This document shows, in pieces, positions 1-64,000 of a stretch of DNA of 64,000 nucleotides. The stretch covers positions 62,001 to 126,000 of the forward strand of contig JAOAIK010000030.1 of assembly GCA_026414745.1 (NCBI GenBank), given 5' to 3'. This DNA comes from Roseococcus sp. Lineage in GTDB: Bacteria > Pseudomonadota > Alphaproteobacteria > Acetobacterales > Acetobacteraceae. Position numbers and translations under genes: made by a program. Under the pieces are notes generated by a model that did no database searches, had not been told where the DNA came from, and was given only the letters and a program-made list of their open reading frames with translations. How positions within the stretch are numbered: position 1 is the first letter of the stretch; each line of letters starts with the position of its first letter.

Positions 1-1182
1 CGCGTCGAGCGCGGAAAGGCCGGCGCGCAGCCGCCCGCGCACCTCGGAGGCGATGTGCATCACCTGGCTGTAGCGCTCGATGCGGAACTGCGCGGTGACG
101 CGCACGCTGCCGATGGCGGCGACGCGCCCGACATCGTTGCGCCCGAGGTCGAGCAGCATCAGGTGCTCGGCGCGCTCCTTGGGGTCGGCCAGCAGCTCCG
201 CCTCCAGCGCCGCATCCTCCTCCGGCGTGGCGCCGCGTCGGCGCGTGCCGGCGAGCGGGCGGATCGTCACCTCGCCATCCTTCACGCTGACCAGGATTTC
301 CGGCGAGGCACCCACCACCGCGAAGCCGCCATGGTCGAAGAAGAACAGGTAGGGGGCGGGGTTGATGCGCCGCAGCGCGCGGTAGAGCGCGAAGGGCGGC
401 AGGGCGAAGGGCGCCTCGAAGCGTTGCGAGGGCACGATCTGGAAGGCGTCGCCGGCGCGGATGTACTCGCGCGCGCGCTCCACCGCGGCCATGAAGGCCT
501 CGGGGGTGAAGTTGGAGACCGGCGCGGGCGGAGGTGGCAGCCGCGCGGGGGGCGCGGGGCGGGGAAGGGGCCGGGCGAGGGCGGCCTCGGCGTCGTCGAG
601 GCGCTGCTGCGCCAGCGCCCAGGCGGCCTCCGCATTCCCTCCTGCCTCGGCCCAGACGGGCGTGGCCAGGGTCAGCACGTCGCGCACATGGTCGAAGACG
701 GCGATCAGGGTGGGGCGGACCAGGATCGCCTCGGGGATGCCGAGCACATCGGGCTTCAGGCTCGGCAGGCGCTCCATCTGCCGCACCATGTCGTAGCCGA
801 GATAGCCGAACAGCCCCGCGGCGATGGGCGGCACGCCGGGCGGCAGGCGCATGCGGATGGCGGCGATGCGCCGCGCGAGCGCGGCGAGCGGCGCCTCCTC
901 CTCCGGCTCGAAGGCGTGCGGCGCGGCCAGGAACTGCGTGTTGCACTCCGCCACCCCGCCCCGGCAGCGCCAGACGAGGTCGGGCGCGAAGCCGATGGCC
1001 GAGAAGCGCCCGCGCGCCGCGCCGCCCTCGACGCTCTCCAGCAGGAAGGCGTGCGGCCGGCCCTCGGCCAGCTTGAGGAAGGCCCCCACGGGCGTTTCCA
1101 GGTCGGCCACGCGCTCGCGGAACAGAAGCTGGTTCTCGCCGCGGGCGAAAGCCTCGCGGAAGGCGGCGTCGGGCCCGCTCAT
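1..1182 (-). CDS. trpE: Anthranilate synthase component I (3' end cut by window)
   Basis: Large subunit of anthranilate synthase, which converts chorismate to anthranilate in tryptophan synthesis, normally with the TrpG amidotransferase. I translated 394 codons from the ATG at 1182; the C-terminus lies beyond base 1. The N-terminal half has the TrpE lead-in (residues about 20-150, with AAGLFGYLGYDMVRQ). The chorismate-binding domain shows PLAGTRRRG (about residue 309), LDLGRNDVGRV (about 347) and QVMHIASEV (about 374), all diagnostic of TrpE rather than of PabB or isochorismate synthases. The start lies one base after the stop of the upstream foldase gene, so the two are probably co-transcribed. 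The downstream partner (trpG expected) is outside the window. Confidence 0.93.
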   Translation of the reverse strand, partial: MSGPDAAFREAFARGENQLLFRERVADLETPVGAFLKLAEGRPHAFLLESVEGGAARGRFSAIGFAPDLVWRCRGGVAECNTQFLAAPHAFEPEEEAPLAALARRIAAIRMRLPPGVPPIAAGLFGYLGYDMVRQMERLPSLKPDVLGIPEAILVRPTLIAVFDHVRDVLTLATPVWAEAGGNAEAAWALAQQRLDDAEAALARPLPRPAPPARLPPPPAPVSNFTPEAFMAAVERAREYIRAGDAFQIVPSQRFEAPFALPPFALYRALRRINPAPYLFFFDHGGFAVVGASPEILVSVKDGEVTIRPLAGTRRRGATPEEDAALEAELLADPKERAEHLMLLDLGRNDVGRVAAIGSVRVTAQFRIERYSQVMHIASEVRGRLRAGLSALDA

Positions 1183-1183
1183 C

Positions 1184-3076
1184 TCAGTTCCCCGCCACGC
1201 GCTCGAGCAGGCGCGGATTGATGCGCACTTCGGCGCGCGCGCGCAGCGCGGCCTGGTGCTGGGCCTCCAGATCCTCGGCGACCGCCTGCGCCCCCTCGCG
1301 CCGGATGGCGGCGAGCTGCGCCGCGAGGTCGGGCGGGTCGGGCCGCGTGACGGCGAGGAGCTGGATCACCGCGAAGGACTGCGCGCGCGCCACCATGGTC
1401 ACGCCGCCCGGGGGCAGCTCGAAGGTCGGGGCCAGGAGGTCGCGCGGCATGGGATTGCCGCCGCCCGGGGTGCGGGGGAAGGGGCCGAGCTCCTCGGGCC
1501 GGGCGCCGGCGGCCTCGGCGGCGGCGGCGAGGCTCTGCCCGGCGCGGGTGGCGGCGAGCAGCGCGGCCGCCCGCCCCTCCTGGTGGCGGCGGCGCTGGTC
1601 GGCGATCCAGGCGGCGGTCGCCTCCTCGCGCACCGTCTCGAGCGGGCGCAGCCGGGGCGGGATCACCTCGCGGATCTGCACCGCCATGAAGCCCCAGGGC
1701 CCCTCCAGCAGCCGGATGTCGGCGCCCCGGTCGAGGGCGAAGATGCGCGCGAGGGCGGCGGCGCGCGCGGCCTCGGCCACCGGCAGGGCGGCGGGCTCGC
1801 CCTCGGGCGTCAGGCCGCGCGCGTCCAGCCGCGCGGTGGCGAAGCCGAGGTCGTAGCGCCGCGCCACCTCCTCGAGCGGCGTGCGCGCGGCCAGCGCGTC
1901 CTCGATGCGGTTGGCGCGCTCGAAGGCGAGGTCGGCGGCGCGCTCGGCGGCGATCTCGAGGCGCAGCTCCTCGCGCACCTCGGCGAGGTCGCGCCGGGTG
2001 GCGGGCTCGATCTCGGCCACCCGGAGAACATGCCAGCCGAAGGGGCTGCGCAGCGGCGCCGAGACGGCCCCCGGCGCCAGGGCGAAGGCGGCCTGCGCGA
2101 GGGCGGGAATGGGCAGCTCGGCGGCGCTGGAGAGGCCGAGATCGCTCGCGCTGCCGCCGGCCTCGCGCGCCGCGGCCTCGATCTCGGCGAAGGGCGTCGC
2201 GGCGCCCCAGCGCGCGGCCAGCGCCTGGGCGCGCGCCTCGTCGGGCAGGAGGGCCTGCAGCACGCGCCGGCGCTCCGGCGTCTCGTAGCGGGAGCGGTGC
2301 GCGGCGTAGGCCTCCTCGATCTCGCGCTCGCTCACCTCGACGGCGGCGATCATGCGCTCGGCGTTGAGCACCGCGATGCTCACCTCGCGGTATTCGGGGG
2401 TGGAGAAGCGCTCGGCGTTGTTCTCGTGGAAGCGGGCGAGTTGCGCCTCCTCCGGCTGGCCGGGGTCGGGCGCCTCGGCGAAGGGCAGCTCGACGAGGGT
2501 GACGCTGCGCTGCTCGACCTGCCAGGCGAGCAGGGGGCGGGCGGCCGCCTCGGGCAGGGCCGCGCCGGCGCGCACCGCACCCGCGATCTGCTGCCGCGCG
2601 AGGTCGGCGCGCAGCAGGGCGAGGAAGCCGGCCTCGGTCAGCTCGTTGTTGCGCAGGAAGGCGTTGAACATCTCGCGCGAGAAGCGCCCGTCCGGCCCCT
2701 GGAAGCCGGTGATGCGGAAGACGTAGTCGCGCACCGCCGCATCCGGCACCACCACGCCGAGCCGCGCCGCCTCCTGCCGGATCAGCCGATCGAGCACCAG
2801 CCCCTCCACCGCCTGCTCGGCGATGGCGCGGCGGATGCGCTGGTCGGGCTCGAAGCCGCCCTGCAGGGCGCGGGTGATGCGCTGCAGCTCGCGCCGGGCC
2901 GCCTCCTGCGCCTCCGTCGCCTCGATCGCCTCGCCGCCGACCCGCGCCACCGCGTCGTCGCGGCCGATGTTGCGCACCATGTCCTCGATCCCCCACACGG
3001 CGAAGGAGAGGATCAGCAGGACGAAGAGCGCCTTCGCGAACCAGGTGCCGGCGAGCCGGCGCATCCACATGATCAT
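1184..3076 (-). CDS. ppiD: PpiD-type membrane-anchored periplasmic peptidyl-prolyl isomerase/chaperone
   Basis: A 630-residue protein with a single N-terminal membrane anchor (about residues 12-30, AKALFVLLILSFAVWGIEDM), then a SurA/PpiD N-terminal chaperone domain (about 35-200) and a parvulin-like PpiC region (about 240-360, including TPFAEIEAAA and the SPFGWHVLRV strand). A degenerate C-terminal second half follows. The family helps outer-membrane and secreted proteins fold at the inner-membrane surface; the parvulin domain is often catalytically weak. Three in-frame ATGs lie within the first five codons (3076, 3070, 3064), so the exact start is uncertain. It is divergent from tpiA and immediately followed by trpE, one base away. 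The assignment as PpiD rather than SurA rests on the membrane anchor and length. Confidence 0.85.
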   Translation of the reverse strand: MIMWMRRLAGTWFAKALFVLLILSFAVWGIEDMVRNIGRDDAVARVGGEAIEATEAQEAARRELQRITRALQGGFEPDQRIRRAIAEQAVEGLVLDRLIRQEAARLGVVVPDAAVRDYVFRITGFQGPDGRFSREMFNAFLRNNELTEAGFLALLRADLARQQIAGAVRAGAALPEAAARPLLAWQVEQRSVTLVELPFAEAPDPGQPEEAQLARFHENNAERFSTPEYREVSIAVLNAERMIAAVEVSEREIEEAYAAHRSRYETPERRRVLQALLPDEARAQALAARWGAATPFAEIEAAAREAGGSASDLGLSSAAELPIPALAQAAFALAPGAVSAPLRSPFGWHVLRVAEIEPATRRDLAEVREELRLEIAAERAADLAFERANRIEDALAARTPLEEVARRYDLGFATARLDARGLTPEGEPAALPVAEAARAAALARIFALDRGADIRLLEGPWGFMAVQIREVIPPRLRPLETVREEATAAWIADQRRRHQEGRAAALLAATRAGQSLAAAAEAAGARPEELGPFPRTPGGGNPMPRDLLAPTFELPPGGVTMVARAQSFAVIQLLAVTRPDPPDLAAQLAAIRREGAQAVAEDLEAQHQAALRARAEVRINPRLLERVAGN

Positions 3077-3104
3077 GGGGGGCGCATAGCGGGTCGGCGG
3101 GCTG

Positions 3105-3131
3105 TTGCCAAACGCCGCGCTGGGCTATCCG
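3105..3131 (+). promoter_or_regulatory. Weak candidate promoter for tpiA
   Basis: A TTGCCA hexamer (3105-3110) is followed after 15 bases by TATCCG (3126-3131), inside the 82-base divergent gap between the foldase gene and tpiA. Spacing is shorter than the usual 17, so this is only a candidate. The tpiA Shine-Dalgarno (GGAAGGGAGA, 3141-3150) lies just downstream. Confidence 0.2.
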
Positions 3132-3158
3132 GGGGCGCAAGGAAGGGAGAACGCCCCC

Positions 3159-3908
3159 ATGACGCCCGGGATCCGCCCGCTCATCGCCGGCAACTGGAAG
3201 ATGCACGGCACGCTGCGCGAGGCCGTGCAGCTCGCCGAGGCGCTGCGCGACGGGGTGGAGGGGGTGGATCTGCTGGTCTGCCCGCCCTTTCCGCACCTGC
3301 ATGCGGTGGCGGTCGCCCTGCTCGGCGGGCGCGTCGCGGTCGGCGCGCAGGACTGCCACGCCGCCCAGCGCGGCGCGCACACGGGCGATGTCAGCGCGGC
3401 GATGCTGCGCGATGCCGGCGCCACCCATGTCATCCTCGGCCATTCCGAGCGGCGCACGAACCACGGCGAGAACGACGCGGCGGTGCTCGCCAAGACAGAG
3501 GCGGCGCTGGCCGCGGGCCTCCTGCCCATCATCTGCGTCGGCGAGACGGAGGCCGAGCGCCTCGCCGGCCTCGCCGAATCGGTGGTGGAGAAGCAGCTCT
3601 CGGGCTCGGTGCCCTACGGCTTCGTCACCGCGGGCGGGATCATCGCCTATGAGCCGGTCTGGGCCATCGGCACGGGCCGCACGCCGACGGAGAGCGACAT
3701 CGCGGCCATCCACGCCGCCATCCGCCGCATCCTGGTCGCGCGCTTCGGCCCAGCGGCGCGCACGACGCGGCTGCTCTATGGCGGCTCGGTCAAGCCCGCC
3801 AATGCGGCGGCCATCCTCGCCCTGCCGGAGGTGGACGGCGCGCTGGTCGGCGGCGCCTCGCTGGTGGCGGCGGATTTCCTGGCCATCGCCGGCGCCGTGC
3901 CGCGCTGA
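3159..3908 (+). CDS. tpiA: Triose-phosphate isomerase
   Basis: Interconverts dihydroxyacetone phosphate and glyceraldehyde 3-phosphate in glycolysis and gluconeogenesis. The 249-residue product has the expected TIM-barrel landmarks: AGNWKMHG (substrate Asn and Lys) at the N-terminus, ILGHSERR (catalytic His), [15 protein letters not shown] (catalytic Glu followed by the mobile loop) and the phosphate-binding [12 protein letters not shown] near the C-terminus. I chose the ATG at 3159 over an upstream in-frame start at 3105. A purine-rich ribosome site sits eight bases ahead of it, and the family begins a few residues before the GNWKM motif. In many relatives secG and pyrG follow tpiA; here serC follows after 46 bases. 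Confidence 0.96.
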
Positions 3909-3954
3909 GCCGCCCCCGTTGCCCGCCACCCGGGCGCATGCCACCACCGCGGCC

Positions 3955-5079
3955 ATGCTCAAGCCCGAACGCCCGTATTTCTCCTCCGGCCCCTGCGCCA
4001 AGCGCCCCGGCTTCTCGCTGGCGGCGCTGGAGGGGGCGCTGCTCGGCCGCAGCCACCGCGCCGCCGCCCCGAAGGCGAAGCTGCGCGAGGTGATCGAGCG
4101 GTCCCGCGCCCTCCTCGGCATGCCCGCCGACTGGCGGCTCGGCATCGTGCCCGCCTCGGACACGGGGGCGGTGGAGATGGCGCTATGGTCGCTGCTCGGC
4201 CCCCGCGGGGTGGACGCCCTGGTCTGGGAGAGCTTCTCGGCCGAATGGGCGGCCGACCTCGCCGAGCAGCTCCGCCTGCCCGATCTGCGGGTGCTCAAGG
4301 CCCCCTATGGCCGGCTGCCCGATCTCTCGGCGGTGGACTGGGGGCGCGACGTGGTCTTCGTCTGGAACGGCACCACCTCGGGCGTGCGCCTGCCCGATGG
4401 CGGGTGGATCGCCCCCGACCGCGAGGGGCTGGCCATCTGCGACGCCACCAGCGCCGCCTTCGCCATGGCACTGCCCTGGGAGCGGCTGGATGTGGTCACC
4501 TGGTCCTGGCAGAAGGTGCTGGGGGGCGAGGCGGCGCACGGCATGCTCGCCCTGTCGCCGCGCGCCGTGGCGCGGCTCGAAGCGCATCGCCCCGCCTGGC
4601 CGCTGCCCAAGATCTTCCGCCTCACCCGGGGCGGGCGGCTGATCGAGGGCATCTTCCAGGGCGAGACCATCAACACCCCCTCGCTGCTCTGCGTCGAGGA
4701 TGCGCTCGATGGGCTGCGCTGGGCGGAGTCGCTGGGCGGGCTGCCCGCGCTGATCGCCCGCGCCGAGGGCAACCTCGCCCTGGTGGCGGAATGGGTGGCG
4801 CGCAGCGACTGGGCGGCCTTCCTGGCCGAGGATCCGGCCACCCGCTCCTGCACCTCGGTCTGCCTGCGCTTCAAGGCGCTCGCGACCGGGCGCCAGGCGG
4901 AGGTGGCGCGCCGCATGACGGCTTTCCTCGAGCGCGAGGGCGTGGCCCTGGACGCCGCCCATTACCGCGACGCCCCGCCCGGGCTGCGCCTGTGGTGCGG
5001 CGCCACGGTCGAGCGCGAGGATGTGGCGCGCCTCCTGCCCTGGCTGGATGCGGCCTATGCGGAGGCGTTGCGGGGCTAG
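3955..5079 (+). CDS. serC: Phosphoserine aminotransferase
   Basis: PLP-dependent enzyme that converts 3-phosphohydroxypyruvate and glutamate to O-phosphoserine in serine synthesis; also used in pyridoxal phosphate synthesis. The 374-residue product starts with the typical [13 protein letters not shown] motif. The PLP lysine is in [15 protein letters not shown] (about residue 187), with ATSAAFAM just ahead of it contributing the cofactor-binding aspartate region. This is the SerC subfamily common in alphaproteobacteria. It follows tpiA. The stop codon overlaps the stop of the convergent lipoprotein gene by four bases. A serA gene, which often follows serC in relatives, is not in the window. 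Confidence 0.93.
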
Positions 5080-5612
5080 TGCCGGCCCGGCCGGATGTCG
5101 CGCCGGCTGAGTTCCGCCGCCGCCGCCCCGCCCGCCACGGCCACCGCCGGCAGATGCGGCAGGCTGCCGAGGCGACGCAGCGTCTCGCGCGGGCCGAGGG
5201 GGAAGAGTTCGGGCAGGTTCAGCGCCGCCTCGGCGCGCACGGGGCTGCCGGCGCGCAGCCCCTCTGCGGCGGCGCGCAGGGCGCGCTCCACCGGCTCGGC
5301 GGGGGCGGCGGGGGCGATGCCGAGGGCGGCGCGCATCTCGCGCCGCCCCTCCTCCAGCGCGGTGAGGGTGGCGGGATCGGTGCCCGGCGCCCAGCGCGGG
5401 TCGCTGCGGAAGCTGCGCGCCAGGAACTCGAGCTGCGCCGCGGCGATGGCCGCGCGTTCGGGATGGCCCGCGAGGGCGGCGGTGTCGCCGAGGTTGCGCG
5501 GCGCATGGAGGGCCGCGCCCCGCACCGGATCGCCGATGCCGCCGAGGTGCCCCGTCACCGGATCATCGGCGCAGGCGGCGAGCAGCAGGGGCAGGACCAG
5601 CAGGGGGCGCAT
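5076..5612 (-). CDS. Small predicted lipoprotein, unknown function
   Basis: A 178-residue protein that I do not recognise. The N-terminus [14 protein letters not shown] is a short hydrophobic signal ending in a lipobox (LAAC), so it is probably lipidated at Cys14 and held in the envelope. The remainder is Ala/Arg-rich and predicted mostly helical, with no motif I can name. The ATG at 5612 was preferred over one 13 codons upstream because it puts the signal sequence at the very N-terminus. It is transcribed against serC, with which it shares four bases at the stops, and divergently from hisZ. Its position between serC and hisZ is where serA often lies in relatives. Confidence 0.62.
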
Positions 5613-5674
5613 GGCCGCATCCTGCCCCGGCGCATCTTGCCGTCCAACCACCCCCCTGCCACACAGCGCCCGGC

Positions 5675-6832
5675 ATGAACGAAGCGCCCCCCATGGCCGC
5701 CGGCCTGCTCCCCGCGGGCCTGATGGACCTCCTCCCGCCCGAGGCGGAGCGCGAGGCCGCGCTCGTCGCCGCGCTGATGGAGAGCTTCGCCCGCCACGGC
5801 TACGAGCGGGTGGAGCCGCCGCTGCTGGAGTTCGAGGAGGGGCTGCTCGGCGGCTCCGGCGCGGCGGTGGCCGAGCAGACCTTCCGCCTGATGGACCCGG
5901 TGAGCCAGCGCATGATGGGGCTGCGCGCCGACATCACGCCGCAGGTGGCGCGCATCGCGGCCACGCGGCTCGGCCTGCAGGCGCGGCCGCTGCGCCTCTG
6001 CTACGAGGGCCAGGTGCTGCGGGTGCGGGGCAGCGAGCTCGCCCCCGCCCGCCAGCTGACCCAGGCCGGCATCGAGCTGATCGGCTCCGCCGCGCCCGAG
6101 GCCGATGCCGAGGTGGCGCTGGTGGCGGCCGAGGCGCTCCTCCGGCTTGGCATCACCGGCATCACGCTGGATGTCACCCTGCCGCGCATGGCCTCCACCC
6201 TGCTCGAGGCGGCGGGGATCGCGCCGCCCCTCGCGGGGCGGCTGATCCGCGCGCTCGATCGCAAGGATGCGGCTGCCGTGGCCGCGCTGGCCGGCGAGGC
6301 GGGACCGGTGGCGGGGCTGCTGTCGCCGCTCCTCGCGGCAGCGGGGCCCGCGCCGGCCGCGCTCGGCGTGCTGGAGGCGCTGGCGCTGCCCGAGGCCGCG
6401 CGCGCCATCGCCGCCCATGCGCGCGAGGTGATCGACGCCATCGCGCGCCGTGCGCCGGCGCTGCGTGTGACGCTGGACCCGGTGGAGTTCCGCGGCTTCC
6501 GCTATCATGTCGGCGTCGCCTTCACGATCTTCGGTCCCGGCGCGACGGGCGAGCTGGCGCGCGGCGGGCGCTATCTTTCGGCCAATGACGAGCCCGCGAC
6601 GGGCATGACGCTCTATCCCGATGCGGTGCTGCGCGCCGCGCCGCCCTTGCCGCGCCGGCCGCGCTGCTTCCTGCCGCCCGGCACGCCGGCCGCGGCGGGC
6701 GAGGCGCTGCGCGCGCAGGGCTTTGCCACGGTGGCCGGCCTGTCGGCGGCGGATGACGCGCGGCGGCTGCGCTGCTCCCATGTATGGGACGGGGCCGCGG
6801 CACGGCCCCTCCGAGAGGAAGGTTCGGACTGA
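5675..6832 (+). CDS. hisZ: ATP phosphoribosyltransferase regulatory subunit
   Basis: HisZ is a catalytically inactive paralogue of histidyl-tRNA synthetase that pairs with the short form of HisG and mediates histidine feedback on the first step of histidine synthesis. The 385-residue product shows the class II synthetase fold: [13 protein letters not shown] at the N-terminus, [21 protein letters not shown] (motif 2-like) and [12 protein letters not shown], then [15 protein letters not shown] where HisS would have its ATP and histidine residues. It lacks the C-terminal anticodon-binding domain. Its stop TGA shares one base with the purA start (TGATG), so translation is likely coupled; hisZ-purA is a recurrent alphaproteobacterial pair. 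Confidence 0.92.
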
Positions 6833-8121
6833 TGGCGAATGTCGCCGTGATCGGCGTCCAGTGGGGCGACGAGGGCAAGGGCAAGGTGGTGGACTGGCTC
6901 GCCAGCCGCGCCGACATCGTGGTGCGCTTCCAGGGCGGGCACAATGCCGGCCACACCCTGGTGGTGGGCGGCGTCACCTACAAGCTCTCGCTGCTGCCCT
7001 CGGGCATCGTGCGCGGCAAGCTCGGCCTCATCGGCAACGGGGTGGTGCTCGACCCCGAGGCGCTGCTGGGCGAGATCGCGAAGCTGCGCGCGCAGGGGCT
7101 CGACGTCGGCCCGCACAACCTGCGCATCGCCGAGAACACGCCGCTGATCCTGCCCCTGCACCCCGCGCTCGACCGCGCGCGCGAGGCGGCGCGCGGGCAG
7201 CACAAGATCGGCACCACCGGCCGCGGCATCGGCCCCGCCTACGAGGACAAGGTGGGCCGGCGCGCCATCCGCCTCTGCGACCTCGCGGAGCCGGAGACGG
7301 TCTCGGCCAAGCTCGACGAGCTGCTGCTGCACCACAACGCGCTGCTGCGCGGCCTCGGCGCGGCCACCTTCGAGAAGGCGGCGCTGTTCGAGGCGCTGAT
7401 GGCGCTGGCGCCGCGGCTGCTGCCCTATGCCGAGCCGGTGTGGGAGCGGCTGGAGGCCGCCCGCCGCGAGGGCCGGCGCGTGCTCTTCGAGGGCGCGCAG
7501 GCGGTGATGCTGGACGTGGACCACGGCACCTACCCCTATGTGACCAGCAGCAACACGGTGGCCGGCAATGCCGCGGCCGGGGCCGGGGTGGGGCCGGAGG
7601 CCATCGGCCTCGTGCTGGGCATCGCCAAGGCCTACACGACGCGCGTGGGCTCCGGCCCCTTTCCGACGGAGCTGCACGACGAGACGGGCCGGCTGCTGGG
7701 CGAGCGCGGGCACGAGTTCGGCACCGTCACCGGCCGCCCCCGCCGCTGCGGCTGGTTCGACGCGGCGATGGTGCGCCAGGCGGTGAAGATCGGCGGCGTG
7801 CAGGGCCTCGTCCTCACCAAGCTCGACGTGCTGGACGGGCTGCCGGAGCTGAAGATCTGCACCGGCTATCGCGTGAACGGCGAGCTGCTGCGCCGCCTGC
7901 CCTTCGCCATGCGCGCCCAGGCGGCGGCCGAGCCGGTCTATGAGGTGATGGAGGGCTGGTCGGGCTCCACCCGCGGCGCGCGCAGCTATGCCGAGCTGCC
8001 GGCCCAGGCGGTGAAATACGTCCGGCGCATCGAGGAGCTGGTGGAGGCGCCGGTGATGATGCTCTCCACCTCGCCCGAGCGGGACGACACCATCGCGCTG
8101 CGGGATCCGTTCGCGGGGTAG
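6832..8121 (+). CDS. purA: Adenylosuccinate synthetase
   Basis: Joins IMP and aspartate using GTP, the first committed step of AMP synthesis. The 429-residue product opens with the family signature [13 protein letters not shown] (P-loop and catalytic Asp/His), followed by [42 protein letters not shown] (IMP site) and [10 protein letters not shown] near residue 300. The ATG at 6832 is preferred over an in-frame start at 6784: it begins directly before the signature and overlaps the hisZ stop by one base. Length is normal for the family. Confidence 0.97.
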
Positions 8122-8125
8122 CGGC

Positions 8126-9055
8126 TTGAGCGACGACCTGTTCTCGGAACCGAAGCCCGAGAACACTTGCGCCTTGTGGGACGCGCTCATTCGGGATGAG
8201 CCGCGCGCTCGCTTCCTGCGCGAGCAGATTCAACGGCTTTGGTCGCGGTTCAGGCCCTTCGCCACGAACCAGTTCCGCAAAGAGTTTCCGTCGCGCACCC
8301 ACCACAGGCTGTGGGAAATGGCGTTGACCGTCGCCCTTCTGGAGCAAGGGCTCCCGCTCGAGCCGCAACCCGATGCCGCCCCCGATCTCGGGTTTCTCAC
8401 CCCCGACGGAAGGCGCGTGTGGATCGAGGCCGCATGCGTGACACCCGGGGCGGATGGCAATCCGGATCAGGTGCCGGTGCTGCGCCCGGCGATGGAGGTC
8501 GGGATCGCGCAGCGCTTTCCCGAGGAGCGGATTCTCTTGCGGCTTCTGGAGACGATTGACCGCAAGCGCGCGCAGCGGCGCCGCCACCTGGCCGCTGGTC
8601 GCGTCTCGATTCACGACGCTTATGTGATCGCCTTGAACATCGCGCACGCCCAGGAACCCGTGCTGTGGGGCGCGCAGCACTTGATCGTGAAGGCCGCGTT
8701 CGGGCTTGGCAGGCTGGTGCTCGAGTTCGATCCATCGCTTGGCAGAACCGTCGCCGTCGTGCACGAAGAGCGTCCTCACCTCGTGCGCGCCAAGGGACGG
8801 CCGATCTCCTCCTCCCTGTTCCTCGACGACGAGGCGGCGGAGGTCTCCGCGCTGCTGTGTTCGGATTTCCACGCGGGGCGGCTCCTCGCTGCCCCGGTTC
8901 AGGAGGTCTGCAGCGAGATGGTTTGCGTCCACAACCCCTTCGCCTCGGTGAGGTTGAAGGAGGGATGCCTCGGCGCCGGTCACGAATATGTCGCGGTCGC
9001 CGACGGCGCGGGGGATCTTCGGATCCGGCGCGTCGTCGCCCAGCCGGGCGGTTGA
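8126..9055 (+). CDS. Unrecognised protein with a possible PD-(D/E)XK nuclease-like core; atypical composition
   Basis: A 309-residue soluble protein of unknown function. The segment LWEMALTVALLEQGL, then PDLGFLTPDGRR and VWIEAACV (about residues 62-105) has the order Glu-helix, Pro-Asp strand, hydrophobic strand with Glu. That is the skeleton of a PD-(D/E)XK nuclease site, but with Ala where Lys is expected, so this is a weak structural guess. No signal peptide or membrane segment is seen. The only upstream in-frame start is a TTG four bases after the purA stop. Base use differs from its neighbours: AT-ending codons are frequent (CTT, TTG, GAT, ATT), and 36 of the 60 bases at 8221-8280 are G or C, well below flanking genes. 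This suggests acquisition by transfer. Confidence 0.6.
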   Translation: MSDDLFSEPKPENTCALWDALIRDEPRARFLREQIQRLWSRFRPFATNQFRKEFPSRTHHRLWEMALTVALLEQGLPLEPQPDAAPDLGFLTPDGRRVWIEAACVTPGADGNPDQVPVLRPAMEVGIAQRFPEERILLRLLETIDRKRAQRRRHLAAGRVSIHDAYVIALNIAHAQEPVLWGAQHLIVKAAFGLGRLVLEFDPSLGRTVAVVHEERPHLVRAKGRPISSSLFLDDEAAEVSALLCSDFHAGRLLAAPVQEVCSEMVCVHNPFASVRLKEGCLGAGHEYVAVADGAGDLRIRRVVAQPGG

Positions 9056-9124
9056 GGGCTGATCGTCAGCGTCGCGCGGTGCTGCTTCCTGCCCCGCGGT
9101 CGGAAACTCTGCTAGACTTGCCGG

Positions 9125-9364
9125 ATGAGCGACAATCTGGTGCTGGAGCACCTCCGGCATATCCGTGCTTCCATTGACGCCTTGCGCGAGGAGGCGCGCG
9201 AGGTGCGCGCGCGTCTGACAGCCGTCGAACTGGGCCTTGCGGCGGTGCGCCGGGAACTGGCCAGCCTTGCCGAAGCGGATGCGCATCTGGCCGCCCGCAC
9301 CGACCGCCTGTCGGATCGCATCGAACGCGTGGAGCGCCGCCTCGAGATCGCGCCCAACGGGTAG
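9125..9364 (+). CDS. Small coiled-coil protein
   Basis: A 79-residue protein, almost entirely a predicted amphipathic coiled coil with heptad-spaced Leu/Ile/Val and many Arg and Glu residues. The opening MSDNLVLEHLRHIRASID and closing RIERVERRLEIA are a pattern I recognise from short uncharacterised proteins common in alphaproteobacteria. Function unknown; it may be a scaffold or partner subunit. It lies 69 bases after the atypical gene at 8126 in the same direction, and 51 bases before a Bug receptor gene. Confidence 0.62.
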   Translation: MSDNLVLEHLRHIRASIDALREEAREVRARLTAVELGLAAVRRELASLAEADAHLAARTDRLSDRIERVERRLEIAPNG

Positions 9365-9415
9365 CCGCCCGCCCCCTCCCGCGCCATGCTCCGCGCCCGG
9401 GAGGAGACCGCCGCC

Positions 9416-10366
9416 ATGCACCGCCGCACCCTGTTCGCGCTGCCCGCCGCCCTGGCCACGCCTGCCCTGGCCTCGCCCGCCCTCGCCCAGGCGCGGCCCT
9501 TGCGCCTCGTCGTGCCCTATCCCCCGGGCGGCAGCGCCGATGTGCTGGCGCGCGCGCTGGCCGAGCAGATCGCCGCCTCCGGCAGCCGCACCGCCATCGT
9601 CGAGAACCGGCCCGGCGCCTCGGGGACCATCGGCGCGCTGGCGGTGGCGCGCGCGCCGGCCGATGGCGGGGTGGTGCTGCAGGCCGATGGCTCGCCCATG
9701 TCCATCCTGCTCGAGGCGGGGCGCACCCAGTATCGTGCGGAGGATTTCGCGCCGCTGGCGCGGCTCGCCACCTCGCCCTTCGTGCTCGCCACCCGCCCGA
9801 ACGGGCCGCTGGCGAGCCTCGGCGACGTGGTGGCGGCGGCGCGCGCGGCCCCTGGGCGGCTGACCTACGCCACCCCGGGCATCCTGAGCTTCGCCCATGT
9901 GGTGGCCGAGCGCTTCGCCGCCGCGGCGGGCATCGCGCTCACCCATGTGCCCTTCCAGGGCACCGGGCCGGCCACCGCCGCCGTGCTGGGCGGGCAGGTG
10001 GACCTGATTCCCGTGCCGCCCGGGCAGGTGCTGGACCATGGCGGCGGCGCGATCTTCCGCCCGCTCGCGATCACCACCGAGGCGCGGCATCCCGCGCTGC
10101 CCGCCACGCCCACCTTCCGCGAGGCCGGGACGGATCTCGTCTTCCTCGGCTGGCGCGGCTGCTTCGCGCCGGCCGCGACGCCGCCCGAGACCCTGGCGGG
10201 GCTGGAGGCGCTGCTGCGCGCGGCGCTCGAGGGGCCGGGCGGGCAGGCGGCGCTGCAGCGGCTGGGCGAGGCGCAGGCCTGGCTCGGCGCCGCCGATTTC
10301 GCCCGCTTCTGGGCCGAGGACCGCGCGGCGGTGCGCGCCATCCTTCCCCGGCTGCCGCGCGAGTAG
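9416..10366 (+). CDS. Bug/TctC-family periplasmic solute-binding protein
   Basis: Tripartite tricarboxylate transporter receptor family; binds small carboxylates or amino acids in the periplasm. The 316-residue product has a signal peptide (MHRRTLFALPAALATPALASPALAQ), then LRLVVPYPPGGSADVLAR, which contributes the ligand loop, the family's ENRPGASGTIGA motif and LTHVPFQGTGPA before the domain crossover. The ATG at 9416 has a GGAGGAGA-like ribosome site at a good distance. An upstream in-frame start at 9386 would bury the signal peptide. No TctA or TctB membrane genes are in the window, so it is an orphan receptor whose ligand cannot be predicted. Confidence 0.88.
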   Translation: MHRRTLFALPAALATPALASPALAQARPLRLVVPYPPGGSADVLARALAEQIAASGSRTAIVENRPGASGTIGALAVARAPADGGVVLQADGSPMSILLEAGRTQYRAEDFAPLARLATSPFVLATRPNGPLASLGDVVAAARAAPGRLTYATPGILSFAHVVAERFAAAAGIALTHVPFQGTGPATAAVLGGQVDLIPVPPGQVLDHGGGAIFRPLAITTEARHPALPATPTFREAGTDLVFLGWRGCFAPAATPPETLAGLEALLRAALEGPGGQAALQRLGEAQAWLGAADFARFWAEDRAAVRAILPRLPRE

Positions 10367-10401
10367 GAACAGGATACCAAGGGCACGACGTCCCGACCCT
10401 G

Positions 10402-10589
10402 CGGCCCGGAGGGCCGAGGCCGCGGATGCGCCCCGCGGCCTGTGCCGCGAGGCCAAGGCGGCCGGATGGCCGCCGCCCGGCGACGGGACCCATGGCGGCG
10501 TGCCGCCATGGGCACCCGACCGAGGGGCACGAAGGTGACACCTTCGTGCGTGTGGCATGAAGGGCGGGGCGGCCCGCGCCACCCCGCCC
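10402..10589. repeat. Array of six perfect inverted repeats in a convergent intergenic gap
   Basis: This non-coding stretch contains six consecutive perfect inverted repeats, read directly: 10402-10407/10411-10416 (CGGCCC, loop 3); 10418-10425/10433-10440 (GGCCGCGG, loop 7); 10457-10463/10468-10474 (GGCGGCC, loop 4); 10489-10499/10502-10512 (CCCATGGCGGC, loop 2); 10527-10537/10539-10549 (GCACGAAGGTG, centre 1); and 10562-10569/10582-10589 (GGGCGGGG, loop 12). The stems do not share one sequence, so it is not a simple tandem repeat. It could be a compound REP-like palindromic element, a bidirectional terminator, or both. It lies between the stops of a plus-strand Bug gene and the minus-strand livM. 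Confidence 0.7.
10562..10589. terminator. Possible bidirectional terminator hairpin
   Basis: GGGCGGGG (10562-10569) pairs with CCCCGCCC (10582-10589) across a 12-base loop, 31 bases beyond the livM stop and in the gap where two transcripts converge. No T-tract follows on either strand, so it is not a classical intrinsic terminator; in G+C-rich genomes strong hairpins without U runs may still act this way. Confidence 0.3.
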
Positions 10590-10619
10590 GCCTTCTGGCA
10601 CGTCCGCGAAGGCCGCGCG

Positions 10620-11606
10620 TCAGAGCCGCACGCGCAGCCAGTTCCCGATCTCGCCCACGATCCCGCGGCGGAAGGCGAGCACGCAGAGCACGAAGATCAC
10701 GCCCTGGATCACCGTCACCCAGGCGCCGAACTCGGCGAGGTAGTTCTGCATGGTGATGATCACCGCCGCCCCCATCACCGGGCCGAAGATGGTGCCGAGC
10801 CCGCCGACGAGCGACATCAGCACCACCTCGCCCGACATGGTCCAGAACACGTCGGTGAGGGTGGCGATGCCGAAGACGATGGCCTTGGTGCCGCCGGCCA
10901 CGCCCGAGAGCGCGGCCGAGAGCACGAAGGCGACGAGCTTGTAGTCGTCCGTCCGGTAGCCGAGCGAGGTGGCGCGCGGTTCGTTCTCGCGGATGGATTT
11001 CAGCACCATGCCGAAGGGCGAGTGGATGATGCGGTGGATCAACAGGAAGCCGGCCAGGAAGACGATCGCCACCACCCAATACATGGTCATGTCCGACCGC
11101 AGGTCGAAGACGCCGAACAGCACGCCGCGGGGAATGGCCTGGATGCCGTCCTCGCCGCCGGTGAACTCCGCCTGCAGACAGAAGAAATAGACCATCTGCG
11201 CGAAGGCCAGCGTGATCATCGCGAAGTAGATGCCCTGGCGCCGGATGGCGATGGCGCCGATCACCACGCCGAGCGCCGCCCCCGTCGCACCGCCGATGAG
11301 GATGGCGAGTTCAGGGGGCAGGCCCCAGACCTTGGCCGCATGGCCCGCGAGATATCCGCCCATGCCGAAATAGGCGGCATGGCCGAAGCTCAGCAGCCCC
11401 ACATAGCCGATGAGCAGGTTGAAGGCGCAGGCGAACAGCGCGAAGCACAGCACCTTCATCAGGAAGACGGGGTAGAGGAAGAAGGGACTGATCGCGATGA
11501 ACGCCACCATCGCCAGGAAGGCGATGAGCTGGGTGCGCGTGAAGCCGAAGAGGACCGCGTCCTCCTGCTTGTAGTCCGTGCCGGAGAAGCCGCCGGGCGC
11601 CGCCAT
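10620..11606 (-). CDS. livM: Branched-chain amino acid type ABC transporter permease LivM (transporter 1)
   Basis: Inner-membrane permease of the hydrophobic/branched-chain amino acid uptake family. The 328-residue product has about nine or ten membrane segments and the LivM hallmarks AFNLLIGYVGLLSFGHAAYFGMGGY near the N-terminus and SPFGMVLKSIRENEPRA (the EAA-like loop that contacts the ATPases) near residue 200. It is preceded by livH with a 3-base gap and is the last gene of a long minus-strand run. Because that run begins with heterocycle-degradation genes, the real cargo may not be an amino acid. Confidence 0.9.
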   Translation of the reverse strand: MAAPGGFSGTDYKQEDAVLFGFTRTQLIAFLAMVAFIAISPFFLYPVFLMKVLCFALFACAFNLLIGYVGLLSFGHAAYFGMGGYLAGHAAKVWGLPPELAILIGGATGAALGVVIGAIAIRRQGIYFAMITLAFAQMVYFFCLQAEFTGGEDGIQAIPRGVLFGVFDLRSDMTMYWVVAIVFLAGFLLIHRIIHSPFGMVLKSIRENEPRATSLGYRTDDYKLVAFVLSAALSGVAGGTKAIVFGIATLTDVFWTMSGEVVLMSLVGGLGTIFGPVMGAAVIITMQNYLAEFGAWVTVIQGVIFVLCVLAFRRGIVGEIGNWLRVRL

Positions 11607-11609
11607 GGC

Positions 11610-12494
11610 TCAGGCCCTCCCGAACAGGCCGGCCGGCCGCGTGAGCAGCACGATGGCCATGACGACGAAGATCACGGTGGAGGAGGCCTCCGGCCAGAAC
11701 ACCTTGGTCAGCCCTTCGATGACGCCGAGCGTGAAGCCCGTGACGACCGAGCCGAGGATGGAGCCCATGCCGCCGATGACGACGACGGCGAAGACGATGA
11801 TGATCAGGTTCGCCCCCATCTGCGGGTTGACGGAATAGATCGGCGCGGCCAGCACGCCGGCGAAGGCGGCCAGCGCCACGCCCGCGCCGTAGGTCAGCGT
11901 CATCATGCGCGGCACGTTGATGCCGAAGGCCTGCACCAGCGCCGGGTTCTCGGTCGCCGCGCGCAGGTAGGAACCGATCTTGGTCTTCTCGATCACCAGC
12001 CAGGTGGCGAGGCAGGCGACGATCGCCACGATCACCACCCAGCCGCGGTAGATCGGCATGAACATGAAGCCGAGATCCCAGGAGCCCTGCAGCTCGGCCG
12101 GAATGCGGTAAGGCATGCCCGAGCTGCCGAACTCGTTGCGGAACACCCCCTCGATGACGAGGCCGACGCCGAAGGTCAGCAGCAGGCCATAGAGGTGGTC
12201 GAGTTTGTAGAGGCGGCTGATCATCGTCTTCTCGATGATCACGCCCGTGAGGCCCACGACGAGCGGCGCGACCAGCAGCGCCCACCAGTAGCCGAGGCCC
12301 GCCCAGTTCAGCAGCATCCAGGCGACGAAGGCGCCCATCATGAACTGCGCGCCGTGGGTGAAGTTGATCACGTTCAGCATGCCGAAGATCACGGCGAGCC
12401 CAAGCGAGAGAAGGGCGTAGAAGGCGCCGTTGATCAGTCCGAGCAGGAGCTGTCCGAAGAGCAGCGGTGCCGGGATTCCGAAGATCTCATCCAT
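11610..12494 (-). CDS. livH: Branched-chain amino acid type ABC transporter permease LivH (transporter 1)
   Basis: Second permease of the same importer. The 294-residue product has eight or so membrane helices and the LivH signatures GLINGAFYALLSLGLAVIFG at the start, VINFTHGAQFMMGAF, RAATENPALVQAFGIN (coupling loop, about residues 195-210) and GGMGSILGSVVTGF. It lies between the last of three solute-binding protein genes and livM. A strong hairpin (12511-12539) in the 57-base gap upstream may separate its expression level from that of the binding proteins. Confidence 0.92.
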   Translation of the reverse strand: MDEIFGIPAPLLFGQLLLGLINGAFYALLSLGLAVIFGMLNVINFTHGAQFMMGAFVAWMLLNWAGLGYWWALLVAPLVVGLTGVIIEKTMISRLYKLDHLYGLLLTFGVGLVIEGVFRNEFGSSGMPYRIPAELQGSWDLGFMFMPIYRGWVVIVAIVACLATWLVIEKTKIGSYLRAATENPALVQAFGINVPRMMTLTYGAGVALAAFAGVLAAPIYSVNPQMGANLIIIVFAVVVIGGMGSILGSVVTGFTLGVIEGLTKVFWPEASSTVIFVVMAIVLLTRPAGLFGRA

Positions 12495-12510
12495 GCGTGA
12501 GCCTCTGTGG

Positions 12511-12539
12511 GCGGCCGGCCCGTGGGCGGGGCCGGCCGC
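12511..12539 (-). other. Intra-operon hairpin between solute-binding protein and permease genes
   Basis: GCGGCCGGCCC (12511-12521) is perfectly complementary to GGGCCGGCCGC (12529-12539) with a 7-base loop. It lies just after the stop of the solute-binding protein gene and before livH. Such hairpins commonly protect the 3' end of upstream binding-protein mRNA or attenuate the permease genes, giving an excess of receptor; that role is inferred here. Confidence 0.6.
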
Positions 12540-12551
12540 GGGTTGACGCGG

Positions 12552-13769
12552 CTAGCTGCGCACCAGCGGGCAGTTCCCCTCGGCGAGGGGCCGGAAGGCC
12601 TCCTCGCCCGAGAGCGTGGCGGCGAGCTTGTAGTAGTCCCAGGGGCCGGTGGATTCGCGCGGCCCCTTCACCTCGAACAGGTAGACGGGATGCAGCTTGC
12701 GCCCGTCCTCGCGGATGCGGCCCGGGCCGAAGGCGTCGTCGTCGGTCGGCATGGCCTTCATGCGCGCCACGACGGCCCGCCCGTCGGCCTTGGCGGCGGC
12801 GGGCCCCATGTCGGCCACCGCCTTGAGGTAGTGCAGCGCCGCGCCGTAGCAGCCCGCCTGCACCATGGCGGGCGGCCGGTTCTGGTTCGCTGCGCGCACG
12901 CGCCGGGTCAGGGCGCGGGTGCGGTCGTTCAGGTCCCAGTAGAAGCTCTCGGTGAGCAGCAGCCCCTCTCCGGCATCGAGGCCGAGCGCATGCACGTCCA
13001 CGATGCCCATGAGCAGGGCGGCGAGGCGCATGCTCCGGTGCAGCCCGAACTCCCGCGCCGCCTTGATGGTGTTCACGGTGTCGGTGGAGGCGTTGGCCAT
13101 GCCGAGCACCTTGGCCCGGCTGGCCCGCGCCTGCACGACATAGGCGGAGAAGTCCGTGGTGGCGGGGAAGGGATAGCGCGCCGCGCCGAGCACGCGCCCG
13201 CCCGCCGCCTCGACGAAGCGCGTCGTGTCGCGCTGCAGGGCATGGCCGAAGGCGTAGTCGGCGGTGATGAAGAACCAGGTGTCGCCGCCCGTGCGCACGA
13301 TGGCCGCCCCGGTTCCCTTCGCGAGCATGTAGGTGTCGTAGGTCCAGTGCACCGTGTTCGGGCTGCACTGCGGCCCCGTCAGGTCGGAGGTCGCTGCCCC
13401 CGAGTTCAGGAACACCTTGTTCTTCTCGCGCGCGATGCCGCTGATGGCGAGGGCGACCGAACTCGTCGGCACGTCCAGGATCACGTCCACGCCCTGGTCG
13501 TACCACTGGCGTGCCAGGTTCGCGCCGACATCCGGGCGGTTCTGGTGGTCGGCCTGGAGCACCTCCACCTGGAAGCCCTGGGCGGCGAACTCGGCCACGG
13601 CGGCCTGGGTCATCACCACGCTGCCGGGCCCTGTCGCATCGCGGTAGGGCCCCGACATGTCCGACAGCACGCCGAGCCGGATGGTGGGCCGGGCCTGCGC
13701 CCGGGCCGCACCTGCTCCCGCGGCCAGCGCTGCACCAGCGGCGAGCGCGCCGCGGCGGTTGATCTGCAT
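12552..13769 (-). CDS. Liv-type ABC transporter solute-binding protein, tandem copy 1
   Basis: Periplasmic binding protein (type 1 periplasmic-binding fold, LivK/UrtA-like). The 405-residue product has a twin-arginine-like signal (NRRGALAAG, cleavage near AARAQA), then the ligand-binding lobes with IRLGVLSDMSGPYRD and the family's VLQADHQNRPDVG. It is clearly paralogous to the next two genes upstream: all three share DHQNRPDVG, FFITADYAFGHAL, TTDFS and YWDLNDRTR, and end in VRS. A GGGAGGA ribosome site precedes the ATG. It is the most divergent of the three copies, for example having PATTDFSAYVVQ where the others have PGTTDFSSF. Confidence 0.9.
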   Translation of the reverse strand: MQINRRGALAAGAALAAGAGAARAQARPTIRLGVLSDMSGPYRDATGPGSVVMTQAAVAEFAAQGFQVEVLQADHQNRPDVGANLARQWYDQGVDVILDVPTSSVALAISGIAREKNKVFLNSGAATSDLTGPQCSPNTVHWTYDTYMLAKGTGAAIVRTGGDTWFFITADYAFGHALQRDTTRFVEAAGGRVLGAARYPFPATTDFSAYVVQARASRAKVLGMANASTDTVNTIKAAREFGLHRSMRLAALLMGIVDVHALGLDAGEGLLLTESFYWDLNDRTRALTRRVRAANQNRPPAMVQAGCYGAALHYLKAVADMGPAAAKADGRAVVARMKAMPTDDDAFGPGRIREDGRKLHPVYLFEVKGPRESTGPWDYYKLAATLSGEEAFRPLAEGNCPLVRS

Positions 13770-13849
13770 GATCCGTCCTCCCGTCTCTTGCGCCGCGATG
13801 GGTGGGGGCCGCGGGCGCCGGCCGCGGCGGCGCCAACGCCCGCGCGCGG

Positions 13850-13871
13850 CCGGGGCGCCGGAGCGCCCCGG
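13850..13871 (-). other. Intra-operon hairpin between solute-binding protein copies 1 and 2
   Basis: CCGGGGCGC (13850-13858) pairs perfectly with GCGCCCCGG (13863-13871) across a 4-base loop. It sits in the 120-base gap between the stop of copy 2 and the start of copy 1. A role in mRNA processing or in setting relative expression of the copies is inferred. Confidence 0.5.
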
Positions 13872-13889
13872 CAGTCCGGGTGGATCAGC

Positions 13890-15137
13890 TCAGCTGCGCA
13901 CCAGCGCACAACCCCCGGCGGCGAGGGGCCGGAAGGCCTGGTCGGCCGGCACGGTCTGCAGCAGCGTGTAGTAGTCCCAGGCGTAGCGGCTCTCGTTCGG
14001 CGCCTTCACCTGGAACAGGTAGGCCGGATGGATCTTGCGCCCGTCGGGGCGGATGGTGCCCTCGCCGAAGGCGTCGTCGCTCGTGGGCATGGCCTTCATC
14101 CGGTTCACCGCGTCCACGCCCGAGGCCTTGGCCGCGGCCACGCCCATGTCGCCCACCGCCTTGAGGTAGTGCAGCACGGCCGAGTAACAGCCGGCCTGCA
14201 CCATGGAGGGGCGCAGCCCCCCCGGCATGCTGCCCAGGCGCTGGGTGAAAGCGCGGGTGCGGTCGTTCAGATCCCAGTAGAAGGTCTCGGTCAGCACCAG
14301 GCCCTGCGCCGTCTGCAGGCCGAGGCTGTGCACATCCGTGATGAAGACGAGCAGCCCCGCAAGGCGCACGCCGCGGCGGGTCAGCCCGAACTCGGCCGCC
14401 TGCTTGATGGAGTTGATGGTGTCGCCGCCCGCATTGGCGAGGCCCACCACCTGCGCCCGCGAGGCCTGCGCCTGCACGAGGAAGGAGGAGAAGTCGGTGG
14501 TCCCGGGGAAGGGGGTGCGCACGGCGCCGAGGATGCGCCCGCCCGCCTGGCGGACGAATTCGGAGGTGTCGCGCTCCAGCGCATGGCCGAAGGCGTAGTC
14601 GGCCGTGATGAAGAACCAGGTCTGGCCGCCCGCCGCCACCATCGCCCCGCCGGTGCCGCGCGCCAGCATCCAGGTGTCGTAGGTCCAGTGCACCGTGTTG
14701 GGGGAGCACTGCGCGCCCGTGAGGTCGGAGGTGGCGGGGCCCGAGGCGAGGAAGACCTTGTTGCGCTCGCGCACGATGGTGTTCACCGCGAGCGCCACCG
14801 AGGAGGTGGGAACGTCCACGATCACGTCGATGCCGTCGCGGTCGATCCACTGGCGCACCACGGTGGAGCCGACATCGGGCCGGTTCTGATGGTCGGCCTG
14901 GATCACCTCGACGTTCACGCCGCGCTGGGTGATGCCGCTCTCCTGCACGGCGAGGCGCACGGCCTGGGTGGAGCCGGGGCCGGTGATGTCGCGATAGAGG
15001 CCCGACTGGTCGTTCAGCACGCCGATGCGGATGGTGTTCGCCGCCTGCGCCCGGGCCGACCGCCAGGGCAGGGCGCCCCAGACCGGGGCGGTGGCGGCAG
15101 CCCCGAGCACGGCGCGGCGGGTGGTGTCCTGGCTCAT
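13890..15137 (-). CDS. Liv-type ABC transporter solute-binding protein, tandem copy 2
   Basis: A 415-residue periplasmic binding protein of the same fold as its neighbours. Signal region DTTRRAVLGAAATAPVWG with cleavage near ARAQA, then NTIRIGVLNDQSGLYRDITG, VIQADHQNRPDVG and FFITADYAFGHALERD. The middle part matches copy 3 almost continuously (for example TTDFSSF.VQAQASRAQV.GLANAG), so these two are the more recent duplicates. The ATG at 15137 follows a GAGGAGAG ribosome site and places the signal peptide first; the reading frame is open for 54 codons further upstream but that part looks spurious. Differences cluster in the first lobe, where ligand contacts would fall. Confidence 0.9.
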   Translation of the reverse strand: MSQDTTRRAVLGAAATAPVWGALPWRSARAQAANTIRIGVLNDQSGLYRDITGPGSTQAVRLAVQESGITQRGVNVEVIQADHQNRPDVGSTVVRQWIDRDGIDVIVDVPTSSVALAVNTIVRERNKVFLASGPATSDLTGAQCSPNTVHWTYDTWMLARGTGGAMVAAGGQTWFFITADYAFGHALERDTSEFVRQAGGRILGAVRTPFPGTTDFSSFLVQAQASRAQVVGLANAGGDTINSIKQAAEFGLTRRGVRLAGLLVFITDVHSLGLQTAQGLVLTETFYWDLNDRTRAFTQRLGSMPGGLRPSMVQAGCYSAVLHYLKAVGDMGVAAAKASGVDAVNRMKAMPTSDDAFGEGTIRPDGRKIHPAYLFQVKAPNESRYAWDYYTLLQTVPADQAFRPLAAGGCALVRS

Positions 15138-15172
15138 TCTGCTCTCCTCGGATCCTCTCGTTGCGGGAAGGC

Positions 15173-16414
15173 TCAGCTGCGCACCATCGGGCAGGCGCCC
15201 TCGGAGAGCGGCCGGAAGGCTTCCTCGGCGCTCACCGTCTGCAGCACTTTGTAGTAGTCGAAGCGTCCGCGGCTCTCCTCGGGGCGCTTCACCTCGCACA
15301 GATAGGCCGGATGCATCTTGCGCCCGTCCTCGCGGATGGTGCCCTCGCCGAAGGCGTCGTCGCTGGTCGGCATGCGCTTCATGCGCGCCACCACGTCGCG
15401 GCCGCTGGCCTTGGCCGCCGCCACGCCCATGTCGGCGACCGCCTTGAGGTAGTGCAGCGTGGCCGAGTAGTCACCCGCATGGCTCATCGCCACCGGCATG
15501 TCGGCGCCCGAGAGCTGCAGCACGCGCTGCGCCACCCGCCGCGTGCGGTCGTTGAGGTCCCAGTAGTAGGTGTTGGCGCAGACGAGGCCCTGCGCCGTCT
15601 GCAGGCCGAGCGCGTGCACGTCGGTGATGAACAGCAGCAGCGAGGCGACGCGCACGCCGCGCCGCGTCACGCCGAACTCGCCGATCTGCTTGATCGAGTT
15701 GATCGTGTCCGCGCCCGCGTTGGCAAGGCCGATCACCTGCGCGCGGCTGGCCTGGGCCTGCACGATGAAGCTCGAGAAGTCGGTGGTGCCGGGGAAGGGG
15801 TGGCGCACCTGGCCGAGCACCCGTCCCCCCGCTTGGCGCACGAAGTTGGCCGTGTCGCGCTCCAGCGCATGACCGAAGGCGTAGTCGGCCGTGATGAAGA
15901 ACCAGGACTGACCGCCGGCGCGCACGGTGGCGAGTCCGCTCACCTTCGCCAGCATGTAGGTGTCGTAGACCCAGTGGATCGTGTTCGCGTTGCAGGCGCG
16001 GCCCGTCAGGTCCGAGGTGGCGGTGGAGGTCGCGATCGCCACCTTGTTCCGCTCGCGCGCCAGTTCCGAGACCGCCAGCGCCACCGAGGAGGCGGCGAGG
16101 TTCAGCACCATGTCCACATTGTCGCGGTCGAACCACTGCCGGGCGATGTTCACGCCCACGTCGGGGCGGTTCTGGTGGTCGGCCTGCACCATCTCGACGT
16201 TGAAGCCCCGGTTGCCGAACTCCTGGATGGCGAGGCGCGTGGCGGCGATGGAGTTGGGGCCGTTGAGGTCGCGGAAGGGGCCGGAGAAATCGGTCAGCAG
16301 CCCGATGCGGATGGTGTTGGCGGCCTGCGCCCGCGCCGGGCGATAGGGCAGCGCGCCGGCCAGCGGCGCGGCCGCGACCGCGCCAAGAAGCCCGCGGCGG
16401 TGGATCTCGCTCAT
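15173..16414 (-). CDS. Liv-type ABC transporter solute-binding protein, tandem copy 3
   Basis: A 413-residue member of the tandem trio and the first of them to be transcribed. Signal region EIHRRGLLGAVAAAP, cleavage near ARAQA, then NTIRIGLLTDFSGPFRDLNG and MVQADHQNRPDVG. It keeps the shared FFITADYAFGHALERD and SDDAFGEGTIREDGRK blocks. Its first lobe differs from copy 2 (LNLAASSVALAVSE in place of VDVPTSSVALAVNT), which may mean a different ligand. The ATG at 16414 is chosen because it begins the signal peptide. It follows livF after 70 bases. Confidence 0.9.
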   Translation of the reverse strand: MSEIHRRGLLGAVAAAPLAGALPYRPARAQAANTIRIGLLTDFSGPFRDLNGPNSIAATRLAIQEFGNRGFNVEMVQADHQNRPDVGVNIARQWFDRDNVDMVLNLAASSVALAVSELARERNKVAIATSTATSDLTGRACNANTIHWVYDTYMLAKVSGLATVRAGGQSWFFITADYAFGHALERDTANFVRQAGGRVLGQVRHPFPGTTDFSSFIVQAQASRAQVIGLANAGADTINSIKQIGEFGVTRRGVRVASLLLFITDVHALGLQTAQGLVCANTYYWDLNDRTRRVAQRVLQLSGADMPVAMSHAGDYSATLHYLKAVADMGVAAAKASGRDVVARMKRMPTSDDAFGEGTIREDGRKMHPAYLCEVKRPEESRGRFDYYKVLQTVSAEEAFRPLSEGACPMVRS

Positions 16415-16461
16415 CTTGTTCGTCTCCCTTCCCGTTCTTGTCTCTCTTGTGCGGCCGTCTC

Positions 16462-16479
16462 CGGGCGCGGCCCCGCCCG
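16462..16479 (-). other. Short hairpin after livF
   Basis: CGGGCG (16462-16467) pairs with CGCCCG (16474-16479) around a 6-base loop, just beyond the livF stop and before the first solute-binding protein gene. It is weaker than the other hairpins of this operon and could be chance in DNA this rich in G+C. Confidence 0.3.
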
Positions 16480-16484
16480 CGGCG

Positions 16485-17231
16485 TCACACGCCGAGATAC
16501 TCGTGCAGGCGGTCCATCGCGGAGGCCATCTCCTCGTTGCGCACCGAATCCACAACGCGGCCGTGTTCCATCACGTAATGGCGGTCGGCGACCGTCTGAG
16601 CGAAGCGGAAGTTCTGCTCCACCAGCAGAACGGTGAAGCCGCGCTGCTTGAGTTCGCGGATGGTGCGGCCGATCTGCTGCACGATCACGGGCGCGAGGCC
16701 TTCCGAGGGCTCGTCCAGCAGCAGAAGCTTCGCCCCCGTGCGCAGGATGCGCCCGATGGCGAGCATCTGCTGCTCGCCGCCGGACAGCTTGGTCCCCTGG
16801 CTGCGCGTGCGCTCCTTGAGGTTCGGGAACATCTTGTAGATCTCGTCCACGGGAAGGCCCCCGGGCCGCACCTCGGGCGGCAGCATCAGGTTCTCGTAGA
16901 CGGTGAGGGAGGCGAAGATCCCGCGCTCCTCCGGGCAGTAGGCGATGCCCGCGCGCGCGATCTCGTCCGGCCGCGCGCCGATCAGCTCCCGCCCCGCGTA
17001 GTGGACCGAGCCCGACCGCCGCCCCACCAGCCCCATGATCGCGCGCAGCGTCGAGGTCTTGCCCGCCCCGTTGCGGCCGAGCAGCGTGACCACCTCGCCC
17101 TCGCGGATCTCGATGTCGACCCCGTGCAGGACATGGCTCTCGCCGTACCAGGCCTCGAGCCCCTTCACGCGCAGCAGCGGGGCGCCGCCGTCGGTCGCGG
17201 CGAGCGGGAGTTCGGCAAGCTGGTCAGCCAT
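16485..17231 (-). CDS. livF: Liv-type ABC transporter ATP-binding protein LivF (transporter 1)
   Basis: Cytoplasmic ATPase of the importer. The 248-residue product has Walker A (LLGRNGAGKTST, about residue 50), Q-loop, the signature LSGGEQQMLAIGR and Walker B (LLLLDEPSEGLAP), followed by the switch region LLVEQNF with Gln in place of the usual His, as is normal for LivF. About 18 extra residues precede the usual start of the domain. Its start overlaps the end of livG by 8 bases, so the two ATPases are probably translated together and form the heterodimer. Confidence 0.93.
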   Translation of the reverse strand: MADQLAELPLAATDGGAPLLRVKGLEAWYGESHVLHGVDIEIREGEVVTLLGRNGAGKTSTLRAIMGLVGRRSGSVHYAGRELIGARPDEIARAGIAYCPEERGIFASLTVYENLMLPPEVRPGGLPVDEIYKMFPNLKERTRSQGTKLSGGEQQMLAIGRILRTGAKLLLLDEPSEGLAPVIVQQIGRTIRELKQRGFTVLLVEQNFRFAQTVADRHYVMEHGRVVDSVRNEEMASAMDRLHEYLGV

Positions 17232-18009
17232 GGGAGGCGCCCTCCGGAACGCCGACGGAGGCGGGGTCCGTGCCGAGATAGGCCGCCTGCACCTCGGGGT
17301 TGCGGCTCACGCTCGCGTAGTCGCCCTCGGCCAGCACCTGGCCGCGCGTGAGCACCGTGATCACGTCGCTCAGCCCCTCGACCACCTTGAGGTTGTGCTC
17401 CACGAGCAGGACCGTCCGGCCCTTCGAGACGCGCTTGATCAGCGCCACGATGCGGTCCACGTCCTCGTGCGTCATCCCGGCCGTGGGCTCGTCGAGCAGC
17501 ATCATCTGCGGGTCCATCGCCAGGGTGGTGGCGATCTCCAGCGCGCGCTTGCGACCGTAGGGAAGCTGCCCGGCCTGCAGCGTCGCGTAGTCCGTCAGGC
17601 CGACATCCTCGAGCAGCTCCTCCGCGCGGCGGTTGTAGCGGTCGAGCACCGTCTCGGAGCGCCAGAAGTCGAAGCTGCCGCCCCGTTCGCGCTGCAGCGC
17701 CACCCGCACGTTCTCGAGCACCGTCAGATGCGGGAAGACCGCCGAGATCTGGAAGGAACGGATGAGGCCGAGCCGCGCCACCTCGGCGGGCTTCATGCTG
17801 GTGATGTCGCGCCCGTCATAGACGATGCGCCCGCGCGTCGGGATCAGGAACTTGGTGAGCAGGTTGAAGCAGGTCGTCTTGCCAGCCCCGTTGGGGCCGA
17901 TCAGCGCGTGGATACTGTTGCGCCTGACGCTGAGGTTGACGCCCTGCACCGCGACGAAGCCGCGGAACTCCTTCGTCAGATCCTCGGTCTGAAGGATGAT
18001 GTCGCTCAC
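17224..18009 (-). CDS. livG: Liv-type ABC transporter ATP-binding protein LivG (transporter 1)
   Basis: Partner ATPase of LivF. The 261-residue product has Walker A (LIGPNGAGKTTCF), the LivG-type variant signature LPYGRKRALEIA in place of LSGGQ, Walker B (MMLLDEPTAGM) and the switch histidine in LLVEHNL. The start codon is GTG at 18009. It is the first transporter gene, 120 bases after the xdhB stop on the same strand, with two hairpins in between. The transporter may therefore belong to the heterocycle operon or have its own promoter in that gap. Confidence 0.92.
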   Translation of the reverse strand: MSDIILQTEDLTKEFRGFVAVQGVNLSVRRNSIHALIGPNGAGKTTCFNLLTKFLIPTRGRIVYDGRDITSMKPAEVARLGLIRSFQISAVFPHLTVLENVRVALQRERGGSFDFWRSETVLDRYNRRAEELLEDVGLTDYATLQAGQLPYGRKRALEIATTLAMDPQMMLLDEPTAGMTHEDVDRIVALIKRVSKGRTVLLVEHNLKVVEGLSDVITVLTRGQVLAEGDYASVSRNPEVQAAYLGTDPASVGVPEGASHG

Positions 18010-18033
18010 CCGCCGCCGCCCCCTTGTCCGCTC

Positions 18034-18054
18034 CGCCGCATCGGCGATGCGGCG
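18034..18054 (-). other. Hairpin between xdhB and livG
   Basis: CGCCGCATC (18034-18042) pairs perfectly with GATGCGGCG (18046-18054) around a 3-base loop in the 120-base gap between xdhB and livG. With no T-run after it, partial termination, mRNA processing or a regulatory role are all possible. Confidence 0.45.
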
Positions 18055-18112
18055 CCCACCCTGTCCCGGCGCTCACGCGGCGCCTGTTGCCGCTTGTATG
18101 GCTGGGCATTCC

Positions 18113-18128
18113 GGCGCTGGCAAGCGCC
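18113..18128 (-). terminator. Possible weak terminator or processing hairpin directly after xdhB
   Basis: GGCGCT (18113-18118) pairs with AGCGCC (18123-18128) around a 4-base loop immediately beyond the xdhB stop. On the transcribed (minus) strand no U-run follows, so termination would be inefficient at best. Confidence 0.25.
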
Positions 18129-18129
18129 T

Positions 18130-20421
18130 TTACGCGCCGCGCGCGGCTGCCCTGATTTTGAGCAGGATCCTCTCGGGCGTGGCGGGCAGGTCGAGGCTCG
18201 CCAGCCCCGTCGCGTCGCGCAGCGCGTTCACCACCGCCGTGGCCAGCAGCAGCGGGGGCTCGCCCACCGCCTTGGAGCGGAAGATGGTGTTCGCCCGCGC
18301 CGGCGCCCCCTCGAGCAGCCGCACCTTCAGCACCGGCGGCGCATCGCGCGAGCCCGGGATCTTGTAGGTGGAGGGGCCGAGGGTGCGCTGCCGGCCCGCC
18401 TCGTCCCACCAGAGTTCCTCGGTGGTGAGCCAGCCCATGCCCTGCACGAAGGCGCCCTCGATCTGGCCGAGGTCGATCGCCGGGTTCAGGCTGCGCCCGC
18501 AATCCTGGACGATGTGCGCCGAGAGGCAGCGGTGTTCGCCCGTCAGCGTGTCCAGCAGCACCTCGGCCACCGCCGCGCCGTAGGTGAAGTAGAAGAAGGG
18601 CGCGCCCTTCATCGCCGCCGCGTCCCAGTGGATGTCGGGCGTGCGGTAGAAGCCGGTGGCGGAGAGGCTCACCCGCTCGCGCCAGCACAGCTTCGCGAGC
18701 TCGGCGAAGGAGAGGCGCTCGTTCGCTCCCGGCCGGGCGGGGAAGATGGCGCCGTCCTCGAACACCACCTCCTCGGGCGCGCAGCCGAAGCGGCGCGCCG
18801 CCACCTCCGTCATGCGCGCCTTGATGGCGCTGGCCGCGGCATGCGCCGCCCAGCCGTTGAGGTCGCTGCCGGTGCTGGCGGCGGTGGCGCTGGTGTTGGG
18901 CACCTCGGCCGTGCTGGTGGCGGTGATGCCCACCTGCTCGACCGGCACCGAGAACACCTCGGCCACCACCTGCGCCACCTTGATGAACAGGCCCTGGCCC
19001 ATCTCCGTGCCGCCATGGGCGAGGCGGATGGAGCCGTCGGTGTAGACATGCACCAGCGCGCCCGCCTGGTTCAGATGCACGATGCCGAAGCTGATGCCGA
19101 AGGCGCAGACGAAATGCCCGAGGCCGCGGCGCAGCGTCGGATGGGCGGCGTTGAAGGCGGCGATCTCGGCGCGCTTCGCCTCCCAGCCCGCATCGCGCTT
19201 GGCCTCGGCCATCACGCGGCGCGTCAGCGCGGGCTCGAGCGCCTGGCCATAAGGCGTGCGATCGGCGAGGTTGAGCGCGCGCAGCTCCTCCACGTCGCGG
19301 CCCAGATGCGCGGCGATGCGGTGCAGCACATCCTCCATCAGCAGCGCGCCCTGCGGGCCGCCGAACCCGCGGAAGGCGGTGTTGCTGACGTGATTGGTCT
19401 TGACCGCGCAGGCGGTGATCGTCACGTCGGGCACGGCGTAGCAGTTCAGCGCGTGGGTCAGCGCGCGGAACACCACGCCGCCCGACATGTCGAGGCTGTG
19501 CCCGCCATCGGCGGCGAGCAGCGCCTCGAGCGCGAGCAGCCGGCCCTCGGCGTCGAATCCCGCCTCCCAGCGGTAGAGGAAGGGGTGGCGCTTGCCGGTC
19601 GCGGCCATGTCGGCGCGGCGGGGCAGGCGCAGCTTCACCGGCCGGCGGGTCAGCCGCGCCCCCAGCGCCGCCGCCGCCGCCACCCAGCTCGCATTGCTCT
19701 CCTTGCCGCCGAAGCCGCCGCCCATGCGCCGGCAGGTGACGGTGATGCGCTGATAGGGCACGCCCAGCACCCGCGCCACGATGTGCTGCACCTCGCTCGG
19801 GTGCTGGGTGGAGGAGTGGACCAGCATCTCCTCCTCCTCGCCGGGGATGGCGAGGGCGATCTGCCCCTCGAGATAGAAATGCTCCTGCCCGCCGGCGCGG
19901 AACGTGCCGCCCAGGCGGTGCGGCGCGCGCGCCAGGGCGGCCGCGGCGTCGCCCTCGCGGATGGTCTGGGGCGGGACGAGCCAGGCCTGCCGCGCGAGGC
20001 CCTCCTCGATGCTCAGCACCGGCGGCAGGGGCGCGATGGCGGGGCGGATGGCGGCGGCCGCGCGCAGCGCCGCATCGCGCGTCTCGGCCACCACCAGGGC
20101 CAGCGGCTGGCCGTGGTGCTCCACCACCCCCTCGGCCAGCATGGGCTCGCCCGTGCCGATGGGGGCGATGTCGTTCTCGCCCGGGATGTCGGCGGGGGTG
20201 AGGATGCGCACCACGCCGGGCATGGCGCGGGCGGCCGCGAGGTCGAGCCGCTGGATCCGCCCATGCGCCACGGGCGAGAGGGCGAGGGCGGCGTGCAGGG
20301 TGCCGGCGGGCTCGGGGAGGTCGTCGAGGAAGCGCGCCTCGCCGCGGGCGTGGCGCAGCGCGCTGTCATGGCGCATCGCCTGGCCGGCGCGGCGCAGCGG
20401 CTGGGGCGCGCCGTCCGTCAT
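18130..20421 (-). CDS. Xanthine dehydrogenase-family molybdenum-binding subunit (XdhB-like)
   Basis: Large catalytic subunit of a molybdenum hydroxylase that inserts water-derived oxygen next to a ring nitrogen. The 763-residue product has the N-terminal a/b-hammerhead domain (to about 120), CRRMGGGFGGKESN (molybdopterin contact), NTAFRGFGGPQGAL, GGTEMGQGLFIKVAQV and the catalytic glutamate region SKAVGEPPLLLA near the C-terminus. By sequence it resembles bacterial xanthine dehydrogenase XdhB. No XdhC chaperone or other purine-degradation gene is nearby, while enamidase and hydroxynicotinate reductase genes are, so hydroxylation of a pyridine compound is at least as likely. It overlaps xdhA by four bases (ATGA). 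Confidence 0.85.
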   Translation of the reverse strand: MTDGAPQPLRRAGQAMRHDSALRHARGEARFLDDLPEPAGTLHAALALSPVAHGRIQRLDLAAARAMPGVVRILTPADIPGENDIAPIGTGEPMLAEGVVEHHGQPLALVVAETRDAALRAAAAIRPAIAPLPPVLSIEEGLARQAWLVPPQTIREGDAAAALARAPHRLGGTFRAGGQEHFYLEGQIALAIPGEEEEMLVHSSTQHPSEVQHIVARVLGVPYQRITVTCRRMGGGFGGKESNASWVAAAAALGARLTRRPVKLRLPRRADMAATGKRHPFLYRWEAGFDAEGRLLALEALLAADGGHSLDMSGGVVFRALTHALNCYAVPDVTITACAVKTNHVSNTAFRGFGGPQGALLMEDVLHRIAAHLGRDVEELRALNLADRTPYGQALEPALTRRVMAEAKRDAGWEAKRAEIAAFNAAHPTLRRGLGHFVCAFGISFGIVHLNQAGALVHVYTDGSIRLAHGGTEMGQGLFIKVAQVVAEVFSVPVEQVGITATSTAEVPNTSATAASTGSDLNGWAAHAAASAIKARMTEVAARRFGCAPEEVVFEDGAIFPARPGANERLSFAELAKLCWRERVSLSATGFYRTPDIHWDAAAMKGAPFFYFTYGAAVAEVLLDTLTGEHRCLSAHIVQDCGRSLNPAIDLGQIEGAFVQGMGWLTTEELWWDEAGRQRTLGPSTYKIPGSRDAPPVLKVRLLEGAPARANTIFRSKAVGEPPLLLATAVVNALRDATGLASLDLPATPERILLKIRAAARGA

Positions 20422-21770
20422 GCGAAGACCTCGGCGGGCAGGCCGGCCTGGCGCAGCGCGAGGCGCCGCAGCAGGCCGCGCGCCCCCTCGAGCCGGTAGG
20501 CGGCGCTGCCGCGCCAGTCGCTGACCGGCGCGAAATCCAGCGCCTCGCCCGCCGCGCGCAGCGCCGCGTCGTCGAGCGGGCGGCCGATCAGCGCCGCCTC
20601 GGCGGGCGCGCAGCGCCGGGCCGTCGCGTCCATGCCCCCGAAGGCGAGGCGCGCGGCGCGCACCACGCCGCCCTCGATGACGAGGCAGGCGGCGAGGGAG
20701 ACGGCGCTGATGTCCTGGTCGTGCCGGCGCGAGAGCTTCTCCGCCGCCAGGAAGGCGCCGGCGGGCGGGCGCGGCAGGTGCACGGCGAGGATCAGCTCGT
20801 CCGGCGCCAGCGCGGTGCGACGGTAGCCGGTGAGGAAGGCCTCCACCGGCAGGCGGCGCAGCCCGCGCGGGCTCGCCAGTTCCACCTCCGCGCCGAGGGC
20901 GATCAGCACGGGCAGGGAATCGCCGATGGGCGAGGCGGTGCCGAGATTGCCCGCCACCGTGCCGAGCCCGCGGATCTGCCGCGAGCCGAGCCGCGCGAGA
21001 TAGGGCGCGAGCGGCGAAAGCGCCGGCTCGGCGCGGCAGAGCCCGAGCAGCGCCCGATAGGGGGCGGCCGCGCCGATGCGCCAGCCCCCGGCGCCGGCGG
21101 TGATGCCCTGCATCTCGGCCACGTTGAGCAGGCAGAGCACCTGCTCGGGCCGCTCGCGGTGCTCGGAGAGGCGCAGGCCGAGATCGGTGCCGCCCATCAG
21201 CACCCAGGCCGCGGGATGGGCGGCGCGGATCGCCAGCGCCTCCTCGAGCGTGGCGGGCAGGTGGAAGCCGCCGAAGCGCGCCGGGGCGCGGGGCGGCAGG
21301 GCGGGCGGCGGCGCGCCGTCATCCTCCATGCGCGCCATGGCGTCGAGGATGGGGCGATAGCCGGTGCAGCGGCAGAGATTGCCCGCCAGCGCCTCGTGCG
21401 GGTCGCCGCCCTCGCGGGTGTGCGCCCAGGCGCTCATCACGATGCCCGGGGTGCAGAAGCCGCATTGCGTGCCGTCGCTTTCGGCGAGGAGGCGCGGCAG
21501 GGGGTGCTCGGGCCCCAGCCCCTCGACGCTGCGCAGCGCGCGGCCATGCATCTGGCCCAGCGCGCAGAGGCAGGCGTTGATCGGCACGCGCGCGCCGTCC
21601 GCCTCCTCCAGCACCACGGTGCAGGCGCCGCAATCGCCCTCCGCGCAGCCCTCCTTGGTGCCGGTGAGCCCTTCGGCGCGCAGCCAGTCGAGCAGCGTCA
21701 TCACCGGGGAGACCTCACGCGGCAGGCGGCGCGGCGCGCCGTTCAGCACGAACTCGATCTGTTCCTGCAT
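20418..21770 (-). CDS. Xanthine dehydrogenase-family small subunit, [2Fe-2S] plus FAD (XdhA-like)
   Basis: Electron-transfer subunit for the following molybdenum subunit. The 450-residue product carries a plant-type [2Fe-2S] domain (C42, C47, C50 and C67 or C69), the second helical [2Fe-2S] domain (C103, C106, C133, C135 in TQCGFC and NLCRCTGY) and a FAD-binding domain (about 165-440, with LMGGTDLGLRLSEH and GTVAGNLGTASPIGDSLP). This is the fused XdhA arrangement. It lies 40 bases after the AA_synth gene and overlaps xdhB, in the same operon as the enamidase. Confidence 0.88.
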   Translation of the reverse strand: MQEQIEFVLNGAPRRLPREVSPVMTLLDWLRAEGLTGTKEGCAEGDCGACTVVLEEADGARVPINACLCALGQMHGRALRSVEGLGPEHPLPRLLAESDGTQCGFCTPGIVMSAWAHTREGGDPHEALAGNLCRCTGYRPILDAMARMEDDGAPPPALPPRAPARFGGFHLPATLEEALAIRAAHPAAWVLMGGTDLGLRLSEHRERPEQVLCLLNVAEMQGITAGAGGWRIGAAAPYRALLGLCRAEPALSPLAPYLARLGSRQIRGLGTVAGNLGTASPIGDSLPVLIALGAEVELASPRGLRRLPVEAFLTGYRRTALAPDELILAVHLPRPPAGAFLAAEKLSRRHDQDISAVSLAACLVIEGGVVRAARLAFGGMDATARRCAPAEAALIGRPLDDAALRAAGEALDFAPVSDWRGSAAYRLEGARGLLRRLALRQAGLPAEVFA

Positions 21771-21810
21771 GCTGTCCGCCCCGGCCCTCTCGCCGCAGCT
21801 TACGGCGATG

Positions 21811-22389
21811 TCATCTGAGCCCGTCCTCGCCGATGATGCCCTCGACCGTCAAGCCGCCGATGCGCGGCAGCGGCCGCCCGCCATCGGTCAGCGCGAGGCA
21901 GAGCAGGATTTCGTCGCGCGCCGGCGCATCGGGCAGGCGGAACTCGATGGCGTCGAAATGGCTGCGGACATAGGCCGCGTCCTTGTGGCCGAGGGGGATG
22001 TCGATCGCCGTGCCGGGGCCCCCGCGCTTCTTGGCCGAGGGAATCAGCGCGGGCCCCTTGCCGAGCGCGGCGCGCACCGGCGCACCCATCTTCGGGTGCA
22101 GCAGGGCGGCGGCGTGCTCGAGCTCGCCCGCCTCGCCCACAATGGCGGCCTTGCCGAAGCTGTGCACCTTGGCGCCCTCGATGCCGAGGGCCGCGATGGC
22201 GCGCGCGGCGAGCTCGGCGCCCAGCGTCGCGCCCGCGTCGATCAACGGCGAGAGATCCTCGACATAGCGGCCGGCGAAGGGGTTCTCGATCACGCAGGCG
22301 GCGACGGCGCGGCGGATGGGGGGCGCGACCGCGCGCCCCGCCTCGCGCACGGTCTCGTGGACCAGCACGGCCCAGGCGCGCGGGGTCAT
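21811..22389 (-). CDS. AA_synth (DUF1185)-family protein, function unproven
   Basis: A 192-residue protein that I recognise as the family annotated as 'amino acid synthesis' protein (PF06684), whose biochemical role is not established. Visible conserved blocks are ENPFAGRYVEDLSPLID, GAKVHSFGKAAIVG, ELEHAAALLHPKMGAPVR, and a C-terminal LALTDGGRPLPRIGG. No signal peptide or membrane segment. Its start overlaps the enamidase stop in an ATGA, showing tight coupling. A place in the ring-opening part of the pathway, perhaps acting on the enamidase product, is inferred from position alone. Confidence 0.8.
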   Translation of the reverse strand: MTPRAWAVLVHETVREAGRAVAPPIRRAVAACVIENPFAGRYVEDLSPLIDAGATLGAELAARAIAALGIEGAKVHSFGKAAIVGEAGELEHAAALLHPKMGAPVRAALGKGPALIPSAKKRGGPGTAIDIPLGHKDAAYVRSHFDAIEFRLPDAPARDEILLCLALTDGGRPLPRIGGLTVEGIIGEDGLR

Positions 22390-23546
22390 GCCAGCAGCTC
22401 CGGGATGCGCGCGGCGGGGGGCGTGTTGCGGCTGCGGCCGCAGACCACCTTGCCGTCCACCAACACCATGCCGATGCCGGGCAGCTCGCCCTCCGCCAGG
22501 GCCTCGGCCGCATCGCGCCCCGCCCCGCCGATGGGGGCGTCGAGCAGCACCAGGTCCGCCGCGCGCCCGGGGGCGATCACGCCCGCCTCGATGCCGCGCC
22601 AGCGCGCCGTGTTCCCCCCCGCCGCCGCGATGGCGATGCCGGGATCGAGCCCGCCCAGCGCGCAGAGGAGGGAGATGGTCCGCAGCACGCCGAGCGGCTG
22701 CACGCCCGAGCCCGCGGGGCTGTCCGTGCCGATCACCAGCCGGTCGAGCCGGCCCATCTCGCGCAGCACGCCCAGCGCATGCAGCGCGTTGCGCGGGTTG
22801 CCGTTGTGCACCACCTCGATGGCGCGGCGCGTGCCCTCGATCACCTTCGTCAGCTCCGCGCGCGGCAGCGAGGTGGGGCCGCCATTGATGTGCGCCACGA
22901 TGTCGGCGTCGGCGGCGATGACCACCGGCGCGGCCATGAGGTTGGAGCCCGCGATGGAGGGCCCGCCGCAATGGATCATGGCGTTGAGCCCGGCGGCGCG
23001 CACCCAGCCCATCACCTCGGCCACCTCGGCCTCGTCCTTCACGGTGCCGAGGCCGAACTCGCCCACGAAGCGCACGCCGGCGCCGGCCATCTCGGCATAG
23101 TCGGCGGCGGTGAGGCCGCGCTCGGGCACCGGCGCGCCGGCCAGCACCCGCGCGCCGAGCGGCCGGAAGGCGGAGAAGGCGCGCTGCGCGGCGATGGCGA
23201 GCGCCTTCACCCCCACGGGGTCGCGCGGCCTGCCGGGCAGATGCACCTCGCCCGCGCTGATCAGGGTGGTGGTGCCGCCCTGCACCATCCCCTCGATCCA
23301 GCCGAGCTGGTTCTGCCGCGGCGTCCAGTCGCCGAAGGCCGGATGGACGTGGTTGTCGATCAGCCCGGGCATGACGGCGCAGCCATGCGCCTCGATCACC
23401 GTCGCCCCGGCCGTGTCGAGATCGGCCGCGCGGCCGATGGCGGCGATGCGCCCCTCCTCGATGAGGATCGCATCCGCATCGAGCAGCGGGGCCGCGATGT
23501 CGCCCGAGAAGACGAGGCCGAGCCCGCGCAGCACTGTCCTGGTCAT
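22386..23546 (-). CDS. ena: Enamidase-like amidohydrolase (6-oxo-1,4,5,6-tetrahydronicotinate ring opening)
   Basis: A 386-residue metal-dependent amidohydrolase. From memory of the Eubacterium barkeri enamidase of nicotinate fermentation, this sequence shares its distinctive blocks in the right order: SGDI near residue 14, HLPGRPRDP, FVGEFGLGTVKDEAE, VAHINGGPTS, GTDSPAGSGVQPLGVLR and the C-terminal SRNTPPAAR. The metal site HVH is at DNHVHP. Enamidase hydrolyses the cyclic enamide formed by 6-hydroxynicotinate reductase to 2-formylglutarate. The ATG at 23546 is used; an upstream in-frame ATG at 23618 would add 24 residues and run into the divergent promoter region. It is the first gene of the minus-strand operon. 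Confidence 0.85.
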   Translation of the reverse strand: MTRTVLRGLGLVFSGDIAAPLLDADAILIEEGRIAAIGRAADLDTAGATVIEAHGCAVMPGLIDNHVHPAFGDWTPRQNQLGWIEGMVQGGTTTLISAGEVHLPGRPRDPVGVKALAIAAQRAFSAFRPLGARVLAGAPVPERGLTAADYAEMAGAGVRFVGEFGLGTVKDEAEVAEVMGWVRAAGLNAMIHCGGPSIAGSNLMAAPVVIAADADIVAHINGGPTSLPRAELTKVIEGTRRAIEVVHNGNPRNALHALGVLREMGRLDRLVIGTDSPAGSGVQPLGVLRTISLLCALGGLDPGIAIAAAGGNTARWRGIEAGVIAPGRAADLVLLDAPIGGAGRDAAEALAEGELPGIGMVLVDGKVVCGRSRNTPPAARIPELLA

Positions 23547-23606
23547 GCAAGCCTCCCCCACCCGGGGCCAGCGTAGTTTCCGATTGAGCGGCGCGCCAAG
23601 GGGCCG

Positions 23607-23619
23607 CATGCTTTGCATG
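23607..23619. promoter_or_regulatory. Candidate operator in the divergent enamidase / FAD-subunit promoter region
   Basis: CATGC-TTT-GCATG is a perfect 5+3+5 palindrome near the middle of the 95-base gap between the two divergent operons, a sensible place for one regulator to control both. On the minus strand, TTGGCG and TACGCT spaced by 18 bases upstream of the enamidase start could be its promoter. No regulator gene is adjacent, so the binding protein is unknown. Confidence 0.3.
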
Positions 23620-23641
23620 ACAAGATCCGGAGTGGGCGAGG

Positions 23642-24394
23642 TTGGGGAACTACTGGCGGCCCGCGACGCTGGAGGCGGCGCTGCGGATTCTCGGGGAGGA
23701 GTCGCCGCGGCCGCTGGCCGGCGGCACGGATGTCTATCCGGCGCTGGCCCAGGCCGCCGCCTGGGGCGCGGCGGAGGCGCCCGCGCTGCTCGACCTGACG
23801 GGCATCGCGGCGCTGCGCGGCGTGACGCGGAGGGGCGGGGTATGGCGCATCGGCGCCCTCACCCCCTGGGCGGCGCTGCGCGACGCCCCGCCCGCGCCGG
23901 GATTCCGCGCGCTGGCCGAGGCGGCGGCGCAGGTCGGCGGGCGGCAGATCCAGGCGCGCGGCACCATCGGCGGCAATCTCTGCAACGCCTCGCCGGCGGC
24001 CGATGGGGTGCCGCCGCTGCTCATCCTCGATGCGTCGGTGGAGCTCGCCTCGCGGCGCGGGCAGCGCGTGCTGCCGCTGCGCGCCTTCCTCCTCGGCAAC
24101 CGCCGCACGGCGCGCGCGCCGGATGAGATCCTCACGGCCATCCTCGTCCCCGTGGAGGCGGCCGAGGCGCCCTCGGTCTTCCTCAAGCTCGGCGCGCGGC
24201 GGCATCTCGTCATCTCCATCGCCATGGTGGCGGCGAGCGCCAACGGGCGTGTGGCGGTCGGCGCCTGCTCCGAGGTCGCGCGGCTGTGGGAGGAGGGGGT
24301 GGCGCCGATCGGCGATGTGCGCGCCAGCGCCGACTACCGCCGCGCCGCGGCCGAGGAGCTGGTGGCGCGCGCCCGCGCGCGGCTCGCGGCATGA
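23642..24394 (+). CDS. FAD-binding subunit of a molybdenum hydroxylase (CoxM/NdhF-like)
   Basis: A 250-residue flavoprotein subunit. The two FAD motifs are visible: LAGGTDVYPALAQA (about residue 26) and GGRQIQARGTIGGNLCNASPAADG (about 98-121). The C-terminal domain is short, as in NdhF- and CoxM-type subunits. It passes electrons from the iron-sulfur centres of the next gene's product to an acceptor. The only sensible start is a TTG at 23642 preceded by GGAG; no in-frame ATG fits. The stop overlaps the start of the following gene by four bases (ATGA). This is the first gene of the four-gene plus-strand operon. Confidence 0.85.
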   Translation: MGNYWRPATLEAALRILGEESPRPLAGGTDVYPALAQAAAWGAAEAPALLDLTGIAALRGVTRRGGVWRIGALTPWAALRDAPPAPGFRALAEAAAQVGGRQIQARGTIGGNLCNASPAADGVPPLLILDASVELASRRGQRVLPLRAFLLGNRRTARAPDEILTAILVPVEAAEAPSVFLKLGARRHLVISIAMVAASANGRVAVGACSEVARLWEEGVAPIGDVRASADYRRAAAEELVARARARLAA

Positions 24395-27018
24395 TCGCGC
24401 TCACCGTCAACGGCGTGCCGCGCGCGCTCGACCTGCCGGGGCAGACGCGGCTCTCGGCGGCGCTGCGCGACAGGCTCGGCCTCACCGGCACCAAGATCGG
24501 CTGCGACGCGGGCGATTGCGGCGCCTGCACCGTGCTGCTGGACGGCGCGCAGGTCTGCGCCTGCTTGACGCCGCTCGGCCAATGCGCGGGCGCCTCGGTG
24601 GAGACGGTGGAGGGCATCGCCGCCACCCCCGAGGGCCGCGCGCTGATGGCGCGCTTCCACGCGGCCGGGGCGGCGCAGTGCGGCATCTGCACGCCGGGCA
24701 TGCTCATGGCGGCGACCGAGCTGCTGCGCGCGAACCCCGCCCCCTCGGAGCGGGAGGCCGAGGCGGCGCTGGGCGGCGTGCTGTGCCGCTGCACCGGCTA
24801 TCGGCGCATCCTGGAGGCCGTCTGCGGCCTGGGGCCCGCGGCCGAGGCGGGGGCGGTGGGCGCGCGGCTGCCGCGGCTCGACGGGGCGGGGAAACTCGAC
24901 GGCACGGCGCGCTTCGGCGCCGATCTCGCGCCGGCCGATGCGCTGTGGCTGAAGGCCGTGCGCTCGCCGCACGCGCATGCGCGCTTCGCGCTGCCCGACA
25001 TCCCGGCCTTCCTGGCCGCGAACCCCGGGATCCGCGCCGTGCTGACGGCGCGCGAGGTGCCGGGGCGCAACGGCTACGGCATCTACCCGCACATCAAGGA
25101 CCAGCCCGTCTTCGCCGAGACTGTGGCGTTGCATCGCGGCGATGCTGTCGCGGCCCTGGTCGGCACGCGCGAGGCCGTCGAGCGGGCGGAACTTCCCGTC
25201 GCGTGGGCGCCGCTGCCCGCCCTCGAGGATCCCGAGGCCGCGCTCGCCGCCCCGCCGCTGCACGCCGCCTTCCCGGGCAATGTGCTCGCCGAGGGGGTGG
25301 TCCGGTGCGGCGACCCTGACGCGGCCTTCGCCGCCGCCGCGCATGTGGCGGAGGGCCGTTTCCGCACCAGCTTCGTCGAGCACGCCTACATCGAGCCCGA
25401 GGCCGGCTTCGCGCGCCGGGTCGGCGAACGCATCGAGATCTGGTGCTCCACCCAGGCCCCGGCGATGGACCGCGAGGAGGTGGCCGGCGTGCTCGGCGTC
25501 CCGCTGGAGGCGGTGCGCATCATCCCGAGCCAGTGCGGCGGCGGCTTCGGCGGCAAGCTCGATGCCGGCATGCAGCCCATGCTGGCGGTGGCCGCCTGGG
25601 TGCTCGACCATCCGGTGCGCGCCATCTGGTCGCGGCCCGAGAGCATGGCGGCCAGCACCAAGCGCCACCCCGCGCGCATCACCGCGCGCGCGGCCTGCGA
25701 CGCGCAGGGGCGGCTGGTCGCGCTGGAGTTCGACGGGCTCTACGACACGGGCGCCTATGCCTCCTGGGGGCCGACGGTGGCGGGCCGCGTGCCCGTCCAC
25801 GCGACGGGCCCCTATCGCGTGCCGCATGTGCGGGCGCGGGCGCGGGCGGTGTTCACCCATAAGCCGCCCGCGGGGGCCTTCCGCGGCTTCGGCGTGCCGC
25901 AGGCCGCGGTGGCGCAGGAGGCGCTCTATGACCGGCTGGCGGATGCCTGCGGGATGGACCGGCTGGAGTTCCGCCTCCTGAACGCGCTGATGCCGGGCGA
26001 CGTGACGGCGACGGGCCAGCGCCTCGACCATTCCGTGGGCCAGCGCGCCTGCCTCGAGGCGCTGCGCCCGCGCTGGAGGGAGTTCCGCGCCGAGGCGGCG
26101 CGGCGCAACGCCGCCGGCGGGGTGCTGCGCCATGGCGTGGGCGTGGCCGCCATGTGGTACGGCATCGGCAACACCGGCATGTCCAACCCCTCCGAGATGC
26201 GGCTGATCCTCGCCCCCGGCGGCCGTCTCGGGTTCCGCAACGGGGCGGTGGACATCGGCCAGGGGAGTGCGACCGTGCTCGCCCAGATCGTGGCCGAGGC
26301 GCTGGGGCTGCCGGTCGCGGCGATCACGCAGATCCTCGGCGACACCGACCTCACGCCCGATGCGGGCAAGACCAGCGCCTCGCGCCAGACCTTCGTCTCC
26401 GGCCGCGCCGCGCTGGCCGCCGCCCTCGACCTGCGCGCCAAGGTGAATGGCGCGCTCGGCTGGGACGGCGCGCGCGTCACCGTGAACGGCGAACCCTATG
26501 CGGGCCCTGCGCTGGAGGGCCGTGGCCGCTTCGACCCGCCGACCGTCCCGCTCGACGCGGAGGGCCAGGGCGCGCCCTACGCCACCTACGGCTTCGGCGC
26601 GCAGCTCTGCGCGCTGGCGGTGGATGTGCGCCTCGGCACCGTGACGCTCGAGCGCTTCGTCGCCGCGCATGACGTGGGGCGGGCGATCAACCCCACCCTG
26701 GTGGAGGGCCAGATCCATGGCGGCATCGCCCAGGGCATCGGGCTCGCGCTGATGGAGGAGTATATCCCCGGCCGCACCGAGAACCTGCACGACTACCTGA
26801 TCCCGAGCGTGGGCGACGTGCCGCCCATCGAGGTGATCCTCATCGAGGAGCGCGAACCCCTCGGCCCCTATGGCGCGAAGGGCGTGGGCGAGCCCGCCCT
26901 GGTGGCGACGGCGCCCGCCATCCTCTCGGCGATCCGCGACGCGACGGGGGCGGAGGTCACGCATCTGCCCGCGCTCCCGCATCGCCTGCGCGCGGCGCTG
27001 GAGGCGGCCGGATGGTAG
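24391..27018 (+). CDS. Fused [2Fe-2S] / molybdenum hydroxylase catalytic subunit (nicotinate dehydrogenase-like)
   Basis: An 875-residue protein that joins two normally separate subunits. Residues 1-155 are the iron-sulfur subunit with both clusters (C38, C43, C46, C56 or C58; then C97, C100, C132, C134 in AQCGIC and VLCRCTGY). The rest is the molybdenum-binding subunit with QCGGGFGGKLDAG, AGAFRGFGVPQAA, the DIGQGSATVLAQ block and the catalytic glutamate in GAKGVGEPALVA. With the FAD subunit just upstream it makes a complete hydroxylase from two polypeptides. The operon also encodes 6-hydroxynicotinate reductase, so nicotinate to 6-hydroxynicotinate is the best guess for the reaction; substrate is inferred from neighbours. 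Confidence 0.87.
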   Translation: MIALTVNGVPRALDLPGQTRLSAALRDRLGLTGTKIGCDAGDCGACTVLLDGAQVCACLTPLGQCAGASVETVEGIAATPEGRALMARFHAAGAAQCGICTPGMLMAATELLRANPAPSEREAEAALGGVLCRCTGYRRILEAVCGLGPAAEAGAVGARLPRLDGAGKLDGTARFGADLAPADALWLKAVRSPHAHARFALPDIPAFLAANPGIRAVLTAREVPGRNGYGIYPHIKDQPVFAETVALHRGDAVAALVGTREAVERAELPVAWAPLPALEDPEAALAAPPLHAAFPGNVLAEGVVRCGDPDAAFAAAAHVAEGRFRTSFVEHAYIEPEAGFARRVGERIEIWCSTQAPAMDREEVAGVLGVPLEAVRIIPSQCGGGFGGKLDAGMQPMLAVAAWVLDHPVRAIWSRPESMAASTKRHPARITARAACDAQGRLVALEFDGLYDTGAYASWGPTVAGRVPVHATGPYRVPHVRARARAVFTHKPPAGAFRGFGVPQAAVAQEALYDRLADACGMDRLEFRLLNALMPGDVTATGQRLDHSVGQRACLEALRPRWREFRAEAARRNAAGGVLRHGVGVAAMWYGIGNTGMSNPSEMRLILAPGGRLGFRNGAVDIGQGSATVLAQIVAEALGLPVAAITQILGDTDLTPDAGKTSASRQTFVSGRAALAAALDLRAKVNGALGWDGARVTVNGEPYAGPALEGRGRFDPPTVPLDAEGQGAPYATYGFGAQLCALAVDVRLGTVTLERFVAAHDVGRAINPTLVEGQIHGGIAQGIGLALMEEYIPGRTENLHDYLIPSVGDVPPIEVILIEEREPLGPYGAKGVGEPALVATAPAILSAIRDATGAEVTHLPALPHRLRAALEAAGW

Positions 27019-28499
27019 ACCGCACCGAGCAGTTCGGCGCGCGCGAGGGCGATGAGGGCATCGTGCGCTGCGACGCCTGCCCGGTGCTCTGCCGCATCCG
27101 GCCCGGCCGCGCCGGCGCCTGCCACCGCTACGCCAACGAGGGCGGGCGGCTGGTGCGCACCGACCCGCTCGTGCTGCTCACCCGCGCGGTGGAGGCGCAG
27201 GAGCCGGTGGTGCCCTTCCTCGACGCCGCGGAGGAATGGTCCGGCGAACTCGCTCCCCGGGAAGAAGTCTTCGTCACCGCGATCGGCGCCGGCACCACCT
27301 ATCCGGACTACAAGCCTGCCCCCTTCATCGTGAGCCAGCGCCATGAGGGGGTGGACACCGTCACCGTCGTCACCGAGGGCATTTTCAGCTACTGCGGCCT
27401 CAAGGCGAAGATCGACACCGACCGCCATCTCGGCCCCGAGGCCGCGCCGGTGCGCCATGAGGGCGAGCAGATCGGCCATGTCACCACCGCCGAATACGGC
27501 TCGCAGATGCTCTCGCTTGGCGGCGTGCGCCACCTCACCGGCGGCTCGAAGCGCGAGGGGCAGGTGACCTGCGCCGCCCTGCTCGCCCTCTGCCGCAAGG
27601 AGGCGATCGAGGTGGAGATCGAGGGCGGCGCGCGCGTCGTCCTCCAGGCCGGGGCCGCGCCTATCGTGAACGGCGTGCGGGAGAGCCGCATGCGCGTGGG
27701 CTGCGGCAGCGCCGCCATCGGCATCTTCGCCCAGCAATGGCACGGCCATGTGGACGAGGTGGTGGTGCTGGACGACCACATCACCGGCGTGCTGACCGAG
27801 CACCAGGCGGGCAAGTGCCTCGGCATGCGCCCCTCGGGGCTGCGGCTGCGCGGCCGGCGCTCCACACCCGGGCGCTATTTCCAGGTGGCGCAGCCCGGCA
27901 GCGGCTGGGGCGGGACGGACGTGACCGACCCGCTCTCCGTCATCGAGGGCTTCGATGCGAAGCACGCCTGGCCCGGCATGCGCGTGCTGATGACCAGCAC
28001 CACCGGCGAGGACGCGCTGTGGTTCGAACTCGACGAGGCGCTGCGCCCCGTGCCCCGTCCCATGCCCGAGGCGGTGGCGCGCACCGTGGCCCGCATCGGC
28101 GAGAACTGCGAGCCGGCGATGACCTCCATCCTGTTCATGGCCGGGGCGGGCGGGTCGCTGCGCGCGGGCGTGACGGAGAACCCGATCCTGCTCACCCGCA
28201 GCGTGCAGCGGGGCGAGGTGCGCGTGACCATGGGCGGCGCGCCCTGCTACCTCTGGCCCGGCGGGGGAATCACGCTCATGGCGGATGTGCTGCGCATCCC
28301 CGACAAGGCCTTCGGCCATGTGCCCACGCCCGCGCTGGTCGCGCCCATCGAGTTCACCCTGCGCGCCGAGCTCTATGCCGCGCTCGGCGGGCATGTGGAG
28401 CACGCCCTCCCGCTCGCGGAGCTGCTCGCCCGCCATGCAGCGGAGAGCGAGAGCGCGCCCTGGCCCGCCGCCAACCCCTGGCCCGAGGCCCCGCGATGA
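27012..28499 (+). CDS. hnr: 6-hydroxynicotinate reductase-like iron-sulfur protein
   Basis: A 495-residue protein that I recognise as the family named after 6-hydroxynicotinate reductase of Eubacterium barkeri. That enzyme uses reduced ferredoxin to turn 6-hydroxynicotinate into 6-oxo-1,4,5,6-tetrahydronicotinate. The N-terminus has a cysteine cluster C20-x2-C23-x3-C27-x9-C37 suited to a [4Fe-4S] centre. Further conserved-looking cysteines occur in FSYCGLK, VGCGSA, GENCEPA and GAPCYLW. It starts 7 bases before the end of the hydroxylase gene. The enamidase that takes the product is encoded by the divergent operon. No dedicated ferredoxin gene was seen here, so the electron donor is unknown. 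Confidence 0.85.
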   Translation: MVDRTEQFGAREGDEGIVRCDACPVLCRIRPGRAGACHRYANEGGRLVRTDPLVLLTRAVEAQEPVVPFLDAAEEWSGELAPREEVFVTAIGAGTTYPDYKPAPFIVSQRHEGVDTVTVVTEGIFSYCGLKAKIDTDRHLGPEAAPVRHEGEQIGHVTTAEYGSQMLSLGGVRHLTGGSKREGQVTCAALLALCRKEAIEVEIEGGARVVLQAGAAPIVNGVRESRMRVGCGSAAIGIFAQQWHGHVDEVVVLDDHITGVLTEHQAGKCLGMRPSGLRLRGRRSTPGRYFQVAQPGSGWGGTDVTDPLSVIEGFDAKHAWPGMRVLMTSTTGEDALWFELDEALRPVPRPMPEAVARTVARIGENCEPAMTSILFMAGAGGSLRAGVTENPILLTRSVQRGEVRVTMGGAPCYLWPGGGITLMADVLRIPDKAFGHVPTPALVAPIEFTLRAELYAALGGHVEHALPLAELLARHAAESESAPWPAANPWPEAPR

Positions 28500-29386
28500 T
28501 GGACGCCGCCGCCTGGCCGCCGCCGCGCCGCCAGCTCCTGCCCGATGGGCGGCTGCTGCTGGAGGACGGGCCCATCCGCCTCGTCATCGGCATCGAGGGC
28601 GCGCGCGCCGCGGTGCTGGAGGCGCGCGAGGCGGCGGCGCGCGCGCTGGAGGGGGTGCTGCCCGCCCTGGCCGAGGAGGTGGCGCTGCTGCGCCAGCCGC
28701 TGATGGGCCGCCCGCCCGCGCCGCGCCACCCCGTCGCGCGGCGCATGGTGGAGGCCGCCTGGCCCTACCGCGCGCATTTCGTCACGCCCATGGTGGCGGT
28801 GGCGGGGGCGGTGGCCGAGCATGTGCTGCTCGGCCTCACCGCCGTGCCCGGCCTGTCCATGGCCTATGTCAACAATGGCGGCGACATCGCCGTGCACCTC
28901 TCGGGCCGGGCGACGCTGCGCGTGGGGCTGGTCGAGCGGCCGGAGGCCGGGGCGCCGGACGGGCTCGCGGTGATCCGCGGCGGCGATGCGGTGCGCGGCA
29001 TCGCCACCTCCGGCTGGCGCGGGCGCAGCTTCTCGCGCGGCATCGCCGACGCGGTGACGGTGCTCGCCGCCCGCGCCCCGGAGGCGGATGCGGCCGCCAC
29101 CCTGATCGCCAATGCGGTGGACGCCGACCACCCGCTGATCCGCCGCGCCCCGGCGCAGAGCCTCGACCCCGACAGCGACCTGCGCGACCTGCCGGTGACC
29201 GTGGATGTGGGCGCGCTGCCGCCCGAGATCGTGCACCTCGCCCTCGACCGTGGCGAGGCCTTCGCCGAGGGGCTGCTGGCGCGCGGGCTGGTGCTCGGCG
29301 TGTGCCTGCGGCTGCAGGGGCAGGTGCGGGTGCTGGGCGCCTCGGGGGCCCTGGTGGCCATCGGCCGCGAGGAAAGGCTCGGCTGA
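28496..29386 (+). CDS. UPF0280 (ApbE-fold-like) family protein
   Basis: A 296-residue soluble protein of the UPF0280 family, distantly related to ApbE flavin transferases. The typical block is MAYVNNGGDIAVHL (about residue 120), followed by GIATSGWRGRSFSRGIADAV and TLIANAVDADHPLIRR. ATG at 28496 overlaps the hnr stop by four bases, so it is made together with the reductase. The neighbourhood suggests it matures or supplies a cofactor to the reductase, for example a bound flavin; this is inference and no UPF0280 activity is established to my knowledge. Confidence 0.8.
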   Translation: MMDAAAWPPPRRQLLPDGRLLLEDGPIRLVIGIEGARAAVLEAREAAARALEGVLPALAEEVALLRQPLMGRPPAPRHPVARRMVEAAWPYRAHFVTPMVAVAGAVAEHVLLGLTAVPGLSMAYVNNGGDIAVHLSGRATLRVGLVERPEAGAPDGLAVIRGGDAVRGIATSGWRGRSFSRGIADAVTVLAARAPEADAAATLIANAVDADHPLIRRAPAQSLDPDSDLRDLPVTVDVGALPPEIVHLALDRGEAFAEGLLARGLVLGVCLRLQGQVRVLGASGALVAIGREERLG

Positions 29387-29431
29387 GGCGGCAAAGCTGG
29401 TATGCTGCCCTCGGCTGGGCGGGGAATTCGG

Positions 29432-29992
29432 ATGGTGGACGACGAGGACCGGCTGCGGCGGCGCCTGTTCGTGCTGCGCGTGGCGAGTGCCGGCGGGGCG
29501 ATTCTGGCGGCGCCGGCCTGGGCGCAGGGCACCAAGGCCGGGCGCAGCCCGCCCGCGCCGCCGCAGGGCGGGGCCGGGCCTCCCTTCGGCGTCAGCGACG
29601 CCGACCCCGGCGATCCCCCGGGGAGCGGTCGCGGCACCGGCCCGCTGCCGCCGCGCGGCGGCCTGACCGACAGCGACCCCAACGATCCGCCGGGCCAAGG
29701 GCGGGGCGGTGGTCGGTTCGCGAGCGATGCCGACCCGAGCGATCCGCCCGGGCAGGGGCGCGGCGCCGGCCGCGGCTTCGGGCAGGGGCTGAGCGACGCC
29801 GACCCGACCGACCCTCCGGGTCAGGGCCGCGGCGGATCGCGCGGCCCCGCGGGCCCGACCGACACCGACCCGGCCGACCTTCCCGGCCAGGGCCGGGGCC
29901 TCGGACGAGGTCCTGTCGGCCCCACCGACACGGATCCGCAGGATCCCCCGGGGCGCGGCCGGAGCACGCCGCGCGGCGGCAAGGGGGTGTGA
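29432..29992 (+). CDS. Secreted low-complexity Asp/Pro/Gly repeat protein
   Basis: A 186-residue protein with a probable signal peptide (RRRLFVLRVASAGGAILAAP, cleavage after AWA near residue 31). The mature part consists of six imperfect repeats beginning at D56, D80, D99, D122, D144 and D166, spaced 19-24 residues apart. Each reads D-[AST]-D-P-x-D-[PL]-P-G-x-G-R. The acid-rich DxDPxD clusters could bind calcium or another cation, while the Gly/Arg spacers would be disordered. It resembles no family I can name firmly. An upstream in-frame ATG (29402) exists, but the one at 29432 puts the signal peptide first. It lies 45 bases after the UPF0280 gene and may or may not belong to that operon. 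Confidence 0.6.
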   Translation: MVDDEDRLRRRLFVLRVASAGGAILAAPAWAQGTKAGRSPPAPPQGGAGPPFGVSDADPGDPPGSGRGTGPLPPRGGLTDSDPNDPPGQGRGGGRFASDADPSDPPGQGRGAGRGFGQGLSDADPTDPPGQGRGGSRGPAGPTDTDPADLPGQGRGLGRGPVGPTDTDPQDPPGRGRSTPRGGKGV

Positions 29993-30028
29993 ACCGCGTG
30001 CCGGGCTCCTCGCCGCTGATGCGGTCCG

Positions 30029-30045
30029 GTTCAGCCCGCGTTCAG
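30029..30045 (+). promoter_or_regulatory. Candidate PhoP/OmpR-type direct-repeat binding site
   Basis: Two GTTCAG hexamers (30029-30034 and 30040-30045) are spaced 11 bases start to start, the one-helical-turn spacing bound by OmpR/PhoP-family dimers. The site is 24 bases upstream of the PepSY gene that opens the operon encoding just such a regulator, so autoregulation is plausible. The close distance to the start codon is a point against it. Confidence 0.35.
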
Positions 30046-30068
30046 GCGCTTGGGCGCAGCAGGGCGCG

Positions 30069-30449
30069 ATGCACGCACGCCTGCTCGCGGGTCTTGCCGC
30101 GGCTCTTCTTCTCGCCCCGCTGCTGCTGCCCGCCGCGCACGACGCGCGTGCCAGCGAGCGCCGCGACCACGAGCGCGCCCGCGCCGCGCTGGAGGCGGGG
30201 CAGATCCGCCCTCTCTCCGACCTGCTGGCCGAGGTGGAACGCCGCTTCCGCGGCCGCGTGATCGAGGCCGAGCTGGAGCGCGACGACGCCCAGTGGCTCT
30301 ACGAGCTCAAGATCCTGCCGCCCAACGGGCGCGTCTTCATCGTGGAGCTCGATGCGGCGACCGGCCAGCTCCTGCGCTCGCGCGGGCCGGTGCAGGAGCG
30401 CGTGCCGGGCGAGAGCGCGGCGCCCCGCCCGGGGGCGGCGCTGCGCTGA
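30069..30449 (+). CDS. Periplasmic PepSY-domain protein
   Basis: A 126-residue exported protein: a signal peptide (residues 1-29, cleavage near ARASE) and one PepSY domain (about 35-105), with the pattern RFRGRVIEAELERDD, WLYELKILPPNGRVFIVELDAATGQLL. PepSY proteins of this size are often encoded beside OmpR-type two-component systems and may inhibit proteases or report envelope state. Here the response regulator starts 49 bases downstream on the same strand. The C-terminal 20 residues are a low-complexity tail. Confidence 0.8.
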   Translation: MHARLLAGLAAALLLAPLLLPAAHDARASERRDHERARAALEAGQIRPLSDLLAEVERRFRGRVIEAELERDDAQWLYELKILPPNGRVFIVELDAATGQLLRSRGPVQERVPGESAAPRPGAALR

Positions 30450-30498
30450 GCGCCGCCGGCGATGGACCACCCCCCGGCCCGCGGTGCATGCTGCGGCC

Positions 30499-31161
30499 AT
30501 GCGCCTTCTCGTCGTCGAGGATCACGCGCAACTGAGCGCGCAGCTCCGTCAGGGGCTCGCCGAGGCCGGCTTCGTCGTGGATGTCGCCACCGACGGCGAG
30601 GAGGGGGCGCATCTCGGGGAGACCGAGCCCTACGACGCGGTGGTGCTCGATCTCGGACTGCCGCGGCTGGATGGGCTGTCGGTGCTGCGCCGCTGGCGCG
30701 CGGGCGGGCGCAACATGCCCGTGCTCATCCTCACCGCCCGCGACGCCTGGAGCGAGAAGGTGGAGGGGCTCAACGCCGGCGCCGACGACTATCTCGCCAA
30801 GCCCTTCGCCATGGGCGAGCTGGTGGCGCGGCTCAACGCCCTGATCCGCCGCGCCAGCGGCCTGGCCTCGCCGGTGCTGCGCTTCGGCCCCGTCACGCTC
30901 GACACGGCCACCCGCATGGTCACGCGCGACGGCCAGTCCGTCCGCCTCACGGCGATGGAATACGCGCTGTTCCAGTATCTGGCGCTGCATGCGGGGCGGC
31001 CCGTCTCCAAGACCGAGCTCACCGAGCACCTCTACGCGCAGGATTTCGACCGCGACTCGAACACGCTCGAGGTGATCGTCGCCCGGCTGCGTCGCAAGCT
31101 GGGCGAGGGGCTGATCGAGACCATCCGCGGCCAGGGCTACCGTCTGCCGGCGCCGCGATGA
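30499..31161 (+). CDS. OmpR/PhoP-family response regulator
   Basis: A 220-residue transcriptional regulator. The receiver domain (1-115) has the acidic pair at ED (residues 7-8), the phosphoacceptor D51 in VVLDLGLPRLDG, the switch T in LILTARD and the lysine in DDYLAKPF. The winged-helix DNA-binding domain (about 125-218) has TAMEYALFQYLALHAGRPVSK and VIVARLRRKLG. The ATG at 30499 begins exactly at the receiver domain. It pairs with the kinase gene that starts 13 bases downstream. The signal is unknown; similar systems respond to divalent cations or envelope stress. Confidence 0.92.
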   Translation: MRLLVVEDHAQLSAQLRQGLAEAGFVVDVATDGEEGAHLGETEPYDAVVLDLGLPRLDGLSVLRRWRAGGRNMPVLILTARDAWSEKVEGLNAGADDYLAKPFAMGELVARLNALIRRASGLASPVLRFGPVTLDTATRMVTRDGQSVRLTAMEYALFQYLALHAGRPVSKTELTEHLYAQDFDRDSNTLEVIVARLRRKLGEGLIETIRGQGYRLPAPR

Positions 31162-31174
31162 GGGGCGGGGCGGG

Positions 31175-32557
31175 GTGAGGGGGGAGGGGGCGATACGCGA
31201 GGCGCGGCCGCGCCTGCCTCGCAGCGGCTCGCTCACCTGGCGGCTCGCCGCCTCCGCCGCCTTCTGGGTGGCGATGGGGCTCGGCCTCATCGGCTGGTTC
31301 GTCATCCGCACCGACGCGCGCCAGATCGAGGCCGCGGCCGATGCGCGCATCGAGCGCCAGCTCGATTCGCTGGTCGCCGCCGTCGCCTTCGACCGCAGCC
31401 TTGGCCCGCTGCTGACGCGGCCGCTGGCCGATCCGGAGTTCGAACGCCCGCTGTCGGGCTTCTACTGGCAGCTCACCGGGCCGGGCGGCACGGTGCTCAC
31501 CTCGCGCTCGCTCTGGGATTCCCGCCTGCCGCCGCCGCTCTCCGGAGGAGGGCGGCTGGTGGCGCGCGACCTCTGGGGGCCGCGCAGCGAAGCGCTGCGC
31601 GCGCTGGAACGCGAGGTGACCATCGAGGCGCCGGGGGGGCGGGTCGCCATCGCCGTGCAACTCGCCGTGCCGCGCGCGGCGATCGACGAGGAGATCCTGA
31701 GCCTGCGCCGCGGTGTGGTGCTCGCCTTCGCCGTGCTCGGCGCGGGGCTCGTGCTCGTCGTGGTCGGGCTGGTTGTCTGGGGCCTGAGACCGCTGCGCCG
31801 GACCCGCGAGGAGATCGTGGAGGTGCGCGAGGGCAGGCGCCAGCACATGGACGTCGCCGCCCCCTCCGAGATCGCGCCGCTGGTCGAGGAGATCGAGGCG
31901 CTCATCGAGCAGAACCGCGCCACGGTGGAGCGTGCACGCCACCATGTCGGCAACCTCGCCCATGCGCTGAAGACGCCCATCGCCGTGCTGCGCAACGCGC
32001 TCGAGACGGGCGATGCGGAGGCCGCGCGCGCCCAGGCCGTCACGCTCGAGAGGCTGGTGCAGCACCATCTGCGCCGCGCGCGCGCGGGGGCGCTGGCCGG
32101 CAGCGCGGCGGGCGAGAGCGCGCCCCATGAGGTGGCGCAGGCGGTGGCCACCGCGCTCTCGCGTCTGACGGCGCAGCGCGGCCTCGCCATCGAGGTGCGG
32201 GGCGAGCGTGCGGCCCGCGTGCGGGCCGACGCGCAGGATCTGACCGAGATGCTCGGCAATCTGATCGAGAACGCCACGAAGTTCGCCGCCCGGCGCGTGC
32301 GCGTGACGGTCACCGCCCCGCGCGGCCAGCCCGTGGCCATCGAGATCGAGGATGACGGCCCAGGCCTGCCGCCGGGCGAGGACGCGGCGGCGCTGGCCCG
32401 CGGCGTGCGACTCGACGAATCCAAGACCGGTTCGGGGCTCGGCCTCGCCATCGTGAACGACCTCGCCCAGCTCTATGGCGGCCGGCTGCGCCTGTCCTCG
32501 AGCCCCGCCCTCGGCGGGCTCAGGGCGCGGCTGGAGCTGCCGGGCTGGCGCGGCTGA
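31175..32557 (+). CDS. Sensor histidine kinase (PhoQ-like architecture)
   Basis: A 460-residue membrane kinase with two transmembrane helices (about 24-44 and 182-204) flanking a periplasmic sensor region of some 135 residues. A HAMP-like linker (RPLRRTREEIVEVREGR) follows, then the dimerisation/phosphoacceptor helix with H263 in NLAHALKTPIAVL and the ATPase domain with N box (GNLIENATKF, about 361-370), G1 (IEDDGPGLPPG) and G2 (KTGSGLGLAI). The start is a GTG at 31175 in a G-rich leader. It is partner of the upstream response regulator. The LAHALKTP form of the H box is typical of PhoQ-like kinases. Confidence 0.9.
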   Translation: MRGEGAIREARPRLPRSGSLTWRLAASAAFWVAMGLGLIGWFVIRTDARQIEAAADARIERQLDSLVAAVAFDRSLGPLLTRPLADPEFERPLSGFYWQLTGPGGTVLTSRSLWDSRLPPPLSGGGRLVARDLWGPRSEALRALEREVTIEAPGGRVAIAVQLAVPRAAIDEEILSLRRGVVLAFAVLGAGLVLVVVGLVVWGLRPLRRTREEIVEVREGRRQHMDVAAPSEIAPLVEEIEALIEQNRATVERARHHVGNLAHALKTPIAVLRNALETGDAEAARAQAVTLERLVQHHLRRARAGALAGSAAGESAPHEVAQAVATALSRLTAQRGLAIEVRGERAARVRADAQDLTEMLGNLIENATKFAARRVRVTVTAPRGQPVAIEIEDDGPGLPPGEDAAALARGVRLDESKTGSGLGLAIVNDLAQLYGGRLRLSSSPALGGLRARLELPGWRG

Positions 32558-32643
32558 GCGGCCGCCCGGACGACGCCTGCGCCGCCGGTCTCGCCGCTTT
32601 TCAGCTTTCCGGGACCTTGCCGGCGCGTTATCTCTACCGAGCG

Positions 32644-33831
32644 ATGTCTCCGCCGCGCGTCACGACCGGCTCGGACTCCCCGGTCGCCGTCGAGGCCGGG
32701 GCGGTCACCGTCACGCTGCACCGTGACCTCCTGGCCGCCGAGCCGGCCTGGCGCGAGCTGGAGACGCACGGCACCCTCTTCGCCTTCCAGAGCCTCCTGT
32801 GGATGCGGACCTGGCTCGCGCATCTCGGCGCGCGCGAGGGTGTCGCCCCCCTGATCGTGACGGTCCATGCGGGGCCACGGCCGGTGATGCTGCTGCCGCT
32901 CGGGCTGCGCCGGCGTTTCGGGCTGCGCTGCCTCGTCTTCCTCGGCGGCGAGGCGACGGACTACCACGCGCCGCTCCTCGGCCCCGGGCTCGAGGAGGCG
33001 CTGGGCAAGGACGGGTTCGCCGGCCTGTGGAGCCGGATCCTCGCGATCCTTCCCCCGGTCGATCTGATCGCCTTCGAGCGGATGCCGGCCGAGGTCGAGG
33101 GGCGGACCAACCCGATGGCGGCGCTGCCGGGGGTCCAGCCCTGCGGCCATGCCTACGCGATCCGCCTGCCCGCCAGCCTCGAGGACTATCGGCGCACGCT
33201 GCGCGCAGGCTTCGTGGCCGATACGCGGCGCAAGCGACGCCGCCTCGCCGAGATCGGACCGCTGCGGCACCAGCTGGCCGGGACGGCGGCCGAGCGGGAG
33301 GCCGACCTCGATGCGATGATCCTGCGCAAGCGTCGGCGCTTCCGCGAGACGGGCGCGCCGGATGTCTTCACCGACCCTGCCGTGCGCGGCTTCTACGCGG
33401 CCATGGGCCGGCAGGCGGGCGGCGAGCTGCAGGTGTGCGCCAGCCGCCTTCTCGTCGGTGACGAGACGGTGGCCGCGCACTGGGGGCTCACCTTCCGCGG
33501 CCGCTTCTACTACCTGCTCATCGGCTGGTCCGGCGGCCCCTGGGCCCGCTACTCGGTCGGCCGAGTGATGATCGAGGAGCTGGTGGCCACAGCCATCGCC
33601 GAGGGCCATGCGGTGCTCGACCTCACCGTGGGCGACGAGGCCTACAAGAACGACTGGGCGAACGAACGCCTTCGGCTTCTCGCCCTGACCGAGGCGCGCA
33701 GCCGGGGCGGGCGCGCCTGGCTCGCGCTGCGCCGGGCCTGGGAGGGGCTGCGCGAGCGCCTCAAGCGCATCGGCTGGCTGCGCAACGCGGTGCGCCGCCT
33801 GGCCGGGCGCAAGCCCCTGCCGGGGCGCTGA
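32644..33831 (+). CDS. CelD/BcsL-like GNAT-fold acetyltransferase
   Basis: A 395-residue cytoplasmic protein of the CelD family (double GNAT fold), linked in various bacteria to polysaccharide or cellulose modification. The C-terminal half (about 215-345) has the acetyltransferase-like pattern RRRFRETGAPDVFTDPAVRGFY, then GRFYYLLIGWSGGPWARYSVGR and HAVLDLTVGDEAYKNDWAN. The ATG at 32644 was chosen; a TTG 27 bases upstream is also in frame. It follows the kinase gene by 86 bases and runs directly into the convergent glycosyltransferase gene, with adjacent stops. Substrate unknown. Confidence 0.75.
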   Translation: MSPPRVTTGSDSPVAVEAGAVTVTLHRDLLAAEPAWRELETHGTLFAFQSLLWMRTWLAHLGAREGVAPLIVTVHAGPRPVMLLPLGLRRRFGLRCLVFLGGEATDYHAPLLGPGLEEALGKDGFAGLWSRILAILPPVDLIAFERMPAEVEGRTNPMAALPGVQPCGHAYAIRLPASLEDYRRTLRAGFVADTRRKRRRLAEIGPLRHQLAGTAAEREADLDAMILRKRRRFRETGAPDVFTDPAVRGFYAAMGRQAGGELQVCASRLLVGDETVAAHWGLTFRGRFYYLLIGWSGGPWARYSVGRVMIEELVATAIAEGHAVLDLTVGDEAYKNDWANERLRLLALTEARSRGGRAWLALRRAWEGLRERLKRIGWLRNAVRRLAGRKPLPGR

Positions 33832-35028
33832 TCAGCCCCGCCCCGCCTGCCCCGCCTCCAGGATGCTCGCGAGGAAGGCGGTGAAGCCGAGCTGCAGCCC
33901 CGCCACCGCCACGGTGCTCGAGACGAGGAAGAGGCGGGGCGAGACGGGATCATCGATGTCCCCGAACCCCGCCCCCGCCCAGCCGCCGAAGGTGGCCGCC
34001 ATGCCCGCGATCCCGGCCAGCAGCAGCAGCGCGGCGAGGATCAGCCCGCTCTCGAGCAGCGGCAGGCGCCGCCACCAGCCCTCGCGCAGCGGCGGCAGAT
34101 AGCCCCGGCGCATCCCCGCGAGGCGCGAGATCACCGCGAAGGCCACCGCCTGCATCCCCGCGAGCAGGAACAGGCAGCCCGCCATCAGGCTGTGCAGGTC
34201 GAGCCGCACGGGGCCGAGTTCCGCAGGCCCCCCCACCAGCAGCAGGATGAGCGCCGCGCCGAGGCCGAGCAGCGCCAGCCCCGGGTAGAGGAACAGCCAG
34301 CGCGGCGAGTAGAAGAGCAGGAAGCGCAGATGCCGCCAGCCGTCGCGCCAGGTGCGCAAGTGCGGCGGGCGCGAGCGCCCGTCCGGGCGCAGCCGGGCGG
34401 GCACCTCGGCGATGCGAAGCCCCGCGAGCGCGGCGCGCACCACCATCTCCGAGGCGAACTCCATCCCCGGCGTGACGAGGCCGAGCCCGAGGATCCGCTC
34501 GCGCGAGAAGCCGCGGATGCCGCAGTGGAAATCCCCCGTCGGCACGCGGAAGAACAGGCGGCCGAGGAAGCTCAGCACCGGGTTGCCGAGCCAGCGGTGC
34601 AGGAAGGGCATGGCGCCCTTCTCGATGCCGCCCCGGAAGCGGTTGCCCATCACGAGCTCCGCCCCGCCGCGCAGCGCCTCCACGAAGGCGTCGAGATTCG
34701 CGAAGTCGTAGCTGTGGTCGCTGTCGCCCATGATGACGAAGCGCCCGCGCGCGGCCGCGATGCCGCCGCGCAGCGCCGCGCCGTAGCCGCGCTCGGCCAC
34801 CGCCACCACCCGCGCGCCGAGCGATTCGGCGATGGCCTGGCTGCCGTCGGTGCTGCCGTTGTCGGCCACCAGCACCTCGCCCGCGATGCCGCTGCGCGCG
34901 AGGAAGGCCTGCGCGTCGCGGATGCAGAGCGCGAGGGTTTCCGCCTCGTTGAGGCAGGGCATGAGGATGGTGAGCTCGAGGCCCGCCTCGGCGGGAGGGG
35001 GCGCGGGCGCGGGGGAGGGGGGCGTCAT
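33832..35028 (-). CDS. Family 2 glycosyltransferase with C-terminal membrane helices (polyprenyl-phosphate sugar transferase type)
   Basis: A 398-residue protein. Residues about 18-235 are a GT-A domain: LTILMPCLNEAETLALCI, LVADNGSTDGSQAIAESLGA, GDSDHSYDF (metal-binding DxD region) and VPTGDFHCGIRGFSRERIL. The rest has four predicted membrane helices (about 245-395). This layout matches enzymes that load a sugar onto a polyprenyl phosphate in the membrane, for glycolipid or surface polysaccharide assembly. It ends against the CelD-like gene. It starts 53 bases downstream of the second livM, so it may be read as the tail of that operon. Confidence 0.85.
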   Translation of the reverse strand: MTPPSPAPAPPPAEAGLELTILMPCLNEAETLALCIRDAQAFLARSGIAGEVLVADNGSTDGSQAIAESLGARVVAVAERGYGAALRGGIAAARGRFVIMGDSDHSYDFANLDAFVEALRGGAELVMGNRFRGGIEKGAMPFLHRWLGNPVLSFLGRLFFRVPTGDFHCGIRGFSRERILGLGLVTPGMEFASEMVVRAALAGLRIAEVPARLRPDGRSRPPHLRTWRDGWRHLRFLLFYSPRWLFLYPGLALLGLGAALILLLVGGPAELGPVRLDLHSLMAGCLFLLAGMQAVAFAVISRLAGMRRGYLPPLREGWWRRLPLLESGLILAALLLLAGIAGMAATFGGWAGAGFGDIDDPVSPRLFLVSSTVAVAGLQLGFTAFLASILEAGQAGRG

Positions 35029-35081
35029 GGCGGACAGGGTTCCGCGCCCTCACTGCGGCAGCGCGGCGCCGATGTCGAGGG

Positions 35082-36017
35082 TCAGCGCCCCGGCCTCTCG
35101 CCCAGCAGCCCCTGCGGCCGGTGGAGCAGGATGAGCTGCAGCGCGAGGCCGATGAGGAAGAGCCGCACATAGGCCGCGCGCGTCGCCGCCTCGCCCGGAA
35201 GCTGGGCGGCCAGGAAGTCGCTCGCCGCCCAGATGGCCCAGACCAGGACGGCGCCCAGCACCGCCCCCCGGTTGTTGCCCGACCCGCCGGCGATCAGCAT
35301 CACCCAGACGAGGAAGGTGGCGGTGACGGGGTCGAGCGCATCGGGCCCCATGAACTTGAAGAAGCCCGCGAGCATCGCGCCCGCGAGGCCCATGCAGGCC
35401 GCGCCCAGGGCGAAGGCGGCGAGGCGGAAGGCGCCCGGGTTCTTGCCCACCGCCTTCGCCGCCTCCTCGTCCTCGCGGATGGCGCGCAGCGTGCGGCCGA
35501 AGGGGCTTCGCGCCGTCGCCTCGGCCATGGCGTAGAGCCCCGCGGCCACCAGCAGCACCAGGCCGAGATAGGCGAACTGCCCGGCCGGCTCGCCCAGCCC
35601 CTCGAGCGGTCGCGGGATCCCCGGCACGCCGAGCGGCCCGCCCGTCAACCAGTCCTCGTTGCGGACGACGAGGCGCAGGATCTCGCCGATGCCGATGGTG
35701 GCGATGGCGAGGTAGTCGGCGCGGAGCCGCAGCGCCGCCGCCCCCACGGGCAGGGCGAGCAGAGCCCCGGCCAGCGCCGCGAGCGGCCAGGCCGCCCACC
35801 AGGGCCAGCCGAAGCCGCCGCCATGGGCCGCGCCCGGCTGGGCGCTCTCGGGCGCCGTCAGCAGCGCCGCGGTGTAGGCGCCGATGGCGAGGAAGCCGAG
35901 CCCGCCGAAATTCATCAGCCCCGTCAACCCCCATTGCAGGTTGAGCCCGAGCGCGAGGCAGGCATAGACCCCGGCGAGGGTGAGCATGGTGGCGAGGTAG
36001 AGAAGCGCGGCCTCCAT
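35082..36017 (-). CDS. livM: Branched-chain amino acid type ABC transporter permease LivM (transporter 2)
   Basis: Permease of the second Liv importer. The 311-residue product has about nine membrane helices, with LALGLNLQWGLTGLMNFGGLGFLAIGAY near the start and ARSPFGRTLRAIREDEEAAKAVG as the ATPase-contact loop. The ATG at 36017 overlaps the livH stop by one base (TGATG). It is the last of the seven-gene operon that begins with two N-acyl-D-amino-acid deacylases, so the cargo may be an acylated or D-amino acid or a short peptide (inference). Confidence 0.9.
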   Translation of the reverse strand: MEAALLYLATMLTLAGVYACLALGLNLQWGLTGLMNFGGLGFLAIGAYTAALLTAPESAQPGAAHGGGFGWPWWAAWPLAALAGALLALPVGAAALRLRADYLAIATIGIGEILRLVVRNEDWLTGGPLGVPGIPRPLEGLGEPAGQFAYLGLVLLVAAGLYAMAEATARSPFGRTLRAIREDEEAAKAVGKNPGAFRLAAFALGAACMGLAGAMLAGFFKFMGPDALDPVTATFLVWVMLIAGGSGNNRGAVLGAVLVWAIWAASDFLAAQLPGEAATRAAYVRLFLIGLALQLILLHRPQGLLGERPGR

Positions 36018-36901
36018 CAGCCCATCCCCCTGAACAGCCCCTGCGGCCGGACGACCAGCACGAGAATGAGCACCGCGAAGGCCACGGCCGTCTTGTAGGA
36101 GGGGTCGAGCAGCGGGGCGTTGCCGATCCAAGGGTAGGAGGAGAGCTCCTCCGCCACGCCCAGGATCAGCCCGCCCAGCGCCGCCCCCCAGGGCCGGCCG
36201 ATGCCGCCCAGGATGGCCGCGGCGAAGGCCGCGAGCAGCACGTTGAAGCCGAGCAGCGGCGTCAGTTCCGTATCCACCGCGAGGAACACGCCCGCGATGG
36301 CGGCGAGCGCGGCCGAGACGGCCCAGGTGAGGCGGATCACGCCGGCCACCGGCACGCCGGTGATCCGCGCGAGGTCCGGATCGTCGGCCATGGCGCGCAT
36401 CGCGCGCCCCGCGCGGCTGCGCGAGAGCAGCAGATGCACCGCCAGCGCCACCAGCAGCGCCCCGCCGAGGATGACGAGGTGGCGCTGCTGGATGCGGATC
36501 TCGCCCAGCAGCAGCGGGGGCGTGAAGCCGCGCGCGTAGCTCTCCGGCGTCGGGCCCCAGATCAGATAGACCAGGGCGCGGATCATCAGCGCCACGCCGA
36601 AGGAGGAGATGAGCAGCACCGCCGGGGCGGAGCGGCGCAGCGGCGCATAGAAGGCGCGGTCCGCCGCCAGCGCCACGGGGATGGTGGCCAGCACCGCCAC
36701 GGGCAGGGCGAGCCAGGGCGAGATGCCCAAGGCGCCGACGGCGAGGAGCGCGGCATAGGCGCCCCAGGTCATCAGCTCGCCATGGGCGAAATGGGCGAAG
36801 CGCATCACCCCATAGACGAGCGAGAGGCCCGCCGCGGCCAGGGCGTAGATGCTGCCGAGCACGAGGCCCGGGATCAGGTAGAAGTTCAGGAACTCGATCA
36901 T
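36017..36901 (-). CDS. livH: Branched-chain amino acid type ABC transporter permease LivH (transporter 2)
   Basis: The 294-residue membrane permease has GLVLGSIYALAAAGLSLVYGVM, RFAHFAHGELMTWGAY and the coupling loop RAMRAMADDPDLARITG (about residues 165-181), then AAILGGIGRPWGAALGG. About eight membrane helices. It lies 3 bases after livF and overlaps livM by one base. It is only distantly similar to the LivH at 11.6-12.5 kb, so the two importers are not recent duplicates. Confidence 0.91.
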   Translation of the reverse strand: MIEFLNFYLIPGLVLGSIYALAAAGLSLVYGVMRFAHFAHGELMTWGAYAALLAVGALGISPWLALPVAVLATIPVALAADRAFYAPLRRSAPAVLLISSFGVALMIRALVYLIWGPTPESYARGFTPPLLLGEIRIQQRHLVILGGALLVALAVHLLLSRSRAGRAMRAMADDPDLARITGVPVAGVIRLTWAVSAALAAIAGVFLAVDTELTPLLGFNVLLAAFAAAILGGIGRPWGAALGGLILGVAEELSSYPWIGNAPLLDPSYKTAVAFAVLILVLVVRPQGLFRGMG

Positions 36902-36904
36902 CGC

Positions 36905-37609
36905 TCAGGCGCCGAGGAACATGCGGCCGATCTCGGGGTTCGCGGCCATGGCGGGGCCGGCATCCTCGAAGCGGTTGCGCCCCTGCGCGAGCACGAGGCC
37001 GCGGTCGGCGATGGCGAGCGCCGGGCGCGCGTTCTGCTCCACCATCAGCACGGCGATGCCGGCCGCGGCGATCGCCTGCACGCGCTCGAAGATCAGCGCG
37101 CAGAACCTGGGCGAGAGGCCGGCCGTCGGCTCGTCGAGCATGACGAGCCTGGGCGCGAGCATCAGCGCGCGGCCCACCGCCAGCATCTGCCGCTGCCCGC
37201 CCGAGAGGCTGCCCGCGGCGGCGCGGCGCTTCGCCTTGAGGTCGGGGAAGGTGGCGTAGGCGCGCGCGAGCCCCTCCTCGGCCGCGCGGGGGCGGACATA
37301 GGCGCCCATGCGGAGGTTCTCCTCCACCGTCAGCGAGGGGAAGACGTTGCGCTCCTGGGGCACATAGGCGAGGCCGCGGCCGACCATCTCCTCGGCGGGG
37401 CGGTTGGTGATCTCGGCGCCGTCGAAGCGGATGCGCCCCTGCCGGACGCGCAGGAGCCCGGCCACCGCCTTCATGGCGGTGGACTTGCCCGCGCCGTTGG
37501 GGCCGATGATGACGAGGATCTCGCCCGGCGCGACGCGGAAGGAGACGCCCTGCAGGATGTCGGCCTCGCCATAGCCGCCGACGATGCTCTCGACCTCAAG
37601 CAGGGTCAT
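36905..37609 (-). CDS. livF: Liv-type ABC transporter ATP-binding protein LivF (transporter 2)
   Basis: A 234-residue ATPase with Walker A (IIGPNGAGKSTA), signature LSGGQRQMLAVGR, Walker B (RLVMLDEPTAGLSP) and LMVEQNA as the switch region. The ATG at 37609 begins directly before the domain; the frame is open for 70 more codons upstream but that sequence is not family-like. It follows livG after 64 bases, which include a small CTCCG/CGGAG hairpin. Confidence 0.92.
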   Translation of the reverse strand: MTLLEVESIVGGYGEADILQGVSFRVAPGEILVIIGPNGAGKSTAMKAVAGLLRVRQGRIRFDGAEITNRPAEEMVGRGLAYVPQERNVFPSLTVEENLRMGAYVRPRAAEEGLARAYATFPDLKAKRRAAAGSLSGGQRQMLAVGRALMLAPRLVMLDEPTAGLSPRFCALIFERVQAIAAAGIAVLMVEQNARPALAIADRGLVLAQGRNRFEDAGPAMAANPEIGRMFLGA

Positions 37610-37673
37610 CCCACCTCCGATCGCCGGAGGGCGCGGCGCAGCGCGCACCGCAGACGTGAATCGGCGGCGCCCA

Positions 37674-38447
37674 TCACGCCGGCTCGATCGCCATGCCGAG
37701 ATAGGCCTCGGCCACCATCGGGTCGGCGCGCACTTCCTCCATGCGGCCGCTGGCGATGACGCGCCCCTCGGCCATGCAGTGCACGGGCGTGCAGAGCTCG
37801 GCCACGAGGTCGAGGTCATGCTCGATCACGAGGAAGGTGATCCCCTCCTCCCGGTTCAGCCGGGCGATGGTGGCGGCGATCTCGCGCAGCAGGGTGCGGT
37901 TCACGCCGGCCGCCGGCTCGTCGAGCAGGATCACGCGCGCGCCGCTCATCAGCGCCCGGCCGAGCTCCACCAGCTTCTTCTGCCCGCCGGAAAGGGCGCT
38001 GGCCGGCGCGTCGGCGTGGCGCGCGAGGTTGAGCCGCGCGAGCACCGCATCGGCGCGGGCGGCGAGCGCGGCCTCCTCGCGGGCGATGCGCGCGCGCGCG
38101 AACCAGGGCGCGGGCAGGCGCTCCCCCGCCTGGTCGCGCGCCGCGACCATCAGGTTCTCCCGCACCGTGAGGCGGGCGAAGAGGCGCGGGATCTGGAAGG
38201 TGCGCGCGAGGCCCGCCGCGTGCAGCGCCCAGGGGCTCTCGCCTGTCACCTCCCGGCCGAAGAGGCGCACATGCCCCGCATCCGGGCGATGAAAGCCGGC
38301 GATCGTGGCGAAGGCGGTGGATTTGCCCGCGCCATTGGGCCCGATCAGCCCGGTGATCGAGCCCGCCGGCACGGCGAAGGAGGCGCCGTCGAGGGCGGCG
38401 AGGCCGCCGAAGCGCTTGACCAGCCCCTCGACCTCGAGCGCGTTCAC
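37674..38447 (-). CDS. livG: Liv-type ABC transporter ATP-binding protein LivG (transporter 2)
   Basis: A 257-residue ATPase with Walker A (LIGPNGAGKSTAF), a true signature LSGGQKKLVELGRAL, Walker B (VILLDEPAAGVN) and the switch His in LVIEHDL. The start is GTG at 38447, and its first bases overlap the solute-binding protein stop (GTGA), so translation is probably coupled. It forms the ATPase heterodimer with the LivF encoded downstream. Confidence 0.92.
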   Translation of the reverse strand: MNALEVEGLVKRFGGLAALDGASFAVPAGSITGLIGPNGAGKSTAFATIAGFHRPDAGHVRLFGREVTGESPWALHAAGLARTFQIPRLFARLTVRENLMVAARDQAGERLPAPWFARARIAREEAALAARADAVLARLNLARHADAPASALSGGQKKLVELGRALMSGARVILLDEPAAGVNRTLLREIAATIARLNREEGITFLVIEHDLDLVAELCTPVHCMAEGRVIASGRMEEVRADPMVAEAYLGMAIEPA

Positions 38448-39679
38448 TCGCTGAGCTGCGCGACCGAGACGAGCCGCCCCTCGCGCACGGCCCAGTGCTC
38501 GATGCGGCCCTGCGCGTCGCCGGTGGCGTTGAACTCCACGGGGCCGGAGGCGCCCTCGTAGTTCACCTTCACGCCGCGGGCGATCAGGTCGCGCGCGCGG
38601 GCGAATTCGCCGGGGCCGACCACCTCGCCGGGCGCATTGGCCACGGTGCGCAGGTTCGCGCGGATGGCGGCGCGCTCGGCGCTGCCGGCGGCCTGGATGG
38701 CGAGGCCGATCACATAGGCCGCGTCATAGGCCTGGGCGACGAAGGCCGCGCCGGGGTCCATCTGCGGGTTGGCGCGGCGGAAGGCCGCGGCATAGGCCTC
38801 GCGCCGCTCCGGCGCGGCCGCGGTGCCGGGGCCGGTGCCGAACATCCCCTCCAGCGCGCGCGCGCCCACCTGGTCGATCACGCTCTGGTCGCGCATGCCG
38901 TCGGTGCCGATGTAGCGCTGGAAGAAGCCGTTCTCGATGGAGTTGCGCAGGATGGTGTTGCCGCCCGAGGCCGGGTAGCCGATCAGCAGCAGCGCCTGCG
39001 GGTTGCCGGTCCGCGCCAGGGTCTGGAGTTCGGCGCGGTAGGAGGGGCGGTTCTCCTCGTAGTTCTGGGAGGCGGCGACGGTGCCGCCGCGCGCCTGGAA
39101 GGCGGCGGTGAAGCTGCCCGCGAGGCCGCGGCCGTAGTCGTTGTTGATCGCCATGATCGCGACGCGCTCGATGCCCGCCTCGCGCACGAGCCGCGCGAGC
39201 ACCTGGCCCTGCAGCCCGTCCGGCACCGCGGTGCGGAACACCGTGTCGTTGTCGTTGATCTGGCTGACCGCCGGCGCGGTGGCCGAGGGGCTGACGATGG
39301 GCACGCCGGCCGGCACCGTCACGGCATTGGCCACCGCGATGGTGATGCCCGAGGCCATGGGGCCGATGATGGCCGAGACATTCTCGGCCTGCACCAGGCG
39401 GGTGGCGACGGTGACGCCGGCCTGCGGGTTGGTCTGGTCATCGGCCTCGATCATCTGCAGGCGGCGGCCGTTCAGCACCCCGCCCGCGGCGTTCATCTCC
39501 TCGAAGGCGAGGACGATCCCGGCGCGGATGGGCGGCACGAAGGCGGCGAGGCCGCCGGTGGCGGAGAGGATCACGCCGATGCGGATGGCCTCGCCCTGGG
39601 CGCGGGCGAGGGCGGGCGCGAAAAAGGTGGCGGCGCCAGCGGCCAGCGCGGCGCGGCGGGGCAGGCGGAGGGCGGTCAT
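38444..39679 (-). CDS. Liv-type ABC transporter solute-binding protein (transporter 2)
   Basis: A 411-residue periplasmic binding protein with signal region PRRAALAAGAATFFAP (cleavage near ALARAQG). The type 1 binding fold is shown by IRIGVILSATGGLAAF, GPMASGITIAVANAV (the ligand-lobe strand) and IMAINNDYGRGLAGS. It belongs to a different subgroup from the tandem trio at 12.5-16.4 kb. It is placed 34 bases after two N-acyl-D-amino-acid deacylase genes, suggesting that the importer brings in their substrates. Confidence 0.9.
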   Translation of the reverse strand: MTALRLPRRAALAAGAATFFAPALARAQGEAIRIGVILSATGGLAAFVPPIRAGIVLAFEEMNAAGGVLNGRRLQMIEADDQTNPQAGVTVATRLVQAENVSAIIGPMASGITIAVANAVTVPAGVPIVSPSATAPAVSQINDNDTVFRTAVPDGLQGQVLARLVREAGIERVAIMAINNDYGRGLAGSFTAAFQARGGTVAASQNYEENRPSYRAELQTLARTGNPQALLLIGYPASGGNTILRNSIENGFFQRYIGTDGMRDQSVIDQVGARALEGMFGTGPGTAAAPERREAYAAAFRRANPQMDPGAAFVAQAYDAAYVIGLAIQAAGSAERAAIRANLRTVANAPGEVVGPGEFARARDLIARGVKVNYEGASGPVEFNATGDAQGRIEHWAVREGRLVSVAQLSE

Positions 39680-39713
39680 GGCGGGTCTCCCTGTCGGCTC
39701 CTTGTGCCCGGGA

Positions 39714-41441
39714 TTAACGCCCCGTCAGGCCTCGCGCAACGCCGATGCGCCCCCGCCGCAGCAGCCGCCCCGGCAGGGCGCCCGTCGCCTTGCCGTCGCG
39801 GTAGGTGACGACACCGCGCTTGATGGTGGCGCGATAGCCGCGCGCGCCCTGCAGCAGCCGCCGTCCGCCCGCGGGCAGGTCATGCACCATGCGCGGCGCG
39901 GGCAGGGAGAGTTCCCCCTCCGCGATCAGGTTCAGATCGGCCAGCATCCCCGGCGCGATCACCCCGCGGTCCGTGAGGCCCATGGCGCGCGCCGTGTCGC
40001 TGGTCTGGCGCCGCACCAGCTCCTCCATCGGGAAGCCGCGCCGCGACCAGTGGGCGAGCAGGAAGGTGGGGAAGCTGCCGTCCGAGATGAAGCCGACATG
40101 CGCCCCCCCGTCGGAAAGGCCGACCAGCGCGATGCGGCGGCGCAGGCATTCGGCCGAGGCGTCGAGCGTGAAGTCGGCGTAGTTGGTCAGGGGGGCGAAG
40201 AGGAAGTTCCCGCCCTCGCCCTCGGCGAGGAGGTCATAGGCGACCTCCTCGGGCCGGCGCCCCTCGCGCGCGGCCCGCGCCTCGATGCTGGCTTCGCGCG
40301 GCGGCGCGTAGTCGGGCGGATCGCCGAAGGGGAACATCCGCGCCCAGGAGAGGCGCGTGATGAGCGGGAAGCTCGAGCCCGCGATGCGGTCCTCGGAGAG
40401 GATGGCCGCGCGCCGGGCCGGCTCGCGCATCGCCGCGGCGCGCGCGGCCGGCGGCAGGTGCTGGATGGCGCGGTAGGAGGGGCAGGCCGAGAAGGGATTC
40501 TGCGAGCCCTCGAGCCCGAGCAGGATGCCGATGGGGCGCGGCGGGAAGACGGGGCGGATGTCGAGCCCGTGCGCCGCGGCGTCCTCGGCCAGCGCGAGAA
40601 GCTCCTTCCACGCCTCGGTGCGGTCGTGCCGGGCGGTGAGGCTGAACAGCACGGGCCGGCCCGAGGCGGCGGCGACGCGCCGGACCATGGCGAACTCGGT
40701 GGCCGGATCGGGCGTGTTCCAGTCGGAGACGAGTTCGAGCAGCCCGCCCCCGCCCTCGCTCATCCCGCAGGCGAGGCCCAGCAGCTCCTCCTCCTGCGCC
40801 TTCAGGGTGGGGGTGGGGTCGCCGGCCAGGGTCTTGTGGCTGATGGTGCGCGAGGTGGAGGCGCCGAAGGCGCCGGCCGCCACCGCTTCGGCGGTGATGG
40901 CGCGCATCGCCGCGATGTCCGCCTCCGTCGCGTTCTCGAGGCGGAGCGCGCGCTGGCCCATCACATGCACGCGCAGCGCCCCGTGCGGCAGCAGCGCGCC
41001 GATGTCCATGTCGCGCGGCCTGCGCTCGAGCGCGTCGAGATATTCGGGAAAGCTCTCCCAGGACCAGTTCAGCCCCTCGTGCAGCACCGGGCCCGGGATG
41101 TCCTCCACGCCCTCCATGAGTTCGATCAGCGTCTCGCGGTCGGCGGCGCGGCAGGGGGCGAAGCCGACGCCGCAATTGCCCATCAGCGCCGTGGTCACGC
41201 CGTGCCAGGAGGAGGGCGCGAGGTGGGAGTCCCACACCGCCTGACCGTCGTAATGGGTGTGGATATCGACGAAGCCCGGGGTGACGAGCAGGCCGCGGGC
41301 GTCGATCTCCTCGCGCCCGCGGGCGGGCACCGCGCCGACGCGGGTGATGGTCTCGCCATCCACCGCGATGTCGGCCTGGAAGCCGGGCGCGCCGGTGCCG
41401 TCCAGCACCCAGCCCCGGCGGATCACCAGATCGTGGCTCAT
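39714..41441 (-). CDS. N-acyl-D-amino-acid deacylase-family amidohydrolase, copy 1
   Basis: A 575-residue metal-dependent hydrolase of the D-aminoacylase group. Metal and active-site blocks: GFVDIHTHYDGQAVWDS (about residue 58), the conserved GNCGVGFAPCR with the metal-binding Cys, TSRTISHKTLAGDPTP and the catalytic Asp in GLSDGGAHVGF. The family removes N-acyl groups from D-amino acids or acts on related cyclic amides. The start ATG at 41441 overlaps the stop of the paralogue upstream (ATGA). Paralogous to the next gene along its full length, so this is a tandem duplication that has diverged. Confidence 0.87.
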   Translation of the reverse strand: MSHDLVIRRGWVLDGTGAPGFQADIAVDGETITRVGAVPARGREEIDARGLLVTPGFVDIHTHYDGQAVWDSHLAPSSWHGVTTALMGNCGVGFAPCRAADRETLIELMEGVEDIPGPVLHEGLNWSWESFPEYLDALERRPRDMDIGALLPHGALRVHVMGQRALRLENATEADIAAMRAITAEAVAAGAFGASTSRTISHKTLAGDPTPTLKAQEEELLGLACGMSEGGGGLLELVSDWNTPDPATEFAMVRRVAAASGRPVLFSLTARHDRTEAWKELLALAEDAAAHGLDIRPVFPPRPIGILLGLEGSQNPFSACPSYRAIQHLPPAARAAAMREPARRAAILSEDRIAGSSFPLITRLSWARMFPFGDPPDYAPPREASIEARAAREGRRPEEVAYDLLAEGEGGNFLFAPLTNYADFTLDASAECLRRRIALVGLSDGGAHVGFISDGSFPTFLLAHWSRRGFPMEELVRRQTSDTARAMGLTDRGVIAPGMLADLNLIAEGELSLPAPRMVHDLPAGGRRLLQGARGYRATIKRGVVTYRDGKATGALPGRLLRRGRIGVARGLTGR

Positions 41442-43138
41442 GGCCGCTGCCCCCGCACCAGGCGCCCGGGCAGGGCGCCGGTCGCCTCGCCCTCGCGGTG
41501 CACCACCTCGCCGCTGACGAGGGTGGCGACATAGCCCTCCGCCCCCTGCACGAGGCGCTTGCCGCCCGCGGGCAGGTCGTAGCGCATCTCCGGCCGCCGG
41601 AGCGCCAGGCGGTCGAAATCGATGAGGTTGATGTCCGCCTTCAGGCCGGGCGCGATCCGCCCGCGGTCGTTGAGGCCGATGGCGCGGGCGTTGTCGAGGG
41701 AGAGGCGCTTCACCACGAACTCCACCGGCAGGCGGCCGCCGCGCGCGCGGTCGCGCGCCCAGTGGGTGAGCATGTGGGTCGGCGCCGAGGCGTCGCAGAT
41801 GTAGCCCACATGCGCCCCGCCATCGCCGAGCCCGAGCAGCGTGTGCGGATGGGTGAGCATCTCGCGGATGTCGTCGAGATTGCCGTGCGCGTAGTTGAGC
41901 AGGGGGCGGTTGAGGATGGCGCGCCCCTCCTCCTCCATCATCCAGTCGTAGCAGACCTCCTCGGGGCGGCGGCCGGTGGCGCGGGCCACCGCCTCGACGC
42001 TCGCCTCGGGCGGCGGTTCGTAGTCGAGGGTAAGCTTGTAGATGCGCGCCCAGTTGTTGAGGCGCGCGCGCAGCGCGGGGTCCTCGGTCGGCTCCTCCAG
42101 GATGCGCGCGCGCCGGGCGGGGTCGCTGAGCGCCGCCACGCGCGCCGGCAGGGGCAGATGCGCGATCTCGCGGAAGGAGGGGCGGGTGAGGAAGGGGTGC
42201 TGCGAGAGCTCCCAGCCGAACATCAGCCCCACGGGCCGGCCCATCACCTGGCCCTTGATGGAAAGACCCTCGGCATTCGCCTCGCCCACGCGCGCCATCA
42301 GCCAGCGCCAGAACTCGGGCCGGCTCTCGCGCTGCAGCAGGGAGAAGGTCATCGGCCGGCCGGAGAGGGCGACGATGCGCTTGAGGCGCGCCCATTCCTC
42401 CTCGGCCGGCTCGTCGAAGTCGGAGATCACCTGGAACCAGCCCGCACCGAGGGCGCGGGCGATCTCGGCGAGCTCGATCTCGGCCGCGCCGAGGGTGGGG
42501 GTGGGCTCGCCGGCCAGGGTGCGGTGCGCGATGGCGCGCGAGGTGGAGAAGCCGAGCGCGCCGGCCGCCACCGCCTCGCGCGCGAGGCGCGCCATCTGCG
42601 CGCGGTCGGCCTCGGTGGCGGGCTCGCGCGCGAAGCCGCGCCGGCCCATGACATGGATCCGCAGCGCGGCGTGCGGCAGCTGCGCGGCGATGTCCATGTC
42701 GTAGCCCTTGGCGTCCAGGGCGTCGAGGAAGTCGGGGAAGCTCTCCCAGTTCCAGGGGAGCCCCTCGGTCAGCACCACCTCGGGGAGGTCCTCCACCCCC
42801 TCCATCAGCGCCACGAGCATCTCGCGGTTTTCGGGCCGGCAGGGGGCGAAGCCCACGCCGCAATTGCCGAGCAGCGCGGTGGTCACGCCATGCAGCGAGG
42901 AGGAGAGAAGGCGCGAGCTCCAGGTCGCCTGGGCGTCGTAGTGGGTGTGGATGTCCACGAAGCCCGGCGTGACCAGAAGCCCGCGCGCATCGATCTCGGG
43001 CGTGCCGCGCGGAACGGAAAGGCGGCGCCCCACGGCGGCGATGCGCGGCCCCGCCAGCGCCACATCGGCCTCGACGGGCGGCGCGCCGGTGCCGTCCACC
43101 ACCACGCCGCCGCGGATGAGGAGCGTGGGCTCCGTCAT
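41438..43138 (-). CDS. N-acyl-D-amino-acid deacylase-family amidohydrolase, copy 2
   Basis: A 566-residue paralogue of the downstream gene, with GFVDIHTHYDAQATWSS, LLGNCGVGFAPCRPENRE, TSRAIAHRTLAGEPTPTL and GLGDGGAHVGYICDA. It is the first gene of the seven-gene operon that continues with the second Liv importer. The ATG at 43138 is preferred over one 15 codons upstream because the domain begins a few residues later. Which N-acyl-D-amino acid or other amide each copy prefers cannot be read from the sequence. Confidence 0.87.
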   Translation of the reverse strand: MTEPTLLIRGGVVVDGTGAPPVEADVALAGPRIAAVGRRLSVPRGTPEIDARGLLVTPGFVDIHTHYDAQATWSSRLLSSSLHGVTTALLGNCGVGFAPCRPENREMLVALMEGVEDLPEVVLTEGLPWNWESFPDFLDALDAKGYDMDIAAQLPHAALRIHVMGRRGFAREPATEADRAQMARLAREAVAAGALGFSTSRAIAHRTLAGEPTPTLGAAEIELAEIARALGAGWFQVISDFDEPAEEEWARLKRIVALSGRPMTFSLLQRESRPEFWRWLMARVGEANAEGLSIKGQVMGRPVGLMFGWELSQHPFLTRPSFREIAHLPLPARVAALSDPARRARILEEPTEDPALRARLNNWARIYKLTLDYEPPPEASVEAVARATGRRPEEVCYDWMMEEEGRAILNRPLLNYAHGNLDDIREMLTHPHTLLGLGDGGAHVGYICDASAPTHMLTHWARDRARGGRLPVEFVVKRLSLDNARAIGLNDRGRIAPGLKADINLIDFDRLALRRPEMRYDLPAGGKRLVQGAEGYVATLVSGEVVHREGEATGALPGRLVRGQRP

Positions 43139-43199
43139 GGCGTTTCTCCCGATCCCTTGTGCAGGGAGGATGCCATGCCCCACCCGGTCCTGCGAGGGG

Positions 43200-44429
43200 T
43201 CAGGCCGCGCGCACCAGCACGTGCCTCTTGCGGCCGGCGGAGAGCTTGGCCGCGCCGTCGCGCAGGTCCTGCGCGGTCACGGGGCGCAGCGCGTCCGTCA
43301 CCGGCGCGTCGTTCAGCCGCACGCCGTTCTGCGCAACCAGGCGCTTGGCTTCGCCCTTGGAGGCGACGAGGCCCGCGCTGACGAGCAGATCGGCGAGCGG
43401 GGCGGGCAGGGCGGCGGTGATGGAGGGCAGGCTCTCGGCCGCCTCGCCCTCCTCGAAGGTGCGCCGCGCGGTCTCGGCCGCGGCCTCGGCCGCGGCGCGG
43501 CCGTGCAGCAGGGCGGTGGCCTCGGTGGCCAGCACCTTCTTCGCCTCGTTCACCTCCGCCCCGCCGAGCGCGCCGAGGCGGCGCACCTCGGCCATGGGCA
43601 GGTCGGTGAAGAGGGCGAGGAAGCGGCCCGCATCCGCGTCCTCCACGTTGCGCCAGAACTGCCAGTAGTCGTAGGGGGCGAGGCGGTCGGGGTTGAGCCA
43701 CACCGCACCCGCGGCGGTCTTGCCCATCTTCGCGCCCGAGGCCGTGGTGATGAGCGGCGAGGTGAGGCCGAACACCTCCGCCCCGTCCATGCGGCGGATC
43801 AGATCCGCCCCCATCACGATGTTCCCCCACTGGTCGCTGCCGCCCATCTGCAGCACGACGCCGTGGCGGCGGCGCAGCTCGAGGAAGTCGTAGCTCTGCA
43901 GCAGCATGTAGTTGAACTCGATGAAGCTCAGCGGCTGGTCGCGCTCGAGGCGCAGCCGCACGCTGTCCATGCTGAGCATCCGGTTGACGCTGAAATGCCG
44001 GCCGACCTCGCGCAGGAAGGGAATGTAGCGCAGCTCGTCGAGCCACTCCGCGTTGTCGAGCATGAGGGCCTTGCCCGGCCCCTCGCCGAACTCGAGGAAG
44101 CCCGAGAAGCTGCGGCGGATCCCCGCCTTGTTGGCCTCGATCGCCGCCTCGGAGAGGAGCTGGCGCGTCTCGTCGCGGCCCGAGGGGTCGCCGATCTTCG
44201 TGGTGCCGCCGCCCATCAGCACCACCGGCCGGTTGCCCGTGCGCGCGAGCCAGCGCAGCATCATGATCTGCATCAGGTGGCCGACATGCAGGCTGTCGGC
44301 GGTGCAGTCGAAGCCGATGTAGCCGGCCACCGGGCCCTCGGCGAGCCGGGCCTTGAGCCCCGCCTCGTCCGTCACCTGGTGGATGAAGCCGCGTTCGCGC
44401 AGCACATCGAGGAAGTCGCCGGCACTCAT
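43200..44429 (-). CDS. tyrS: Tyrosyl-tRNA synthetase
   Basis: Charges tRNA-Tyr. The 409-residue product has the class I catalytic core with the HIGH-type motif HVGHLMQ in [13 protein letters not shown], the tyrosine-binding [11 protein letters not shown] and the KMSKS-type motif GAKMGKT (about residue 228), then the C-terminal S4-like RNA-binding domain (about 345-409, [18 protein letters not shown]). The ATG at 44429 starts at the usual place. It is divergent from anmK with a 52-base gap, a pairing seen in many proteobacteria. Confidence 0.96.
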
Positions 44430-44481
44430 GGTCGCTGGGGTTCCGTTTGGCGTGGGGGGCGTGCCGTAGCACACTCGCCGG

Positions 44482-45609
44482 ATGCTGAGAATCGTGGGGC
44501 TGATGAGCGGCACCTCGCTCGACGGGGTGGACGCGGCCTGGGTGGAGACGGACGGGGAGCGTGTGGGCGCGCTGGGCCCGGCGCTGACCCTGCCCTATGA
44601 GCCCGCGCTGCGGCGCGACCTGCGGCGGCTGCTCGACATGGCCGAGGGGATCGGTCCGGAGGATCCCTTCCTGCTCGAGGTGGAGGCGCGGTTGACGGAG
44701 CGCCACGCCCAGGCCGTGGACCGGCTGCGGCGCGAGGCGGCGCGCGCGGGCCTGGCCGAGCCCGAGCTGATCGGCTTCCACGGCCAGACCATCCTGCACC
44801 GCCCGCGCCGGCCGGGCGACCCGCCGGGGGTGCGCGGGCGCACCTGGCAGATCGGCGATGCGCGGGCGCTGGCGCGCGCCACGGGTCTCTCGGTCGCCTT
44901 CGACTTCCGCTCGGCCGATGTGGCGGCGGGCGGGCAGGGGGCGCCGCTCGTCCCCATCGCCCAGGCGGCGCTGGCGGCGAACCTGCCGCGGCCGCTCGCC
45001 GTGCTGAACCTGGGCGGGGTGGCGAACGTCACCTGGCTCGGGCCCGAGGGGGCGATGCTGGCCTTCGACACGGGGCCGGCGAACGGCCCGCTCGACGACT
45101 GGGCGCGCCGCTCCACGGGGCGGGACTACGACAAGGACGGGAACCTCGCCCGCGCGGGCGAGGTGGATGGGGCGGTGCTGGGGCGGCTGATGGAGCACCC
45201 CTACCTGGCCGCGCCCCCGCCGAAATCGCTCGACCGGCTGGAGTTCGACCGCGCCCTGCGCGAGGCGGGCGGGCATCTGCTCTCGCCGCAGGACGGGGCG
45301 GCGACGCTGGTCGCCTTCGCCGCGGTCTGCGTGGCCATCGCCGCGCGGCACTTCCCCGAACCGCCCCTGCAATGGCTGGTCGCCGGCGGCGGGCGGCGCA
45401 ACCCGGTGCTGATGCGCGCCCTTTCCGCCGCCCTGCCCGAGCCGGTGCGCCCCGTCGAGGTCTGCGGCTGGAACGGCGATGCGCTGGAGGCGCAGTGCTT
45501 CGCCGTGCTGGCCGCGCGCACCGCCCGCGGCCTGCCCATCAGCTTCCCCGAGACCACCGGCGCGCCGCGCCCGCTGCCCGGCGGACGCATCCTCGGCGGC
45601 CTTCTCTGA
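44482..45609 (+). CDS. anmK: Anhydro-N-acetylmuramic acid kinase
   Basis: Phosphorylates and opens 1,6-anhydro-N-acetylmuramic acid released from cell-wall turnover, giving MurNAc-6-phosphate for recycling. The 375-residue product has the ASKHA-type phosphate loop [15 protein letters not shown] at the N-terminus, [35 protein letters not shown] and [12 protein letters not shown]. Length is normal. Divergent from tyrS; the wall-turnover theme recurs at mepA and lgt elsewhere in the window. Confidence 0.94.
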
Positions 45610-45681
45610 TCCGTCGCCATCCCGTCACACCGCCGCGCGCGGCGCGGCGCTAGCCTTCCCCGCGAGGAGGAGGAGGACGCG

Positions 45682-46035
45682 ATGAGGGACACGCGCGAGG
45701 TCGCCCTCGCCTTCACCGCGCTGCTGCGCGCGGGCAAGGGGCCCGAGGCGGGGGAGGCCTTCTGGCACGAGGATGTCTCCTCCATCGAGGCGACGGGCGC
45801 GCCGCGCGCGGCGCACGGCATCGCGGCGGTGCGCGGCAAGGCCGGCTGGTGGCTGGCGCACCACGAGGTCCATGCCCTCGAGGTGCAGGGCCCCTTCGTC
45901 AACGAGGACCAGTTCGCCCTGTTCCTGCGCATGGAGGTGAGCCTGCGCGCCACCGGCGAGCGCCGATGGATCGAGGAGATCGGCCTCTACACGGTGCTGG
46001 AGGGCAGGATCGTGGAGGAGCGGTTCTTCGCCTGA
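45682..46035 (+). CDS. NTF2/SnoaL-like small protein
   Basis: A 117-residue protein with the cone-shaped NTF2/SnoaL fold pattern. An N-terminal helix pair (TREVALAFTALLRAGKGPEAGEAFWHEDV) is followed by alternating strands ending in RRWIEEIGLYTVLEGRIVEERFF. Such proteins bind or isomerise small molecules or serve as subunits; no catalytic residue set can be assigned. A strong ribosome site (GAGGAGGAGG) precedes the ATG. Its last 49 bases overlap the 3' end of the convergent ADP-ribosylglycohydrolase gene. Confidence 0.78.
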   Translation: MRDTREVALAFTALLRAGKGPEAGEAFWHEDVSSIEATGAPRAAHGIAAVRGKAGWWLAHHEVHALEVQGPFVNEDQFALFLRMEVSLRATGERRWIEEIGLYTVLEGRIVEERFFA

Positions 46036-46928
46036 GGCGTGAGGCCGGCGAGGTGGCGGGTGGCGGCCTCCAGCCGCGCCTGCCCCTCGGGTGTGATGGC
46101 CTCGGCCCAGTCGCGCGGGATCGCGGCGAGCCCCCAGCGCGCGCCGAGCAGCGCGCCGGCGACGCAGGCGTTGGTGTCCGTATCGCCCCCGGTGCGGATC
46201 ACGCGCTGGATCGCCTCCTCGTAGTCGAGGCCGGAATCCAGCGCCCAGAGGGCGAGGCGCAGCGTGTGCAGGCACCATCCGCCCTCCTCCCGGGGGGGCG
46301 GGCCGCCGGGAGAGAGCGCCGCGAGGTGCCGCCGCAGGCGCTCATGCGCCGGCGAAGGGGGCAGGGAGGCCAGCAGCGCGCGCCACTCCGCCTCCCCCTC
46401 CCAGAGCAGCCGCCAGAGCACCGCGGCGAGGAAGCCGGAGCAGGCGGCGGCGAAGGCCGAGGGGTGGGTGAGGCGCGTGTCCGCCGCCGCCGCCGCCCAG
46501 GCCGTCGCGGCGTCCGCGTGGAGCAGCCCGTGCGGGGCGGCGCGCATGAGGCCGCCATTGCCCTGCGCCGCCTCGTCGGCCGGAAGGGGGGTGCGCGCGC
46601 GCCGCCAGTGGTGGCAGGCGTGGCCCGTCTGCATTCCCACATCGCGCGGGCCGGCGGCGAACCAGTCGAGCAGCCGGGCGAGGAAGCCCTCCTCCGAGAA
46701 GGCCGGGGCGCCGTTCCGTTCGCCATAGGAGAAGGCGGCGGCGAGCAGCAGATCCGTGTCGTCGGTGAAGGCGCCGGGGGGCCAGGCGAAGGGGCCGCCG
46801 CCCTGCACCGCGAGGCGACCGCGCTGCGGGATGTCCTCGGGGCTGCGGAACTCCCAGGTGGCGCCGAGCACATCGCCCACCGCCGCGCCGGTCAGGACGG
46901 CGCGAATGCCCGTTTCGATCTCCGTCAC
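45987..46928 (-). CDS. ADP-ribosylglycohydrolase-family protein
   Basis: A 313-residue enzyme of the DraG/ARH family, which removes ADP-ribose from proteins or small molecules with two magnesium ions. The magnesium-binding motifs are both intact: FTDDTDLLLA (about residue 60) and RTGGDTDTNACVAGALLGARWG (about 245-266), plus GNGGLMRAAPHG. The start is a GTG at 46928; the open frame continues upstream but loses family character. No ADP-ribosyltransferase (DraT) gene is in the window. It overlaps the NTF2-like gene tail to tail by 49 bases. Confidence 0.88.
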   Translation of the reverse strand: MTEIETGIRAVLTGAAVGDVLGATWEFRSPEDIPQRGRLAVQGGGPFAWPPGAFTDDTDLLLAAAFSYGERNGAPAFSEEGFLARLLDWFAAGPRDVGMQTGHACHHWRRARTPLPADEAAQGNGGLMRAAPHGLLHADAATAWAAAAADTRLTHPSAFAAACSGFLAAVLWRLLWEGEAEWRALLASLPPSPAHERLRRHLAALSPGGPPPREEGGWCLHTLRLALWALDSGLDYEEAIQRVIRTGGDTDTNACVAGALLGARWGLAAIPRDWAEAITPEGQARLEAATRHLAGLTPQAKNRSSTILPSSTV

Positions 46929-47007
46929 GGCCCCGGCCCTCCCTCGCGCACGCCCGTCCCCCCTCAAGATCGGTGGGCGGACGACCTCGGGCAAGCGGGG
47001 CGGCCGC

Positions 47008-47976
47008 TCACTCCGCGCGGATGCCCGTGGCGCGCACCAGCTCGGCCCATTGCGCGCGGTCGCGCGCCACATAGGCGGCATACTCGGCCGTGCTCATGGG
47101 CAGCGGTTCCATGCCCTGGCCCGCCAGGCGCTCGCGGAAGGCGGGGCGGGCGAGGAGCGTCTGCACCGCGCCGTGCAGCGTGGCCACCACCGCCGCCGGC
47201 AGCCCCGCGGGGCCCGAGAGCCCGTACCAGTTCAGCACCTCGTAGCCCGGCACGAACTCGCCCAGCGCCGGCACATCGGGCAGCACCGCCAGCCGCCGGG
47301 CGGTGGAGACGCCCAGCGCCCGCACCCGCCCGTCGCGGACGAAGGGCAGGCCGGAGGTGACGGTGTCGGTCATCGCCGCGAGCCGCCCCGCGATCAGGTC
47401 GGGCATGGCGAGCGCGGTGCCGCGATAGGGCACATGCACCGCTTCCAGCCCCGCCTTGTGCAGCAGCAGCGCCATGGTCATGTGCGTGGAGGAGCCCACC
47501 CCGGCCGAGCCGTAGGAGAGCTGCCCCGGCCGCGCGCGCAGATGCGCCGCGAACTCGGGGAAGCTGCGCGCGGGCAGGTCGGTGTTCACCACCAGCACCG
47601 CCGGCACGCCCGCCACATTCGCGATGGGGGTGGTGTCGGTGGCGGGGTCGAAGGCGAGGCGCGCGATCACCGGCACGATGCCGTGCGTCGCCTGGCTCGC
47701 CATCAGCAGGGTGTGGCCGTCGGGGCGGGCGCGCACCACGAACTCCGTGCCCACCGCGCCGCCCGCGCCGGTGCGGTTCTCCACCACCACCTGCTGGCCG
47801 AGGATGGGCGAGAGCTCCTCGGCCACGATGCGCGAGATGATGTCGGCCGCGCCGCCGGCGGCGAAGGGCGCGATGAGGCGGATCGGCCGGTCGGGCGCCC
47901 AGGGGGTGTTGGCGCGCGTGGCGGCGGCGGGCAGGGCGGATGCCGCAAGAAGCGGCAGCAGGGTGCGGCGGTGCAT
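47008..47976 (-). CDS. Bug/TctC-family periplasmic solute-binding protein
   Basis: A 322-residue orphan receptor. Signal peptide MHRRTLLPLLAASALPAAATRA, then IRLIAPFAAGGAADIISR, VVVENRTGAGGAVG and AVHVPYRGTALAMPDL, the expected family order. The ATG at 47976 is chosen for its signal peptide. It is divergent from another Bug gene at 48101, with a 124-base gap that should hold both promoters. No TctAB permease nearby; ligand unknown. Confidence 0.88.
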   Translation of the reverse strand: MHRRTLLPLLAASALPAAATRANTPWAPDRPIRLIAPFAAGGAADIISRIVAEELSPILGQQVVVENRTGAGGAVGTEFVVRARPDGHTLLMASQATHGIVPVIARLAFDPATDTTPIANVAGVPAVLVVNTDLPARSFPEFAAHLRARPGQLSYGSAGVGSSTHMTMALLLHKAGLEAVHVPYRGTALAMPDLIAGRLAAMTDTVTSGLPFVRDGRVRALGVSTARRLAVLPDVPALGEFVPGYEVLNWYGLSGPAGLPAAVVATLHGAVQTLLARPAFRERLAGQGMEPLPMSTAEYAAYVARDRAQWAELVRATGIRAE

Positions 47977-48100
47977 GGCGGGGCCTTGGATGGTGGGACG
48001 ATGCCGGAGCGGCAGCAAGTCCCGTGCCGAGTGGCAGGATCATCTTGGCGCGCCCCGCCCGCCCGGCCTAACCAGGGCAGAACCACCGGGAGAGAGGTCC

Positions 48101-49075
48101 ATGCCGCCCCTGCGCCGCGCGCTGCTCGCCGCGCCCTTCGCCCTGCCCGCCGCCCTCGCCGCCCAGCCCCGCCCGGCCTGGCCGGAGCGGCCGATCCGCT
48201 TCCTCCAGGGCTTTGCCGCTGGCGGGACGACCGACATCGTGGCGCGGCTGATCGCGCCCTCGCTGGCGCGCGAGCTGGGCCAGCCCGTGGTGGTGGAGAA
48301 CCGGCCGGGCGCGGGCGGCACCCTCGCCGCCGAGGCGCTGGCCCGCGCCACCGACGGGCACACGCTGATGCTGATCAACAACGGCTTCGCCGTCTCGGCC
48401 GCGCTCTACCGCCGCCTGCCCTTCGACCCGCTGGCCGACATCGCGCCGATCGCCATGGTGGCGGGCATCGGCCTCGTGCTGCTGGTGGCCGCCGCGCCGC
48501 AGGCGCCGCGCGACCTGGCCGAACTGATCGCGCGCGCCCGTGCGCGGCCGGGGGCGCTGAACCTTGCCACCGTGGGCGTGGGCTCCACCCAGCACTTCGT
48601 GGGCGAGGCGGTGCAGGCGGCGGGCGGCTTCCGCCTGACCCATGTGCCCTATCGCGGCACCCCGGCCGCCCTGATCGGCCTGCGCAACGACGAGGTGCAG
48701 GTGGTGGTGGAGACGGCCTCCGCCGTGATCGGCCAGATCCGGGCGGGGGAGGTGCGGGCGCTCGCCATCACCTCGCCGCGCCGGTCGCCGCTGCTGCCCG
48801 ATGTGCCGACGCTGGCCGAACAGCTCGGCCAGCCCTTCGACATCGAGACCTGGTTCGCCCTGGCCGCGCCCGCGCGCATGCCGCCCGGCGCGGTGGAGCG
48901 CATCTCGGCCGCGGCCGAGGCGCTGGCGGGCGAGGCGGAGCTGCGCGCGCGGCTGGAGGCGCTCGGCCTCGCGCCCCGCCCGCCGGGCACGCCCGCCTCC
49001 ACCCGTGCGGCGGTGCACGCCGAGATCGCGCGCTGGGCCGAGGTGATCGAGCGCACCGGCATGGAGCGCGCCTGA
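48101..49075 (+). CDS. Bug/TctC-family periplasmic solute-binding protein
   Basis: A 324-residue orphan receptor with signal peptide (PLRRALLAAPFALPAALAAQ), IRFLQGFAAGGTTDIVAR, VVVENRPGAGGTLA and LTHVPYRGTPAALIGL. A GGGAGAGAGG ribosome site precedes the ATG at 48101. It is the first of a three-gene plus-strand group with another Bug receptor and a GlcG/HbpS-like protein. It carries Gln in the first ligand loop (FLQGF) where most copies have Pro or Val-Gly, which may alter ligand choice. Confidence 0.87.
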   Translation: MPPLRRALLAAPFALPAALAAQPRPAWPERPIRFLQGFAAGGTTDIVARLIAPSLARELGQPVVVENRPGAGGTLAAEALARATDGHTLMLINNGFAVSAALYRRLPFDPLADIAPIAMVAGIGLVLLVAAAPQAPRDLAELIARARARPGALNLATVGVGSTQHFVGEAVQAAGGFRLTHVPYRGTPAALIGLRNDEVQVVVETASAVIGQIRAGEVRALAITSPRRSPLLPDVPTLAEQLGQPFDIETWFALAAPARMPPGAVERISAAAEALAGEAELRARLEALGLAPRPPGTPASTRAAVHAEIARWAEVIERTGMERA

Positions 49076-49154
49076 GGCGGCATGGACGCGGCGCGAGGCG
49101 GAGGATAGGCTTCGCGCAGAAGCGGCCGGCAAGGCCGCCGGAAGGGGAAACGCC

Positions 49155-50108
49155 ATGCTCATCGCCCGCCGCGCCCTGGCCGCGTGGCCGCTGCTGCCTG
49201 CCCTCGCGCGCGCGCAGGAGGGGCGGCCCCTCCGCCTTCTCGTCGGCTTCCCGCCCGGCAGCGCGGCCGACGCCTCGGCCCGCGTGATCGCGCCCGCGCT
49301 GGGGGCGGCGCTCGGCCAGACGGTGGTGATCGAGAACCGCCCCGGCGCGGGCAGCAGCATCGCCGCCGAGCAGGCCGCCCGCGCCGCGCCGGACGGAACG
49401 ACGCTGTTCCTGGGCTCGGTGGCCAACACCATCAACGCGAGCCTGGCGCGCGACCTGCCCTTCGACTTCCAGCGCGACTTCGCGCCCGTCGCGCCGCTCG
49501 TCACCATCCCCAACATCCTGGTCGTGCACCCTGCGGTGGAGGCCACGACCGTCGCGGAGTTCCTCGCGCTCGCGCGGCGGGATTCGAGCGGGCTGTTCTA
49601 CGCCTCCTCGGGCGTGGGGACGGCGCCGCACCTCTCGGGCGAGCTGTTCAACCTGCTCGCCCCGGCGCGCATGACGCATGTGCCCTATCCGGGCAGCGGC
49701 CAGGCGGTGACGGACCTGCTGGCCGGCCGGGTGGGGGTGATGTTCTCGCCCGCCTCCACCGTGCTGCCGCATGTGCGCGCGGGGCGGCTGCGCGCGCTCG
49801 CCTCCACCGGGGCGGGCCGCACCGCCGCCGCGCCCGAGCTGCCGACCATGATCGAGGCCGGGCTGCCCGGCTTCGAGAGCGCGGTCTGGTTCGGGCTGCT
49901 CGCGCCCGCCGCCACGCCGCGCCCGGTCATCGAGCGCCTGGCCGCCGCGGCGCAGCGCGCCATGGCCGATGCGCAGACGCGCGCGGCGCTGGCGCAGCAG
50001 GGTTTCGACATGCTGGAGGGCGGGCCCGAGGCGCTCGCCCGCCACATCGCCGCCGAGACGGCGAAATGGGCGCGCGTGGTGGAGGCCTCCGGCGCGCGCG
50101 CGAACTGA
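49155..50108 (+). CDS. Bug/TctC-family periplasmic solute-binding protein
   Basis: A 317-residue orphan receptor with a short signal peptide (MLIARRALAAWPLLPALARAQ), LRLLVGFPPGSAADASAR, VVIENRPGAGSSIAAEQ and MTHVPYPGSGQAVTDL. It is 79 bases downstream of another Bug gene and 11 bases upstream of the GlcG/HbpS-like gene. A GCGGCC/GGCCGC hairpin lies in the gap ahead of it. The two receptors here are paralogues but clearly diverged. Confidence 0.88.
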   Translation: MLIARRALAAWPLLPALARAQEGRPLRLLVGFPPGSAADASARVIAPALGAALGQTVVIENRPGAGSSIAAEQAARAAPDGTTLFLGSVANTINASLARDLPFDFQRDFAPVAPLVTIPNILVVHPAVEATTVAEFLALARRDSSGLFYASSGVGTAPHLSGELFNLLAPARMTHVPYPGSGQAVTDLLAGRVGVMFSPASTVLPHVRAGRLRALASTGAGRTAAAPELPTMIEAGLPGFESAVWFGLLAPAATPRPVIERLAAAAQRAMADAQTRAALAQQGFDMLEGGPEALARHIAAETAKWARVVEASGARAN

Positions 50109-50119
50109 AGGAAGCAGGA

Positions 50120-50644
50120 ATGGCCAGGCTCAAGCTCGCCGAGGCGCGGCGCTTCATCCGCGCGGTGATCCGCAAGGCGCAGGAGATGGAGGTGCCCGTC
50201 TCCATCGCCGTGGTCGGCCCCGAGGGCCATCTCATCGCGCTGGAGCGCATGGACGGCGCGGGCTGGATCACGCCCGAGACGGCCACCGCCAAGGCCTTCA
50301 CCATGGCCGCCTTCCGCTCGATGAGCCCGCGCTTCCAGGATGGCCTCGTCACGCAGCAATGGCTGCGCGAGCGCAACCCGCAGCTTGCCGTCAACGCCGC
50401 CGTGTTCACCGGCGGCAAGGTCTTCATCTCGGGCGGGGCGGCGCCGGTGTTCAAGGGCAACGAGATGGTGGGCGCCTACGGCATCTCGGGCGGCACCTCG
50501 GACCAGGACGAGGTGATGGGCCTCCACGCCCGCGAGGCCTGCGGCTGGCGCCATGTGCCCGCGAAGGACACCACGCCCCAGGCGGTGAAGGACCACATCA
50601 ACAGCATCTACGAGCGCGTGGGGCTGGGCGCGAAGAAGCTGTAG
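50120..50644 (+). CDS. GlcG/HbpS-family (DUF336) small protein
   Basis: A 174-residue protein of the GlcG/HbpS family, known for heme-binding members and found as accessory genes in glycolate and diol metabolism. Visible family blocks: AEARRFIRAVIRKAQEMEV, VSIAVVGPEGHLIALERMDGA, TATAKAFTMAAF and a Gly-rich VFISGGAAPVFKGNEMVGAYGISGG. No signal peptide. A GGAAGCAGGA leader precedes the ATG. It follows a Bug receptor by 11 bases, so it may help process whatever that receptor brings in. Confidence 0.8.
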   Translation: MARLKLAEARRFIRAVIRKAQEMEVPVSIAVVGPEGHLIALERMDGAGWITPETATAKAFTMAAFRSMSPRFQDGLVTQQWLRERNPQLAVNAAVFTGGKVFISGGAAPVFKGNEMVGAYGISGGTSDQDEVMGLHAREACGWRHVPAKDTTPQAVKDHINSIYERVGLGAKKL

Positions 50645-50653
50645 CCCCGCGCC

Positions 50654-52171
50654 TCACACCCCGCTGTTGGGCGCCTCGCACATGTAGCGGCTGAGGTGGT
50701 AGGGGCGCGCCGCGAGGCCCGCGCAGAAGGAGGAGACGACAGGCGCCAGCGCCTCGAACAGCGCCTTCTGCCCGGCGTTCGCCGCCTCCAGCCGCTCGCG
50801 CGCGGCCTCCGCCTCCATGGCGAGCCGCGCGAGGTCGATGGTGGTGTGCCGGCCGTCCTGGAACACGAAGCGCCCGCCGATCATCACATGGCGCACCGCC
50901 GTCGCGTCCTCGGCGTGGACGAGCTGGTTCATCGTCGCGTTGTGCGGGATCCAGTGCGGCGTGGCGAGGTCGAGGAAGACGATGTCCGCCTTCATCCCCG
51001 GCGCGATCGCGCCGATGTCCTCGAAGCCCAGCGCGCGGGCGGAGCCCTTCGTGGCCGCGGCGTAGACCTGCTCGGCCGTGACCCAGGCCTGGGGGTCGGG
51101 CGTCTGCACATGGCTGAGGCCGGCGGCGGCGCGCATCGCCTCGTAGAGGTTGGAGTTGTCGCCGCTGGTCACGCCGTCGGTGCCCAGGCCCACATTCACC
51201 CCGAGCTCCAGCGCGCGCGCGAGGCGCAGCATCCCGTTGCCGAGCTTCATGTTGGAGACGGGGTTGTGCGCCAGCGAGGCGCCGCGCTCCGCGAGCAGCC
51301 GCAGGTCGTCGTCGTCGAGCCAGATGCCGTGCGCCACCGTGAACCGCGGCCCGATCAGGCCGAGGCTGTCCATGTAGCGCGTCAGCGTCATGCCATAGCG
51401 CTGCATGCCCGCCACGGCCTGCACCTTGCTCTCGCCCACATGGCTGTGCAGGCCGACGCCGTGCGCGCGCGCGAGGTCGCGGCAGCCGCAGAGGAACTCC
51501 CGCGTGCAGTGGTGCGGGATGGTGGGGGCGATGGCGAAGCGGATGTCGGCGGCGTTCCAGCGCCAGTGCCTGGCCACCTCCGCCATGGCCGCGAGCGTCT
51601 CCTCCGCCGGGCGCAGCCTGAGCCTCTCCGCCTCGCGCCGCAGCGCCTCGGGCAGCGCCTCCATCAGGCCCGGGATGGCCTCGTAGAGCGTGAGGTCGGC
51701 CACCATCGGCGCCACCACCGCGCGCATGCCGAGCGTGTCATAGGCATCGGCCACCGCATCCAGCCCCTCGCGCGTGGGCAGCGGCAGCTCGGCGTAGAGG
51801 TCATAGGCGGCGGTGCAGCCCTTCTGCACCATCTCGGCCGCGCAGAGCAGCGCCGAGAGCCGCTTGTCCGCCAGGCTGCGCGAGCCGCCCACCCAGGGTG
51901 CGGAGGCGAGCAGGAGTTCGAGCGTCCAGCGATCCCCCTGGCCGCGGCCGAGCCCGCCATGGCCATGGGTGTGCGCGTTGACCAGGCCGGGGTGCAGCAG
52001 GAAGCCCTGTGCGTCCACGACGCGCGCCCCCTCGGGCGCGGCAAGGCCGCTGCCCACGGCGCGGATCACCCCGTCCTCGATCAGGATGTCGGCCGGAGGC
52101 GCGCGGCGCGCGGCGGGATCGGCGAGCCGCCCGCCGCGGATGATCTGCCAGCCGGGCTCGGCGCGCGCCAT
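50654..52171 (-). CDS. Atz/Trz-type amidohydrolase
   Basis: A 505-residue metal-dependent hydrolase of the chlorohydrolase/deaminase group. Metal ligands are visible in HPGLVNAHTHGHGGL (HxH, about residue 68), LHSHVGES (His and Glu), VAHGIWLDDDDL (His) and LGTDGVTSGDNSNLYE (Asp). Known relatives deaminate or dechlorinate ring compounds such as melamine, guanine or adenosine derivatives; substrate not predictable. It is the last gene of the minus-strand series, 3 bases after a phosphatase-type gene, and ends against the GlcG-like gene. Confidence 0.85.
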   Translation of the reverse strand: MARAEPGWQIIRGGRLADPAARRAPPADILIEDGVIRAVGSGLAAPEGARVVDAQGFLLHPGLVNAHTHGHGGLGRGQGDRWTLELLLASAPWVGGSRSLADKRLSALLCAAEMVQKGCTAAYDLYAELPLPTREGLDAVADAYDTLGMRAVVAPMVADLTLYEAIPGLMEALPEALRREAERLRLRPAEETLAAMAEVARHWRWNAADIRFAIAPTIPHHCTREFLCGCRDLARAHGVGLHSHVGESKVQAVAGMQRYGMTLTRYMDSLGLIGPRFTVAHGIWLDDDDLRLLAERGASLAHNPVSNMKLGNGMLRLARALELGVNVGLGTDGVTSGDNSNLYEAMRAAAGLSHVQTPDPQAWVTAEQVYAAATKGSARALGFEDIGAIAPGMKADIVFLDLATPHWIPHNATMNQLVHAEDATAVRHVMIGGRFVFQDGRHTTIDLARLAMEAEAARERLEAANAGQKALFEALAPVVSSFCAGLAARPYHLSRYMCEAPNSGV

Positions 52172-52174
52172 GGC

Positions 52175-52741
52175 TCAGGGCTCCGCTGGGAGGTCGAGGG
52201 CGGTGAGCGTCCAGGCCTGCGCCCCGGGCTCGGCGCGCAGGGGAAGCGCGTTCGGCGTGCGGACATTGGGGGACAGCCCGGCGGCCTGCCGGAAGGCACG
52301 CCACAGCGCGCCGTGCGCCACCACCAGCACCGGGCCCGGCAGGGCGGTGGCCCGGTTGATGGCGCGGATGGCGCGGGCGCGCAGCGCGGCGAAGCTCTCC
52401 GCGCCGGGTGGGGTGTAGGCGCCGGCGATCCAGTCCTCGTACCACTCGCCCATGGGTTGCCCCTCCTGCACGCCGAACTCGACCTCGCGCAGCTCGGGGT
52501 CGAGGCGCACCGGCAGGCCCAGGGTCTCGGCCACGATCTCGGCGGTGACCCGGGCACGGGCCAGCGGCGAGGCGACGATGGCGGCGATCTCCACCCCCGC
52601 CAGGGCATGGGCCGCCCGCCGCGCCTGGGCCTGGCCGTTGGCGTTCAGCGGGATGTCGGTGCTGCCCTGCGAGAGGCCCCGGGCGTTCCAGTCCGTCTCG
52701 CCATGGCGGAGGAACCAGAAGGGGATGGGGTTGAGGCTCAC
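52175..52741 (-). CDS. Histidine phosphatase-family protein (GpmB/CobC-like)
   Basis: A 188-residue cytoplasmic phosphatase or mutase. The phosphohistidine motif FLRHGETDWNARG is at residues 10-22, the second half of the site includes SPLARARVTAEIVAE and the later VVAHGALWR carries the second histidine. Its small size fits phosphatases rather than cofactor-dependent phosphoglycerate mutase. The start codon is GTG at 52741. It lies 40 bases after the GST gene. Confidence 0.88.
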   Translation of the reverse strand: MSLNPIPFWFLRHGETDWNARGLSQGSTDIPLNANGQAQARRAAHALAGVEIAAIVASPLARARVTAEIVAETLGLPVRLDPELREVEFGVQEGQPMGEWYEDWIAGAYTPPGAESFAALRARAIRAINRATALPGPVLVVAHGALWRAFRQAAGLSPNVRTPNALPLRAEPGAQAWTLTALDLPAEP

Positions 52742-52781
52742 CCGGCGCCTCCGGCCCGGCGAGGGACAGCCGCCGCCATGC

Positions 52782-53399
52782 TCAGGCCAGCCCCTCGCGT
52801 GCCATGGCCCGCTGCGTGGCCGGGCGCGCCTTCATGCGGGCGAAATGGCCCGCGACGTTGCGCGGCAGCTCGAGGTTGAGGCGGGCCGCGCCCCAGAAGC
52901 TCACATAGAAGAGGGCGGCGTCGCCGAAGCTGAACTCCCCCGCCACGTAGTCGCGGCCCTCGAGGCACTTGTCCATGACCGCGAGGCCCTTCTGGAAGAT
53001 CTCCATGCCGCGCGCCTTCACCGCCTCGTGGTCGGCCTCGGAGGGGGCGAAGTTGCCGGGGCGGAAGATGCGGCTGAAGCCCTGCATGTGGATGGTGGCC
53101 ACCGCGTAGTCCGTCGCCTCCAGCGCGCGGGCCACGCCTTCGGTTGTGGCGGGCATCAGCCTCGCGGCGGGGAAGGAGGCCGCGATCCACCAGGCGATGG
53201 CGGTGAACTCGGTGAGCACCGAGCCGTCGTCGCGCACCAGGGTGGGCACCTTGGACTTGGGGTTGAGGCTCGTGAACTCGGGCTTGAACTGCGCACCTTC
53301 CCGGAGGTTGGTCAGCACCGCCTCGAAGGGCGCGCCCGTCTCCTCGAGCAGGACATGGATGCCGAGCGAACAGGCCCCGGGCGAATAGTAGAGCTTCAC
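52782..53399 (-). CDS. Glutathione S-transferase
   Basis: A 205-residue protein with an N-terminal thioredoxin-like domain (1-78; LYYSPGACSLGIHVLLEETG, NPKSKVPTLV with the cis-proline and DDGSVLTEFTAI) and a C-terminal all-helical domain (about 85-200, with DYVAGEFSFGDAALF). The SPGACS start is typical of bacterial beta-class enzymes, which detoxify electrophiles. The start is GTG at 53399. It sits 19 bases downstream of prs. Confidence 0.88.
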   Translation of the reverse strand: MKLYYSPGACSLGIHVLLEETGAPFEAVLTNLREGAQFKPEFTSLNPKSKVPTLVRDDGSVLTEFTAIAWWIAASFPAARLMPATTEGVARALEATDYAVATIHMQGFSRIFRPGNFAPSEADHEAVKARGMEIFQKGLAVMDKCLEGRDYVAGEFSFGDAALFYVSFWGAARLNLELPRNVAGHFARMKARPATQRAMAREGLA

Positions 53400-53418
53400 G
53401 GCGTGTCTCCCTCCGTCT

Positions 53419-54351
53419 TCAACAGAAGAGCGAGGAGACGGAGCTCTCCTCGCTGATGCGGCGCATCGCCTCGGCGAGCAGCGGGGCGATGGGCAGCTGG
53501 CGGATGTTGGGGGCGGCCTGCACCGCCTCGGTGGCGGCGATGCTGTCGGTCACCGTCATCATCTCGATGGGGGCGGCGGCGACGCGCGCCACCGCCCCGC
53601 CGGAGAAGACCCCGTGCGTGACGTAGCACAGCACCGAGCGCGCGCCGTGCTTCATCAGCGCCTCGGCCGCGTTGCAGTGGGTGCCGCCGCTGTCGATGAT
53701 GTCGTCCACGATGATGCAGTCTCGGCCCTCGACGTCGCCGATCACGTTCATCACCTCCGAGACGCCGGCCTGGGGGCGGCGCTTGTCGATGATCGCGAGG
53801 TCGGTGTGCAGGCGCTGGGCGATGGCGCGCGCGCGCACCACCCCGCCCACGTCGGGGCTGACCACCATCAGCGGCCGGCCTGCGTGGCGCTCCTGGATGT
53901 CGCGCGAGAAGAGGGGAGCGGCGTAGAGATTGTCCACCGGGATGTCGAAGAAGCCCTGGATCTGGCCTGCGTGCAGGTCGAGCGTCAGCACCCGGTCGGC
54001 CCCGGCCTGGGTGATCAGGTTCGCCACCAGCTTGGCGGAGATGGGCGTGCGCGGGCCGGATTTGCGGTCCTGCCGGGCATAGCCGAAATAGGGGATCACC
54101 GCCGTGACGCGCCGTGCCGAGGAACGGCGCAGCGCATCGAGGGTGATCAGCAGCTCCATCAGGTGGTCGTTCGCCGGATAGCTGGTGGACTGGATGACGA
54201 AGACATCCTCGCCGCGGATGTTCTCGTGGATCTCGACGAACACCTCCATGTCGGCGAAGCGGCGCACCGAGGCCTTGGTCAGCGGGATGCCCAGCGTGTC
54301 GGCCACCGCCTGGGCGAGCGGCAGGTTGCTGTTGCAGGCGACGATCTTCAT
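53419..54351 (-). CDS. prs: Ribose-phosphate pyrophosphokinase
   Basis: Makes PRPP from ribose 5-phosphate and ATP for purine, pyrimidine, histidine, tryptophan and NAD synthesis. The 310-residue product has [39 protein letters not shown] (ATP and flexible loop), [27 protein letters not shown] (catalytic loop region) and the PRPP motif [14 protein letters not shown]. It supplies hisZ- and trpE-linked pathways encoded elsewhere in the window. The upstream gap (79 bases) separates it from the lipoprotein gene. Confidence 0.96.
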
Positions 54352-54430
54352 CGGGCCGGACCACCCCTCACAATCGGCGGCGCAGCGATAGCCGCCGCGC
54401 CGCGGACTGTAAACGCGCGCCCCCGCCCCC

Positions 54431-55312
54431 TCATGGCTGGGCAGGGGCGCCGGCGTTGCGGATCACCTGCTGCACGCCGCCCGCCGCCTCCTGCGCCGCG
54501 GCATAGGCGACATCGCCCCAGAAGCGCTGCAGCAGGCCTGCCGGCACCTCGTTGATCTGCACCACCCGCCCGAGCTCCTGCCCGTCGCGGCGGGAGACGA
54601 TCCACTGGATTTCCACCCGGTCCTGCCGGGGGCTGCCGGGGGCCACGCGCACCTCGGCCGTGACGGCGTAGGAGGCGCCCTCGGCCATGTCCTGCACCGC
54701 ATAGCCGCGGGCGGCGAGGAACTCGCGCATGCGCGCGGTCAGCGCCGCGTTGCCGTCGCCCGGCGCGCCGCGCACCGGCAGCAGGCGCAGCCGGGGCGGC
54801 CCGCCGGCGGCGATGGCCTCGGCCGTGGCGCTGGCGCGGGCGGCGTGGATGGTGAGCAGGAGTTGCGCCACGCGCTCCGCCCCCTGCCGGGCGGCGAGAT
54901 CGAGGGTTTCGGGCCGGCCCTCGGCCCAGGCGCGGGCGGGCAGCGGGGGGCCTTCGGTGGCGCCCTGCGGGCGGCCATCGGCGTTGGCGATGGCATAGCG
55001 CGGCACCACCTGGCCAGCCCGCAGCTCGGCGGTGGCGACGAGCCGCCAGTCCAGCGGCGCCGGGCTGTCGGTGACCAGGGCGGGGATATCGTTCGCCTGC
55101 AGCGCCTCGGCCAGCGCCGCGGCGAAGCGGCGCGCCTCGGCCTCGGGCAGCAGCGCCGCCGCGGGCGGAACCAGGGCGAGGCGCACCGCGAGAGGGATCA
55201 CGAGGCGAGGGGCCGCGCCCCCCGGATTGCCGCGATGCGGCTGCGGCAGCCCCTCGCAGCCGGGCGCAGCGAGCAGCAGCAGCCCGGCCAGCGCCCGCCT
55301 AGGCAAGCACAC
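54431..55312 (-). CDS. Predicted lipoprotein, unknown function
   Basis: A 293-residue envelope protein that I do not recognise. Lipobox LLLAAPGC ends at Cys19, so it is probably lipidated. The mature part looks like two similar-sized a/b modules: [21 protein letters not shown] with [17 protein letters not shown], and [16 protein letters not shown] with [23 protein letters not shown]. This is a repeat-like layout of a helix followed by strands. The start is GTG at 55312. Its first 14 bases overlap a tiny open frame that follows pgeF, and it ends 79 bases before prs. Confidence 0.65.
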
Positions 55313-55367
55313 AGGACACCAACAGCGTGAGGAGGATCATGACCAGGAACATGATGAGATAGGGCAT
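55299..55367 (-). CDS. Possible 22-residue hydrophobic membrane peptide
   Basis: A short frame between pgeF and the lipoprotein gene encodes MPYLIMFLVMILLTL followed by LVSCVLA, a single stretch long enough to cross a membrane. It starts 8 bases after the pgeF stop and its stop overlaps the lipoprotein start by 14 bases, so it could be translated by coupling and could couple the next gene. No clear Shine-Dalgarno. It could also be chance; conservation would decide. Confidence 0.3.
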   Translation of the reverse strand: MPYLIMFLVMILLTLLVSCVLA

Positions 55368-55375
55368 GGCGCGGC

Positions 55376-56107
55376 CTATAGCATGATGGCCGAGAGCTGG
55401 TGGCCGAGCGGTCCGCCCCCCGCCAGGGTGCGGCGGCGGTGCGAGAAGAAGCGCCCCTCCTCGGCCAGGGTGTCGAGGCCCATCGCCTCCACCCGGCCGA
55501 TGCCGGCCAGGCGATGCGCGCAATAGGCCGCGAGGTCGAACTGGAAATGCGCTGCGTCCCGCCCCGGGGCGAAGAAGCGCGGGTCGCCCACCGCCGCGCG
55601 CAGATCCTGCCGCACCTCGTAGCTCGCCTGGGCGATGCAGGGGCCGATCACGGCGGCGATGCGCGCGCGCCGCGCGCCCAGCCGCTCCATCGCCGCCACC
55701 GTGGCCTCCAGCACCCCCGCCACCGCGCCGCGCCAGCCGGCATGGGCCGCGCCGATCACCCCGGCCTCGGCATCGGCCAGCAGCACCGGCGCGCAATCGG
55801 CGGTGACGATGCCGAGCGCAAGGCCGGGGCGGTCGGTCACCAGCGCATCGGCCTCGGGCGGGGTGGCCTGGAGCGGATCGGCCTCCACCACCACGGCGCC
55901 ATGCACCTGGCGCAGCCCGACCAGCCGCTCCGGCGCCGCACCCAGCGCGCGGGCGGCGCGGGCACGATTCTCGGCGACATGGGCGGGGTCGTCGCCGCTG
56001 CGCGGGCCGCAGTTGAGCGAGGCATAGGCCCCGGCGGAGACGCCGCCGCGCCGGGTGAAGAAGCCGTGCCGCACGGGCAGGGCGGGGTGGGTCAGGAACT
56101 CGGCCAT
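55376..56107 (-). CDS. pgeF: Purine nucleoside phosphorylase / polyphenol oxidase (PgeF, YfiH/LACC1 family)
   Basis: A 243-residue protein of the multicopper-polyphenol-oxidase-named family, now known for purine nucleoside phosphorolysis and, in Escherichia coli, for peptidoglycan editing. Zinc or active-site residues are in VTADCAPVLLAD, AAHAGWRGAVAG and GPCIAQASYEV, and the N-terminal HGFFTRRGGVSAGAYASLN is typical. The ATG at 56107 overlaps the preceding gene's stop by one base. It lies in a run with lgt and a MidA-like gene, an arrangement I recall from other alphaproteobacteria. Confidence 0.92.
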   Translation of the reverse strand: MAEFLTHPALPVRHGFFTRRGGVSAGAYASLNCGPRSGDDPAHVAENRARAARALGAAPERLVGLRQVHGAVVVEADPLQATPPEADALVTDRPGLALGIVTADCAPVLLADAEAGVIGAAHAGWRGAVAGVLEATVAAMERLGARRARIAAVIGPCIAQASYEVRQDLRAAVGDPRFFAPGRDAAHFQFDLAAYCAHRLAGIGRVEAMGLDTLAEEGRFFSHRRRTLAGGGPLGHQLSAIML

Positions 56108-57072
56108 CAGTCCTCGAAGCCCGCCGGGATCGGGAGGGAAGGGTGGGCGAGGGCGAGCGCCTTGAACAGCCGCCCCATGCCCTCGGGCGCCACCAGCCGC
56201 TGCGCGGCGGCGAGGATCCCGCCCGCCGCCCGGGGCGCGGCCCGCGCCAGCATGGCCGAGCGCGTCATCAGCCCCAGGCGCTGCAGGAACAGCCCCATGG
56301 GCAGGGGGCCGTGCACCGCCGCCCCCGCGCCGCGCCCCGCCTGCGCCAGCGCGGCGAAATCGACATGGGCCGTCAGGTCCGCCTCGCCCGGCGGCCCGAG
56401 CGGATCGGCCGGGGCATTGTCCCGCAGCGCCTGGAGGGAGTCGCCGAAGCCGCCCTCGGCGGGGCCGTAGTCGAGGATCAGCGCCGCCCCGCCCTGCGCC
56501 GCCAGCCGCGCGCCGATGGCGCCGGCCAGCGCGGCCGCCGCCTCGCCCAGCTCGCGCACGCTGCCCTCGGGCGCCTCCTCCGCGTGCGCCGCGGGCAGCT
56601 CGACGAAGCGGCCCTCCGCCACCCAGCGCTCGCGCCAGCCCTCGGCGCGCCGCACGAGCTGGCGGATGGGCAGGGCGTCGAAGAACTCGTTGGCGAGCAG
56701 GATCATGGGCCCCGGCGGGATGTCCTCGAAGCGGACGTGCCAGGTGGCGGTGAGCCGCTCCGCCTGCGCGGCGCGCAGCAGCGGCGAGGTCTCGACCAGG
56801 TGAAGCTCGGCGGCTTCGGCGAAGCCGGGCGCCACCTCGCGCACCGCGCGCCGCGCATCGGCCATCAGCGTGCCGCGCCCGGGGCCGAGCTCCGCCCAGA
56901 CCAGCCGCGCCGGCGCGCCCATGGCCTGCCAGGTCACGGCGCACCACAGGCCGAGGCATTCGCCGAAGGCCTGGCTCATCTCGGGGGCGGTGGTGAAGTC
57001 CCGCCCCAGCCCGGCGCGGCGCGCGTAGTAGAGCGCGGCGGCGCGGGCCATGAAGGCGTCCAGCCGCTCCAT
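56107..57072 (-). CDS. MidA/NDUFAF7-like SAM-dependent methyltransferase
   Basis: A 321-residue relative of NDUFAF7/MidA, the arginine methyltransferase that helps assemble respiratory complex I. Seen blocks: GRDFTTAPEMSQAFGECLGLW (about 23-43), the SAM loop AELGPGRGTLMADARR (about 60-75), ANEFFDALPIRQL and the C-terminal LVAPEGMGRLFKALALAHP. The N-terminus is short: it begins with [16 protein letters not shown] and lacks the longer lead-in usual before GDFTTAPE. The start and stop overlap lgt and pgeF by one base each (TGATG), so no longer form is likely. Function in complex I is inferred by family. Confidence 0.83.
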   Translation of the reverse strand: MERLDAFMARAAALYYARRAGLGRDFTTAPEMSQAFGECLGLWCAVTWQAMGAPARLVWAELGPGRGTLMADARRAVREVAPGFAEAAELHLVETSPLLRAAQAERLTATWHVRFEDIPPGPMILLANEFFDALPIRQLVRRAEGWRERWVAEGRFVELPAAHAEEAPEGSVRELGEAAAALAGAIGARLAAQGGAALILDYGPAEGGFGDSLQALRDNAPADPLGPPGEADLTAHVDFAALAQAGRGAGAAVHGPLPMGLFLQRLGLMTRSAMLARAAPRAAGGILAAAQRLVAPEGMGRLFKALALAHPSLPIPAGFED

Positions 57073-57863
57073 CAGCGCGGCGCGGGCCGGGCGCGCCAGA
57101 TCAGCACGGCGCCGACCGCGATCATGGGCAGGGAGAGGAGCTGCCCCATGGTCGCGCCCCCCAGCAGGAAGCCCAGATGCGCGTCGGGCTGGCGGAAGAG
57201 CTCGCCGATGCTGCGCGCCACCCCGTAGCCCGCGATCAGCGCCCCGGTGAGCAGCCCGACGCGCGCGCGGTTGGCCGGGCGGGACCAGAGCAGCAGCATC
57301 AGCGCGAAGAGCGCGATCCCCTCCAGCCCCGCCTGGTAGAGCTGGCTCGGATGGCGCGGCAGCTGGGCGGGATCGCCGGGGAAGACCATGGCCCAGGGCA
57401 GGTCGGTCTGCCGGCCCCAGAGCTCGCCGTTGATGAAGTTGGCGAGGCGGCCGAAGAAGAGGCCGATGGGCACCACCACCGCCACGCGGTCGCCGAAGGC
57501 GAGGGGAGAGAGCCCCTCGCGCCGGCAGAACCACAGCGCGGCCAGGATGACGCCCAGCGCCCCGCCATGGAAGGCCATGCCGCCCTGCCAGAGCATCAGC
57601 GCCTCGAGCGGGTGCTGGAGGTAGTGGCCGGGCCGGTAGAACAGCACATAGCCGAGCCGCCCGCCGAGAATGATGCCGAGCGTGGCCCAGGTGACGAAAT
57701 CGTCCATCTGCCGCGCCGTGCCCGCCGCCGGGGCGGCCTCGACGAGGCGCCGCGCGAGGCGCCAGCCGATGACGATGCCCGCGATATAGGCCAGCGCATA
57801 CCAGCGGATGCCGATGGGGCCGATCTGCACCGCCACCGGGTCGATCATCGGGAAGGGGAGCAT
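57072..57863 (-). CDS. lgt: Prolipoprotein diacylglyceryl transferase
   Basis: Attaches diacylglycerol to the lipobox cysteine of prolipoproteins in the inner membrane; two predicted lipoproteins are encoded in this window. The 263-residue product has seven or so membrane helices, the essential histidine region [17 protein letters not shown] (about 95-111), the Lgt signature in [14 protein letters not shown] (about 137-150) and [14 protein letters not shown]. Normal length. It overlaps the MidA-like gene by one base and follows mepA by 94 bases. Confidence 0.95.
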
Positions 57864-57957
57864 GGCGGGTGGTTAGAGCAGATCGCGCGGGGCTGGAATC
57901 GCCCGGCAGCGTGAATCCGCCCGGCCGGACGACGCCCACCGCCCGGGGATGCGCCCG

Positions 57958-58794
57958 CTACCCGGGCGCGCGCAGCAGCGCCGCGCAGGCCGGGGGCAGG
58001 GCGGGGGGCGGGCCGGGCGGGCGCGGCGGGGGGCGCCGCGCCTCCTCCGAGAGCCACCAGTCGAGGCTCGCATCGCAGCCATCGCCGGGCGGGATGGGGG
58101 GAGCCTCGCGGCAGTCGGGCGAGTCGCGCGGGCAGCGCAGGCGCACATGCACATGGCTGTCATGCCCCCGCCAGGGACGCAGCCGGCGCAGCCAGGCCTC
58201 GCCGCGATGGCGCTCGCAGAGGCTGCGCTTGATGCCGTGGTTCACGATCAGCCGGTCCACCTCCGGCCGCTCGGCCAGCAGGCGCAGGAAGGCGGCATGG
58301 CGCGGGGTGAAGCGCGCCGGGTCCACCCCCGTCTCGTCGGGCAGGACGAGGGAGGCGACGCGGATCTCCTCCCGCGCGGCGCGGGAGAGGGACGGCTTGG
58401 GCTCCAGATCGAGCCAGATGTCGGCATCGAGCCCCGTCTGGTGGCTGGCATGGCCCCAGGGCATGGGCCCGCCGCGCGGCTGGGCGAGGTCGCCGATCCA
58501 GAGATCGGGAAAGCCGCGCCGCTGCGCCTCGCGCCCGATCTCCTGCAGGAAGCGGATGAGCTCGGGATGGCCCCAGTGGCGGTTGCGCGAGATCCGCACC
58601 GCCTGGTAGCCCGCGCCCTCGAAGGGAAGCTGCACCGCGCCCTGCAGGCAGCCGAGCGCGGTGCCGCCGATCACCCGCGCGGGGCCAGGGGCGGGGCCGG
58701 GTGCGGCGGCCCAGGCGGAGGCCGGCTGCGCCCGGGCGGGGGCGGCGAGCGCGAGAAGCGGCAGCAGCGCCAGCCCCAGCGCCGCCCTAGCCAT
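57958..58794 (-). CDS. mepA: Penicillin-insensitive murein endopeptidase
   Basis: Periplasmic LAS-type metallopeptidase that cuts the D-Ala-meso-diaminopimelate cross-links of peptidoglycan. The 278-residue product has a signal peptide (cleavage near PARAQP). Zinc ligands lie in GHASHQTGLDADIWL (HxxGxxxD type, about residue 115), IVNHGIKRSLCE, and the final GHDSHVHVRLRC (HxH, about 213-224). The C-terminal Pro-rich tail is unusual but low-complexity. Its start overlaps the hldE end by 8 bases. Confidence 0.92.
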   Translation of the reverse strand: MARAALGLALLPLLALAAPARAQPASAWAAAPGPAPGPARVIGGTALGCLQGAVQLPFEGAGYQAVRISRNRHWGHPELIRFLQEIGREAQRRGFPDLWIGDLAQPRGGPMPWGHASHQTGLDADIWLDLEPKPSLSRAAREEIRVASLVLPDETGVDPARFTPRHAAFLRLLAERPEVDRLIVNHGIKRSLCERHRGEAWLRRLRPWRGHDSHVHVRLRCPRDSPDCREAPPIPPGDGCDASLDWWLSEEARRPPPRPPGPPPALPPACAALLRAPG

Positions 58795-60208
58795 CCCCCC
58801 GCCCCCGGGCGAGGATGGCGCTGGTCGAGCGGCCGGGCAGCAGCGGCAGCAGCACGGTTTCGCCGCCCCAGGCGGCCACCTCCGCCGCGCCCACCACCTG
58901 ATCGAGCGCGTAGTCCTGCCCCTTGAACAGCACGTCGGGGCGCAGGGCGAGGATGCAGTCGAGCGGCGTGTCCTCGGCGAAGCCCACCACCGCGTCCACG
59001 CTGGCCAGGGCGGCGATGACGGCGGCGCGGTCGGGCAGCGGGTTCACCGGCCGGCCCGGGCCCTTGAGGCGGCGCACCGAGGCGTCCTCGTTCAGCGCCA
59101 CGATCAGCCGGTCGCAGTGCCGCCGCGCCTCGCGCAGCAGCCGCACATGGCCCGCGTGCAGCACGTCGAAGCAGCCATTGGCGAAGCCCACGCGCAGCCC
59201 CTCGGCCCGCCACCCCTCCACCAGCCGCCGCGCGGCGGGCCAGGAGAGCAGCTCGCCCGTCGCCCCCTCCAGCTCGCGCAGCGCGTGGTCCAGCTCGGCC
59301 GCCGAGCAGGTGGCGGTGCCGAGCTTGCCCACCACCACCCCGGCCGCGGCGTTGGCCGCGCGCATCGCCTCGGGCCAGCCGAGGCCGGCGGCGCGGCACA
59401 GGGCGAGGGTGGCGATGACGGTGTCCCCCGCGCCGGAGACGTCGAACACCTCCCGCGCCATGGCGGGGATGGACAGGGCGGGGCCCTCGCGCGGCACCAG
59501 CATCATCCCCTTCTCGCTGCGCGTGGCGAGGAGGGCGGGGATGTCGAGGCGGGCGAGCAGCGCGCGCGCCGCGGCCTCGCAGGCGGCGTCGCTGCCCGCG
59601 GGCTGGCCCGCCGCCTCGGCCAGCTCGGCCGCGTTGGGCGTGAGCAGATCCGCCCCCGCATAGCGCGCGAAGTCCCGCCCCTTGGGATCCACGAGGCAGG
59701 GCAGGCCGCGCGCGCGGGCGGCGGCGATGGCCGAGGCGAGGAGCGAGGGCGTGAGCGTGCCCTTGGCGTAGTCCGAGAGCACCAGCGCCTCGGCCCAGGG
59801 CAGCTCGGCCTCCAGGGCGGCGAGCAGCGCGGCCTCCTCGTCCGGGTCGGCGGGGCGGGGCTGCTCCTCGTCCACGCGCACCACCTGCTGGCGGGCGGCG
59901 ATGACGCGCAGCTTGACCGTGGTGACGCGCGCGGCGGAGTGCACCAGCCGGCCCGCGGGGCCGAGCAGGGCGCGCAGCTCCTCGCCCGCCGCGTCCTCGC
60001 CGGCGAGGGCGACAAGCCGCGCCTCGCCGCCCAGCGCCTCGACATTGCGCGCCACATTGCCCGCGCCGCCGGCCATGGCCTCGGTGCGGCCGAGGCGCAC
60101 CACGGGCACCGGGGCCTCGGGCGAGAGGCGGCGGGCCTCGCCATAGAGGAAGCGGTCCAGCATCACATCGCCGAGCACGAGAATCCGGCGGCCGGTGAGG
60201 TCGAGCAT
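58787..60208 (-). CDS. hldE: Bifunctional D-glycero-beta-D-manno-heptose-7-phosphate kinase / 1-phosphate adenylyltransferase
   Basis: Makes the ADP-heptose precursor of the lipopolysaccharide inner core. The 473-residue product has both domains: a PfkB-type kinase (1-325; LVLGDVMLDRFLYGEARR, GGAGNVARNVEALGG, and the catalytic DVSGAGDTVIAT) and a nucleotidyltransferase (about 340-473; GFANGCFDVLHAGHVRLL, ALNEDASVRRLKGPGRP, DVLFKGQDY). Presence of HldE shows a Gram-negative envelope with heptose-containing LPS. It follows the nucleotide-sugar genes gmd and reductase in the same direction. Confidence 0.95.
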   Translation of the reverse strand: MLDLTGRRILVLGDVMLDRFLYGEARRLSPEAPVPVVRLGRTEAMAGGAGNVARNVEALGGEARLVALAGEDAAGEELRALLGPAGRLVHSAARVTTVKLRVIAARQQVVRVDEEQPRPADPDEEAALLAALEAELPWAEALVLSDYAKGTLTPSLLASAIAAARARGLPCLVDPKGRDFARYAGADLLTPNAAELAEAAGQPAGSDAACEAAARALLARLDIPALLATRSEKGMMLVPREGPALSIPAMAREVFDVSGAGDTVIATLALCRAAGLGWPEAMRAANAAAGVVVGKLGTATCSAAELDHALRELEGATGELLSWPAARRLVEGWRAEGLRVGFANGCFDVLHAGHVRLLREARRHCDRLIVALNEDASVRRLKGPGRPVNPLPDRAAVIAALASVDAVVGFAEDTPLDCILALRPDVLFKGQDYALDQVVGAAEVAAWGGETVLLPLLPGRSTSAILARGRGDG

Positions 60209-60279
60209 GGCGCGCTTCTACCAGGGGCGGGGGGCGCTGTCCCTCACCCCCTGGGGCCGCGCGGCGGGCGTTTCGCTGC

Positions 60280-61202
60280 TCAGGCCTCGCCCTGGGCGAT
60301 GCGGGCGCGCCAGTCCTCCAGCGCCTCGTCCAGCGTGCGCGCGAAGGGAATGGCGGGGGCCCAGCCGAGCAGGGCGCGGGCGCGGCCCGCATCGCCCGCC
60401 ACCCGCGCCACATCGGTGGGGCGCAGCCGGGCGGGCTCCACGGCCACCTCCGGGCGGCGGCGCGCGCGGGCGAGCAGCGCCTCCAGCACATCGCCGATGC
60501 GCCGCGGCGCGCCGGCGGCGATGTTGAGCGCGAGCCCGGGCGGCCAGTCGGCCTCCAGCGCCAGGGCGATGGCGCGGGCCGCATCGCGCACGTCGAGGAA
60601 ATCCCGCCAGCGGTCGAGCGCGCCCACGCGCAGCAGCGGCGGATCGAGCCCCGCCTCGATGCGCGCGATCTGGCGGCAGAAGTCCGCCACCACGAAGCCC
60701 GGGGACTGGCCGGGGCCGGCCAGGTTGAAGAAGCGCAGGCGCAGGCAGGCGAGGCCACGCAGCGCCATCTCGCCGAGCGCGAGATCGGCCGCCGCCTTCG
60801 AGGCCGCATAGGGGTTGGCGGGGGCGAGCGGCGCGCCCTCCTCCAGCGCCGCGCCGGCCTGGAAGGAGAGCCCATAGACCTCGGCCGAGGAGGCGAAGAG
60901 GAAGCGCGCCCCCGGCGCCGCGCGCCGCACGGCCTCCGCGAGCGCCAGCGTGCCGAGCAGGTTGGCCCGCCAGCACGCGAGCGGATCGGCGAAGGAGGCG
61001 GCGACCGAGGCCCGGGCGGCGAGATGCACCACCGCCTCGGGCCGCGCGGCGGCGAGCAGCGGAGCAAGGCAGCCCTCCTCCTCCAGCGCGTAGTGGGGCA
61101 GGGGCCCGGGCGCGCGCGGCGGGACGGTGAGCGCATGGGCTGCGAGCGCCGCCTGGGCGTGCCGCCCGAGGAAGCCGTCCCCGCCGGTGAGCAGCACGCG
61201 CA

Positions 61203-61203
<1 letters not shown>
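60280..61203 (-). CDS. NAD-dependent sugar epimerase/dehydratase, probably GDP-4-keto-6-deoxy-D-mannose reductase
   Basis: A 307-residue extended short-chain dehydrogenase. N-terminal nucleotide motif GGDGFLGRHAQA, VVHLAARASV, the catalytic SSAEVYG and the Tyr-x3-Lys pair in NPYAASKAAAD. It overlaps gmd by one base (TGATG), and the Gmd product is GDP-4-keto-6-deoxymannose, so reduction to GDP-rhamnose (Rmd) is the best guess. Fucose synthase (WcaG) normally looks different and is longer. The N-terminus after the nucleotide motif is unusually short (HALTVPPRAPGPLP). Confidence 0.78.
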
Positions 61204-63078
<1,875 letters not shown>

Positions 63079-63082
<4 letters not shown>

Positions 63083-63813
63083 CGCGCGTGCTCGGCGTGC
63101 TGGGGGGGATGGGGCCGCTCGCCTCGGCGGAGTTCATGCGCCAGCTCACGCTGCGCACCCCGGCCACGCGCGACCAGGAGCACATCCCCGCCGTGCTGTG
63201 GTCCGACCCGCGGGTGCCCGACCGCACGGCGGCGCGCCTCGCGGGCGGCGAGGACCCGCTGCCCTGGCTGCTGCGCGGCCTCGCGGGGCTGGAGGGGGCG
63301 GGCTGCGGCGCCGTGGCCATCCCCTGCAACACCGCCCATCTCTGGTTCGAGGCGATGCAGGCGGCCACCCCCATGCGCCTGCTGCACATCGTGGACGGGG
63401 CGCGCGCGGCCCTGGCCGCGCAGGGCATTTCGGAGGGGCCCGTGGGGCTGATGGGCACGGCGGCGACGCTGGCGAGCGGCCTCTACCAGGAACGGCTGGG
63501 CTACCCCTGCCTGCTGCCCGAGGCCGTGGAGATGGAGCGGCTGGTCACCCCGGCCATCGCGCTGGTCAAGGCGAACCGGCTGGCCGAAGCGCACGCGCCG
63601 CTGGCCGCGGTGGCGCGCGCGCTCATGGGCCGCGGCGCGCGGGCGGTGGTGCTGGCCTGCACGGAAATCCCGCTCGGCATGGCCGCGGGCCCGGCGCCGT
63701 CCTTTCCGGTGGTGGACACGCTGGCCGCACTGGCCGATGCCGCCATCGCCTGGGCGCGCGAAGAGGCCGACGGCGCCCGGGGCGCGCCCGCCGCGGTCGG
63801 CCTTCCGGCATGA
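63079..63813 (+). CDS. Aspartate/glutamate racemase-family protein
   Basis: A 244-residue cofactor-independent racemase or isomerase. The two catalytic cysteines of the family are present: VAIPCNTAHLWFEAM (about residue 81) and VLACTEIPLGM (about 194), with GVLGGMGPLASAEF at the N-terminus and GLMGTAATLASGLYQ as the substrate loop. Similar to YgeA-type broad amino-acid racemases. Start overlaps the TauE-like gene by four bases, so the permease may carry its substrate or product. Confidence 0.88.
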
Positions 63814-63819
63814 GCCGTG

Positions 63820-64000
63820 ATGACCGCTGAGGCGGTGCCGGTTGCGCAAGGCCAGGTCCGATGGGCAAAGGATGCCATGGTCACGTTGTCCACCATCCGA
63901 TTCTGCGACGTTCCCTTCCAGGTGGCGGATGATCCCGCCCGGCCGCCGCTCTTCGTCTTCGGCGTGCGCAAATCCGGCAGTTCGATCATGAACATGATGG
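63820..64000 (+). CDS. Probable sulfotransferase-family protein (N-terminus only)
   Basis: The first 60 residues of a gene that runs off the window. Near the end, LFVFGVRKSGSSIMNMM matches the 5'-phosphosulfate-binding loop (RKSGSS) of PAPS-dependent sulfotransferases, directly after a strand. The start could be the ATG at 63820 or the in-frame GTG just before it. Base use is less G+C-rich than in the preceding gene. A role in sulfating surface polysaccharide would fit the neighbouring gmd region but is only inference from 60 residues. Confidence 0.55.
   Translation, partial: MTAEAVPVAQGQVRWAKDAMVTLSTIRFCDVPFQVADDPARPPLFVFGVRKSGSSIMNMM

Follow-up and report, generated by a model that had tools for sequence, protein, structure and literature searches.

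Does an apparently aerobic alphaproteobacterium, Roseococcus sp., encode the reductive degradation of nicotinate, and which proteins would assist and complete the pathway there? The question arises from a sequence-only reading of a stretch of 64,000 nucleotides (hereafter the window), in which eight genes were described around one 95-base gap, encoding two molybdenum hydroxylases, a 6-hydroxynicotinate reductase-like protein (Hnr), an enamidase (Ena), an AA_synth protein and a UPF0280 protein.

Organization of the gene cluster

All eight genes were confirmed at their positions, as were the length of the gap and the family assignments of AA_synth and UPF0280 (Table 1). The minus-strand half continues into an ABC transporter operon that runs from 18009 down to 10620 and starts 120 bases beyond the catabolic genes, and the whole unit spans about 10620-29386. 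As judged from sequence, this gene set is very probably a unit for nicotinate uptake and reductive catabolism that would cover the first three catabolic steps.

Table 1. Genes of the putative nicotinate unit and the gap between its two operons (positions in the window)
Feature	Position	Strand	Match or remark
ABC permease B	10620..11606	minus	BPD_transp_2; UrtC-like below cut-off
ABC permease A	11610..12494	minus	BPD_transp_2; UrtB-like below cut-off
ABC substrate-binding protein 3	12552..13769	minus	Peripla_BP_6
ABC substrate-binding protein 2, start not fixed	13890..15137	minus	Peripla_BP_6
ABC substrate-binding protein 1, start not fixed	15173..16414	minus	Peripla_BP_6
ABC transporter ATPase 2	16485..17231	minus	ABC_tran; UrtE/LivF-like below cut-off
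ABC transporter ATPase 1	17224..18009	minus	ABC_tran, BCA_ABC_TP_C; best UrtD/LivG-like matches below cut-off
XdhB-like Mo subunit, 763 aa, FG clade	18130..20421	minus	TIGR02965, 989.8 bits (cut-off 849.5)
XdhA-like 2Fe-2S/FAD subunit, 450 aa	20418..21770	minus	Fer2, Fer2_2, FAD_binding_5, CO_deh_flav_C; TIGR02963, 398.5 bits (below cut-off 467)
AA_synth (DUF1185), 192 aa	21811..22389	minus	PF06684, E 1.2e-71
Ena, enamidase, 386 aa	22386..23546	minus	phmmer match to 2vun_A
Divergent intergenic gap, 95 bases	23547..23641		between the two operons
NDH FAD subunit, 250 aa, TTG start assumed	23642..24394	plus	FAD_binding_5, CO_deh_flav_C
NDH fused 2Fe-2S + Mo subunit, 875 aa	24391..27018	plus	matches 3hrd_A, 3hrd_B, 3hrd_D
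Hnr, 6-hydroxynicotinate reductase-like, 495 aa	27012..28499	plus	identity to plasmid relatives
UPF0280, 296 aa, distant ApbE relative by profile	28496..29386	plus	NF003322, 331.7 bits (cut-off 290)

The gap contains the block GTTTCCGATTGAGCG (23576-23590), which recurs at the same gap in other loci, exactly in L002, L004 and L005 and with one mismatch in L006, and was not found at the corresponding gap of L003, L012 and L017. A palindrome in the gap, CATGC-TTT-GCATG, was rejected as an operator, since it occurs once in the window, where 0.33 matches are expected, and has a different sequence in L002. The ABC importer would take up nicotinate or a relative; of the 30 loci that carry a window-type AA_synth (at least 60% identity), 21 also have an ATPase that shares 75% identity or more with that of the window.

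The first three catabolic steps

Families, residues, linkage and co-occurrence were computed here; all enzymatic activities, the identity of the electron donor and what becomes of 2-formylglutarate are inferences. The plus-strand hydroxylase (NDH, 23642-27018) would hydroxylate nicotinate to 6-hydroxynicotinate, Hnr would reduce the ring by two electrons to 1,4,5,6-tetrahydro-6-oxonicotinate, the donor probably being reduced ferredoxin, and Ena would open the ring, freeing ammonia and yielding 2-formylglutarate.

The enamidase assignment, which was to be checked against characterised enzymes, is borne out by an end-to-end phmmer match to 2vun_A, the E. barkeri enamidase of known structure (E 9.2e-106, residues 1-384 on 1-385), the following PDB match having E 8.7e-7. 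Residues H66, H68, E163, H192, H219 and D275, which we take to be the H-x-H, Glu, His, His and Asp of the amidohydrolase metal site, align with those of 2vun and are invariant in the 14 relatives, of 32, that were aligned (alignment A6). As for NDH, its substrate pocket MWYGIGNTGMSNP is nearly identical in the alignment to the E. barkeri pocket MWYGIGNTGLPNP, and the tyrosine corresponding to NdhM Tyr13 is kept, as it is in 46 of 46 sequences; that tyrosine is placed at the ring nitrogen in E. barkeri nicotinate dehydrogenase (PMC5746545). The fused subunit matches the chains 3hrd_A, 3hrd_B and 3hrd_D of E. barkeri nicotinate dehydrogenase. Its fragment 26116-26436, which contains the Tyr13M position, finds 3hrd_B as its first match (E 4.2e-24), the best match of the whole chain is the aldehyde oxidoreductase 1dgj, and the best NCBIfam model is that of selenium-dependent XDH, below its cut-off. 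Thus, the window resembles E. barkeri in having relatives of its enamidase and nicotinate dehydrogenase with the same metal-site and pocket residues, but differs from it in that a single chain combines the 2Fe-2S and Mo parts, the E. barkeri dehydrogenase having split L and M Mo subunits and a Mo=Se ligand, and, given the fusion, we call the enzyme NDH-like and not the same enzyme type.

The pocket and the enamidase family test together lend sequence support to the proposed reductive degradation of nicotinate, and they also bear on the alternative that the cluster merely resembles a nicotinate cluster and degrades another N-heterocycle, such as a substituted pyridine carboxylate or a pyridone, through an equivalent sequence of hydroxylation, reduction and lactam hydrolysis. 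That alternative would agree with a second Mo hydroxylase of a different type in the operon, with transporter scores below every specific cut-off, and with the presence of Hnr in four genomes (G044, G124, G152 and G153) in which no NDH orthologue was matched (best hit at most 37% identity). Against a Tyr13M pocket almost that of E. barkeri NdhM and an Ena that closely matches the E. barkeri enzyme of known structure, we consider it improbable. NDH is missing from part of the Hnr loci, NdhSL being present in 51 of 62.

Hnr owes its name to its plasmid relatives, 26 proteins to which it is 60.6-70.6% identical and 17 of which are annotated as 6-hydroxynicotinate reductase. It has no NCBIfam match at E 0.001 and no solved relative, and its AlphaFold model (pLDDT 74.2, pTM 0.62) gave no PDB match at E <= 0.001 with Foldseek and nothing above Z 4.2, an absence that does not count as evidence for a new fold. 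A T-protein ranks first in this structural comparison (all Z <= 4.2) and, together with sub-threshold Pfam GCV_T_C matches of all 37 Hnr sequences scanned (E 1.4e-4 at best), gives a hint of a GcvT-like barrel near residues 128-215. Conserved positions were counted in 66 Hnr sequences (59 proteins from the 62 loci, plus those of five annotated plasmid loci, of L069 and of the window): Cys23, 27, 37, 128 and 187 are kept in 63-65 of them, and Cys231 and 366 in all. The Hnr of E. barkeri contains a covalent flavin and Fe-S clusters. The Hnr of SG-6C is reported to be 42% identical to that of E. barkeri (PMC3511419).

Relation to known clusters

Reductive degradation of nicotinate is supported by sequence; such a route in an aerobe is not new, since it was published in 2012 for the aerobe Azorhizobium caulinodans, with a cluster conserved in Bradyrhizobiaceae. 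The published clusters (AZC_2804-2790, blr3818-3830, RPB_1671-1658 and that of SG-6C) are tied to the tetrahydro-oxonicotinate route in that paper (PMC3511419). Compared with them, the window adds an XdhAB of the FG type (see below) and splits the genes into two divergent operons. The two unknown proteins of those clusters would be UPF0280 and AA_synth. The E. barkeri gene cluster for nicotinate fermentation was reportedly described by Alhapel in 2006.

Hnr was found in 51 of 150 family genomes, accompanied by Ena in 42, by UPF0280 in 48 and by AA_synth in 48 of these 51, and ApbE is absent from 39 of them. Mapping of conserved neighbourhoods, as the sequence-only reading had suggested, placed UPF0280 with Hnr in 58 of the 62 Hnr loci, a linkage that is beyond chance, and in the plasmid loci the gene order Hnr, UPF0280, AA_synth was found in six of six; a ferredoxin-NADP reductase is present in four of the five annotated plasmid stretches. 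AA_synth occurs without Hnr in nine genomes, and one genome, G141, lost Hnr yet retained UPF0280. The alignments used for the protein families are partial sets, of 37 Hnr (A1), 34 UPF0280 (A2) and 28 AA_synth (A4) sequences, and that of ApbE (A5) comprises 14 of 16 sequences, L084 and L087 being left out.

A candidate flavin transferase

Profile comparison indicates that UPF0280 is a distant relative of ApbE (hhalign, 94.3%, E 9.7e-8 over 94 columns), two unrelated profiles in the same comparison giving 0.2% and 0.7%. PF02424 matches 17 of 34 UPF0280 members (best E 1.4e-6) and does not match that of the window. The motifs GGD, TSG and AD..AT are common to both families, but the ApbE His loop is missing from UPF0280 in the profile alignment, and no invariant His is present in the 34 sequences of A2. 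ApbE is described in PMC12052999 as having a catalytic histidine (His257 in Vibrio cholerae) and the target motif D-x-x-[S/T]-G-A-[S/T].

UPF0280 may be, by its ancestry, a candidate flavin transferase of Hnr, and that it would load or attach the Hnr flavin has, in our estimate, somewhat less than an even chance. The same holds for the reading in which it is not a transferase and would carry flavin for Hnr, serve Hnr as a chaperone or as a partner in electron transfer, or act on the substrate. The missing His loop speaks for the latter, as do the absence of the exact ApbE target motif from all 66 Hnr sequences, the UPF0280 scores, below cut-off, of two methanogens in the control set of 14 genomes, and the retention of UPF0280 in G141. 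The three shared motifs, the near-complete co-occurrence with Hnr in genomes mostly lacking ApbE, and the covalent flavin of E. barkeri Hnr speak for a transferase. As for the attachment site, a motif DHITGVL[S/T] ends at Hnr residue 262. Residue 262 is one among several columns in which Ser and Thr are mixed, and proves little alone. The motif H-L-T-G-G-S-K was discarded as a flavin site, residue 179 being Gly in three and Pro in one of the 66 sequences, and residue 176 Val in six and Asn in one.

The fate of 2-formylglutarate

The sequence-only reading had noted that the later anaerobic steps are missing from the window, and this was extended by a search of the host genome (91.5% complete) for PF04303, presumably the PrpF-type methylitaconate isomerase expected for the lower branch of E. 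barkeri (methyleneglutarate route), which found no match, while two of 14 controls had one. The E. barkeri lower branch is thus probably absent from the host, which speaks for the glutarate route known from Azorhizobium. AA_synth is a candidate for the step at 2-formylglutarate or a semialdehyde: we tentatively propose that its substrate would be 2-formylglutarate or the glutarate semialdehyde that arises from this by decarboxylation, and that it would feed an Azorhizobium-type glutarate route. TgnF, HcdD and DUF1185 proteins belong to the same protein family as the AA_synth of the window. TgnF reportedly enhances the oxidation of succinate semialdehyde during the breakdown of trigonelline (N-methylnicotinate), an effect not reproducible for HcdD (PMC7913881; PMC2954203). 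For the window protein, the analogue would be glutarate semialdehyde.

The closest solved relatives of AA_synth are 2qtp and 3byq, and Lys80, Ser118 and Lys121 do not vary among 28 sequences. These residues, and the presence of barbiturase and cyclic-amide-hydrolase chains among the structural neighbours (Z 5.5-6.3), could also fit a cyclic-amide hydrolase that opens the ring of tetrahydro-oxonicotinate. The Z values are, however, under 8 and level with those of chorismate mutase, Rid and PurM folds, and AA_synth occurs with Ena or, in other loci, with HyuA/HyuB (counted at >=60% identity, the 33-35% matches of L055 being excluded), so that an enzyme that could open the ring is already present; we regard such a hydrolase as highly improbable. 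Loci with HyuA/HyuB and without Ena suggest that another enzyme can open the ring.

Returning to AA_synth as an exit enzyme, a combined proposal, which we consider unlikely as a whole, is that UPF0280 would be a second class of flavin transferase, without the ApbE-type His, attaching the Hnr flavin at D-x-x-T-G-V-L-[S/T], and that AA_synth would process, for example decarboxylate, 2-formylglutarate. If true, the reductive nicotinate pathway of aerobes would gain its missing helper and exit enzymes, and two widespread families without known function would gain roles. In the open-licence literature we found no paper that connects either UPF0280 or AA_synth with Hnr or with ApbE. Both families accompany Hnr almost throughout, UPF0280 descends from the ApbE lineage and most Hnr genomes lack ApbE, which makes both roles directly testable by co-expression.

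The minus-strand hydroxylase

Both molybdenum hydroxylases described for the locus are present; they are not equivalent, the minus-strand one being of a divergent xanthine-dehydrogenase (XDH) type. XdhB keeps E232, R310 and E730 of Rhodobacter capsulatus XDH (alignment with 1jro_B) and has FGISFG at 441-446 where that enzyme has FGISFT, so that the purine-contacting Phe-Thr motif is lacking. Among 46 XDH sequences, 18 are of this FG type, 24 of the FT and four of the FN type. FG-type XdhAB lies within the operon in six of the 62 Hnr loci and in the window, and these seven copies form one clade (support 100/99) in a tree that omits L141 and L142, which duplicate L152 and L153, as well as a truncated match of L040, excluded by score. 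This phylogeny indicates a divergent clade recruited into the operon once.

To name XdhAB a nicotinate hydroxylase with certainty would be too strong, since five of 14 FG-type genomes have no Hnr and none has both XDH types. It could be a second nicotinate 6-hydroxylase, one that arose from an XDH in convergence with the fungal HxnS and that replaces NDH in G044 and G124, two genomes with FG-type XdhAB and no NDH. Its place in the operon, the single clade of the operon copies and the replacement of the purine-contacting Thr by Gly in 18 of 18 FG-type sequences, at a site altered in HxnS too, agree with this possibility. The FG-type genomes without Hnr and the conservation of E232, R310 and E730 argue against it, as does the finding that each of 42 XDH genomes has one and only one match at E 1e-200, of either the FG or the canonical type, as if the FG type were a plain purine XDH; on balance we find it rather unlikely. 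Elsewhere, the neighbours of FG-type XdhAB have no common theme (ten proteins scanned from L145, L146, L147, L149 and L151). HxnS is described (PMC5746545) as having an Ala insertion at the Thr site, whereas in the window the same site is changed by a Gly substitution. The FG clade constitutes a natural experiment in which a purine enzyme changes at a substrate-contacting Thr.

The locus and its conservation

All eight genes that the sequence-only reading had placed around a divergent gap of 95 bases were found in their places, in a genome of 3.2 Mb (63 contigs, 91.5% complete) in which the window is G000:C45:62001-126000. The host is a relative of Rubritepida and Roseococcus, with an aerobic lifestyle suggested by this kinship, and the Hnr of Rubritepida flocculans is 96% identical to that of the window. 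Two of the compared genomes, G044 and G124, are assigned to the genus of the host.

Positions of the features in the window and in two compared loci
Feature	Strand	Position
ABC transporter operon	minus	18009 down to 10620
XdhB-like	minus	18130-20421
XdhA-like	minus	20418-21770
AA_synth (DUF1185)	minus	21811-22389
Ena (enamidase)	minus	22386-23546
Divergent gap		23547-23641
NdhF (NDH, FAD subunit)	plus	23642-24394
NdhSL (NDH, fused 2Fe-2S/Mo subunit)	plus	24391-27018
Hnr	plus	27012-28499
UPF0280	plus	28496-29386
Another branched-chain-type ABC transporter operon		35082-39679
Neorhizobium plasmid stretch		L066:1725-5776
Stretch of G141, a Rhodovarius relative		L154:8197-9792

The neighbourhood proved to be conserved: at 62 Hnr loci, with flanks of at most 10 kb and many of them cut by contig ends, UPF0280 was found at 58, NdhSL at 51, NdhF at 42, AA_synth at 39, Ena at 30 and window-type XdhAB at 6. 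Two of the four loci where UPF0280 was not found end at or inside Hnr (L055, L059), and two continue without it (L034, L040). The order Hnr, UPF0280, AA_synth is kept in all six plasmid loci, four of which have a second AA_synth copy, and a ferredoxin-NADP reductase occurs in four of five annotated plasmid stretches. The transporter is of the branched-chain/urea-like class, though it misses every specific cut-off shown; an ATPase at least 75% identical to the one in the window stands at 21 of the 30 loci bearing window-type AA_synth. The other ABC transporter operon in the window has no link to the cluster.

Passages of PMC3511419 describe clusters of this kind from Azorhizobium, Bradyrhizobium, Rhodopseudomonas and strain SG-6C; besides a transporter and two unknown but conserved proteins they cover three steps of the pathway, which in A. 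caulinodans exits through glutarate. The cluster in the window is thus of a kind already known, on which the recruited XDH is a local variation, and its testable part is the roles of UPF0280 and AA_synth.

Putative pathway enzymes

The name of Hnr, for which no NCBIfam match, no solved relative and only a sub-threshold Pfam match were found, rests on 26 plasmid relatives (60.6-70.6% identity), 17 of them annotated as 6-hydroxynicotinate reductase. NDH has matches to three chains (A, B and D) of the nicotinate dehydrogenase of E. barkeri; unlike in that enzyme, its Mo domain is a single fused chain. Over the whole chain an aldehyde oxidoreductase ranks first, and among NCBIfam models selenium-dependent XDH scores highest, though below its cut-off. 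For a 107-residue fragment NdhM ranks first (E 4.2e-24; runner-up 7.1e-10), with MWYGIGNTGMSNP opposite MWYGIGNTGLPNP, the Tyr being residue 13 of the chain. This Tyr, modelled as binding the nicotinate ring nitrogen according to passages of PMC5746545, is present in every one of 46 sequences taken from Hnr loci.

The window XdhB passes the XDH model and retains E232, R310 and E730 of the R. capsulatus enzyme, whose FGISFT is replaced by FGISFG. According to the same passages of PMC5746545, Thr460 of XDH is in contact with hypoxanthine or xanthine, and the site is changed in HxnS, a nicotinate hydroxylase of fungi, so that this FG-type XdhAB might be a second, XDH-derived nicotinate 6-hydroxylase. 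We consider this rather unlikely, since Hnr is lacking from 5 of 14 FG-type genomes and the 42 genomes with an XDH match at E 1e-200 have one such match each. A search of the genome for XdhC gave nothing over the cut-off (67.5 vs 161.6 bits). XdhAB and NDH occur together in the window's genome and R. flocculans, XdhAB without NDH in G044 and G124, NDH without an XDH over the cut-off in G151, and neither in G152 and G153. In a tree of 46 XdhB sequences all 18 with Gly group together (100/100), and within this group the seven from Hnr loci make up a clade of their own (100/99), which is most simply explained if XdhAB was recruited to the operon only once.

Ena matched the solved E. barkeri enamidase end to end (E 9e-106), in agreement with its assignment from sequence alone; the H-x-H, Glu, His, His and Asp residues line up and are invariant across 14 relatives. 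HyuA (at least 60% identity; hydantoinase/oxoprolinase type) was found in 9 of the 62 Hnr loci (L029, L041, L045, L050, L051, L054, L057, L060, L062), with HyuB in seven of them. Since Ena is visible in none of the nine, HyuA/HyuB is likely an alternative ring opener at Hnr loci of this sort. The Neorhizobium plasmid stretch has HyuA/HyuB and Hnr together with nicA/nicB (annotated as Pseudomonas-type nicotinate dehydrogenase), NDH of the window's type being absent: an oxidative-route entry mixed with reductive steps. As to the later steps of the anaerobic route, which had been noted as missing from the window, PF04303 was not found in the genome (91.5% complete), which argues against the E. 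barkeri lower branch.

UPF0280 and AA_synth

Among 150 family genomes, Hnr was found in 51, UPF0280 in 53 (48 with Hnr: 45 adjacent, 3 on different contigs), AA_synth in 57 (48 with Hnr), Ena (E <= 1e-60) in 43 (42 with Hnr) and ApbE in 22 (12 with Hnr). The association of Hnr and UPF0280 gives a Fisher p of 1e-29, uncorrected for genome kinship. UPF0280 genomes without Hnr are G026, G067 and G115 (fragments), G140 (weak match) and G141 (full gene). G141 keeps transporter, AA_synth and UPF0280 with Hnr missing from between, which points either to decay or to another role of UPF0280.

The flavin of E. barkeri Hnr is reportedly covalent. The UPF0280 profile matched 14 family ApbE proteins at 94.3% (E 9.7e-8, 94 columns; two unrelated profiles, 0.2% and 0.7%). 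Of the 34 UPF0280 sequences compared, 17 are hit by PF02424 (best E 1.4e-6), the window's own not among them, and the sole solved relative is the hypothetical protein 2o34 (E 1e-5). Both families have GGD, TSG and AD..AT, whereas the ApbE loop carrying His is absent from UPF0280. ApbE attaches FMN at the final residue of D-x-x-[S/T]-G-A-[S/T], according to part of PMC12052999; this motif occurs in none of 66 Hnr sequences, in which D-H-I-T-G-V-L-[S/T] is nearly invariant (last position Ser in 40, Thr in 26). No ApbE match was obtained in 39 of the 51 Hnr genomes. The window's own is among these, and the search of it gave a match in 7 of 14 control genomes. On balance, UPF0280 could be the flavin transferase of Hnr, at a little under an even bet.

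For the predicted structure of AA_synth (pLDDT 87.8) the two DUF1185 proteins with solved structures gave Z 23.7 and 22.6 (every other row Z < 7); they form hexamers, and conserved His, Glu and Arg residues cluster at an interface (PMC2954203, in part). The invariant E89, E91, H92, H98, H144, R172 and R176 seem to be this cluster. The trigonelline pathway, taken to go via a 2-formylsuccinate-like stage, is said to release CO2 and succinate semialdehyde; by analogy, the pair in the window would be 2-formylglutarate and glutarate semialdehyde, which would fit the decarboxylation reported for the nicotinate route of Azorhizobium. Parts of PMC7913881 report that TgnF, of the AA_synth family, stimulates succinate semialdehyde oxidation in trigonelline catabolism, and that no such effect was seen with HcdD. 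Two adjacent AA_synth copies, one 61-69% and the other 39-50% identical to the window's, occur at L046, L047, L056, L064, L065, L066 and L067, and perhaps form a hetero-oligomer.

Regulation

The gap in the window showed no MarR/NicR-type regulator. A 15-base block of the gap, GTTTCCGATTGAGCG, is found at the equivalent position in L002, L004 and L005 and, with a single mismatch, in L006; it is absent from L003, L012 and L017, and L038 has a two-mismatch match, but elsewhere. In 12 other loci (L010, L011, L018, L019, L020, L022, L032, L033, L035, L036, L037, L058), CGTAAGCCTAGAAACGA, with at most two mismatches, lies between Ena and a divergent gene that matches MarR/NicR proteins in all 12, and it is a likely operator.
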